40,389 nt of DNA from Vicinamibacteria bacterium (GTDB lineage: Bacteria > Acidobacteriota > Vicinamibacteria > Vicinamibacterales > UBA8438). The stretch lies in NCBI GenBank assembly GCA_022820675.1, contig JAJEFC010000441.1:1-40389 (forward strand), in the 5' to 3' direction. Position numbers and translations under genes: made by a program. Of the stretch, positions 1-40,389 are shown one piece after another. How positions within the stretch are numbered: position 1 is the first letter of the stretch; each line of letters starts with the position of its first letter. A model generated the notes under the pieces. That model ran no database searches. It was not told the DNA's origin and saw only the letters and a list, made by a program, of their open reading frames with translations.

Positions 1-255
1 ACGGCGATTCGCAAGGCGGCCAGGCCGTGACGCCGGTTGTAACCGACGCCGAGAGCACCGGCGTCCCGCGGCGGGTCGGCAACGCGCGACGGCGATTCGC
101 AAGTCGGCCCCGGCCGCGATACCGGGAGCGGCGGGCGCCGAGAGAACCGGCGGCCGGGGGCGGGCGGCAACGCGCGAAGGCGGTTCGCAGGGCGGCCACG
201 GCCGCAACCGCAGGGGCGGCAGGAGAACACCGGTCACGACGACCGGCAGCCGCGT
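1..255. repeat. 88-nt imperfect tandem repeat array
   Basis: Three consecutive units are visible: 1-88, 89-176 and a diverged third from 177 to about 255. Units 1 and 2 both open with ACGGCGATTCGCAAG and close with GGCAACGCGCG, and both are exactly 88 nt long. The third opens AAGGCGGTTCGCAGG. The array runs up to the flavoprotein start and may continue left of the window. No credible gene lies in it; the Arg/Ala-rich reading frame across it is a by-product of the repeat. The units are contiguous without spacers, so this is not a CRISPR array. Confidence 0.75.
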
Positions 256-280
256 GAAGAGGACGTCAGGGAGGCTCGAG

Positions 281-2356
281 ATGGCGAAGAAGCGCGACAA
301 CGACCACGACGATCCGCGGCTCGAGAACGAGCCGGGCGTCAGCCGGCGGGACTTCGTCAAGACGGGAGCCGCCGCTGGCCTGGGAGCGGGCGCGCTGCTG
401 GCGCCGGGCTCGGCCGAGGCGCAGGCCCCTGCCGAGGACGTCACCTGGGACTACGAGGTCGACGTCGTCATCGCCGGCGGCGGGTGCGCCGGCCTCACCG
501 CGGCCATCCGCGCGCGCGACCTCGGAGCCAGTGTGCTGGTGGTCGACGCGAACTACGACGTCGGCGGCCGGATGCTGCACAGCGGGTCGTTCGTGTCCCT
601 CGGGGGCGGCGACCCCGTCCAGGTGCGCGACATGAAGGGAGAGAAGGACAAGGAGGGGTTCATCACCGTCGAGCCCACCGAGGCGCCGGAGGAGCTCGAC
701 GACAGCGTCGACCTCCTGTTCACCGACCTCACCGACTGGTCGGTCCTCGATCGCAAGGGCCAGAGCCCGTACCGCTACAACGAGCGCGAGCTTTCGCGCG
801 CGTGGGCCGAGAACTGCCCGGCGACCCGGCAGCTTCTCATCGACAACTACGTCCGGTTCGCGCGCGCCGGCGGCACCCACGGCGGGGGCGGCCTGTCGCG
901 CGCGCGGGGGGCGCGCGCCTTCCTCATGCTCGGCGACAGGACCGACATCAAGGCGGGCACGATCACGGCGGAGGACGCCGGCGTCGCCGACCCCGAGCGC
1001 ACGAGCGCGTTCGCCCCGGTGCAGATGAACAACGCGAGCCGATCGGTCGCGCCCGGCGCGGTCAGCAATGGCGCGGCCCTCGCGCGGCCCCTCGAGTTCT
1101 CGGCCCGCGAGAAGGGCGTCGAGTTCATGCTGCACCGCGCTTTCGCGGATCTGATCCGCGAGAAGCCGTTCTCGGGCCGCGTGGTGGGCATCCGCGCCCA
1201 CTACTCGCCGCGCCACCACCCCGAGACCGGCGAGCTCATGCAGAGCTACTGGCAGAACGGCAACGTCGACGAGCGGCGCGAGACGGTGACCATCCGCGCG
1301 CGCCGGGGCGTCATCCTCGCCAGCGGCGGCCACGCCGGCAACCCCCAGGTCCGCAGCATGTTCTACCCGGCCATGCGCGAGCCCGCGTTCCCGACGAGCG
1401 GCCTCGCCCTCCAAGGCCCCCACGGCCAGGACGCGAGCGCGCTCGTCGCCGGCCTGCGGGTGGGCGCCAACCTCGCGGGGATGCAGCAGAACCTGTCGTA
1501 CCCCACGACGTTCCACATCTCGACCCGCCTCGGCACCCGGGACGCGTACACGACGATGATGCCGGGGCACCCGACGTTCGGCTTCCGCGGCTCGGCCGGG
1601 GTCAACGTCGGCAGCGCCGGCTTCGAGGAGTTCATCGCGGTGAACCAGGTCGGGAAGCGGTTCTTCAACGAGGTCCGCCTGCCCTCCCGGCCGGCCGGCA
1701 GCCGGTACCCCGACGACGGCGCCACCCCCGGCCGGGGGCTCGATCACAAGCCCCTCGACTGGCGCAACTGCCAGGCGAAGTGGGTGCGCGAGATGTACAG
1801 CTACGAGCACGGCCTCGACGCCGCGCTGGCCATCAACGAGGGGTCGGAGGCTCCCGACTACTACTCGGGGCCGCTGTGGGCCATCTTCGACGAGGAGGCC
1901 GTCGACCGCACCGGCTGGGAGCTCTACTTCCCGTACGTGGCCGACAACGGCTACTTCTTCAAGGCCGACACCATCGAGGAGCTGGCCGAGAAGATCAAGG
2001 CCGGCCACGAGTTCCAGCGGGTGCCGTTGCGCCACCTCGCCGAGACCGTCGCCAGGTGGAACGGCCACGTCGACGCCGGCGCCGACCCCGACTTCGAGCG
2101 CGAGGCCGACGCCCCGATGTACCGCATCGACCGGCCGCCGTTCTACGCGCTGTCGATCATGGTCGTCTGGCACGACTCCTACGGCGGCCTGCGGGTCAAC
2201 GGCCGCCAGCAGGTCGTCGACATGCAGGGCGAGGCCATCCCCGGCCTCTTCGCGGGCGGTGAGGCGGTGGGCGGGTTCAACAAGCACGGCCTCGGCAAGG
2301 GCCACGTGCACGGCTACATCGCGGGCACGCACGCCGCGGAGGATCCGTCGGCGTAG
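281..2356 (+). CDS. Tat-exported FAD-binding oxidoreductase (fumarate reductase/ketosteroid dehydrogenase-like)
   Basis: A 691-residue flavoprotein. The N-terminus carries a twin-arginine signal (SRRDFVK, residues 21-27) followed by an Ala/Gly-rich hydrophobic stretch ending near AQA, which suggests folded export to the periplasm. A Rossmann dinucleotide-binding motif, VVIAGGGCAGLTAA, follows at about residue 64. The C-terminal flavin-contact segment is GLFAGGEAVGG...HGLGKGH, typical of the FAD_binding_2 family that includes fumarate reductase flavoproteins and 3-ketosteroid dehydrogenases. The substrate is not evident. The ATG at 281 is chosen over the in-frame GTG at 254 because AGGGAGG sits about 7 nt upstream. 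The last codons and the stop are part of a repeat unit that recurs downstream. It has no close partner gene; the next gene is convergent. Confidence 0.88.
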   Translation: MAKKRDNDHDDPRLENEPGVSRRDFVKTGAAAGLGAGALLAPGSAEAQAPAEDVTWDYEVDVVIAGGGCAGLTAAIRARDLGASVLVVDANYDVGGRMLHSGSFVSLGGGDPVQVRDMKGEKDKEGFITVEPTEAPEELDDSVDLLFTDLTDWSVLDRKGQSPYRYNERELSRAWAENCPATRQLLIDNYVRFARAGGTHGGGGLSRARGARAFLMLGDRTDIKAGTITAEDAGVADPERTSAFAPVQMNNASRSVAPGAVSNGAALARPLEFSAREKGVEFMLHRAFADLIREKPFSGRVVGIRAHYSPRHHPETGELMQSYWQNGNVDERRETVTIRARRGVILASGGHAGNPQVRSMFYPAMREPAFPTSGLALQGPHGQDASALVAGLRVGANLAGMQQNLSYPTTFHISTRLGTRDAYTTMMPGHPTFGFRGSAGVNVGSAGFEEFIAVNQVGKRFFNEVRLPSRPAGSRYPDDGATPGRGLDHKPLDWRNCQAKWVREMYSYEHGLDAALAINEGSEAPDYYSGPLWAIFDEEAVDRTGWELYFPYVADNGYFFKADTIEELAEKIKAGHEFQRVPLRHLAETVARWNGHVDAGADPDFEREADAPMYRIDRPPFYALSIMVVWHDSYGGLRVNGRQQVVDMQGEAIPGLFAGGEAVGGFNKHGLGKGHVHGYIAGTHAAEDPSA

Positions 2357-2620
2357 CGGAGGGCCGTCGCGGACTTCGCCGGTCCGCGGGGAACGGGGTG
2401 CCCGCGCCTTCGCTACGGAGGAGACGTCGGCGTAGAAGACGAGGCCGTCGCGGGCTTCGCGGGTCCGCGGGGAACGGGGCGGCCGGCGCCTTCGCTACGG
2501 AGGAGCCGTCGGCGTAGAAGACGAGGGCCGTCGCGGGCTTCGCGGGTACCCGGGGAACGGGCGGCCCGCGCCTGTTCCACCGCGTGGGCGTCGAGGACGG
2601 CCGTCGCGGATTTCGCCGGT
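2339..2620. repeat. About 80-nt imperfect tandem repeat that includes the upstream gene's stop codon
   Basis: Units begin near 2339, 2418, 2500 and (partial) 2577, spaced 79, 82 and about 77 nt. Each contains CGTCGGCGTAG or a variant, then GGCCGTCGCGG, a segment like GTCCGCGGGGAACGGG and CCTTCGCTACGGAGGAG. The first unit starts inside the last codons of the flavoprotein gene (GAG GAT CCG TCG GCG TAG), so the gene end itself was copied. The array fills the gap between two convergent genes. Transcription termination is a possible role but is not shown. Confidence 0.75.
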
Positions 2621-2648
2621 GGGTGTCGACACGTCCCGGGGGCGGACG

Positions 2649-3590
2649 TCATCGGATGACCGGCGCACCCGCGTTCCAGTCGAGGATCACCAGGCTGGAC
2701 GGGCCGGCGTCGAAGGCCGCCAGGACGTCGGCGAGGACGGCCTCCGCGCCGCCCCGCGCGGCGTGGTCGAGAAACGCCGCGATGCCGGCGGCGTCGAGCG
2801 TCCCGGCCGGGTCGTCTCTCGATATCGGGATTGTGTTCCGGGCGCGCGCTCCGGTCCGGGTCAGGACGGCGACCTTGCCCGCGTCTTTTCGAATCGTGAC
2901 CCGCCCGTAGACGGCCCCGTGGAGCCGCTCCAGGGCGCGGTCGACGAGTCGGCGCCGTTCCGGCTCGTACTCGGGGGCGATGCGCAGCAGCTTCGTGCCC
3001 GCTTCCTGCTCGAGACGGTACGCGTTCGTCTTCCAGTGGTTCCCGACGCCGCGGATGGTCTCGGCATCAAGCATGTTGACGGCGCAGGCCAGCGCGTGGG
3101 GGTCCGCGTGGTGCGCCACCGCGACGTCGAACAGGTCTCTGGCCGGACTCTCCCGCTTCAGCGCCCGCTCCAGCTTGCCGCGCAGTATCTGGGCGGTGCT
3201 CTTCACCGCGACCTCGTGGTCGTCGATCAGGACCCGCCGGTGGCCGGACGCGGGGCGGCTGTCCAGCTCGGCGATGTCGACGACGCCTTCGTCGAAGACG
3301 ACGCGGTGGAGGGTCGCGCCCATCAGGACGTCCCGGGCGCCGAGGGCGTACATGTCGGCTTCCAGGGTGCCGCCGAAGCGCTTGTCGAGCTCGAGAATGC
3401 GGCTGCCCCCGGGCACCGTCAGATCGATGTCGGTACTCTCGCGGTGGGCCCACCGCTGAGCGAGGATCGTGCCGCCGCCGACGTGCCAGCGCGGCTGGGG
3501 CCTCCCCATCTGCGAGAGGGCCCGGTGGAGCACACCGCGCGTTCTGTGCCACAGCTTTCGCGCCGGCGACGGCAGGCTCAGCAGTTCCAC
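2649..3590 (-). CDS. AbiEii-type nucleotidyltransferase, module copy A (putative toxin)
   Basis: A 313-residue protein with the AbiEii/DUF1814-type nucleotidyltransferase signature: GGGTILAQRW (38-47), then HRESTDID (49-56), whose Asp54 and Asp56 would bind metal. A further Asp lies in the VVDIAELDS segment. Family members are toxins of type IV-like toxin-antitoxin or abortive-infection pairs that transfer nucleotides to tRNA or other targets; here the target is unknown. I place the start at GTG 3590, 13 nt inside the preceding gene, because the product then begins VELLSLPSPARKL, matching VEQLTLPEPAASL near the start of the paralogue at 25926-26900. The two proteins are alignable almost throughout, including a shared VTI-containing C-terminal segment. 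The overlap implies translational coupling to the gene at 3578-4123. Confidence 0.8.
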   Translation of the reverse strand: MELLSLPSPARKLWHRTRGVLHRALSQMGRPQPRWHVGGGTILAQRWAHRESTDIDLTVPGGSRILELDKRFGGTLEADMYALGARDVLMGATLHRVVFDEGVVDIAELDSRPASGHRRVLIDDHEVAVKSTAQILRGKLERALKRESPARDLFDVAVAHHADPHALACAVNMLDAETIRGVGNHWKTNAYRLEQEAGTKLLRIAPEYEPERRRLVDRALERLHGAVYGRVTIRKDAGKVAVLTRTGARARNTIPISRDDPAGTLDAAGIAAFLDHAARGGAEAVLADVLAAFDAGPSSLVILDWNAGAPVIR

Positions 3591-4123
3591 AGCGGTATCC
3601 CGTCGGCCTCGGGCGCCATCGCCATGTTGTTCAGCCAGCGGAAGCTCGTGAACGTGCGCAGCCCCTCCACCTTGTGGAAGGCGGCGACGAGTTGCCGGAT
3701 CGTGTAGACGTGCTCGCCCCAGGCGTCGAGGAGGTCGAGGCGGCTCGCCTCCTCGGCCCAGGTGCTGATGAGGCATCGTTGCCTCGCATCGACCTCGCCG
3801 CCGTGGATGGCGTCGTAGAACTCGCCGGCGCTGGGCCGGCGGGCCCAGCCGGCGCAACTGGTCGCGAGGCGCCGCGCGACCGCGATGCTGCGCGGCCCCA
3901 TTCGGTCCGGGTCGTGGTCCGTCCAGTGCGTGAAATACGATGCCGGCGCCGGCTCGTCCGGAAACGCCTCGGGCGGTCCGAGCAGGCACGGGCGCCGGTG
4001 CTCCAGCTCGGGGGGGAGCCGGCCGACCACCTCGTTCCAGTAGTCGAGCAGCCGCCGCCGGTCCGTCGGCGATCCGTGCAGGAGCGCCTCGATCTCGTGG
4101 TGTTCGAGCCGCCGGGATGCCAT
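3578..4123 (-). CDS. Helical partner protein of nucleotidyltransferase module A (putative antitoxin or adaptor)
   Basis: A 181-residue, mostly helical protein that I cannot assign to a named family. Its second half (SCAGWARRPSAGEFYDAI, RQRCLISTWAEEASRLDL, WGEHVYTIRQLVAAFHK) matches the partner at 25489-25929 (SCAGWREKPEPEEFYAAI, WAEGVYTWRQLAEAIHR). The N-terminal half differs, apart from weak similarity around RSIAVARRLA. In both loci the gene lies directly upstream of, and overlaps, an AbiEii-like nucleotidyltransferase gene, so an antitoxin or targeting role is inferred from position. It is not an AbiEi-type winged-helix protein as far as I can see. A TACGAT element ends 7 nt before the ATG with no ribosome-binding site, so the mRNA may be leaderless. 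Confidence 0.75.
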   Translation of the reverse strand: MASRRLEHHEIEALLHGSPTDRRRLLDYWNEVVGRLPPELEHRRPCLLGPPEAFPDEPAPASYFTHWTDHDPDRMGPRSIAVARRLATSCAGWARRPSAGEFYDAIHGGEVDARQRCLISTWAEEASRLDLLDAWGEHVYTIRQLVAAFHKVEGLRTFTSFRWLNNMAMAPEADGIPLWNC

Positions 4124-4130
4124 CCCGGGA

Positions 4131-4136
4131 ATCGTA
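4131..4136 (-). promoter_or_regulatory. Possible -10 element of a leaderless promoter
   Basis: On the minus strand TACGAT ends 7 nt before the ATG at 4123, the spacing seen in leaderless transcripts. No Shine-Dalgarno-like sequence lies between them. No clear -35 was found, so this is tentative. Confidence 0.25.
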
Positions 4137-4357
4137 ACACCGCGATTCGGGGCGTCGGGGCGGCGGGAGGCGGCGGGTGCCGGTCATGCTCCGAGGCGCG
4201 GCGGAAGCCGTCGGGAAGCCAGGGGACCACGGCGCGGGTCGGCCGAGTGCGGGAACGTCCACGGCCTTCGCAGGGACACGGCGCACGACCGGCCCGTACT
4301 TGAGCGAGGAACGTCAGGAAGTCGTATGATCGATTCCGCCTGATGCGCTGATCGACC

Positions 4358-5269
4358 ATGGACCGTCACGACCATCCGCAGTCTGCGATTGCCGCGTCCG
4401 ACGCCGAAGCGTCATCCCGTGGGGCGGATGCCGGCGCCGCCGTGCCGGAAGCCGCGCGCGTCGTCGTTTGGGACGTGCCGGCGGTCATCGAGCACGGAAA
4501 GCGCTTCACCGTCAGGATCGGGGTCACTTGCTCTTTCGCTCGCCGGTCCGACGGCTGGCGGATCGAGGTACGCGACCACGAAGGCGGTATCCGGGCGACG
4601 GCAACCGTCGGCGAGGAACCGTGGCCCGGCACCGACGCGCTCTACCATGCCGAGGTCGCTCTCGTTGCCCCGGAAGCCGAAGGCCTCTACGCCTGGGAGG
4701 CCACGGTAGTGACGGGCGCGACCGGCGACGGGTCGGCGACCGGCGGCGTGGCGGAGCCCGGCGGGGTGGCGGAGACTGGTGGCGAGGTAAAGCCGGGCGG
4801 GGTGGCGTCGACCGGCGGCGCGGTAGAGCCGAGCAGGGTGGTGACGACCGGCGGCGCGGCGGAGCCGAACGGTGCGATGGCGACCGGCGGTGCGGCAGAG
4901 CCGAGCGGTGCGGTGGAGCCGGACGGGGCCGCCGATCCGGGCGGGGCGGCGGACCCGCACACCGGTGGCCGCGCCCGCTTCGGAGTACGGGTTGTACCGG
5001 CGCCCGCGTGCCGCGTGACGGTCGTCGCGCTGGACGCCGCGAGCCGGACCCCGGTCGAGGGGGCTCGGGTGGTGGCGCACCCGTACCGCGCCGTCACCGA
5101 CGAGCGCGGGATGGCGGAGCTGCAGGTTCCGGCCGGCGAGTACCGGCTCTTCGTCTCGGGAAGGGGCTGCATCCCCTTCCGCTTCGACGGAGCGGTGACG
5201 GCCGACACGACGATCCGGGCGGAGCTGGAGCAGGACCAGGAGCTTTCGGATGCCGATATCTGGTCCTGA
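4358..5269 (+). CDS. Ig-like/carboxypeptidase-regulatory-like protein with hexapeptide repeat linker
   Basis: A 303-residue protein in three parts. Residues about 32-118 look like an all-beta Ig-like domain (VVVWDVPAVIEHGKRFTV onward). Residues 129-200 are twelve degenerate hexapeptides of the GGAAEP type. Residues about 215-290 look like a carboxypeptidase-regulatory-like/Cna-B fold, with TPVEGARV, then TDERGMAELQVPAGEYRLF. No signal peptide or membrane segment is visible, which is odd for such domains. A TATGAT box lies at 4325-4330. The dihaem cytochrome gene starts 84 nt downstream on the same strand, so the two may be co-transcribed. The function is unknown; a scaffold or binding role is the most that can be said. 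Confidence 0.7.
   Translation: MDRHDHPQSAIAASDAEASSRGADAGAAVPEAARVVVWDVPAVIEHGKRFTVRIGVTCSFARRSDGWRIEVRDHEGGIRATATVGEEPWPGTDALYHAEVALVAPEAEGLYAWEATVVTGATGDGSATGGVAEPGGVAETGGEVKPGGVASTGGAVEPSRVVTTGGAAEPNGAMATGGAAEPSGAVEPDGAADPGGAADPHTGGRARFGVRVVPAPACRVTVVALDAASRTPVEGARVVAHPYRAVTDERGMAELQVPAGEYRLFVSGRGCIPFRFDGAVTADTTIRAELEQDQELSDADIWS
4742..4957 (+). repeat. 18-nt coding minisatellite, 12 copies
   Basis: Twelve in-frame 18-nt units encode GGVAEP, GGVAET, GGEVKP, GGVAST, GGAVEP, SRVVTT, GGAAEP, NGAMAT, GGAAEP, SGAVEP, DGAADP and GGAADP. The array forms the linker between the two beta domains of the gene at 4358-5269. Copy-number change in steps of one unit would keep the frame. Confidence 0.85.
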
Positions 5270-5353
5270 TCGCGCCGGGAGGACCCACTCGCCTGGCCGC
5301 TGGCGCGCCCTCGCCAGCGCGGGCGGGGCATACGCGATGTGGGGGCTCGTCTG

Positions 5354-6169
5354 ATGGAAGAGATCCTGGTTGGTCGTCCGAGTCCGCGAGCCCGCGGCGG
5401 GACCGTGCATGGCACACGTCGGATGCTGCCGGGCCTCGTGCATGGTCTTCTCGCCTGTTTCCTCGTTCCAGGCGCCGTCGCCGCGCAGGTCGGCGAGACG
5501 GTGGCCGAGCAGGGGCGGCAGCTCTACGGGGAGCACTGCGCGCTGTGCCACGGAGACTCGGGCGCGGGCCGCTCGGGGGCGTTTCCCGCCCTCGACGGCA
5601 ACGAGCGGCTCGGCAACGCGGCCCGCGTCGTCCGCGCCATCCGCGAGGGCATCGGGAACATGCCGGCGTTCCCGGCCCTGGACGCGGCCGAGACCGCCGC
5701 GGTCGCGAGCTACGTCCGCGGCGCCTGGACGAACGGCCTCGGGGCGGTGACAGCCGACGCGGCGGCGGCGGTGCTGGACCGGCTCGCGGACGGGGGACCG
5801 GCGGCGTCGGTCCGGGACGGCGTCTACACCGAGGATCAGGCGGCGCGGGGGCGGCAGATCTACTTCGGCGCGTGCAGCCTGTGCCACGGGCGGCGGCTGA
5901 ACGGCGCTCCCGACGATCCGGACATGGTGTCCACGCCGCCGCTGGCGCGGGCGCGCTTCCTGCGCGTGTGGGAGGGGCGGTCGCTAGCCGTCCTCCTCGC
6001 GTACACGCGGCTGACGATGCCCGAGGACAACCCCGCGTCCCTCACCGACCAGGAGTATGTCGACGTCGTCGCCTACATGCTCTCGATGAGCCGGATGCCG
6101 GCCGGGGGGGACGAGCTCCCGCCCGATGCGCGCGGTCTCGCGCACATCGTGGTCCGGCCGCGGCAATAG
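5354..6169 (+). CDS. Periplasmic dihaem cytochrome c
   Basis: This protein carries two cytochrome c haem-binding motifs, CALCH and CSLCH, each followed by downstream Met residues that could be the distal ligand (NMPAF; TMPED). A hydrophobic signal segment (LVHGLLACFLVPGAVAAQ) precedes the first domain, so it should be exported and act as a periplasmic electron carrier. The start is uncertain. ATG 5354 has GGGGGC 7 nt upstream and gives about 271 residues, but GTG 5405 or ATG 5423 would give a shorter, more typical signal peptide. With cytochrome-fused quinoproteins nearby it could accept electrons from such enzymes; that link is inference. Confidence 0.82.
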   Translation: MEEILVGRPSPRARGGTVHGTRRMLPGLVHGLLACFLVPGAVAAQVGETVAEQGRQLYGEHCALCHGDSGAGRSGAFPALDGNERLGNAARVVRAIREGIGNMPAFPALDAAETAAVASYVRGAWTNGLGAVTADAAAAVLDRLADGGPAASVRDGVYTEDQAARGRQIYFGACSLCHGRRLNGAPDDPDMVSTPPLARARFLRVWEGRSLAVLLAYTRLTMPEDNPASLTDQEYVDVVAYMLSMSRMPAGGDELPPDARGLAHIVVRPRQ

Positions 6170-6193
6170 GCCGGCGGCCGAGCCGCCGCGGCC
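6169..6193. terminator. GC-rich imperfect hairpin between convergent genes
   Basis: GGCCGGCGGC and GCCGCCGCGGCC can pair with one bulge around a short loop, immediately after the cytochrome stop codon. There is no U-tract, so an intrinsic terminator is only possible. Confidence 0.3.
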
Positions 6194-6393
6194 CACCGCG
6201 CGGCGCGTCCTCCGGCTCGACGGCTGTCAACGCCCGGCGGCCCGGGTCGACGGTGTCGGTTGGTGTTCTGGGGGTTCAGCGCGCCGGCTCGGGATCCCTC
6301 CCCACGGCCGGTCGAGGGTCGCCGTCCTCAAGGTACGGTTGGCGCAGCCGGGGGAATTCTGCCGTAGCGCTATGCGGCGCGTGCACGTCTGCC

Positions 6394-7113
6394 TCAGCAG
6401 CGTTGGGGGAGGAGTCTCACGCCTTCTCGTAGTCTGGACCAAACCTCGTCAGCGTCTACGCGGCGTATTACGCTGTCGCGTCTCATGCGACCCTTGATCT
6501 GGTTGACTGCGGCTCTTGTCGCGCTCGCCATCCATTTCTTCAGCGCCCTGCACTCGTGGACACTGATCAGGCCGGCGTGTTCGGTCACGATCCATCCTGC
6601 ATCGTAGATGTCCCTCGCCTTCCGGTGCGGTTTATCGCCAGCTACGGTCGCCAGTTTTCTGCGGATCAGTTCGTCGTCGGTGTAGATCAGAATCCCGTCG
6701 ACTCGTTCGCACCTGTCGAGCGGAACCCGCTCGGGCATGTTCGGTTTCGTACCGGTGCGCCGGTAATCCAGCCTCGTTGGGCCTGAACTCGCGAGCCCCG
6801 CTCGTGCAGGCCTGATCCGAACGGTTCCTCGCCAACCCCAGTTTACGCCCACTCTGTACTTGTTCGTCAACCCTGCTTGTTCGATGGCGTTTCGCACGCT
6901 CCTTCGCAGGTTGACTGGCCCGTCGCCCTCGAAGTCGAGGTCGGTAGACGGTCTCGGAAGTCCGATCTTCAGCCGTAGTGCGGTGCCGCCCTTCAGCGCG
7001 CAGGGGTTGTCCTGGCGGTCCATTTTCGCCTGGTATGCTCTGCCGATGCGCTTCAGGTCCTCATCTCGCGTCACTTCTTCAGGCGTGAACGGGATCTTCG
7101 GGTACGGCGGCAT
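6394..7113 (-). CDS. AbiEii/AbiGii-type nucleotidyltransferase, module C (putative toxin)
   Basis: A 239-residue protein with the core signature KGGTALRLKIGLPRPSTDLD (residues 41-60). The glycine pair and the Ser-Thr-Asp-Leu-Asp acid pair are intact. A conserved-looking C-terminal segment, RRKLATVAGDKPHRKARDIY, resembles the helical region (K...R.KDIyDl) of AbiEii-like proteins. Nucleotide transfer to an RNA or protein target is expected from the family. It is clearly distinct from the paralogues at 2649-3590 and 25926-26900: shorter, with a different motif spacing. The ATG shares its A with the TGA of the upstream gene (TGATG), so translation is probably coupled to that partner. Confidence 0.78.
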   Translation of the reverse strand: MPPYPKIPFTPEEVTRDEDLKRIGRAYQAKMDRQDNPCALKGGTALRLKIGLPRPSTDLDFEGDGPVNLRRSVRNAIEQAGLTNKYRVGVNWGWRGTVRIRPARAGLASSGPTRLDYRRTGTKPNMPERVPLDRCERVDGILIYTDDELIRRKLATVAGDKPHRKARDIYDAGWIVTEHAGLISVHECRALKKWMASATRAAVNQIKGRMRRDSVIRRVDADEVWSRLREGVRLLPQRC

Positions 7114-7661
7114 CACGCCCACGGGCGCCACTCCCGTCTCCACGTGTCCCATTTGCGGCGTTCGTCGCCTTGCAGTGCCCACCGCAGTTTCCACGCCCAC
7201 CAAGTCAGTCGTGTCCAGTGGAGCGTGCAGCACAGCCATTGAGTCAGTTCGAGGCTGTCGACCGGCTTCAGGTCCGGCACCTCTCCGTACAACTTGTCCG
7301 TTCTCAGTTGGGCCCATGCCGTCTCGATGACGGCCCGGTCGTACGCCGCCGTCCAGATTGGGCTCTCGCTTTCGCCTGCCGGGTGTCCGAGCACCCTCAG
7401 TCCCGCCCGAGCGTCCTGGACGCCGCTTCGGCCCAACTCGTCGAGCAGTACTCCGTATGTCTCTTCGTCGGTGAAGTCGTGCTCGTCCAGTTTTTCCGGC
7501 TCGGTTGCGAACCACGTTGCGTGGTTGTGCCAGTCTCCGCCCTCGTGTCTGGGGTCGGGGATGTTCAGGGCGGCCACTCCGGTGATGTGGCGCCGGGGGC
7601 TCGTCGGTCCGATCACTACGGGCGTGCTGTTTCCGTCCGCCGCGGCCAGGGTGTGGTTCAT
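7113..7661 (-). CDS. Unrecognised protein coupled to nucleotidyltransferase module C
   Basis: A 182-residue protein that I do not recognise. It is acidic and Trp-rich, with a segment GGDWHNHATWF near residue 47 and a basic, aromatic C-terminus (WTRLTWWAWKLRWAL, then WDTWRREW). No signal peptide or obvious DNA-binding motif is visible. The one-base stop/start overlap with the nucleotidyltransferase gene suggests an antitoxin or specificity partner. It has no visible similarity to the helical partners in the other two modules. ATG 7661 is chosen because the frame upstream reads as Arg/Pro-rich noise; only a weak GGAA lies upstream. Confidence 0.55.
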   Translation of the reverse strand: MNHTLAAADGNSTPVVIGPTSPRRHITGVAALNIPDPRHEGGDWHNHATWFATEPEKLDEHDFTDEETYGVLLDELGRSGVQDARAGLRVLGHPAGESESPIWTAAYDRAVIETAWAQLRTDKLYGEVPDLKPVDSLELTQWLCCTLHWTRLTWWAWKLRWALQGDERRKWDTWRREWRPWA

Positions 7662-8375
7662 CGCTGGTGGATTCCCGCGGTCGCGTGTCGGGCAGCCGCG
7701 ACTTGCGCTCTGCGGCCTGTTCCGGCCGTCTCTCCGTCGCGGCTGCGGCGACAACGCACGGGCTCCGGGCCGGGATTGTCCGACCCGAGCTTCGTCCCGC
7801 GACAAGGCGGCGACGGCAGGATGACCAACGATCTCGATCGTGCCACGTCCCTGGTTCCGGTGCAATCTCGGCGGGGTCGCGTCGGGCGGTGGGGCGGCCC
7901 CATCCCGTTGGTGCGCGGGCGCGGAGGGAAATCGGCGGCCGGGTCACGGCCAAGCGTTGGTGACCTGTCTCCGTGCTTCCTCGACGAGCACCAACCCTTC
8001 CGCGTGCCGTCGGGCCGCACTACCCGTCGTGGCGGTCGAGCCGCCCTCAGGCCAATCTGCCGCGAGCGCGAACACGTTGCGGCAGGGCACCTTGGGACTC
8101 GAAACCTGCTTGGTCGCGCTGCTCGACGCCGACTTCGAGATGGGCGTGCGCGGGAAGCGGGCTCGCCTTGTCGGCAACTGTCATATGGCGCCTGTGGACG
8201 AGCGACTCATCAGCGGGGCAGCGGCGGGGGCGATCGCCACGGGAACGGCGCGGGCGATTCACGCCAGCTTTGCCGGCGAGTATCGTGATTCGCCAGCGGC
8301 AGTAGAGTCCGGCCGGCGTGTTTCCGGCCCTGCAACCGGAACCGCTGCCTGCAAGCGGAATACGCCGGCTGGCCG
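7662..8375. other. Long intergenic stretch with no supported gene
   Basis: About 700 nt between divergently transcribed genes. Short frames here are Arg/Pro-rich and lack ribosome-binding sites. A minus-strand frame around 7944-8177 ends in a helix-like segment (ARRHAEGLVLVEEARRQV) and could be a remnant, but I cannot tie it to a family. No tRNA or clear repeat is seen. Confidence 0.4.
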
Positions 8376-8381
8376 TATAAT
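8376..8381 (+). promoter_or_regulatory. Consensus -10 box upstream of the amidase gene
   Basis: A perfect TATAAT lies about 75 nt before the amidase ATG. No convincing TTGACA-like -35 lies 16-18 nt upstream, so confidence is moderate. Confidence 0.4.
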
Positions 8382-8455
8382 CCGACGACGCTACCGAACC
8401 CTTGGCCCCGCCGTCAGGGCCCTTGACCGTGGCTCCTGCGCTTCGGGAGGTTGGC

Positions 8456-10795
8456 ATGAACGCATCGACGACGACTCGGAGATCAGCGCGCCGGGTGTCG
8501 GCCGGAGCGATGGCCGTTGGGGCCTGGGTGCTGCTGATGCCGGCCATCGCGGCCGCGCAGCCCGAGGTGGGCCAGGCGGACCGGTTCCAGGTCGAGGAAG
8601 CGACCATCGAGGGCATTCACCAGGCCATCCAGGACGGCCGGATCAGTTGCCGGGGGCTGGTGCAGGCCTTCGTCGACCGGGCCCGCGCCTACAACGGCGC
8701 CTGCACGCGGCTCGTCACTCTCGACGGCGCGCCCGTTGCGCCGGCGAGCGGCCCGGTCCGCGCCGGCGCGCCGGTGCAGTTCCCCACGTCCACCGTCCCC
8801 GTGTCGAGCATCCTGCCCGATCTCGACCGGTATGCGGGCATCCCGCTCGACCTCGGGAGAATGGAGCCCACCCTGTCGGACCCCACCGTGCAGGCGCAGT
8901 ACGGCATGGTCGCGGGCGTCCCGAACGCGGGTCAGGTCAACGCCCTGTGCTCGCTCAACCTGCGCGGCGAGCGGTCCGTGAGCTGCCCGGGCGCGTGCGA
9001 CGCGCACCCCGAGACGGGGGAGATTCCCGCGGACTGCCCCGCCGCCTGCGACGCGTTCCGGCGCCAGCCCGACGCCCTCGAGCGGGCGGCGGAGCTGGAT
9101 GCGCGATACGGCCCGGATCCGGATCTCGCGGCCATGCCGATGTACTGCATCCCCCTGGGGTTCAAGGACGTCTTCGACACGAAGGACATGCGGACGACGA
9201 CGGCGGCCGACATCGACTTCGCGATGGACGCGCCCCCCGCCGACGCGACCATCGTCGAGCGGCTGCGCGCGAAGGGCGCCATCGTCTACGCCAAGGCCAA
9301 CGCGACCGAGTTCAACGGCGGCATCGGCAACCCCGGCGGACCGGCGGCCGCAAACGCGCGGTACCTGGGCTACGCGGAGCGGAGCACGTGGGGCGGGCAG
9401 GCCTGCAACCCCTACGACACCGAGCGCTCGCCGCGGGGCTCGAGCTCGGGGTCGGGCGTCGCGGTCTCGGCGAACCTCGTCACCTGCGCCTTCTGCGAGC
9501 AGACGGGCGGGTCGTGCAAGGGGCCGGCCTCGCGCAACGCCACCGTCAGCCTGCTGACGACCAAGGGGCTGATCCCCTACGGCGGCGCCGTCGGGTCGAA
9601 CCCGCTGGTGGACCGCGCGGGCATCAACTGCCGCACCGTCCGCGACGCCGCCCTCGTGCTGGACGCCCTCGCCGACCCTGCTCTCGGCTACTTCGATTCC
9701 AGGGACATCTACACGGCGGTGCCGGAGGCGCTGGTCTCCGACGAGCCCTACGCCGGCTTCGTCGTCGGCGATGTTCCCGACGACGGGGGAGAGCAGCCGC
9801 TGGCCGGCATGCGCATCGGCATCGTCCGCGAGTACATGGTCAAGCACACCCTGAACGACGCGGCGATCAGCGACCGGATCGACGACGAGATCAAGACCGT
9901 CCTCCGCGACCGGCTCGGGGCGGTCCTCGTCGAGTCGCGGGATGCGCTCCATCCCGACGACCCCGACGTACCCGACATGGACTACACGTTCCAGGACGCG
10001 CTGGCCGAGATCCTGCCCATCCACATGCCGGAGTACTTCTCCAAGACCCGCGGCGGCGCCCTCGAGTTCGCGGTGCCGGGCCACGACGTCACGTCGACGC
10101 GCTACCTCGTCGAGCTCGCGGAAGGCCGCGCGCCCCTCGCGGCCAACCTGAACCTGCGCCGCGTGACCCTCTCGCCCGCGACGCGCGCCTTCGCCTTCCA
10201 CATCGATCAGTACCTGGCCCGCCGCGGCGACGAGCGCGTCACGGACATGGCCAGCCTCGACGCCAACACCAAGTACTTCTCGGCCGCGTCCGACGCGGGC
10301 TCGGCGAACTGGGCCGCGCTCGACGACGTGCGCTCGGCCGGCAACACCGAGCGCATGCAGATGCGCGCGGTCATGCAGTTGGTGCTGGCCAAGGTGATGC
10401 GCGAGAACCGGCTCGACGTGCTCGTGAACCCCGAGAACACCCTGCCCCACCAGAAGGTGGGCGGACCGAGCGAGCCTACCGTCAACGGCCGCGGCGCGTC
10501 GGGGTCGACCCAGACCATCACCGCGCTCATCGGCGCGCCCGAGATCGTCGTGCCGGCCGGGTTCAACGACGTCGTCTACGAGCCCCGCTACGTCCTGAAC
10601 GCGGCCGGCGACGGCTACGACGCCGTCCCCGGCTACGAGCCGTCGCGGCTCGACACCCCGCTGCCCATCAGCATGATGTTCTGGGCCGGCCCCGGCGACG
10701 AGGCCGCGGTGCTGAAGGCGGCGTCCGCCTACGAGGCGGCGACCCGGCACCGCGTGCCGCCGCCCGACTTCGGCCCGCTTGCCGACCCGCGGTAG
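8456..10795 (+). CDS. Secreted amidase-signature family hydrolase
   Basis: A 779-residue protein with a Sec signal peptide (AVGAWVLLMPAIAAAQ). The amidase-signature catalytic triad is visible: Lys237 in GFKDVFDTKD, the cis-Ser in RGSSSGSG at about 329-331, and the nucleophile Ser353 in EQTGGSCKGP. The spacing agrees with the fold seen in fatty acid amide hydrolase. It should hydrolyse an amide or ester outside the cytoplasm; the substrate is unknown. It is longer than the usual 450-600 residues, mainly through N-terminal additions. One is a cysteine-rich stretch (about residues 165-200), and more Cys flank the active-site region, suggesting disulfides. ATG 8456 is chosen for GGGAGG 5 nt upstream. 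A proline- and Asp-rich tail follows the last conserved segment. Confidence 0.87.
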   Translation: MNASTTTRRSARRVSAGAMAVGAWVLLMPAIAAAQPEVGQADRFQVEEATIEGIHQAIQDGRISCRGLVQAFVDRARAYNGACTRLVTLDGAPVAPASGPVRAGAPVQFPTSTVPVSSILPDLDRYAGIPLDLGRMEPTLSDPTVQAQYGMVAGVPNAGQVNALCSLNLRGERSVSCPGACDAHPETGEIPADCPAACDAFRRQPDALERAAELDARYGPDPDLAAMPMYCIPLGFKDVFDTKDMRTTTAADIDFAMDAPPADATIVERLRAKGAIVYAKANATEFNGGIGNPGGPAAANARYLGYAERSTWGGQACNPYDTERSPRGSSSGSGVAVSANLVTCAFCEQTGGSCKGPASRNATVSLLTTKGLIPYGGAVGSNPLVDRAGINCRTVRDAALVLDALADPALGYFDSRDIYTAVPEALVSDEPYAGFVVGDVPDDGGEQPLAGMRIGIVREYMVKHTLNDAAISDRIDDEIKTVLRDRLGAVLVESRDALHPDDPDVPDMDYTFQDALAEILPIHMPEYFSKTRGGALEFAVPGHDVTSTRYLVELAEGRAPLAANLNLRRVTLSPATRAFAFHIDQYLARRGDERVTDMASLDANTKYFSAASDAGSANWAALDDVRSAGNTERMQMRAVMQLVLAKVMRENRLDVLVNPENTLPHQKVGGPSEPTVNGRGASGSTQTITALIGAPEIVVPAGFNDVVYEPRYVLNAAGDGYDAVPGYEPSRLDTPLPISMMFWAGPGDEAAVLKAASAYEAATRHRVPPPDFGPLADPR

Positions 10796-10995
10796 GGCTG
10801 CGGCGAGTGCTTCGATGCGCTTGTCCCCGACCGGCGAGATCCGGGCAAGGGGATGGCCGCGACCGCAACGAACGCGCGGACCGCGGACCTGCCGAACTGA
10901 TGCCGGCCGTGGGCAGGCCGGTGGGGACAGAGCGGACGTTCTTGTTCGTGACCGCGAACCGGATTCAGGTTCGCCCAGCGGATGTCGCCCCTCAG
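10796..10995 (-). pseudogene. Degenerate mazF/pemK-like toxin remnant
   Basis: Directly after the antitoxin stop, the minus strand reads LRGDIRWANLNPVRGHEQ, the hallmark start of MazF/PemK endoribonucleases (RGDI.W.NLDP..GHEQ). The frame then degenerates. A later piece in another frame, SVRQVRG... then ARISPVGDKRIEALAAAL, resembles the MazF C-terminus (TDQVR..., then a final helix ending in AL). The whole remnant is about 200 nt against roughly 330 nt for an intact gene, so an internal deletion plus frameshifts are needed. It abuts the 3' end of the amidase gene. The antitoxin reading frame next to it is still open. Confidence 0.65.
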
Positions 10996-11228
10996 TATTC
11001 GGGCCGCGACTCACCTGCCAGGCCCTCGTCCGCGAGACGCTGTTCGACGGCGGGATCCAGCTTGGCGCATTCCGTCGCGAGCCGGGTGCGGGTGAGCCGA
11101 CCGAGCTTCTCCGCCAGGGCCGATTCGACCGCCCGGCTCCGGTTGCGGAACCGCCGTTCCGACACGAGGGTGTCCACGTGATTCAGCAACTCCGCGTCGA
11201 GGGTGAGGGCGACCTTGGCTTTCGGCAT
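10992..11228 (-). CDS. Ribbon-helix-helix antitoxin (MazE/ParD-like), orphaned
   Basis: A 78-residue protein with the pattern of a ribbon-helix-helix repressor: a short beta strand (KVALTLD), a helix (AELLNHVDTLVSE), then RRFRNRSRAVESALAEKL. This is the usual fold of small DNA-binding antitoxins that autoregulate their operon. The C-terminal tail would normally wrap the toxin. Its expected toxin, MazF, survives only as fragments immediately downstream, so this antitoxin is probably an orphan. Whether it still represses its own promoter or protects against related toxins elsewhere is unknown. Confidence 0.72.
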   Translation of the reverse strand: MPKAKVALTLDAELLNHVDTLVSERRFRNRSRAVESALAEKLGRLTRTRLATECAKLDPAVEQRLADEGLAGESRPEY

Positions 11229-11310
11229 GGCGTTGGAGAGTATGACGCTTCATCGTGCCAGTCGGCGATGTCGCCCCGACCCGCCCGTGTGCGGCGAACC
11301 AGCCCGGAGA

Positions 11311-11478
11311 GCGTCGCCTACGGCTCCGCTCACCGCCCAACCAAACCTGCCGGGAGTCTGCACCGTTCTACGGCGCAGACTCCCAGCCCGCCCATCGTCG
11401 CCTGAGGCTCCGCTGGGCGCCCAACCAACCCTCCAGGAGTCCAAGCCGTGCCAGGGCGCAGACTCCTGGGCCGGGCGG
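11311..11478. repeat. Two tandem copies of a stem-loop repeat (dispersed family)
   Basis: Two units of about 85 nt share GTCGCCT..GGCTCCGCT, then GCCCAACCAA, followed by an inverted repeat. In unit 1 the stem is GGGAGTCTGC/GCAGACTCCC (perfect 10 bp). In unit 2 it is CCAGGAGTC/GACTCCTGG (perfect 9 bp). A copy in the opposite orientation lies at 27187-27272, also upstream of a quinoprotein paralogue. The array sits in the divergent region between the antitoxin and the first quinoprotein gene. Confidence 0.7.
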
Positions 11479-11515
11479 CGGGGTGGGGCGGTTGCAGCGC
11501 GCACGATTGGCGGGC

Positions 11516-11544
11516 TGGCACTGCCGCCGTGTCGATGCTATAAC
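11516..11544 (+). promoter_or_regulatory. Promoter candidate of quinoprotein gene 1
   Basis: TGGCAC, 17 nt, TATAAC, then GGCGGAACGGGCGG. The arrangement and the GC-rich discriminator match TGGCGC-17-TATAAG-GGCGGCACGG upstream of quinoprotein gene 3 (26989-27017). That conservation between paralogues supports a real promoter about 60 nt before the start codon. Confidence 0.5.
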
Positions 11545-11605
11545 GGCGGAACGGGCGGCCGGGCGCCGTGGTGGCGCCGTCGGACGGCGCCGGGGAGTCG
11601 CGATC

Positions 11606-13816
11606 ATGTTCAGGGGAACTCGCGTCGGAGTCGGCGGGCGTATCGCCGGTCGGATGCAGCGGGAATGCCTCCACGGGCTCCCGAGAGCGAATCCCGTGGT
11701 TCGGGCAGTCGGGCTTGCCGCGGCTTGGCTGATCGCGATGGGCGGATCGGTGGGCGCACCGAACTTCGCCGGGGCGGCCCAGCTCCCGGCGTCGGACGGG
11801 GGGTTCACGGCCGAGCAGGCCGCGGCGGGGTGGACGGAGTACGTGCGGCAGTGCGGGGAGTGCCACGGCGAGGGGCTGGACGGGGCGGAGGCGCCGGCCC
11901 TGCGCGGGGTCGATTTCCTGAACGGCTGGGCGGGGCGGACCACGGACGAGCTGTTCGCGTACGTTCGGGACGAGATGCCGCCGGGCCTCGGGGGCTCGCT
12001 CGGCAACCGGGTCTACCTGGAGCTGGTCGCGTACATCCTCGACGCGAACGGGGCGCGGCCCGGCGACGCGCCGCTGACGGCCGAGACGGCGGTGCCGATT
12101 GGTGACGCCGCGGACATCGCCGAGGCGCGGCGGGCCGCGGACGCGGGCGAGGCGCCGCGGCGGCGGCCGACCCGGTTCGTCAACCGGGCAGTCGAGCAAC
12201 CCCTGACCCCGGTCACCGACGCCATGCTGCAGGACCCGCCGCCGGGCGACTGGCTGAGCTGGCGGCGGACCCGCGATGGCCACGGCTACAGCCCCCTCGA
12301 CCAGATCACGCGCGACAACGTCGACCAGTTGCGGCTGGCCTGGGTGCTCGCAATCCGCGAGGGCAACCACCAGACGGCGCCCCTCGTGCACGACGGGGTG
12401 ATGTTCCTGGCCAGCCCCGGCGACGTGGTGCAGGCCATAGACGCGGTCACCGGCGACGTCATCTGGCAGTACCGCTCGCCGCTGCCCGAGGACGCGCCCC
12501 AGCGGGCGCCCACCCGCACCCTGGCCCTCCATGGCGACCGCGTGTTCCTCGCCACCGCCGACGCGGCCCTCGTGGCCCTCGACGCGAGGACCGGCGAGGA
12601 GGTGTGGCGGACGGTGAAGGCCGACTACACGCAGGGCTTCCGCCAGAACGCCGGCCCCGTCATCGCCGACGGCGTCGTCGTCACCGGCACCAACGGCTGC
12701 CAGCGCTACAAGGCGCAGACCTGCTTCATCACCGGGCACGACCCCGACACCGGCCGCGAGCTGTGGCGCATGTCGACCATCGCCCTGCCCGGCGATCCCA
12801 ACGACGCCTCGTGGGGCGATACGCCGCCGTACCTCCGGGCGGGCGGCGACCAGTGGATTCCCGGCAGCTACGACCCCGAGCTCGGCCTCTACTACATCGG
12901 GACGGCGCAGGCGAAGCCGTGGGTGGCCGCGAGCCGCGGCATGACGACGCGGCAGGACGCGCTCTACACCAACTCGACGCTGGCCCTGCATCCGCGCACC
13001 GGGCAGGTGGAGTGGTACTTCCAGCACGCCCCGGGCGAGACCCTCGACCTCGACATCGTCTACGAGCGGGTGCTCGTCGACGCCGACGGCGAGAAGTGGC
13101 TGTTCACCATCGGCAAGGACGGCATCCTCTGGAAGCTCGACCGTCGAACCGGGGCGCTGGTCGACCTGCGCGAGACGGTCTACCAGGACGTCTTCGAGTC
13201 TATCGACCGGACCACCGGCGAGCTGACCTACCGGCCCGACATCCGCGACGCGGACGTCGGCGACCGGGTGCCCGCCTGCCCCAGCCTGCTCGGCGGGCAC
13301 AATTGGCAGGCTTCCGCGTATCACCCCGGCGCCGGCGCCCTCGTGATTCCCCTCCATCAGGCCTGCATGTACCTGACCGGCCGCGAGGTCGAGTTCGTCG
13401 AAGGAGGCGGCGGCGTGGCCGGCCGCTCCGAGTACCTCGAGATGCCGGGCTCGAACGGCAACGTGGGGAAGCTGGCCGCCTACGACGTGCGGACGATGGA
13501 CGAGCTGTGGAGCCGCGAGCAGCGGGCCGCGTTCCTGACGTCGACGCTGACCACGGCGGGGGGCCTCGTCTTCGCGGGCGACGCCGACCGCTACTACCGG
13601 GCGTTCGACATCGGGACGGGCGAGGTCCTGTGGGAGGCCCGCCTCGGGGCCAAGGCGCACGGCTACCCCATCACCTACGAGGCGGACGGCCGGCAGTTCA
13701 TCGCGGTGCCGGCGGCGCTGGGCGGCGCGTTCCGCAGCCTGACGGCGACCCTCACGCCGGAGATCTTCCAGCCGGAGGGGGGCAACGCGCTCTACGTCTT
13801 CGCGCTGCCGGAGTGA
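11606..13816 (+). CDS. Cytochrome c-PQQ beta-propeller dehydrogenase, paralogue 1
   Basis: A 736-residue exported quinohaemoprotein. After a long N-region and a signal segment, a cytochrome c domain carries C83-G-E-C-H87 with a Met in EMPPG as the likely distal ligand. The PQQ-type eight-bladed propeller starts near residue 214 with [20 protein letters not shown], the classic first-blade signature of quinoprotein dehydrogenases. [12 protein letters not shown] aligns with the region holding the catalytic Asp in PQQ alcohol dehydrogenases. The usual vicinal disulfide is not seen; instead [12 protein letters not shown] has two Cys nine residues apart. The haem domain is N-terminal, whereas classic quinohaemoprotein alcohol dehydrogenases carry it at the C-terminus. 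The substrate is unknown. Start 11606 is supported by GGGGAG 8 nt upstream, in a leader also found before paralogue 2. Confidence 0.85.
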
Positions 13817-13840
13817 CGCGGCGGGGCCGGCCGGCGACGA

Positions 13841-13878
13841 GGAAGACTCGACAAGATCGGCCGCGTGTCGAGTCTTCC
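13841..13878. terminator. Perfect 13-bp hairpin between convergent genes
   Basis: GGAAGACTCGACA (13841-13853) and TGTCGAGTCTTCC (13866-13878) are perfect reverse complements around a 12-nt loop. The hairpin starts 25 nt after the quinoprotein stop and lies before the 3' end of the convergent TOPRIM gene. It lacks a clear U-tract, so factor-independent termination is possible but not certain. Confidence 0.5.
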
Positions 13879-13932
13879 GACTGCGCGCATAGCCGGCGAA
13901 GCGAGCAATCGCGCAACGCTCGGCACGGTCGG

Positions 13933-14583
13933 TCATGCTCCACGCGCGGCCAAGCGTTCGACGAACCGGACCAGAGACGCGAAAGCCGGGTGGTCGAAGT
14001 TCCACCGACCTTGTTTCGCACCCTCTCCCACGCGCGCTACCGGATCGGGGCCGCCAGCGAGCCATGCGTGCGCGAACGACTTGTCGCGGTTCGTCGATGC
14101 CAGGACGTCGCTGTCCTCGAGGCAGGTGAGATACCGTTCGACGCAGTCGCCGGCCGGTGTCTCGGCCAGAGACCGGACGCACAGCGTCTCGAGAGCGCCT
14201 CGCCCTTGAGCGTCGGGGATGATCAAGATGCCGACGTCGGGAGGTCCATCCGAGAAGTCTCCATGACGGCCTGGGGCCTGAAGGCCCGCTTTGCCCACCG
14301 CGTCGTGGACGCTGGCCCAGGCAGCACCGCCATCAGTGTCAGCGTCTCGAACGACTCCCACGGCGCGCAGTGCGACCCCCCGTTTCGTCGCATCCTTGAG
14401 GATGGCAAGGATGCGCGATTGGAATTGGGTCCGTCCTCCCGCCTCGACGACCTGCACCGTCGGCGCCAGTTCGCCCAGGCAGTGACTCTTCAGGGCGTCG
14501 AAGAGGTTCGATTCGTCCCTGCCTTCCACCAGCAGGAGACGTTCGCACTCGACCCGAAATTGGTCGCGGCCGGACGGCGTCAT
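13933..14583 (-). CDS. DUF3226-like TOPRIM nuclease, partner of the OLD-like ATPase
   Basis: A 216-residue protein with a TOPRIM-like layout: LLLVEGRDE (the conserved Glu) near residue 17, VVRDADTDG (the DxD motif) near residue 77, and GILIIPDAQGRGALETLC, which resembles the conserved tail of the DUF3226 family. In OLD-family and PARIS-type systems a TOPRIM domain acts as a metal-dependent nuclease controlled by an ABC-like ATPase. Here the two are separate genes with a 4-nt ATGA overlap, so they should be made together and form a complex. A role in phage defence is inferred from family and context. Confidence 0.75.
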   Translation of the reverse strand: MTPSGRDQFRVECERLLLVEGRDESNLFDALKSHCLGELAPTVQVVEAGGRTQFQSRILAILKDATKRGVALRAVGVVRDADTDGGAAWASVHDAVGKAGLQAPGRHGDFSDGPPDVGILIIPDAQGRGALETLCVRSLAETPAGDCVERYLTCLEDSDVLASTNRDKSFAHAWLAGGPDPVARVGEGAKQGRWNFDHPAFASLVRFVERLAARGA

Positions 14584-15662
14584 CGCAGATCCAGGTTGAT
14601 GTCGCGGGCGGCCTCGAGGGTCTCACCGCAATAGGTCACGGCGCGCACCTTGTCGCCATGACGGGAGAGAGCATGGACCGCAAGTTGGTCGTCCTCGTCC
14701 ATGAAGGTGTCGAGCGCAGCGTCGATACACTCTCGACTGTGGGTCGTCGCGAAGATCTGAACGTCGAATTCGCCGGTCATTGCCTGCACCTGGCGCCACA
14801 ACTTCGGCAGGACGAGGTGGTGCAAACCGTTCTCGATCTCGTCGATCACGACGAGCCCGCCCTTGTAGCGGTGAAAAGCAACGAAGAGGCGAAACAGGCG
14901 GGTCATGCCGCCGCCCAGGGATTGCAGCGGTAGCCTTTCGTCTTCCGTGGTCGTTGCGAGGATGAACGGCTTGCCGCTGTGATCCGTGATGACTTCCACG
15001 TCGATGAGGAGTGGCAGGAGAAGGCGGAGCGTGCTCTTGACGTAGTCCTTGCGCCCCTGGGCGACCAGCGCCGAGAAGTGGTTGATGGTCTCCTCGTCCA
15101 TGTCCATGGAGAACCAGGGCAGTTGAATGACCGCGGGCCGGTGATTGGCGGGCCGATCGATAGTTGGCAAGATGAAGACGCCCTCGCCCGGCACCTCGGC
15201 CAAGATGCCGTGCTCGCCGCCCGCTTCACTACCATTGAGCCAGACCCTGAGCCGTCCTTGGGGCGGAACGGGCCACGTTGTCCCTGTCGCCGCCGCCGGC
15301 TTCGCAGACGGGGCGATCCGTTCGTCGGAGTCTACGGTTCCTGCGCCACCCACGGTCGGCATTCGTTCGAACGTCGCCCTCCATCGCTGCACCTCGCCGT
15401 GTTCCGTGCCGGCGAGTTCGAGCGCGCCATCGCGAACCAGACGGGCGACCGGGTCGACTACGCTGCGCACCGACCGCTGGACGTGGGCGTTCCACGGCAA
15501 TATGGGCGTGAAACGGCCGTTGAACAACCAGATCGCTTCGGCGAGCGAGGTCTTGCCTGCCCCGTTCGGCCCGGTGATGAGGTTCACCCCGGCGAGGCGC
15601 TCCAGATGAACCCCGTCGATTCCCCGATAATGGACCGCGCGAAACGATTCAAGATGACTCAT
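14580..15662 (-). CDS. OLD/ABC-like AAA ATPase of a two-gene defence pair
   Basis: A 360-residue SMC/ABC-like ATPase. It has Walker A GPNGAGKTS near residue 31, a signature-like LGGGMTRL, Walker B GGLVVIDEIENGLHH and a switch histidine in FATTHSREC. There is no long coiled coil, as in AAA_15/AAA_21 ATPases of OLD-type systems. It would bind ATP, oligomerise and hold or activate the TOPRIM protein encoded by the overlapping downstream gene. ATG 15662 is preferred to an upstream TTG (15689) because MSHLESFRAVHYRGID is the usual family beginning; neither has a clear ribosome-binding site. The nearest named relatives by architecture are the PARIS AriA/AriB pair and split OLD nucleases. Confidence 0.8.
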   Translation of the reverse strand: MSHLESFRAVHYRGIDGVHLERLAGVNLITGPNGAGKTSLAEAIWLFNGRFTPILPWNAHVQRSVRSVVDPVARLVRDGALELAGTEHGEVQRWRATFERMPTVGGAGTVDSDERIAPSAKPAAATGTTWPVPPQGRLRVWLNGSEAGGEHGILAEVPGEGVFILPTIDRPANHRPAVIQLPWFSMDMDEETINHFSALVAQGRKDYVKSTLRLLLPLLIDVEVITDHSGKPFILATTTEDERLPLQSLGGGMTRLFRLFVAFHRYKGGLVVIDEIENGLHHLVLPKLWRQVQAMTGEFDVQIFATTHSRECIDAALDTFMDEDDQLAVHALSRHGDKVRAVTYCGETLEAARDINLDLR

Positions 15663-16111
15663 GGACAGCGACGCGGGATTATATTTCAAGTGGCGCCCCG
15701 CCGCGTCGGATGAACGGGTAGACAGCCGTCAAGGCTCACGTGCCAGGAGCTCGAGCGGGCCGTTAGCCGTCACTTCACCGCCGCCGTGAGCCATGGGGGG
15801 GCGGAGCGCGAACTGGTCGGGGCATCGCGGGTCGGCTTCGAGCGCTCGTTGTTCCGGCTACAATGGGGGGGTGACGAGGGAGGCGCAACAGGGCTGTAAG
15901 ACTGTAAGTCATTTTTTATGAGTCGTTTGCGAGGATCATGCGACGTCGGCCCTGTCGGGGTGACGCGGCGCGCGGCCACAGCGTCTTGATTGCTCGGCTC
16001 ATGTGATGCCCGCCGCCGCGTGACGTCGGCGGAGTCGCCGGCGCGAGGGCGGGCGCTGACGATCGCGCGGCATGCAGGTGCCGGCGGACGGTGCCCGGGG
16101 AGTTGTGAATC
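15663..16111. other. Divergent intergenic region with no gene
   Basis: About 450 nt between the ATPase gene (minus) and quinoprotein gene 2 (plus). It contains a promoter candidate at 15837-15864 and an unusually AT-rich patch near 15905-15920 (CATTTTTTATGAG). No reading frame is convincing, and the hairpin repeats found upstream of paralogues 1 and 3 are not evident here. Confidence 0.4.
15837..15864 (+). promoter_or_regulatory. Possible promoter upstream of quinoprotein gene 2
   Basis: TTCGAG, 16 nt, TACAAT. It lies about 250 nt before the start codon, much further than in paralogues 1 and 3, and could serve a long leader. Tentative. Confidence 0.3.
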
Positions 16112-18280
16112 ATGCCGAGAGAAGCTCGCGTCGAGAGCGGCGGTTCGCGTTGGCTGGCGGCAGCGGTGGTCCGCGTTGGGGCGGCCGGATTGATCGCGCT
16201 GGCCGGCTCGGCCGGCGGACCGGGCGTCGTCGCCGTCGCGGCGCAGCCGCAGGCGGCGGACGGGGGCTTCACGGCCGACCAGTCCGCGGCGGGGTGGGCG
16301 GTGTATGGCCGGCAGTGCGGCGAGTGCCACGGGCAGGGGCTGTTCGGAGCGGAGGCGCCGGCCCTGCGCGGGGTCGACTTCTTGAACGGCTGGGCCGGGC
16401 AGACGACGGACGAGCTGTTCGCGTACCTGCGCGACGAGATGCCCCCCGGCCTCGGCGGCTCGCTCGCCGACGGGGTCTACCTGGGCCTCGTCGCCTACAT
16501 CCTCGACATGAACGGCGCCCGCCCCGGCGACGCGCCGCTGACGGCCGACGCGGCGATCACCATCGGTGACGCCGCAGACATCGCCGAGGCGGAGCGGGCG
16601 GCGCGCGAGGGCGACCGGCCGCGGCGGCGGTCGACGCGGTTCGTCAACCGGGAGGTGCCGCACGACCTGGCCCCGGTCACGGACGCGCTCCTCGCCGACC
16701 CGCCGCCGGGTGACTGGCTGAGCTGGCGGCGGACCCGCGACGGCCACGGCTACAGCCCCCTCGACCAGGTGACGCGCGACAACGTCGACGAGCTGCAGCT
16801 CGCCTGGGTGCTCGCCATCCGCGAGGGCAACCACCAGACCACGCCGCTGGTGCACGACGTGGTGATGTTCCTCGCCAATCCCGGGAACGTCGTCCAGGCG
16901 ATAGACGCGGTCACCGGCGAGGTCATCTGGCAGTACCGGTCGCCGCTGCCCGAGGACGCGGTGCGGTGGGGCGCCACCCGCACCCTCGCCCTCTACGGCG
17001 ACAAGCTCTTCCTCGCCACCTACGACGCCGCCCTCGTCGCCCTCGACGCGGCGACCGGGGCCGAGGTGTGGCGCACCGTGAAGGCGGACCACACGCAGGG
17101 GTTCATGCAGTTCGGCGGCCCCGTCGTCGCGAACGGCGTCGTGGTGACCGGCATCAACGGGTGCGAGCGCTACAAGGAGCAGACCTGCTTCATCACCGGG
17201 CACGACCCCGACACCGGCCGCGAGCTGTGGCGCACGTCGACCATCGCGCTCCCCGGCGACCCCAACGACGCCTCGTGGGGCGACACGCCGCCGTACCTGC
17301 GAGCCGGCGGCGACCTGTGGATTCCCGGCAGCTACGACGCCGAGCTCGGCCTCTTCTACATCGGCACCGCGCAGGCGAAGCCGTGGGTGGCGGCGAGCCG
17401 CGGCATGACGACGCGGCAGGACGCGCTCTACACCAACTCGACGCTGGCCCTGAACCCGCGGACGGGGCAGGTGGAGTGGTACTTCCAGCACGCCCCGGGC
17501 GAGACCCTCGACCTCGACATCGTCTACGAGCGGGTGCTCGTGGACGCCGACGGCGAGCAGTGGCTCTTCACCATCGGCAAGGACGGCATCCTCTGGAAGC
17601 TCGACCGGCGGACGGGCGCGTTCGTCGACCTGCGCGAGACTGTGTACCAGGACGTCTTCGCGTCGATCGACCGGACCACGGGGCGGCTGGAGTACCGGCA
17701 GGACATCCACGACGCGGACGTCGGCGACCGGGTGCCCGCCTGCCCCAGCCTGCTCGGCGGGCACAACTGGCAGGCGTCGGCCTACCACCCCGGCGCCGGC
17801 GCCCTCGTGATTCCCCTCCACCAGGCCTGCATGTTCCTGACCGGCCGCGAGGTGGAGTTCGTCGACGGCGGCGGGGGAGAGGCGGGCCGGTCGGAGTTCA
17901 TCGAGATGCCCGGCTCGAACGGCAACGTGGGCAAGCTGGCCGCCTACGACGTGCGGACGATGGACGAGCTGTGGAGCCACGAGCAGCGGGCCGCGTTCCT
18001 GACGTCGACGCTGACGACGGCGGGCGGGCTGGTCTTCGCGGGCGACGCCGACCGTTACTACCGGGCGTTCGACATCGAGACCGGCGAGGTCCTCTGGGAG
18101 ACCCGCCTCGGGGCCAAGGCCCACGGCTATCCCATCACCTACGAGGCGGGCGGGCGCCAGTTCATCGCGGTCCCGGCGGCGCTGGGGGGCGCGTTCCGCA
18201 GCCTCACCGCGGCCCTCACGCCGGAGATCTTCCAGCCGGAGGGGGGCAACGCGCTCTACGTCTTCGCGCTGCCGGAGTGA
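16112..18280 (+). CDS. Cytochrome c-PQQ beta-propeller dehydrogenase, paralogue 2
   Basis: A 722-residue paralogue of the protein at 11606-13816, alignable end to end. It has a signal segment ([15 protein letters not shown]), haem motif C69-G-E-C-H73 with EMPPG, the first-blade signature [20 protein letters not shown], the Cys pair in [12 protein letters not shown] and the DLD segment at the expected catalytic Asp. It should oxidise an alcohol- or aldehyde-type substrate in the periplasm and pass electrons to its own haem. One visible difference is QFGG where the others have QNAG in the TQGF.. blade segment, which could alter the substrate pocket. The start is set by GGGGAGTTGTGAATC before ATG. 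A TolB-like gene follows 155 nt later on the same strand. Confidence 0.86.
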
Positions 18281-18435
18281 GGGGCACTCCGGTCCCGGTC
18301 GATTCGCCCGTTTCGGCGTCCCGCCGGAGCCACGGTAGTCGACCGTACGGCGCCACCGGGCAGGACGCCGGCGAGGGGTTCGCTCACAACTGGTGCAGGC
18401 TCGACGGCAGGATTCAGTCCTGGAGGGTTAGACCG

Positions 18436-20556
18436 ATGCATGTCTTAAAGTTCGGGACGGAGGGCGGTCGGCGGGCAGGACACGGCGCGGGCCGATTCGG
18501 CCTCGGGGTGCCGGCGGTCGGCGGCCTGCTCGCGCTCCTGGTCATCGTCGCGGCGACCGGCCGCGCACAGGGCACGGGCGAGGCCGAGCCGTCCCGCGAG
18601 ACCATCGTCTACAGCAGCATCCAGCCCGCCAACTGGGACCTGTACCTCTTCGACGGCCCCGGCTCGGAGCCGCGGCGGCTGACGACGGACCCCGGCCTCG
18701 ACTACAACGGCGTCATCTCGCCCGACGGGCGCTGGGTCGTGTTCACCTCCGAGCGGACCGGCAGCCCCGACCTCTACGTGCTCGATCTGCACGGCGACGC
18801 CGGGCCGCGGCCGCTGGTCGAGGGCCCCGCCATGGAGGACGCGGCGGCCATCTCGCCGGACGGCGGGCGGCTGCTCTTCGTCAGCACGCGGGACGGCAAC
18901 GCCGACGTCTTCGAGATGCCCTTCCGGCCCGAGGATCCGCCCGCGGCGGGCGAGGCGCGGAACCTGACGCGGCACCCGGCGGGCGACTACAACCCCGCGT
19001 TCTCGCCCGACGGCACGCGGATTCTCTTCTCGAGCAGCCGCGACACGGCGGTGGCGACGAGCACGGGGGCGAGCCCGGGGCCGACCTACCTCGCCAGCGA
19101 GGTGTACGTGATGCGGGCCGACGGGACCGGCGTGCGGCGGCTCACGCGGCACGAGCGCTGGGACGGCGCCCCGGCGTGGGCGCCCGACGGTCGGGCCGCC
19201 TTCTTCTACTCGCAACGGGACGGCGAGTCGCGCATCTACCGCACCGCCGTCGACGGCGGTGCCGACGCTGAGTCTGCCGGTGCCGAGCCCGCTGACGCCG
19301 GCACCGAGCCGATCTCCGCCGCCAGCGAGCCCGCTGACGCCGGTACCGAGCCGATCTCCGCCGGCGCGGAGCCCCCTGGCGCCGGCACCGAGCCCATCGC
19401 CGCGGGCGCTGAGCCCGCCGGGGCCAGCCCCGTGCCGATCTCCGAGGGCGGTGAGGCAGCGCTGTCGCCGGCCCTCGGCCCCGACGGCCGCCTCGCGTTC
19501 ACGGCGCAGCGGGACGGCCGGTGGACTCTCGTCTCCACCCGGCCCGACGGGTCCGACCCCCGGGTCGAGAGCGACGCCGCCCGCGATTACTGGGCACCGG
19601 CATACGACCCCGTCTCCGGCCGCCTCCTCGCCCACGGGCCGGGACCGGTCGCGGACGCGTCCGTGTTCGAGAGCGACGCCCCGGGCGAGTTCCTGGTCCA
19701 CCCGCCGCTCCCCGTCGACCTGCCGGACCGGCAAGTGTCCCTGGTCGGCATCCGCGGCTATCTGCCGGCCGTCGATCCCACCTCGGGCGAGGTCGCCACC
19801 AGCGAGGCGTTCGCCCGCCTCGTCGCGTCCCGCCCCGACGGCAGCGGCAAGCGTGTGATCCACGACCTCGCCGGGGGAGCGGATCGCTACCGGGGCCCCG
19901 ACTCCGCCTGGGGGCCTTCGTGGTCGAAGGACGGCCGCTGGCTCGCGTTCATCGTCGGGCCGCCGTTCGCCTCGGACGCCGTCGACGTTGACATCTGGAA
20001 GATCCGCAGCGACGGCACCGGCCTCGTGAGCCTGACGCCCGACTCGGACGCCAACGACGCCCTGCCCGACTTCTCGCCCGACGGACGCCGCATCGTCTTC
20101 CGCAGCCGCCGCGGCGGCAACGCCGACATCTACCTGATGAACGCGGACGGCGGCGACGTGCGGCGCCTCACGCACCACGAGGCCACCGACACCATGCCCG
20201 CGTTCTCGTCGGGCGGCGACCGCATCGCGTTCACGTCGCTCCGGGACGGCAACTTCGAGCTCTACACCGTCGCCATCGACGACGACGGCCGGGCGGGGCC
20301 GCCCCAGCGCCTCACCACGAGCCCCGGCCACGACATGCACCCCCGGTTCTCGCCCGACGACGAGTGGGTGCTCTTCACCTCCCAGCGCGCCGAGCTCGGC
20401 GACGAGCTGCCCCTGCTGCGGGTCGTCTTCCAGCCCCAGCCCTACGGCGAGCTGCACGCCGTCCGCCTGTCGGACCGCACGGTGGTCCGCCTGACCCACA
20501 ACAAGTGGGAGGACGGCCCCACCGCCTGGGTGAGGGACGTGCCGGGGTTCGACTGA
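18436..20556 (+). CDS. TolB-like beta-propeller (PD40 repeats) exported protein
   Basis: A 706-residue protein with a signal peptide (VGGLLALLVIVAATGRAQ) and repeated PD40/TolB-type blades such as ISPDGRWVVFTSERTGSPDL, FSPDGTRILFSSSRD, FSPDGRRIVFRSRRGGNADI and FSPDDEWVLFTSQR. Such propellers occur in TolB of the Tol-Pal envelope system and in many periplasmic binding proteins. The TolB N-terminal domain is not seen, so this is TolB-like rather than TolB. Blades are interrupted at residues 280-334 by a heptapeptide array. ATG 18436 is preceded by GGAGGG at 8 nt. Same-strand position behind quinoprotein 2 may mean co-transcription. Its ligand is unknown. Confidence 0.82.
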   Translation: MHVLKFGTEGGRRAGHGAGRFGLGVPAVGGLLALLVIVAATGRAQGTGEAEPSRETIVYSSIQPANWDLYLFDGPGSEPRRLTTDPGLDYNGVISPDGRWVVFTSERTGSPDLYVLDLHGDAGPRPLVEGPAMEDAAAISPDGGRLLFVSTRDGNADVFEMPFRPEDPPAAGEARNLTRHPAGDYNPAFSPDGTRILFSSSRDTAVATSTGASPGPTYLASEVYVMRADGTGVRRLTRHERWDGAPAWAPDGRAAFFYSQRDGESRIYRTAVDGGADAESAGAEPADAGTEPISAASEPADAGTEPISAGAEPPGAGTEPIAAGAEPAGASPVPISEGGEAALSPALGPDGRLAFTAQRDGRWTLVSTRPDGSDPRVESDAARDYWAPAYDPVSGRLLAHGPGPVADASVFESDAPGEFLVHPPLPVDLPDRQVSLVGIRGYLPAVDPTSGEVATSEAFARLVASRPDGSGKRVIHDLAGGADRYRGPDSAWGPSWSKDGRWLAFIVGPPFASDAVDVDIWKIRSDGTGLVSLTPDSDANDALPDFSPDGRRIVFRSRRGGNADIYLMNADGGDVRRLTHHEATDTMPAFSSGGDRIAFTSLRDGNFELYTVAIDDDGRAGPPQRLTTSPGHDMHPRFSPDDEWVLFTSQRAELGDELPLLRVVFQPQPYGELHAVRLSDRTVVRLTHNKWEDGPTAWVRDVPGFD
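19273..19437 (+). repeat. 21-nt coding minisatellite, 8 copies
   Basis: In-frame units encode SAGAEP, ADAGTEP, ISAASEP, ADAGTEP, ISAGAEP, PGAGTEP, IAAGAEP and AGASPVP; the first is one residue short. The array interrupts the TolB-like propeller between two blades and probably forms a flexible extracellular loop. Its EP-ended units resemble the unrelated hexapeptide array at 4742-4957. Confidence 0.85.
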
Positions 20557-20692
20557 CGATCGCGCCGGGGGTGGCGGCGCGTCTCCGGCGCGCCGCCAGG
20601 CGACAGTGCAGGCCGGTGCGACGGCTGGCATGGGGCCCACCCAGGCCGCCACCACGCCGCGACCTGACGCGGTCCCGGGCCCCCAACCGTGC

Positions 20693-20721
20693 TTGCGGCG
20701 GCGGATAGCAGAATGTAGACT
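20693..20721 (+). promoter_or_regulatory. Promoter candidate for the McrB-like/DUF2357 operon
   Basis: TTGCGG, 17 nt, TAGACT. The spacing is ideal and the site lies about 120 nt before the McrB-like start codon. Confidence 0.35.
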
Positions 20722-20844
20722 CCCGCGCGGTGCGCCAGGACGGGAGCGGTCGCCGGAAGGGCGGCGCCTCGTACCCTGAAGAACACCCACCGCACGTCAG
20801 GTGGTCCGGTCCACTTGGGCCGGGCCCATTGCGGAGAGTCTCTG

Positions 20845-23385
20845 ATGCGCGAGATCGAAATCGGAGACGCCTTCATCGGCGTCGTGGCCCAGGCTCCGTT
20901 CGAGTCGCGGTCGTTCTCCGGCGTGCAGAACGCGTTCTGCACGCTTCAACCACTTGCGTTCGAGGACGGGCAACGCACCACGCCGGGGGACTTCCCGAAC
21001 CGCGGTCTCGTCTGGTGGATGCTCACCGACAACGCCCATCGCTTCGCCCAACCCGGGCGCTTGGTGTCGTTCATCGTGGAACGGGCGCCGGAACACACGG
21101 CGGACGACCCCGAGAAACACCTGTGGCAGGCCAAGCGGACCAGCGTAAAGCCGTGCACGAACGAGATGGTGGAGATCCTGCACATTTCGCCCCGGGACGT
21201 CCAGCAGCAAAACGACCTCGTCAGCACAGGATCGTGCGCCGCGGATCACCTGCCGTGCGCCACCGCTCTCGTGCGCTGGCGCGACCATCTCTACGGTCCT
21301 TTGCCCACGAGTCCCGAAGGGCCCGACGACGCCGGCGATTTCGTCGTCCGCTTTGCCCCACCGCGGCCGGGTCGTCAGGTGTTCCGTCTTCAGGCGGCTG
21401 AACTCGACCGGGTGCGCGACGCCGGGGAGCGCGTCTTCGAAGTTGAGGTCTCTCGTGATTCCTCGATGCGGAATCGCAGAGAGCACGCCGTCGTTTGCAG
21501 TTACGAGCTGATTCCTGCGGCTGTTTATCGAGAGCTCACGCGCACGGCGGAACGCGTGCGTCTCGAGAGCGACTCGGCGATGCTGCGCCGTGTCGCCAAG
21601 GATGTCCTCGGGTGGTCGCGGAAAGAACGCTCCAGCCTGAACCAACTGCTTGAGAGATTCGAAGAGGAGTTGAAACACCCACGAGATGATGCCGACACGG
21701 AGTCCGCGATCGGTGTGCTTCAACGGACGCAAGCCCGGCTCGAACACAACGGACAACTTGCCGCCGAGATCGCCGAGGCGTTGATCGGCTCGGGTTTCGT
21801 CGACCAGGCGCTGGAAGACGGGATCGAGGAGCGCTACAGGCAGTACGTCGAATCCAGAACCGCAAAGACCACGGCCGACATCGCGGAGCGTGTGGCCTCG
21901 TTACGGCAGGAGCTCGACACCTTGATCGAGCGGCGCAACGCGCTTGATGCCGAGGTCGAATCGGAATCACGAACGAAGCGAGCGAGCCTTGAGCGTGAAC
22001 TCGACGAACAGCGGGCCGCGCACGATACGAAGATGGCCGGGCAACGCGCCGAGCTCGAAGCAGAAAGGAAGAACCTACGCCAACGGCAGCAAGAGATCGA
22101 GCGGCGCCTGGACGCGGCAACGAGGCGGTTCGTCGACGCCCGCGACGACGTGCTCAAGGACCTGCTGACACTCGCACCGCTGCTGAATGCCGTCGAGTTC
22201 CAGAAGGACCGCTCCCGCACCGCTGACACTGCCGAGGCTCCGCCGTCGGCATCTCACGAACCACGGAACTTCAAGCTGCGTCCGTATCTGGAGCACTCCC
22301 TGGCGGACCGGGAGATCACCGAGACCGATTTCTTCGACCGGTTCGAGAGGCACGTACGGAACTCAGGCTACGTGTACAGGCGCCTGGACCTCGTTGCGTT
22401 TCACGTCAGCGTCAAGGTCTCGGACCTGACGGTCCTGGGAGGCGTATCTGGAACCGGCAAGTCCAGCCTTCCGCGCCTTTACGCGCAGGCGCTCGCCGGG
22501 GACGTAGGCGCCTGGGACGATCGCTATCGGACGGTGGGCGTGAACCCGTCCTGGCTGGACGTCGGTGACTTGCTCGGACGGGTGAACGTCCTCGACGCGC
22601 GCTTCCTGCCGTCCGACTCGGGGCTCTACGACCTGCTGATCCATGCCCACGGGGAGTACCAACGTCAGACTCGCAACTCCGGGCTGTACGTCGTCTGCCT
22701 CGACGAAATGAACCTCGCGCAGGTCGAGCACTACTTCAGCCCGTTTCTCCAGCTCCTGGAGGCCCCCCTGGATCAACGCCGCCTGCGCTGTTTCGCGCCC
22801 GCGTCGGTGTCGCCCGACAGCGACTTCGCCAAGTGGGCGGAACTCGATCTCCCGCCGTCGCTGCGATTCATCGGCACGGTGAACTTCGACGAGACGACGC
22901 GGCCCCTGAGTCGACGGGTGCTCGACCGGATCAATCTGATCACGCTGCATCCGGTCCCTCTGAGCGAACTGGACGCGGGCGGGGATCAACTGCCGGCACC
23001 TCCGGTGTCAGGACCGCCGGTGACGCACGGCCGATTCGAGAGCTGGAGAAGACCAGGCGAAGCGGGCTCGGTTGCGGAGGTGCTGGACGAATTGCGGGAA
23101 CCGCTCGGCCGGCTGGGCTGCCCGCTCAGCCCGCGCCGCTACCGAGGGGTGTGCGAGTTCCTGGCCAGCGCACGGGAGCTCATCACACCCGAGGAGGCGC
23201 TCGACATGCAGATCACCCAGCGGCTGCTGCCACAAGTCCGTGGCCTCTTTCGGCAGTCTGCTCGGGACGCCCTGGAGGACCTCCGCGCCTTGCTGGACGC
23301 GCACGGAAAGCGGTACAGCAACGCCCTCCACGCGCTCGATGAACTGTGCGAGGCGGACGATCCGTGGGCGCAGGAACCGGAATGA
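20845..23385 (+). CDS. McrB-like AAA+ NTPase with N-terminal domain and long coiled coil
   Basis: An 846-residue protein. Residues 1 to about 220 form an N-terminal domain I do not recognise (contains GLVWWMLTDNAHRF). Residues about 323-445 are a charged coiled coil rich in Glu, Arg and Leu heptads. Near residue 532 comes a Walker A motif, GGVSGTGKSS. It is followed by the McrB/MoxR-like Walker B segment VVCLDEMNLAQVEHYF, and by GTVNFDETTRPLSRRVLDR, where McrB GTPases have a MNTADRS-type motif. McrB-family NTPases translocate and drive a partner nuclease on modified DNA, or act on RNA in CoCoNuT-type systems. The next gene, a PD-(D/E)XK nuclease, overlaps it by 4 nt. The start is set by GGAGAG 6 nt upstream. 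ATP or GTP preference cannot be read from sequence. Confidence 0.8.
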   Translation: MREIEIGDAFIGVVAQAPFESRSFSGVQNAFCTLQPLAFEDGQRTTPGDFPNRGLVWWMLTDNAHRFAQPGRLVSFIVERAPEHTADDPEKHLWQAKRTSVKPCTNEMVEILHISPRDVQQQNDLVSTGSCAADHLPCATALVRWRDHLYGPLPTSPEGPDDAGDFVVRFAPPRPGRQVFRLQAAELDRVRDAGERVFEVEVSRDSSMRNRREHAVVCSYELIPAAVYRELTRTAERVRLESDSAMLRRVAKDVLGWSRKERSSLNQLLERFEEELKHPRDDADTESAIGVLQRTQARLEHNGQLAAEIAEALIGSGFVDQALEDGIEERYRQYVESRTAKTTADIAERVASLRQELDTLIERRNALDAEVESESRTKRASLERELDEQRAAHDTKMAGQRAELEAERKNLRQRQQEIERRLDAATRRFVDARDDVLKDLLTLAPLLNAVEFQKDRSRTADTAEAPPSASHEPRNFKLRPYLEHSLADREITETDFFDRFERHVRNSGYVYRRLDLVAFHVSVKVSDLTVLGGVSGTGKSSLPRLYAQALAGDVGAWDDRYRTVGVNPSWLDVGDLLGRVNVLDARFLPSDSGLYDLLIHAHGEYQRQTRNSGLYVVCLDEMNLAQVEHYFSPFLQLLEAPLDQRRLRCFAPASVSPDSDFAKWAELDLPPSLRFIGTVNFDETTRPLSRRVLDRINLITLHPVPLSELDAGGDQLPAPPVSGPPVTHGRFESWRRPGEAGSVAEVLDELREPLGRLGCPLSPRRYRGVCEFLASARELITPEEALDMQITQRLLPQVRGLFRQSARDALEDLRALLDAHGKRYSNALHALDELCEADDPWAQEPE

Positions 23386-25193
23386 ACAGCCCTGATTCTC
23401 TCCGCGGGGCGCACTTCGCGCTCACGCAGAATGGCAATGAGATAGCCTCCGTCGCTCTGGCGGACGAGGGCGCCTCTCCAGCCGACCAACCGGTGACGGT
23501 CAGCGAGCTCCAGCCGGTCGGATTTTCGCTGACGTCCAGAAGGCAGGACGTCGAGTACACGGTGGCAATCGGTGACATCCCGCTGCCGCCAGGCCGTGCA
23601 TTCGGACCCATCATATACTGGGAAGACGGACGCCACTTCGAAAGCGCCCGGGGCCGGGTTGGCGTCCGTCTTCGTGCCCGCACCGCCCCGGATGCCGGCT
23701 GGCGGGTGTGCGCACGACTCGACGTCAACGTAGTGCCCACCAAACTGGGAGAGAAGCGCTACGAGACGCTCGTGAACGACATTCGGGTGATCGCCGCGGG
23801 GCTTATCTTCGACATTGTCTCGAAGATGTTCCGTGGCGTGCGCTACGCGCGAGGCATTACCCAGGTCGCGTCGCATACGAGCCACCTCGAGCTGGCCAAC
23901 CTCCGGCGTCAGTGGAAGGGGATTTCGCGCGCGCTGGAGCTCATCACCACTGAACCGCAACTGCGCACGGGACGTTGCATCGAGCTCCGCTCCTTCAGCG
24001 GGGCCGAAGTTCTCAGTTCGAACACCGCGGTTCGTCTTGCGGCTCGAGGATTCGACCCCCGGGGTCCCGATCGGGGCCGGCCAGTCACGGTTCCAGCGGA
24101 GAGGCTCACGCGGAGCGGCGACATTGTCGAGCACCGCGTCATTCTATGGTTCCTGAAACTCCTCCTTCAGCGGGTCCGGGAATGCACCAAGGCGGCGCGG
24201 GCGGAGATCGCACTCATCGAGTCGGAGCGGGAACTGCGGGATGTAGCCATGGGTTCAGGACCGACGCTGTACGAAGAAGTGGACCTGCCGAAGATCGAGC
24301 GGCTTCGGGAGTCCGTCGCTCAGGCCCACGAACTGGCCACGCAACTTCGACGTGCCATGCTATCGCCTTTGTTCAGGCATCTCCGGCCGCAGGCCGACCC
24401 GACCGACACGCCAGTGTTCCAACACGTCGATGCGTACCACCGCTTCGGGCGGAGGATGCGGCACTACCTCACCGCTTCGCTCGTGGTCCTCGAGGCGGGA
24501 GAGCGGGAGCGGCTCAAGGCGACCAGCCGACTCTACGAACACTGGGTGTTTCTGCGGCTGGCGGAGGCGTTTCGAGGCTGTGGACTCTGCGGAGACGATG
24601 TGGAGGGCGTTGTCCGGCGCCGGGGGCGACATCGATTCGTGCTGGATCTTGACGATGATGTGGTCCTCCAACTTCGCCTCGACGCCGGCCGCTTCGTCCG
24701 CCTTCGGTACGAACCGTGGATCTTGCCCGTAGAGGCGGCGCGCCGGCGCGGAGATACGTTGTGCCGGGGGGCAGGTGACTCGGCTCCCGCGTGGAGGCCC
24801 GACGTACTGGTGGAGTTCATCGACGGTGGCGAGGTGGCCTATGCCGTCGTCGTTGACAGCAAGTACTCGGCGCGGATCCAGGACCATCACTGGTTACGCG
24901 TGGAGAAGTACACGCAGATCCGGACCGTGGTCGGACTGCGCCAAGTCGTGCGTCAGGTTTGGTTGGCGCATCCCGGAGAAAACGCTGGGATCCACTGTCG
25001 CGACACGACCGTGACCTGGACCACCTACGGCCCCGACCGACCGCGTGATGAGATCGTTCTGGGGGATCTCGGACTCCGTCCTGTGTTCGACGAGGCCGCA
25101 AGGGCAGAGGCATACGACGGGGACGAGCCATCAACCGTCGTGCGGGAGTTCGCCGCGGGCCTGCTGCACTACGTCGGTTTCTTGACGAACTGA
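23382..25193 (+). CDS. DUF2357-PD-(D/E)XK nuclease, McrC-like
   Basis: A 603-residue protein that I read as an N-terminal DUF2357-type region (about residues 90-270, including PTKLGEKRYETLVNDI) and helical middle region joined to a C-terminal nuclease. The nuclease motif is WRPDVLVEF (Asp near residue 472), then VVVDSKYS (Asp-x-Lys near 492) and a trailing EKYTQIRTVV helix. This is the PD-(D/E)XK pattern seen in McrC and related effector nucleases. The ATGA overlap with the McrB-like gene implies coupled translation and complex formation. Together they form a type IV restriction-like defence pair. What is recognised is unknown; neither protein shows a familiar base-reader (PUA, SRA or EVE) domain. 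Confidence 0.8.
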   Translation: MNSPDSLRGAHFALTQNGNEIASVALADEGASPADQPVTVSELQPVGFSLTSRRQDVEYTVAIGDIPLPPGRAFGPIIYWEDGRHFESARGRVGVRLRARTAPDAGWRVCARLDVNVVPTKLGEKRYETLVNDIRVIAAGLIFDIVSKMFRGVRYARGITQVASHTSHLELANLRRQWKGISRALELITTEPQLRTGRCIELRSFSGAEVLSSNTAVRLAARGFDPRGPDRGRPVTVPAERLTRSGDIVEHRVILWFLKLLLQRVRECTKAARAEIALIESERELRDVAMGSGPTLYEEVDLPKIERLRESVAQAHELATQLRRAMLSPLFRHLRPQADPTDTPVFQHVDAYHRFGRRMRHYLTASLVVLEAGERERLKATSRLYEHWVFLRLAEAFRGCGLCGDDVEGVVRRRGRHRFVLDLDDDVVLQLRLDAGRFVRLRYEPWILPVEAARRRGDTLCRGAGDSAPAWRPDVLVEFIDGGEVAYAVVVDSKYSARIQDHHWLRVEKYTQIRTVVGLRQVVRQVWLAHPGENAGIHCRDTTVTWTTYGPDRPRDEIVLGDLGLRPVFDEAARAEAYDGDEPSTVVREFAAGLLHYVGFLTN

Positions 25194-25488
25194 CGAGCGA
25201 GACGCGTTCCAGGCGAGCGGCGGCGGAGAGGTGATTCCGATGCCGGAGCGTACTGTCGCTCACGCGGCGGGATGTACGGCGGCCGCGTGACCGCCGGACG
25301 GAATCCCGGCGAGCGACGCCGCGCCGCCCGGTCAGCTCGCCGTTTCCTGCGCGACGTCGGGGGCCCGGATGATCGAGTCGCGATGATCCGGGAGCGACCG
25401 GTTGCGAGGAAGCGCGTACGCGGTACGTGCCGCGAAACGGACCAGGAGTCCGTCAGAGAAGGGGAACGGGTCTACACTGGAAGGAAAC

Positions 25489-25929
25489 ATGGCAGGCAGA
25501 AAGCAAACGGCGGCGCAGCCGCGGACTACGGCCGGACCGTGGCGCGCGCCGGTAACGCTGGCGCCGTCGGACGCCTTCGACGATCGGGAAGCGGACGAGG
25601 TCTTCCGAACGCAGTTCCACCCGGGACACGATCCGGCGCAGCTCGGGCCGCAGAGCCGGGCGGTCCGCAACCGGTTGCGTGCAAGCTGCGCCGGATGGCG
25701 CGAGAAGCCGGAGCCCGAAGAGTTCTACGCGGCGATTCGGGCCAAGGCCCCGTCGCGCCGGCAGCGGCGCCTTCTCGCATGCTGGCTTCAGGAAGCCACG
25801 CGCGAGGACTTCCTCTACGCCTGGGCCGAGGGCGTCTATACGTGGCGACAACTGGCTGAGGCGATCCACAGGGCCGGGGAGCAGACGCGGCCGCGTTGCG
25901 CTGACATCAACACGTTGGCGGCGCCATGA
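25489..25929 (+). CDS. Helical partner protein of nucleotidyltransferase module B
   Basis: A 146-residue protein, paralogous in its C-terminal two-thirds to the gene at 3578-4123: SRAVRNRLRASCAGW, EEFYAAIRAKAPSRRQRRLL and WAEGVYTWRQLAEAIHR. The N-terminal 50 residues are basic and differ from the other copy, so the conserved part is probably the piece that contacts the nucleotidyltransferase. The ATG has GGAAGGA just upstream. Its TGA overlaps the ATG of the nucleotidyltransferase gene by 4 nt. The 295 nt before it, after the DUF2357 gene, hold no gene that I can support. The antitoxin role is inferred from position only. Confidence 0.75.
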   Translation: MAGRKQTAAQPRTTAGPWRAPVTLAPSDAFDDREADEVFRTQFHPGHDPAQLGPQSRAVRNRLRASCAGWREKPEPEEFYAAIRAKAPSRRQRRLLACWLQEATREDFLYAWAEGVYTWRQLAEAIHRAGEQTRPRCADINTLAAP

Positions 25930-26900
25930 GCGGACAGGACGATCACGACGTCGAGCAGCTGACGCTGCCGGAGCCGGCCGCGAGCCTGTTCCGGCGAACG
26001 CGCGAGGCCCTCGAGACGCATGTCGGCCGGCACACGCCCAACGGGGAGGGCATCAGACTGACCGGCGGGACAGTGCTCGCGGCGCGGTGGGGGCACCGCC
26101 GTAGCGACGACATCGACATCACCTACGACCCGGAAACCGAGACGGCGCACTTCGATGCAACGCTTCGGCCGGCCCTGGAAGCGGTCGGCGGTCGGTCCCT
26201 GGCCTGGGGCGAATGGAGTCGGGTCGAGTTCGGCGACAACCACATCGACTTGCTGAAGGCCGAGCCGCAACCGGCGATCGGGCAGGGCCGGGCCCTGATC
26301 GACGGCAGTCCGGTCACCGTGCTGACCAGCACGCAGATCATCAACGCGAAGCTCCACAACCGCTCGCTCGATCCGCCGGTGCGGGACGTCTACGACATCG
26401 CGGTATGCGGCATCGAGGACCCGGGAGGCCTGGAGAGAAGCGCCAACGGCGTGTACGCCGCAACGATGGACGCCACCATCCTCGTCTGGAAGATGCACCA
26501 GGCCGAGCACGCCGACAGGGCTCGGGAGGAGCTGCACGAAGTGCCCGAGCGGCTCGAGCCAGTCCGCCGCGACCCGGCGCTGTACGCGATCCACGCGGCG
26601 GAGCAGGCGCTGTACAGGCGGGTGACGATCACCTGCAACCGCGGAACCGTACTGGTGCGGACGACGAGCGGATGGGGGAAACGGGAGACCGCGTTCGAGA
26701 CCGAGGGACAGTTGGGCGACGGTTTGGAGGCGAGCGGGATGAACCTGTTCCTCCGAGCGCACGGACACAGCGGCACGCGAACGCGGGAACGAGCGGTCCG
26801 GGCAATGAACGACCGGGGACGGCGGGTCATCCTCGACGTCGAGCCGTCGCGGCCGCCGCAACGCGCCGAACCGATTGTGGAGGTGCCACCGGCCGGTTAG
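25926..26900 (+). CDS. AbiEii-type nucleotidyltransferase, module copy B (putative toxin)
   Basis: A 324-residue paralogue of the protein at 2649-3590. The signature is TGGTVLAARWGHRRSDDID (residues 46-64), with Asp62 and Asp64 as the metal-binding pair and a third Asp candidate in NHIDLLKAE. The helical region TSTQIINAKLHNRSLDPPVR and the following VRDVYDIAV match the AbiEii layout and the sister copy. It probably transfers nucleotides to a cellular target when released from its partner. The C-terminal 60 residues (from about ASGMNLFLRAHGHSGTRTRE) are less conserved than the core. Both copies are intact, so the module seems to be maintained rather than decaying. Confidence 0.82.
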   Translation: MSGQDDHDVEQLTLPEPAASLFRRTREALETHVGRHTPNGEGIRLTGGTVLAARWGHRRSDDIDITYDPETETAHFDATLRPALEAVGGRSLAWGEWSRVEFGDNHIDLLKAEPQPAIGQGRALIDGSPVTVLTSTQIINAKLHNRSLDPPVRDVYDIAVCGIEDPGGLERSANGVYAATMDATILVWKMHQAEHADRAREELHEVPERLEPVRRDPALYAIHAAEQALYRRVTITCNRGTVLVRTTSGWGKRETAFETEGQLGDGLEASGMNLFLRAHGHSGTRTRERAVRAMNDRGRRVILDVEPSRPPQRAEPIVEVPPAG

Positions 26901-26988
26901 GGCGGTTCCGCCGGTCGGTAGGTTCATGCCGAGAGGCGGGCAGCCCGGCTCCGACCGTTCCGGTGCATCGGCCGGTGGGGCGGGAGCG

Positions 26989-27017
26989 TGGCGCCGCCAC
27001 CGGGTTGGTGGTATAAG
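26989..27017 (+). promoter_or_regulatory. Promoter candidate of quinoprotein gene 3
   Basis: TGGCGC, 17 nt, TATAAG, then GGCGGCACGG. It parallels the promoter of paralogue 1 (11516-11544). Here it lies about 320 nt before the start codon, separated from it by the hairpin repeats at 27108-27310. Confidence 0.45.
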
Positions 27018-27107
27018 GGCGGCACGGACCGGTAGGGCGTCGGACGCCGACTGACGGCATCCGGGAACCTGCGGCGCAGAACGGCGCGGGGCCTGGCCGG
27101 GTCGGGT

Positions 27108-27310
27108 GGGCCTGAGGCCGAGTCGCAGAGGTTTCGCGTCAGCGAGCCTCCAGCGCGACCGGAGGGTCGCGTGGCGACGATTGGCAAGCCAGGGGTCTGT
27201 GCCGTGGACCGGCGCGGACTGCTGGAGAGTTGGTTGAGGCGGCGAGCGGAGCCGCAGAGGCTCCGCGCCGGCGGACACGTCCACGCGACCGCAAGGTCGC
27301 GCGGCGACGC
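27108..27310. repeat. Composite hairpin repeat region upstream of quinoprotein 3
   Basis: Two units about 130 nt apart each end in a 7-bp hairpin: CGCGACC-GGAG-GGTCGCG (27154-27171) and CGCGACC-GCAA-GGTCGCG (27284-27301; a GNRA-type loop). An 8-bp stem GCGGAGCC/GGCTCCGC lies at 27246-27266. The segment 27187-27272 is an inverted, diverged copy of the repeats at 11311-11478, sharing GGGTCTG, GAGAGTTGGTTG and GCGGAGCC. In the transcript these would form a structured leader. Confidence 0.65.
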
Positions 27311-27333
27311 TTTCTGGGTCAGGAGTGCGGACC

Positions 27334-29502
27334 ATGTCGAAGGAACCTCGTGTCGGATTCGGTGGATCGCGTTGGATGGGGCTGGATCTCGCGGCGCTGG
27401 CCCGGATGGCGGCCGGACTGCTCGTGGCGGTGGGCCTCACCACCGGGCCGGGCGCCGGCGTGGCGGCGGCGCAGCCCGGGGGCGCGGACGGCGCCTTCAC
27501 GGCCGACCAGGCCGCGAGCGGCTGGTCAGCCTACGGCGTCCAGTGCAGCGAGTGCCACGGCATCGGCCTCGAGGGCATGATCGCGCCGCCGCTGTCCGGC
27601 GTCGAGTTCCTGAACACCTGGGCGGGGCAGACCACCGACGAGCTGTTCGAGTACCTGCGCGACACCATGCCCCCGGGGGCCGAGGGCGCGCTCAGCGACC
27701 AGTCCTACATCGACCTCGTGGCCTACATGCTCGAGGCGAACGGCGCCCTGCCCGGCGACCGCACCCTGGCCGTCGGCGAGGCGGTGATGATCGGCGACGC
27801 GGCGGACATCGCCGAGGCGCAGCGCGCCGCCCAGGCCGGCGAGCAGCCGCGGCGGCGGGTGTCGCGATTCGTCAACCAGACCGTGCCGCACGAGCTGACC
27901 CCGGTGACCGACGCCCTCCTCGCCGACCCCCCGCCCGGCGACTGGCTGAGCTGGCGGCGCACCCGCAACGGCCACGGCTACAGCCCCCTCGACCAGATCA
28001 CGCGCGACAACGTCGGCGACCTGCAGCTCGCGTGGTCGATCTCGGTCCGGCCCGGCAACCACCAGACGACGCCGATCGTGCACGACGGCGTCATGTTCCT
28101 CGCCAGTCCGGGCAACGTCGTCCGGGCCATCGACGCGGCGACCGGCGACGTCATCTGGGTGTACCGCGCGCGGCTGCCCGACGACGCGCGCCCCGGCGCC
28201 ACCCGCACCCTCGCCCTCTACGGCGACAAGCTCTACCTCGCGCGCGCCGACGCCATGCTCGTCGCCCTCGACACGAGCACCGGCGAGGAGGTGTGGCGGA
28301 CCGTGAAGGACGACTACACGCAGGGCTTCCGCCAGAACGCCGGCCCCGTCGTCGCCAACGGCGTCGTCATCACCGGCACCAACGGCTGCGAGCGCTACAC
28401 CGAGCAGACCTGCTTCATCACCGGCCACGACCCCGACACCGGCGACGAGCTGTGGCGTACGTCCACCATCGCCCTGCCCGGCGACCCCAACAACGCCTCG
28501 TGGGGCGACACCCCGCCGTACCTGCGCGCCGGCGGCGACTCGTGGATCCCGGGGAGCTACGACCCCGACCTCGGCCTGTTCTTCATCGGCACCGCCCAGG
28601 CCAAGCCTTGGGTGGCGTCGAGCCGCGGCATGACGACGCGGCAGGACGCCCTCTACACCAACTCGACCCTCGCCCTGAACCCGCAGACCGGGCAGGTCGA
28701 GTGGTACTTCCAGCACGCGCCGGGCGAGACCCTCGACCTCGACATCGTCTACGAGCGCGTGCTCGTCGACGCCGACGACGAGCGGTGGCTCTTCACCATC
28801 GGGAAGGACGGCATCCTCTGGAAGCTCGACCGGCGCACCGGCGCCTTCGTCGACCTGCGCGAGACCGTCCACCAGGACATCTTCGCGTCCATCGACCGCG
28901 ACACCGGCGAGCTGACCTACCGCGACGACCTGCAGGACATCGCCATCGGCGAGCGCGTCTTCGCCTGCCCGAGCCTCCTCGGCGGCCACAACTGGCAGGC
29001 GTCGGCCTACCACCCCGGCGCCGGCGCCCTCGTCATCCCCCTCCACCAGGCGTGCATGCACCTGACCGGCCGCGAGGTCGAGTTCATCGAGGGCGGCGGC
29101 GGCACCGCCGGCCGCTACGAGCTGCTCGAGATGCCCGGCAGCGACGGCAACACCGGCAAGCTCGCCGCCTACGACGTCCGCACCATGGAAGAGCTCTGGA
29201 GTCACGAGCAGCGCGCGCCCTTCCTGACGTCGGCCCTCACCACGGCGGGCGGCCTCGTCTTCGCCGGCGACGGCGCGCGCTACTACCGCGCGTTCGACGT
29301 CGAGACCGGCGAGGTGCTCTGGGAGACCCGGCTCGCCTCGTCGGCGCACGGCTACCCCGTGACCTACGAGGCGGGCGGCCGCCAGTTCATCGCCGTTCCG
29401 GCGGCGCTGGGGGGCGTGTTCCGCAGCCTGACGGCGAAGCTCAGCCCGGAGATCTACCAGCCGGAAGGGGGGAACGCGCTGTTCGTTTTCGCGCTGCCTT
29501 GA
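27334..29502 (+). CDS. Cytochrome c-PQQ beta-propeller dehydrogenase, paralogue 3
   Basis: A 722-residue third paralogue with the same architecture: signal segment ([18 protein letters not shown]), haem motif C71-S-E-C-H75 with TMPPG, first-blade signature [32 protein letters not shown] and GETLDLDIV. It differs from copies 1 and 2 in [12 protein letters not shown] (against [10 protein letters not shown]) and in [13 protein letters not shown], so it forms a separate branch with the pseudogene at 30261-31607. It is expected in the periplasm, passing electrons from substrate through PQQ to haem c. ATG 27334 has AGGAGT 8 nt upstream, and the start MSKEPRV parallels MPREARV of copy 2. An upstream in-frame GTG (27325) is less likely. 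Confidence 0.86.
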
Positions 29503-29695
29503 CAACCAACCGATTCTGATGAAGTCTGAGGAAGATGCCCACACCCTGATGGGCCGGAGTCGCAGACTGACCTTGCTGCTGCCGTGGGAGGATGATTGCA
29601 GGATCTGTCATGGCTACACTTGGCCGGCCTCGGGCTCATGTTCGGTTTGGGTCCTCTGCTTCTGTGGTTCAAGCCGGAATTGGCTGAAGGAGGGC

Positions 29696-30238
29696 GTGAC
29701 GAAATTGAAGTGGGGCAAGTTCAAGATCCGGGCCAGTCATCCTGGAATGCTGTGCATCGCCCTCGGAGCCCTCCTCCTCATTCTGGCCGAGTTCCGGGCC
29801 GGCGGGAGCGAGGATGAATTGCCGCCACCTGTCTCGCGGGTTGGTCTGAGCGTGACTCTGCTGGCGCAGGAGCGGGCTCCTGCTGCCGACGAGGGATGGA
29901 CGTTCCTCGACCCGTCGATCTACCAGACGCTCGTCGCGGACGAGTCGAGGAACGTCGAGATCATGCAGGCACGGCGCGATGTGCCGTTGCGAGCGGACCA
30001 CTTCGATGCCCTCACCGGAACCTTGCTGGGCTCTGTCCTCGGCTATCGGCGCCCGGACGTGGTCGCGACCGTCGAGAAAGGGGAGTGCATCCGCGTTGTC
30101 GAACGCGAGACCGTGGGGGTGATCTGGGCCGACAAGGTGTGGCTTCGGGCGCAGAAGATCGAGTGCGGGCCGTTTCTCGACGCAATTGAGGAAGCGGTCA
30201 AGGCCTTCGAAGAAGGTGAACCCGGCCGAGTCTGGTGA
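29696..30238 (+). CDS. Membrane-anchored SH3-like domain protein, unrecognised
   Basis: A 180-residue protein with one N-terminal membrane segment (HPGMLCIALGALLLILAEF, about residues 13-31). A mature region may contain a bacterial SH3-like domain: VPLRADHFDALTGTLLGSVL, then VVATVEKGECIRVVE and WADKVWLRAQKI. The GTG start at 29696 is chosen for its strong AAGGAGG at 3 nt. The open frame extends to 29519, but that part is Cys/Trp-rich and overlaps another hydrophobic frame. The gene sits exactly where the decayed quinoprotein copy (30261-31607) has lost its 5' third, so it probably arrived with the rearrangement that broke that copy. Function unknown. Confidence 0.5.
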   Translation: MTKLKWGKFKIRASHPGMLCIALGALLLILAEFRAGGSEDELPPPVSRVGLSVTLLAQERAPAADEGWTFLDPSIYQTLVADESRNVEIMQARRDVPLRADHFDALTGTLLGSVLGYRRPDVVATVEKGECIRVVERETVGVIWADKVWLRAQKIECGPFLDAIEEAVKAFEEGEPGRVW

Positions 30239-30260
30239 GGCTCCGAGGTAGTCCTCGACC

Positions 30261-31607
30261 CTCGTCAACCAGACGGTGCCGCACGAGCTGACCCCGGTGA
30301 TTGACGCCCTGCTCGCCAATCCCCGCCCGGCGACTGGCTGAGTTGGCGCCGCATCCGCGACGGCCACGGCTACAGCCCCCTGGATCAGATCACGCGCGAC
30401 AACGTCGGCGATCTGCGGCTCGCGTGGTCGATCTCGGTCCGGCCCGGCAACCACCAGACCACGCAGATCGTGCACGACGGCGTCATGTTTCTCGCAGCCC
30501 CGGGAACATCGTTCGGGCCATCGACGCGGCGACCGGCGACGTCATCTGGGTGTACCGCGCGGCTGCCCGACGACGCGCGCCCCGGCGCCACCCGCACCCT
30601 CGCCCTCTACGGCGACAAGCTCTTCTTCGCCCGGGCCGACGCGGTCCTCGTCGCCCTCGACGCGCGCCCCGGCGAGGAGGTGTGGCGGACGGTCAAGGAC
30701 GACTACACGCAGGGCTTCCGCCAGAACGCCGGTCCCGTCGTCGCCAACGGCGTCGTCATCACCGCACCAACGGCTGCGAGCGCTACACCGAGCAGGTCGA
30801 GTGGTACTTCCAGCACGCGCCGGGCGAGACCCTCGACCTCGCCATCGTCTACGAGCGCGTGCTCGTCGTCGCCGACGGCGAGCGGTGGCTCTTCCCCATC
30901 GGCAAGAACGGCATCCTCTGGAAGCTCGACCGGCGCCCCGGCGCCTTCGTCGACCCGCGCGAGACCGTCCACCAGGACATCTTCGCGTCGATCGACCGCG
31001 ACACCGGCGAGCTGACCTACCGCGACGACCTGCAGGACATCGCCATCGGCGAGCGCGTCTTCGCCTGCCCCAGCCTTCTCGGCGGCCACAACTGGCAGGC
31101 CTCGGCCTACCACCCCGGCGCCGGCGCCCTCGTCATCCCCCTCCACCAGGCGTGCATGCACCTGACCGGCCGCGAGGTCGAGTTCATCCGAGGGCGGCGG
31201 CGGCACCGCCGGCCGCTACGAGCTGCTCGAGATGCCCGGCAGCGACGGCAACACCGGCAAGCTCGCCGCCTACGACGTGCGCACCATGGAAGAGCTCTGG
31301 AGCCACGAGCAGCGCGCGCCCTTCCTGACGTCGGCCCTCACCACCGCCGGCGGCCTCGTCTTCGCGGGCGACGGCGCGCGCTACTACCGCGCGTTCGACG
31401 TCGAGACCGGGGAGGTGCTCTGGGAGACCCGTCTCGCCTCGTCGGCGCACGGCTACCCGGTCACCTACGAGGCGGGGGGGGCGCCAGTTCATCGCTGTCC
31501 CCGCCGCGCTAGGGGGTGTGTTCCGGAGCCTGACGGCGAAGCTCAGCGCGGAGATCTACCAGCCGGAGGGGGGGAATGCGCTCTTCGCTTTTACGCTGCC
31601 GGAGTGA
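30261..31607 (+). pseudogene. Truncated, frameshifted copy of quinoprotein 3
   Basis: The sequence is closely alignable to 27867-29502. It lacks the promoter, signal peptide and cytochrome domain. Relative to paralogue 3 it has single-base losses near 30325, 30495, 30560 and 30764, and single-base gains near 31188 (TCATCCGAGG against TCATCGAGG) and 31475 (an extended G run). It also lacks 288 nt corresponding to 28408-28695, a deletion flanked by GCAG on both sides. The last blades and the stop codon are preserved. No product of full length is possible. Confidence 0.85.
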
Positions 31608-31709
31608 GCTTGCACGGCCGTCGTCGTGGGGCGCGAACGCCGGTGCGGCGTCACTGGCCGTTCGCGTTTCTCGACCGATGAACACGCGGGACGTGGCACC
31701 TCGAACCGT

Positions 31710-31775
31710 ATGGAGAAAGTCCGAATCGCGGTGGAGTTGCCGGCGGCGTTGGCCGCGCAGGCGCGCGGGGTTATC
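31710..31775 (+). pseudogene. Possible truncated antitoxin start
   Basis: The ATG-initiated frame begins MEKVRIAVELPAALAAQARG, which resembles the start of small antitoxins (basic beta strand, then ELP..LA). It then runs out into the antisense of a DUF4143 fragment. Only about 20 residues are recognisable, so this is tentative. Confidence 0.25.
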
Positions 31776-31795
31776 CGGGCGGAGTTGACGCTGGT

Positions 31796-31905
31796 GACGG
31801 TCTCTCCCTACCTGCTCTCCACCGGGTGGGGGCCGTCTGGCGTCTCGACCAGCAGGTCGATTTCGCGATCCCGGTCGATTTGCGCCAGAAGCACAACCAT
31901 CGAGC
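31796..31905 (-). pseudogene. Fragment of a DUF4143-type ATPase gene
   Basis: About 110 nt match the region 38394-38485 in the intact DUF4143 ATPase gene, which encodes FWRDHRGHEIDLLVETPDGP. The minus strand here encodes a DREIDLLVETPDGPHPVES-like peptide. Both ends are lost. Confidence 0.65.
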
Positions 31906-31964
31906 GCCTGGTACTGGGAGAGGATGGTCACCCGCCGGCGTCGGCGGCGCACATGACAGGATTC

Positions 31965-32375
31965 TCACGAACGCGCCGACTCCAGGGACACCCGGAGGAC
32001 ATTCAGTCCCTCGATGTTGCTGAAGTCCCGTGGATTGTGGGTGACCAGCGGCAAGCCGTAGGCTCTGGCCGTTGCCGCGATCCATGCGTCGTCTACTGCA
32101 ATCGTCCGTGTGCGACGTTCGCAGCGAATGGCTCCCCATTCCTGACACACTTCGATACTGAACGGGATCACGATGTAGGTCCCTATCGTTTCCTTCAGCT
32201 TCGACAGTCTTCTTGGTCCCCATCCGGCACGGTACGCGCCCTCGTACAATTCGCCGACGGTCATGAAGGAGATGGTAAGGGAGTGTCCCTCGAGGTGAGG
32301 TCGGTAGGTCGTTGCCAGCCGATGCCCCCTCATCAGGTACGAAACGATGTTGGTGTCGAGCACGAGTGTGCTCAC
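31965..32375 (-). CDS. vapC: PIN-domain toxin VapC
   Basis: A 136-residue PIN-domain ribonuclease. Conserved acids are visible: Asp7 in LVLDTNIVSYL, Glu in FMTVGELYEGAYRAGW, Asp-Asp in IAVDDAWIAATAR, and Asp in VTHNPRDF. VapC toxins cleave tRNA or rRNA when their antitoxin is degraded. The GTG start overlaps the TGA of the upstream antitoxin gene by 4 nt (GTGA), the usual arrangement for a vapBC operon. No break or missing catalytic residue is seen, so it should be functional. A short piece of a second copy survives near 37760. Confidence 0.88.
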   Translation of the reverse strand: MSTLVLDTNIVSYLMRGHRLATTYRPHLEGHSLTISFMTVGELYEGAYRAGWGPRRLSKLKETIGTYIVIPFSIEVCQEWGAIRCERRTRTIAVDDAWIAATARAYGLPLVTHNPRDFSNIEGLNVLRVSLESARS

Positions 32376-32647
32376 GGCTCCCCCTCGTCGCCACCTCCCT
32401 GCACGAGTCGACGGTCGTGGATTCCCCGGACGAAACGGTCGCAATCTCCGTCGTCCTCCCACAGGTCTGCGGCAGCACCAATCACCTGGTCGAGCGGCTG
32501 CGGAACGGCAATACCCTGTTGGGCAGCGATCTCGTCGATGGTGCGCGCCCGCCAGAAGTCGCTGGGAGGGCCCGATGTCCCGTCGTACTCGTCGTTCACA
32601 GTGTCGACGTCGGCCATCTCGGGGTGTTCGTGTTGCGTCGAGTCCAT
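32372..32647 (-). CDS. VapB-like antitoxin partner of VapC
   Basis: A 91-residue, strongly acidic protein (VDTVNDEYDGTSGPPSDFW, then ARTIDEIAAQQGI and ADLWEDDGDCDRFVRGIHD). It does not look like a classic AbrB or ribbon-helix-helix VapB; the RTIDEIAAQQGI segment and acidic tail fit the toxin-binding part of a PIN-associated antitoxin. The GAAGGGGAC upstream supports the ATG at 32647. It overlaps vapC by 4 nt. A frameshifted copy of its first half lies at 37793-37945, which shows that the family has been duplicated in this genome. Confidence 0.7.
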   Translation of the reverse strand: MDSTQHEHPEMADVDTVNDEYDGTSGPPSDFWRARTIDEIAAQQGIAVPQPLDQVIGAAADLWEDDGDCDRFVRGIHDRRLVQGGGDEGEP

Positions 32648-32765
32648 GCCCGCGTCCCCTTCGTAGCGTCGGTGACTCGTTCGGTCCCTCCGCACGCGAG
32701 CCCCCGGTGGTGTCGTCGCTGCGTCGTTCACCCGCGCCTCTCGAGCCGACCCCAACAGAGCGGCA

Positions 32766-32974
32766 AGCCTTGGGCGGCGCACCGTACAGGGATGAACGGC
32801 CGCTGAAGTCGCCGTCCTTCGACACGATGGTGAAGCCGTGCTGCCTCGCGCACTCCAAGACGGCCGAGTCGTCCGCCGCCGCCAGACCGACCGCTCGTGA
32901 ACGACCTCCGTCCAGACCTCGCGAAGGCGGTCGCACAGCCGCGGCGAGAGATTCTGGTCGAGGAGCAGCTTCAC
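32766..32974 (-). pseudogene. Frameshifted DUF5615 PIN-like toxin
   Basis: The minus strand begins GTG-AAG and encodes KLLLDQNLSPRLCDRLREVW, the typical start of DUF5615 PIN-like toxins. Near 32890 one base is missing. After it the correct continuation, GLAAADDSAVLECARQHGFT then IVSKDGDF and YGAPPK, lies in another frame. The family's C-terminal third is gone. Its start overlaps the stop of the DUF433 gene (GTGA), as in intact operons. Confidence 0.78.
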
Positions 32975-33198
32975 CTTCCGCCGACCGCAACCAGTCGCCG
33001 CTCGCGATCGGCGGTGAACGCGAGGCAGGCTCGGATGTCTTCGCGCGTCAGGTCCGGGAAGTCTCGGAGGAGGTCGTCCTCGGACATGCCGGACGCCAAG
33101 TAGTCGAGCACGTCGGAGACCGTCATGCGCAGGCCGCGGATGCAGGGCTTGCCGCTGCGTTTTACAGGCTCGATCGTGATCCGGTCCAGGTACGCCAT
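32971..33198 (-). CDS. DUF433 antitoxin
   Basis: A 75-residue protein of the DUF433 family: MAYLDRITIEPVKRSGKPCI, then RGLRMTVSDVLDYLASGMSE and LLRDFPDLTREDIRACLAF. These are helix-turn-helix antitoxins (VapB45-like) paired with DUF5615 PIN-like toxins. The frame is intact and full length for the family, but its toxin gene immediately downstream carries a frameshift, so this is an antitoxin without a working partner in this locus. It may still repress its promoter. No strong ribosome-binding site is visible before the ATG. Confidence 0.85.
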   Translation of the reverse strand: MAYLDRITIEPVKRSGKPCIRGLRMTVSDVLDYLASGMSEDDLLRDFPDLTREDIRACLAFTADRERRLVAVGGR

Positions 33199-33280
33199 CA
33201 GCTCAGCGTACGCAACGACCCGTCATCGGTCAAGCGGCGGCGCGGAGGGAGCATCGTCCGTCGTGTCCGGCCACGATACG

Positions 33281-33472
33281 TCACATCGAGCCTCGTTCAA
33301 GATACCCGACCAGGACGCCGCCAAGCGCAATCATGGCGAGGGTGACGGCCCAGTACAGCCAGCTCTTGGACCAATCGGGTGCACCCTTGTGCAGGTCGTC
33401 TCGGATGCGATAGAACCGAAGCACTTCCACGGCAATGCCGCCGCCGATTCCGCAGAGAACGAGTCCCGCCAT
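33281..33472 (-). CDS. Small two-helix membrane protein
   Basis: A 63-residue protein with two hydrophobic segments: LVLCGIGGGIAVEVLRFY at the N-terminus and SWLYWAVTLAMIALGGVLVG near the C-terminus. A charged hairpin, RIRDDLHKGAPDWSK, separates them. Its ATG overlaps the TAA of the upstream winged-helix-like gene by one base (TAATG), so both are translated together. I do not recognise a named family. Membrane proteins of this size, coupled to a small DNA-binding-like protein, suggest a signalling or conflict pair, but that is inference. Confidence 0.6.
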   Translation of the reverse strand: MAGLVLCGIGGGIAVEVLRFYRIRDDLHKGAPDWSKSWLYWAVTLAMIALGGVLVGYLERGSM

Positions 33473-33723
33473 TACGGTCTCGCGAACATCTGCATCTCGG
33501 CGAAGGTCTCGCGAAGAGTCTTCGGGCGGGACTTCAGGGTGTAGCCGATTCGTCCGTCTCGCAAGAGGATCTGTCGAAGCTCGGATCGATGGTCGCCGAG
33601 CAGCCGTACCACGGCTTCCGGGGCCAATCCCGTTTCCCCCGCGATGCCGTCCACGGTCCGGAAGTCCCACTCGCGGTCGTCGAGCGCCGCCTGCACCTTG
33701 AACCACTCCCGTCGACCGCCCAT
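33472..33723 (-). CDS. Small winged-helix-like protein coupled to the membrane protein
   Basis: An 83-residue protein whose pattern fits a winged helix: WDFRTVDGIAGETGLAPEAV then VRLLGDHRSELRQILL (helices), and DGRIGYTLKSRPKTLRE (wing and tail). The IA.ETGL..E.V segment is the typical recognition-helix layout. The ATG at 33723 is preferred to an in-frame ATG at 33780 because GGAGGGG lies about 6 nt upstream. It overlaps the two-helix membrane protein gene by one base. Role unknown; a sensor or regulator for the membrane partner is plausible. Confidence 0.55.
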   Translation of the reverse strand: MGGRREWFKVQAALDDREWDFRTVDGIAGETGLAPEAVVRLLGDHRSELRQILLRDGRIGYTLKSRPKTLRETFAEMQMFARP

Positions 33724-33814
33724 CGCCCGCCCCTCCGCATTGTCACCACCGTCCACGCCGAGCGCCATGCGTATACCCATGCTACATCGGTTGTGCGTGC
33801 TCTCGTGGTGCTGA

Positions 33815-34052
33815 GCGTCGGGGGGACGCGGGTCGCCGGGGCGGGCATCGATACGCCGGGGGGCGCGCCTGGACCCTCCGATTCGAAAGCCCGTATATGG
33901 ACTTCGGTGAGACGGTCCACCAGGTGGAGAACCGGCTTGGCGTCAACGCCGGTCTGCGGACCGGGCGGGCTCCGGAGCCCTTGCCGCTACGGCGTCGACC
34001 ACCGCTCGGCCTCCTCCGCTGGTCCTCGTTCGCCGTCTTGGCCGATAATCGC
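33815..34052 (+). pseudogene. 3' fragment of the beta-barrel protein gene
   Basis: About 240 nt are alignable to the 3' end of the intact gene at 36936-37739, including GGCATCGATACG, TATGGACTTCGG/ACATGGACTTCGG and the segment encoding ENRLGVNAG. Indels disrupt the frame and the 5' part of the gene is missing. It lies just upstream of the sugar dehydrogenase gene. Confidence 0.8.
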
Positions 34053-34115
34053 TGCGCGACGCCGAGTACCTCCTCGCGCCGCCGGGACTGGCTCTGTCCT
34101 TAACGGAGGCTCACC

Positions 34116-35420
34116 ATGACGCTCGCAAGCTCGCCGAGACGGTCGCCCGCGCTCTTCGTCATCCTCACGATGTGCCTGTTCATCGCCATCAGCAACGCGC
34201 AGCAGGGACGCCGGGGGATCGGCCCGGATACCCTGCCCGACGAGCCGCAGGTCCTGGGCTTCGGCGATCAGCAATTCCGTGTCGTCCCCATCAAGGGCTT
34301 CTTCCGCCCGTCGGCCGTGGACTTCCTGCCGAACGGCGACGTCCTGGTCGCCGAGCGCTCGGGCGGCCTGCGGATCATCCGCGCCGGCGTGCTCGATCCC
34401 GAACCCATCCGCGGCATGCCCGAGGTGCACAACGGCTTCGGCGGCCGGCTGGGTCTGTGGGACGTGGCCGTGCATCCGCGGTTCGCGGAGAACCGGCTCG
34501 TCTATTTCACGTACCTGAAGCCCGACCCGGGCGAGGACGCGCCGGCCGACGCGGCCGTGCCCCAGGGGCTCGCGGGCACGTCGGTGCTGGCGCGCGGCCG
34601 CTTCGACGGCGCCAGCGCCCTGACCGACGTCGAGGACATCTTCGTCTCGGACGCCCGGGTCAGCGGCTTCAGCGTGGCGCGACTGATCTTCGCCCCCGAC
34701 GGCAAGATCTTCATGTCGATCGGCATGCCGTTGCGCGACCGGGAGCACGGAGGCGGCAACCGCGTCGGCACGGCGGAGCAGGCCCAGGAACCCGGCAGTC
34801 ACGCCGGCAAGATCCTGCGCCTGAACGACGACGGGACGGCGCCCGAAGACAACCCCTTCGTCGGCGACCCGGCCTATCGGCCGGAGATCTACGCCCTGGG
34901 GTTCCGCGACCCGCTGGGCCTCATCATCCATCCCGAGACCGGCGAGCTCTGGGAGGTGGAGCACGGCCCGCAAGGCGGCGACGAGCTCAACATCGTCCGG
35001 CCGGGGCGCAACTACGGCTGGCCGGTCGTCTCCTACGGCCGCGCGTACACCGGCGAGGCCACGATCGGCACGGGCGGGACGGGCCCGGCGCTGCCCGAGC
35101 CCTGTGCGCCCGGCATGGAGCAGCCGCTGCTCTACTGGTACCCCGTCATCTCTCCCGGCGGCATGGCCCTCTATACGGGCGACGCGTTCCCGGCGTGGAA
35201 GGGGAGCCTCTTCGTCGGCGGGATGTCCACCACGCAGCTCCAGCGCATCGTGTTCAACCAGCGGGGACTGCCGGTGCGGCACATCCCGCTCTTGACCGAG
35301 CTCAACCAGCGCATCCGCGACGTCAAGCAGGGACCGGACGGATTGCTGTACGTGACGACCGATCACGAGGCCGGGGCGGTGCTGAGAATCGAACCGCTGG
35401 ACGACGCAGCGGCGAGCTGA
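34116..35420 (+). CDS. Soluble PQQ-dependent sugar (aldose) dehydrogenase-like protein
   Basis: A 434-residue exported protein with a signal peptide (ALFVILTMCLFIAISNAQ) and the six-bladed GSDH fold pattern: RPSAVDFLPNGDVLVAERSG, GLWDVAVHPRFAENRLVYF, then ARLIFAPDGKIFMSIG, SHAGKILRLNDDG, EIYALGFRDPLGLIIHPETG and EHGPQGGDELNIVRPGRNYG. These match soluble aldose sugar dehydrogenases of the YliI type, which use PQQ and Ca2+. It is unrelated in fold to the eight-bladed quinoproteins elsewhere in the window. Electron acceptor and substrate are unknown. ATG 34116 is preceded by ACGGAGG at 7 nt. The gene is complete and ends normally. Confidence 0.88.
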   Translation: MTLASSPRRSPALFVILTMCLFIAISNAQQGRRGIGPDTLPDEPQVLGFGDQQFRVVPIKGFFRPSAVDFLPNGDVLVAERSGGLRIIRAGVLDPEPIRGMPEVHNGFGGRLGLWDVAVHPRFAENRLVYFTYLKPDPGEDAPADAAVPQGLAGTSVLARGRFDGASALTDVEDIFVSDARVSGFSVARLIFAPDGKIFMSIGMPLRDREHGGGNRVGTAEQAQEPGSHAGKILRLNDDGTAPEDNPFVGDPAYRPEIYALGFRDPLGLIIHPETGELWEVEHGPQGGDELNIVRPGRNYGWPVVSYGRAYTGEATIGTGGTGPALPEPCAPGMEQPLLYWYPVISPGGMALYTGDAFPAWKGSLFVGGMSTTQLQRIVFNQRGLPVRHIPLLTELNQRIRDVKQGPDGLLYVTTDHEAGAVLRIEPLDDAAAS

Positions 35421-35514
35421 CGGAAGAGCCCGCATGGCGGCCGCGCGACTCACGTCGTCGCGGACGCGCGGCTCACCGCTGGCCGGGGAGCGCACGCGGC
35501 TTCGCTTGGTGTGG

Positions 35515-35715
35515 GGTATCCGATCTGCCCGCGGCTCGATGTGCAGCCGGTTGATCGCGCCGTCTCGGATCGGACTCCTCGAAGCCGTAGCGGCTCAGGT
35601 AGCCGTAGTCGTCCTCCTCGGCGCCGAAGGCGAAGAACGCGTTCCGGTCGGCGCGGTTGATCGGGGTCCCGGTCAATCCGAACAGGGTCGGACGAGAGTG
35701 GCGCTGCTCGCGGAA
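35515..35715 (-). pseudogene. Fragment of type I restriction subunit HsdR
   Basis: The minus strand encodes LFGLTGTPINRADRNAFFAF then GAEEDDYGYLSRYGFEES, the motor-domain segment around the TGTP motif of type I restriction HsdR. After one frame change near 35570 it continues IRDGAINRLHIEP, also HsdR-like. Nothing else of the roughly 3-kb gene is visible here. Confidence 0.78.
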
Positions 35716-35848
35716 CGGTGAAGTCGGCAGGACACCGCAAGATGCGAGTATCATGGGGCTGATCGCGGGGCCTGTCTTCCGCGAACCGCCGTCCCCGTGC
35801 CCCCGGATGGGGCATTTGCCGACACTTCTGGACCACGGAGTAGGACTC

Positions 35849-36877
35849 ATGCGCGTTCATGTCAGAACACTCGCCTCGGTGCTCGTGATGCTCGGTGCGG
35901 CGGCCGCCGCCGGCGCCCAGGGTCGCGACATTCTGCCGCCGGTGCCGACGCCGACGGACATCAAGCCCGGCAGCATCACCTGCGACGAGTGCCCGTATCC
36001 GGCCCCGAGCAAGTATCTCGACATCAGCGTCTACGGCCAGGACGTGCGCATCTCCTACATGGACATCGCGCCGACCGGCACGGCCAACGGCCACGTGGTC
36101 ATGCCGATGCACGGCAACAACTTCGGCGGCTTCTACTTCGGCGACATCATCGACGGCCTGACCGACGCCGGATTCCGCGTCATCGTCCCGGACCAGATCG
36201 GGTACGGCAAGTCGTCGAAGCCCATCGCGCCCTACAACTTCAACACGCAGGCGCGCAACACGCAGCTCGTCCTCGAGCACGAGGGGATCGACAAGGTCAT
36301 GGCGGTCGGCCACTCGATGGGCGGCATGCTCGCGACGCGGTTCACCACGCAGTATCCCGACTCGGTCGAGCGGCTGGTCATCTACAACCCCATCGGCCTC
36401 TCCGACAACCGGTTCAACCGCCCGATGACGCCGGTCGATCAGATCTACGAGCGGACCCTCCAGACCGACTACCAGAGCACCCGCCGGAGCCTCAGCCGGT
36501 ACGTCGGGCACGACCCGTCGGCCTGGAACGACAAGTTCGAGCTGTACACCCGCATCCGCTCGTCGTGGACCCTGAGCGCCGACTATCCGCGGCTCGCCAT
36601 GGTGCAGTCGATCATCAGCCAGATGCTCTACCAGGACCCGGTCGTCTACGACTGGCCGCACATCCACGTGCCGACGCTCGCCTTCGGGGGCGCGGAGGAT
36701 CTGCTGCTCGGTCCGGCGGAGGTCTTCCAGGAGCGCATGCAGGTATTGGCCGACACCGTCCCGAACGGCAACGGCCGCGTGCTGCTCTTTCCCGGGCTGG
36801 GCCATGTGCCGCACCTGGAGCGGCCGGACATCATCGTCCCCGCGCTCGTCGACTACCTGATGGAAGGCGTTGAGTAG
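35849..36877 (+). CDS. Secreted alpha/beta hydrolase
   Basis: A 342-residue alpha/beta-hydrolase-fold protein with a signal peptide (LASVLVMLGAAAAAGAQG). The nucleophile elbow is GHSMGG. The other likely triad members are the Asp in GGAEDLLLG and the His in GLGHVPHLE. A loop with MPMHGNNFGG supplies an oxyanion-hole-like HGN. It should hydrolyse an ester or a related bond outside the cytoplasm; the substrate is unknown. A Cys pair near the N-terminus (TCDECPYP) could form a disulfide or anchor an accessory group. ATG 35849 has CGGAG about 8 nt upstream. The beta-barrel gene follows on the same strand after 58 nt. Confidence 0.87.
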   Translation: MRVHVRTLASVLVMLGAAAAAGAQGRDILPPVPTPTDIKPGSITCDECPYPAPSKYLDISVYGQDVRISYMDIAPTGTANGHVVMPMHGNNFGGFYFGDIIDGLTDAGFRVIVPDQIGYGKSSKPIAPYNFNTQARNTQLVLEHEGIDKVMAVGHSMGGMLATRFTTQYPDSVERLVIYNPIGLSDNRFNRPMTPVDQIYERTLQTDYQSTRRSLSRYVGHDPSAWNDKFELYTRIRSSWTLSADYPRLAMVQSIISQMLYQDPVVYDWPHIHVPTLAFGGAEDLLLGPAEVFQERMQVLADTVPNGNGRVLLFPGLGHVPHLERPDIIVPALVDYLMEGVE

Positions 36878-36935
36878 GCACCGTTCCGGAACGGACCGCT
36901 GCAAGCCATCGAGTCCGAATCCACCGGGCCGGGCG

Positions 36936-37739
36936 ATGGCGGGGCATCCCGTGCAGCCCCGCCCCGGGGTTGGCCGGCGCGTGCTTGCCGCGGCCCTGGT
37001 GAGCCTGCTGGCGGTGACGGGCACCGCGCAGGCCCAGGGCGGTACGGCCGGTTCCGGTCAGGCGGGGGCCTACGTCGGCGCGTTCGCGGGACTGGGCGCG
37101 GTGGAGGTTCGCACCACCGACACCGACGGCTTCTCGGGGTCGAACGGCGTTCCCGGCCAGACGTTCGAGTACGACGACACCGGACTCGCGGCCGGCGTGG
37201 TGGCGGGGCGATACTTCCGCCTGGGGCGTGCGCGGCTCCGGTTCGAGGCCGACGGGGCGGTCGGCGGCCTGCCGGCGGCGGCCCGGCAGTTGGACCCCAT
37301 CGGACTGGACGAAACGGCGGCGTCGGAGCTGCATTGGGTCGGGACGGCGCGCATCGGCGTTCGGCGGTCCCTCGGTCGCGCGGGCGTGTTCCTCACCGGC
37401 GGCGTGTCGGTTGCGGGAATCTCGGACTCGTTCACCGATCTCGACGTGGGAACGGACGGGCGCGCGCAGGTGGACCCCGACGATTCCTTCGACGAGCGGT
37501 CGACGCGGGTCGGGTGGGTCGCGGGGGCCGGCATCGATACGCGGGTGGGCGGCGCCTGGGCCCTCCGGTTCGAAGCTCTGTACATGGACTTCGGCGAGAC
37601 GGTCCACCAAGTGGAGAACCGGCTCGGCGTCAACGCCGGCGTCTGCGGACCGGCCGGGCTCCCGAGCCCTTGCCGCTACGGCGTCGACCAGCGCTTCGCT
37701 CTCGTCCGTCTCGTCCTCGTTCGTCGTCTTGGCCGATGA
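36936..37739 (+). CDS. Outer-membrane beta-barrel-type protein
   Basis: A 267-residue protein with a signal peptide (VLAAALVSLLAVTGTAQAQG) followed by alternating short strands typical of small porin-like barrels: AYVGAFAGLG, GLAAGVVAGRYFRLG, LRFEADGAVGG, HWVGTARIGVRR, VGWVAGAGIDTRVGG, WALRFEALYMDFG and a last strand RFALVRLVLVRRL. The C-terminal residue is Arg rather than the usual Phe. Two Cys near the end (GVCGPAGLPSPCRYG) may form an external disulfide. Its 3' part was also copied to 33815-34052. The start is uncertain; no strong ribosome-binding site is seen before ATG 36936. Confidence 0.72.
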   Translation: MAGHPVQPRPGVGRRVLAAALVSLLAVTGTAQAQGGTAGSGQAGAYVGAFAGLGAVEVRTTDTDGFSGSNGVPGQTFEYDDTGLAAGVVAGRYFRLGRARLRFEADGAVGGLPAAARQLDPIGLDETAASELHWVGTARIGVRRSLGRAGVFLTGGVSVAGISDSFTDLDVGTDGRAQVDPDDSFDERSTRVGWVAGAGIDTRVGGAWALRFEALYMDFGETVHQVENRLGVNAGVCGPAGLPSPCRYGVDQRFALVRLVLVRRLGR

Positions 37740-37759
37740 TCATCCATGCCGAGACCGCG

Positions 37760-37945
37760 GATGGTCATTGAAGGAGATGGTCAGGGTGTGTCCCGTTGGG
37801 CGGCGATCTCGTCGATGGTGCGCGCCCGCCCGAAGTCCTTGGGAGGCCCGGAAGACTCGTCGTACTCGCGATTCACAGTCTCGATGTCGGCATCTCGGGG
37901 TGTTCGTGTCGGGTCGAGCCATGCCCGCGTCGCGATGGTCACCGG
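37760..37945 (-). pseudogene. Fused remnant of a vapBC module
   Basis: The minus strand reads like the first half of the antitoxin at 32372-32647 (DIETVNREYDESSGPPKDFG, then ARTIDEIAAQ), with a one-base loss after the start. It then jumps at GTGTCCC into a VapC-like piece (GHTLTISFND against GHSLTISFMT in VapC). About 330 nt of the ancestral pair are deleted. It lies directly after the beta-barrel gene. Confidence 0.8.
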
Positions 37946-38157
37946 TCGGTCCCCAGGTGGCCCATGAGACCCCACACGAACAGCATGACGCCGATCAGGC
38001 CGACCGGGAGGCCGATGGGCAGCATGATCATCGTCACGCCCAGCCCGAGGCCGACGACCATCAGGGCGAATCCGACAGCCAGGGCGGCCACATGGGCGAG
38101 AATCAGCCCTGCCGTCTCGAGCCATCGACGTCGGCGGCCGGTCGGTTGTGTCGCCAT
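37939..38157 (-). CDS. Small two-helix membrane protein
   Basis: A 72-residue protein with a basic N-terminus (GRRRRW) and two adjacent hydrophobic stretches: TAGLILAHVAALAVGFALMV, then IMLPIGLPVGLIGVMLFVWG. The TM2 segment with MLPIGLPVGLIGV resembles small PGPGW-like inner-membrane proteins, but I cannot assign a function. An in-frame upstream ATG would add 21 polar residues; ATG 38157 is preferred because the protein then starts with a normal basic n-region. Its 3' end touches the vapBC remnant. Confidence 0.6.
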   Translation of the reverse strand: MATQPTGRRRRWLETAGLILAHVAALAVGFALMVVGLGLGVTMIMLPIGLPVGLIGVMLFVWGLMGHLGTDR

Positions 38158-38250
38158 GGCGCCAGCGTAGGTGAGGTACACCCTTGCGCTGTCGGTCAAC
38201 GCTATTCCCCTGCGGAACACGCGTCAAGGTTGCCTCGACCGCGAAGTCGC

Positions 38251-39444
38251 TCACGCCCAGTCGTGCCAGGCGCGGACGTCGACGCCGCCCCGGACGTAGC
38301 TCTCGCGCCCGCCGTAGACGACGGTGGCCGGTGCGGACCGCCCCGTCAGCGAGCGCCAGTGGGAAACGCCCTTGAAGAAGTCGCCGGCGACGGTCTCTCC
38401 CGACTTGATCTCCACCGCGTGCGGGCCGTCCGGCGTCTCCACGAGGAGGTCGATCTCGTGGCCTCGGTGGTCGCGCCAGAAGTACAGGTCGGGCACTTGC
38501 CCCGCGTTGCAGGCCGCCTTCAGGGTCTCGGCAATCACCAGGTTCTCGAACACCGCCCCGCGCGCGGCGTGCGTCGCGAGCTGGTCGGCGTCGCGGATGC
38601 GCAGCAGCCAGCACAGCAGCCCGGTGTCGACGAAGTAGAGCTTGGGGCGCCTCGTCAGCCGCTTGTTGAAGCTCCGGCGGTACGGCTGGAGCCGGAACGT
38701 CACGAAGCTCGCCTCCAGCACCGACAGCCAGCGGCGCGCCGTGTCGTGGCTCACGCCGCAGTCGTTGCCGAGGCCCGACAGGTTCAGCAGCCCCCCGGCG
38801 CGGCCCGCGCACAGCCGGACGAAACGGCCGAACGCCTCCAGGTCGCCGACCTGCGTCAGGTCGCGCACGTCGCGCTCCAGATACGTCTGGAAGTACTGCG
38901 CCAGCCACTCGCCCGCGTCGAGCCCGAGGTCGTGGATGCGCGGGTAGAAGCCGCGCACGGCGTGGACCGTCCACGCGCCGTCGGGCGACGGCCGCCGGGG
39001 GGCGGCCGCCAGCAGGTCGCCCATGGCCGGCGCGTCCCGCCGGCTCAGCTCGGCGAGCGAGAACGGCAGCAGGCTGGTCAGGCGCACCCGCCCCGCCAGC
39101 GACTGGGATATGCCCTGCATCAGCAGGAAGTTCCGGGAGCCCGACAGCAGAAAGCGGCCGGGAGCCGGATCGTCGTCGACAATCGACTGGATGTACGAGA
39201 ACAGGTCGGGCGCCCGCTGCGCCTCGTCGAGGATCGCCGGTCCGTCGAAGCGGCCCAGGAAGCCGCGCGGATCCTCGAGGGCGAACGTGCGCTCGTCCGG
39301 CGACTCGAGCGAGACGTAGCGGTGGCGCGGGAAGGCGCTGCGCAGCAGGGTCGTCTTTCCGGACTGTCGCGGTCCGTTCACCGACACGACCGGGTACTGC
39401 GCCGCCGCCCGCTCCACCGTCGCCGCGAGATGCCTCGGAATCAC
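38251..39444 (-). CDS. AAA_14/DUF4143 ATPase
   Basis: A 397-residue protein of the common AAA_14-DUF4143 type: Walker A NGPRQSGKTTLL, Walker B GPAILDEAQRAP and sensor-like FLLSGSRNFLLM. The C-terminal DUF4143 part includes KLYFVDTGLLCWLLRI, then VFENLVIAE, DLYFWRDHRGHEIDLLVE and AVEIKSG. The last segments resemble a PD-(D/E)XK-like core (EIDLLVE ... EIK), though activity is unproven. The family is abundant in genomes rich in conflict genes, and its function is unsettled. GTG 39444 is preferred, giving VIPRHLAATVERA at the N-terminus as in relatives; an upstream TTG lies inside the palindrome at 39462-39480. A fragment of a second copy is at 31796-31905. Confidence 0.82.
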   Translation of the reverse strand: MIPRHLAATVERAAAQYPVVSVNGPRQSGKTTLLRSAFPRHRYVSLESPDERTFALEDPRGFLGRFDGPAILDEAQRAPDLFSYIQSIVDDDPAPGRFLLSGSRNFLLMQGISQSLAGRVRLTSLLPFSLAELSRRDAPAMGDLLAAAPRRPSPDGAWTVHAVRGFYPRIHDLGLDAGEWLAQYFQTYLERDVRDLTQVGDLEAFGRFVRLCAGRAGGLLNLSGLGNDCGVSHDTARRWLSVLEASFVTFRLQPYRRSFNKRLTRRPKLYFVDTGLLCWLLRIRDADQLATHAARGAVFENLVIAETLKAACNAGQVPDLYFWRDHRGHEIDLLVETPDGPHAVEIKSGETVAGDFFKGVSHWRSLTGRSAPATVVYGGRESYVRGGVDVRAWHDWA

Positions 39445-39461
39445 CGGGAGAGTGTTGCATA

Positions 39462-39480
39462 TTGAAGATTTGATCTTCAA
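39462..39480. promoter_or_regulatory. AT-rich perfect palindrome, candidate operator
   Basis: TTGAAGAT-TTG-ATCTTCAA is a perfect 8-bp inverted repeat with a 3-nt centre, flanked on both sides by TTGCAT as direct repeats. It lies 17 nt upstream of the GTG of the DUF4143 ATPase in otherwise GC-rich DNA. The position suits a repressor site overlapping the promoter. Which regulator would bind is unknown. Confidence 0.5.
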
Positions 39481-39804
39481 ATTGCATGCCTACGGCTCAC
39501 CCTTGCCGCAACGTCCCGACGCAGTCACCATCGCGCACGGAAGAAAGCAGACGAACCACGCAGGGGGAGCAGGCCCACGGGGCCCACCCGCGTGAGCCGG
39601 GTCGCGACGACCACGCAGGCACCGACGGTCATCTTCCACCGGACCGGGACCGAAGCCGACGTCCGATACGTCGAGCGCGGGAGGCACCTCGCGAAGACGT
39701 TCGCGGCGCAGGCCGCGCCGGCAGATTCCGGGGCGGTTCGGCCCGGTCGAGAACGCGCGCCAGTGTGAAACGGTGGCTCTCCGGCCGGCGTCTATCGATC
39801 CGTG
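39481..39804. other. Divergent intergenic region, nothing recognised
   Basis: About 320 nt between the ATPase gene (minus) and the last gene (plus). I see no gene, repeat or clear promoter apart from the palindrome at its left edge. Confidence 0.4.
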
Positions 39805-40389
39805 ATGCACAACCATCCGGCTCGCGTCGGGTTGGCCGGCCTGCTCGGTTGGCTCGTGGCGGCATCGGTCGCCGCGCAGGGCGTCTCGCCCGAGGCCGTC
39901 GTCGTCACCGAGTTCGTCAACATCAGCGGCGCGCCCGCCGACGAGTGGTTCGGTCGGGGCATCGCCGAGGTGGTCGCGGCGGAGATCGGCGAGCAGTGGT
40001 CGGTGCGTTCCGTGGTCGGCGGCTCCCCGCGGGCGCGCCGCGTGCCGGGCGGAGCCGCGACATCCGACGCGCTCCTCGTGGAGACGGGCCGGGCCGCCGG
40101 GGGGCGCTGGGTGGTCGGCGGCGGCTTCCAGCGGGTCGGTGATCGGCTGCGCATCACCGCGAGGCTGGTCGAGGTGCGCACCGCGACCGTGGTCTCCACG
40201 ACGGTGGTGGACGGCGCCGCCGGAGATCTGTTCGCGCTTCAGGACCGGGTGGCCGCGGATCTGCTCGCGGCCGCAGGCTCGGGGGCCTCGGGCAGCCCCA
40301 TCGCGCGGCTGGCGGGAGACCGGCGACCCGGGCCCTTCGAGTTCGGGGAGGGATCGTTCCTGCCGGGGCCGCCGGCCGGCCGCGGGTCG
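39805..40389 (+). CDS. TolB/FlgO-like N-terminal domain protein, partial at the window end
   Basis: An open frame of 195 residues that runs off the window. It has a signal peptide (LAGLLGWLVAASVAAQG), then the pattern of the TolB/FlgO-type domain found before TPR or cyclase modules: VVTEFVNISGAPADEWFGRG, VVAAEIG, RWVVGGGFQRVGDRLRITAR, LVEVRTATVV and DLFALQDRVAADLLAA. These domains are common in large acidobacterial lipoproteins and TPR proteins. What follows cannot be seen, so the full function is open. ATG 39805 or the adjacent GTG 39802 could be used; no ribosome-binding site is clear. Confidence 0.7.
   Translation, partial: MHNHPARVGLAGLLGWLVAASVAAQGVSPEAVVVTEFVNISGAPADEWFGRGIAEVVAAEIGEQWSVRSVVGGSPRARRVPGGAATSDALLVETGRAAGGRWVVGGGFQRVGDRLRITARLVEVRTATVVSTTVVDGAAGDLFALQDRVAADLLAAAGSGASGSPIARLAGDRRPGPFEFGEGSFLPGPPAGRGS

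Follow-up and report, generated by a model that had tools for sequence, protein, structure and literature searches.

The window analysed here is the whole of a 40,389-nt stretch of DNA (positions 1 to 40,389 of contig JAJEFC010000441.1, assembly GCA_022820675.1) from a Vicinamibacteria bacterium of the Acidobacteriota. Two copies of a two-gene module, A and B, lie in the window on opposite strands (Table 1). In both copies the gene of a protein called the partner below stands 5' and the gene of a nucleotidyltransferase (NTase) stands 3'. On the minus strand of copy A, the stop codon of the partner gene occupies positions 3578-3580 and the GTG start codon of the NTase gene positions 3588-3590, giving the 13-nt overlap. 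The first-pass annotation of this DNA had described such an overlapping module, GGT and S-x-D-I-D motifs in its enzyme, and a second copy with the same gene order and a matching partner core. When re-read, the coordinates, order and overlap proved correct, both motifs were found in the sequence, and the second copy was located at 25489-26900 on the plus strand. The two partners are 45% identical over query residues 43-174 (E 3.9e-25), and the two NTases are 34% identical (E 1.2e-31). At the level of sequence, a chance resemblance of copies A and B is excluded. Together with a canonical AbiEi/AbiEii pair, the 40-kb window contains three AbiEii-type NTases in total.

Table 1. Genes and other features of the window discussed in the text.
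Feature	Position	Strand	Remarks
Copy A partner gene	3578..4123	-	181 aa; candidate antitoxin, outside known families; helical AlphaFold2 model
Copy A NTase gene	2649..3590	-	GTG start; 313 aa; MenT/AbiEii-type by Pfam, model and fold match
Copy A overlap, partner stop / NTase start	3578..3590	-	13 nt, read from sequence
Copy B partner gene	25489..25929	+	ATG start chosen; TTG at 25402 likewise open
Copy B NTase gene	25926..26900	+	324 aa; Pfam AbiEii, E 4.5e-6
Copy B gene overlap	25926..25929	+	4 nt
Canonical AbiEi/AbiEii pair	about 6394-7865	-	AbiEii 1.1e-14, AbiEi 3.1e-15; about 2.3 kb from copy A
PDC-M26A/LmuB-like gene and DUF2357 gene	20815-25193	+	Candidate defence pair; missing at the matching site of genome G001
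AAA ATPase resembling PDC-M38A/AbiLi	14583-15689	-	
Three PQQ-dependent dehydrogenase-like genes	11255-13816, 16112-18280, 27325-29502	+	

The enzyme and its partner

Both NTases match the Pfam family PF08843 (AbiEii; cut-off 22.5), with 31.0 bits (E 3.1e-7) for copy A and 27.2 bits for copy B. Their PADLOC matches are weak (E 0.0047 and 0.037), and NCBIfam returned none for either. Residues G39, H49, R50, D54, D56, Q134, K139, R142, R151 and D155 are invariant in 57 NTases, G40 and D152 are kept in 56 of the 57, and position 52 is a serine in 55 and a threonine in two. These positions include the catalytic set G-G, R-x-S/T-x-D-x-D, K and R-D-x-x-D of the AbiEii/MenT (DUF1814) NTases. The AlphaFold2 model of the copy A enzyme has a mean pLDDT of 93.9. 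Foldseek matches this model to 8an5_B (E 5.0e-5), and the best VIA match is TglT/MenT3 (Z 12.0, 212 residues, rmsd 4.3), followed by MenT4 (11.7), H. pylori 4ok0 (11.6), MenT1 (11.1) and JHP933 (11.0). The non-toxin ANT(2'')-Ia reaches a Z of 10.4. The identity to the MenT structures is 10-19%, and these listed structural matches span mainly residues 3-230, with the C-terminal part to about residue 306 barely covered.

The NTase fold (Z 9.9-12.0 for the MenT entries) and the R-x-S/T-x-D-x-D motif, lysine and acidic residues are shared with the MenAT systems (MenT1, MenT3/TglT, MenT4), whereas the extra C-terminal region of the present enzyme is not. In two papers on MenT1, residues R37, T39, D41, D43, K137 and D152 are given as conserved or active-site residues, and T39 is phosphorylated in the presence of MenA1 (PMC11375011, PMC10435456). 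Motif spacing and the published residue numbers would place S52 at the position of T39. By its Pfam match, catalytic residues and predicted fold, the enzyme is of the MenT/AbiEii type; its toxicity is a prediction.

The AlphaFold2 model of the copy A partner (mean pLDDT 89.2) consists of helices only, with no strands of three or more residues. In an alignment of 86 partners, residues C90, G92, W93, P97, E101, A105, R114, E125, A134, R143, L145, A148 and N165 are each present in at least 90% of the sequences. Partners A and B match nothing in Pfam or PADLOC even at an E value of 10, and in NCBIfam they match only two unrelated oxidoreductase models (E 0.017 and 0.099). A Pfam search with the 86 partners returned no AbiEi at E 0.1, and 16 families with at most three members each (best E 0.0039). 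The best E value of a PDB sequence search with the partner is 0.23; Foldseek gave no match to its model at E 0.001 in the PDB or among viral models, and VIA gave no Z above 2.9 against 140 chains. No recognised antitoxin or DNA-binding domain was found in the libraries searched. None of the titles and abstracts listed from the open-licence literature on AbiEii/MenT, on toxin-antitoxin (TA) systems of sponge symbionts, on orphan antitoxins and on novel NTase antitoxins describes the partner. The earlier claim that the partner is no recognisable AbiEi is thereby borne out: it is not AbiEi, and it is without a recognised relative in the libraries searched. A missing structural match is no proof of a new fold.

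The partner also bears on how the module compares with the systems that it otherwise resembles. AbiE likewise consists of two genes with the partner first and a short overlap, which is 4 nt in S. agalactiae abiE (PMC3985639), and the NTase here matches Pfam AbiEii. In contrast to AbiE, whose AbiEi antitoxin carries an N-terminal winged helix, the present partner has no AbiEi match, its helical model has no winged-helix strands, and the window's own canonical AbiEi is dissimilar to it. As regards MenAT, the partner matches no MenA in the PDB sequence and Foldseek searches used here. The MenA antitoxins are themselves described as diverse and mutually unrelated (PMC10435456, PMC11375011).

In AbiE the antitoxin binds inverted repeats in its own promoter. 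Five inverted repeats of 8-14 nt occur upstream of copies A and B, none of them common to both; one of 12 nt, at 92%, lies upstream of copy B. A TANNNT promoter motif, found near an in-frame start in 29 of 84 upstream regions, was unconvincing.

Distribution, coupling and asymmetric loss

The genome to which the window belongs (6.55 Mb, 441 contigs) has 23 partner and 23 NTase matches, fragments among them, and a search of the window and 20 retrieved stretches with iterated profiles yields 23 frames of each gene. Copies A and B are two of its about 23 partner copies. Downstream of the 22 intact partners of this genome, the NTase is full in 16 cases, broken in five and absent in one. The richest genomes have about twenty paralogous copies, unlike MenAT. 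The partner profile matches 13 of 100 genomes, namely 12 of 28 from the same Vicinamibacterales family and, marginally, one of the 72 others of the order. Of 60 genomes, the NTase profile matches 15. Twelve of these are the positive genomes just mentioned, out of 28 in the family, and three, out of 32 others, have short weak matches. Neither gene occurs in the other 16 genomes of the family. A positive genome has from 1 to 24 matches, and one of them (G020) has fragments only, of both genes. A sample of 396 genomes from the phylum returned only the genome itself and one marginal match, which is a weak negative because few candidates were scored per genome and 9 of the genome's own copies were recovered. 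Of the 22 loci that a scan of genome contigs with a single short peptide pattern turned up, 21 lie in bins that carry the name Vicinamibacteria, Vicinamibacterales or Acidobacteria, and these bins we take, from the style of their names, to be sponge-derived. No relatives of the module were found in viral contigs, and none on plasmids, where the copy A partner alone was the query. Judged by its sequences, this is a genuine and conserved unit, limited to one lineage within the searches made.

A whole or partial NTase lies directly downstream of 79 of the 87 intact partners. The suggestion that partner and enzyme form a conserved unit thus stands, and a survey of neighbourhoods did not find partners occurring mostly without an NTase (8 of 87 have none). 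Nor did the partner prove, in the libraries searched, to be a known AbiEi or MNT-HEPN antitoxin. In the 57 pairs measured with script-chosen starts, among which L042 (fused) and L047 (reversed) are not counted, the partner always comes first; the genes overlap in 50 pairs, by 4 nt in 26 and by 13 nt in 10. Distances between partners correlate with those between NTases (r 0.83, against 0.15 for the largest of 2000 permutations; r 0.54 among deeply diverged pairs), which linkage alone could explain. Locus L042, a single frame across both genes, was discarded as proof of interaction. Its G001 counterpart L095 consists of two genes, so the fusion is recent or the product of an indel. In L047 the gene order is reversed and the partner is shortened.

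Loss of the two genes is unequal. The NTase following the 87 intact partners is full in 58, broken or cut in 21 and absent in eight. For three of the 29 without a full NTase the contig ends after 488, 770 and 770 bases; with these excluded, the NTase is lost or broken downstream of 26 of the 84 intact partners that have room downstream. An intact partner stands directly upstream of 58 of the 59 full NTases, in the same frame in L042, and the last of the 59, L047, has its shortened partner downstream. Thirteen loci with cut partners (L047, L098, L100, L136, L139, L143, L148, L155, L161, L168, L169, L176 and L177) were left out of the partner count, and a full NTase is present only in L047 among them; L106, which is probably misbinned (see below), is included in the 87 partners, 59 NTases and 57 pairs. 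One of the 27 single losses is on the partner side (p 7.5e-4 given the gene lengths), the losses being not all independent.

Because the loci were mostly found via the partner, NTase matches elsewhere were examined, apart from seven places where the match is short, covering no more than about 135 of the 309 positions of the profile. Nine further stretches hold no full NTase of the copy A/B family without a partner-like region. L185 has an NTase without its N-terminus and no partner, L187, L188 and L189 have partial NTases, and L190 to L193, from other families, have short weak matches only. In L186 a region weakly resembling the partner (domain E 0.0086) precedes the NTase in frame; Pfam finds nothing there at E 1e-4, and the case is at most suggestive. 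A repetitive open frame beside the truncated NTase of L185 (2532-3425) looks like a translated CRISPR array.

When L144 is compared with L150, and L092 with copy B, the matching sites of L144 and L092 each prove to lack, as a clean deletion, about 1 kb with the NTase. The loss in L049 and L082 is probably older than their split, since the segment after the lost NTase is common to both. Such NTase-biased loss is the pattern expected of a toxin and its antitoxin, and it hints at harm from the enzyme and protection by the partner. The first-pass annotation had proposed an antitoxin or defence role; the antitoxin part of this proposal gains support from the loss pattern.

The same pattern bears on a reversal of the roles, in which the helical partner would be a toxic RNase resembling HEPN proteins, and the NTase would act as its antitoxin by adenylylating it, as in MNT-HEPN. 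These systems also combine an NTase with a helical partner, the partner model here is helical, and an R-X4-6-H spacing anchored at R143 is present in 59 of 86 partners. The motif is, however, absent in 27 of 86 and so not conserved, and the partner has no PDB match in Foldseek at the threshold given above. The MNT of MNT-HEPN is a minimal NTase, smaller than the enzyme of about 310 aa found here, which is of the large AbiEii type. Moreover, the partner outlives the NTase far oftener than the reverse, whereas a toxic partner left alone should kill. Reversed roles are for these reasons highly improbable.

Pairwise dN/dS is 0.07-0.36 for both genes, with the following exceptions. The partners of L050/L085 give 0.49; L037/L094 differ by 1 change in the partner (dN/dS 0) and 3 in the NTase (0.73); and L041/L096 have no changes at all. 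For the orphan partners of L049/L082 the dN/dS is 0.26: 19 changes alter an amino acid and 21 are silent, a departure from neutrality with p 7.7e-5. The partners of L144 and L150 also deviate from neutrality (p 2.0e-5), in a comparison that may include time before the NTase was lost, as do those of L040 and L087, whose NTases are both broken (p 0.043, 11 changes). Fifteen partner rows stem from loci that have lost the NTase or carry a broken one, except that the NTase of L036:9187 is full; five of the rows differ at one each of the 14 most conserved residues, which are otherwise retained. By these substitution patterns the orphan partners are under purifying selection, which fits an independent function of the partner too.

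A housekeeping or regulatory pair would likewise account for the purifying selection seen in the two genes and in orphan partners. Such a pair might consist of a non-toxic NTase with a cofactor, or the partner might have a regulatory role of its own; ANT(2'')-Ia, too, is close to the NTase in fold. The closest folds, however, are toxins, and the 1 to 24 matches per genome, the absence from 16 of 28 family genomes and the frequent decay of the NTase all speak against such a pair, which we regard as unlikely.

Genomic surroundings

The surroundings of the module were compared among genomes. The G001 stretch L092 matches all three PQQ-dependent dehydrogenase-like genes of the window (83-97%). Blocks of 1.4-1.8 kb that are alike without similar flanks raised the possibility of a mobile cassette with fixed ends, which was rejected, as the ends vary relative to the genes. 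The seeming block pairs L046/L093 and L124/L150 are syntenic with gaps. One flank of L038 is present in G001 without the module, the opposite side being unmatched, and the right flank of L090 has short matches only in G000 and G002. The module L039 adjoins one end of an island of about 12 kb in the window's own genome (stretch L232, 7640-19613), which the matching place in G002 lacks.

Transfer across phyla was considered for L106, which lies in a Candidatus Palauibacter poriticola bin and is 92.4% identical in DNA over 1503 bp to a G001 copy, and was not upheld. Its left flank is matched over up to 2.1 kb (74-92%) by genomes of the Vicinamibacterales family, whereas 12 relatives of Candidatus Palauibacter poriticola match it in short, weak stretches only; in the other 59 genomes searched around that bin, the matches to its right flank are all short and low-scoring. 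L106 (1-10093) is probably a misbinned Vicinamibacterales contig, the alternative being a shared mobile region.

Some neighbours point towards defence. The PDC-M26A and DUF2357 genes adjoin copy B, some proteins flanking other copies match BREX and other defence models, and one module borders a variable island. The module might accordingly be a phage-defence or stress system, in which the partner would sense a trigger or activate the enzyme instead of simply acting as an antitoxin. At E 1e-10, PADLOC assigns the 88 flank proteins of 20 loci to 25 families, BREX models included, versus 59 families for 82 control proteins of the same genome; the lists are not de-duplicated, and many of the 25 control families listed among the 59 are one AAA family. 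L034, L045 and L047 have neighbours that match defence models, none with BREX. The flanks show no excess of defence families over the controls, which matched more of them, and the defence part of the earlier proposal is not established; as families are not proteins, these counts neither show nor exclude enrichment. An activator would be unlikely to persist after the loss of its effector, and a defence role of this kind is distinctly unlikely.

Proposed function

By combining these observations, it is possible to propose how the module might work. It is probably a two-gene TA module, in which the candidate toxin is the MenT/AbiEii-type NTase and the candidate antitoxin is a member of a new, unrelated family. 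We infer toxicity, its target, neutralisation and its mechanism, and any anti-addiction value of the orphan partners from the evidence above and from known systems. The NTase would add nucleotides to the 3' ends of tRNA, and translation would stop. The helical partner, encoded upstream, would be translated first and coupled to the enzyme through the gene overlap. By analogy with MenAT, it would neutralise the NTase most likely through direct binding. The partner perhaps shifts the active-site serine S52 towards the bound nucleotide, causing the toxin to phosphorylate itself. Neutralisation by self-phosphorylation has been proposed for the antitoxins MenA1 and MenA3, which are unrelated.

A further step is more speculative. 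Partners kept after the loss of their toxin may act in trans as anti-addiction antitoxins against related copies within a network of many divergent copies, with a new fold and an internal arms race; this extension is doubtful at present. If it were true, one bacterial family would host an internal arms race, in which a multiplying toxin module is set against stranded antidotes.

The known antitoxins of MenT/AbiEii toxins are unrelated to one another in structure, and a candidate family without a recognised fold would now join them. With the module it could be tested whether neutralisation generally works through induced self-phosphorylation. Its many paralogues and the repeated natural loss of the enzyme make TA specificity, cross-talk and anti-addiction directly testable.
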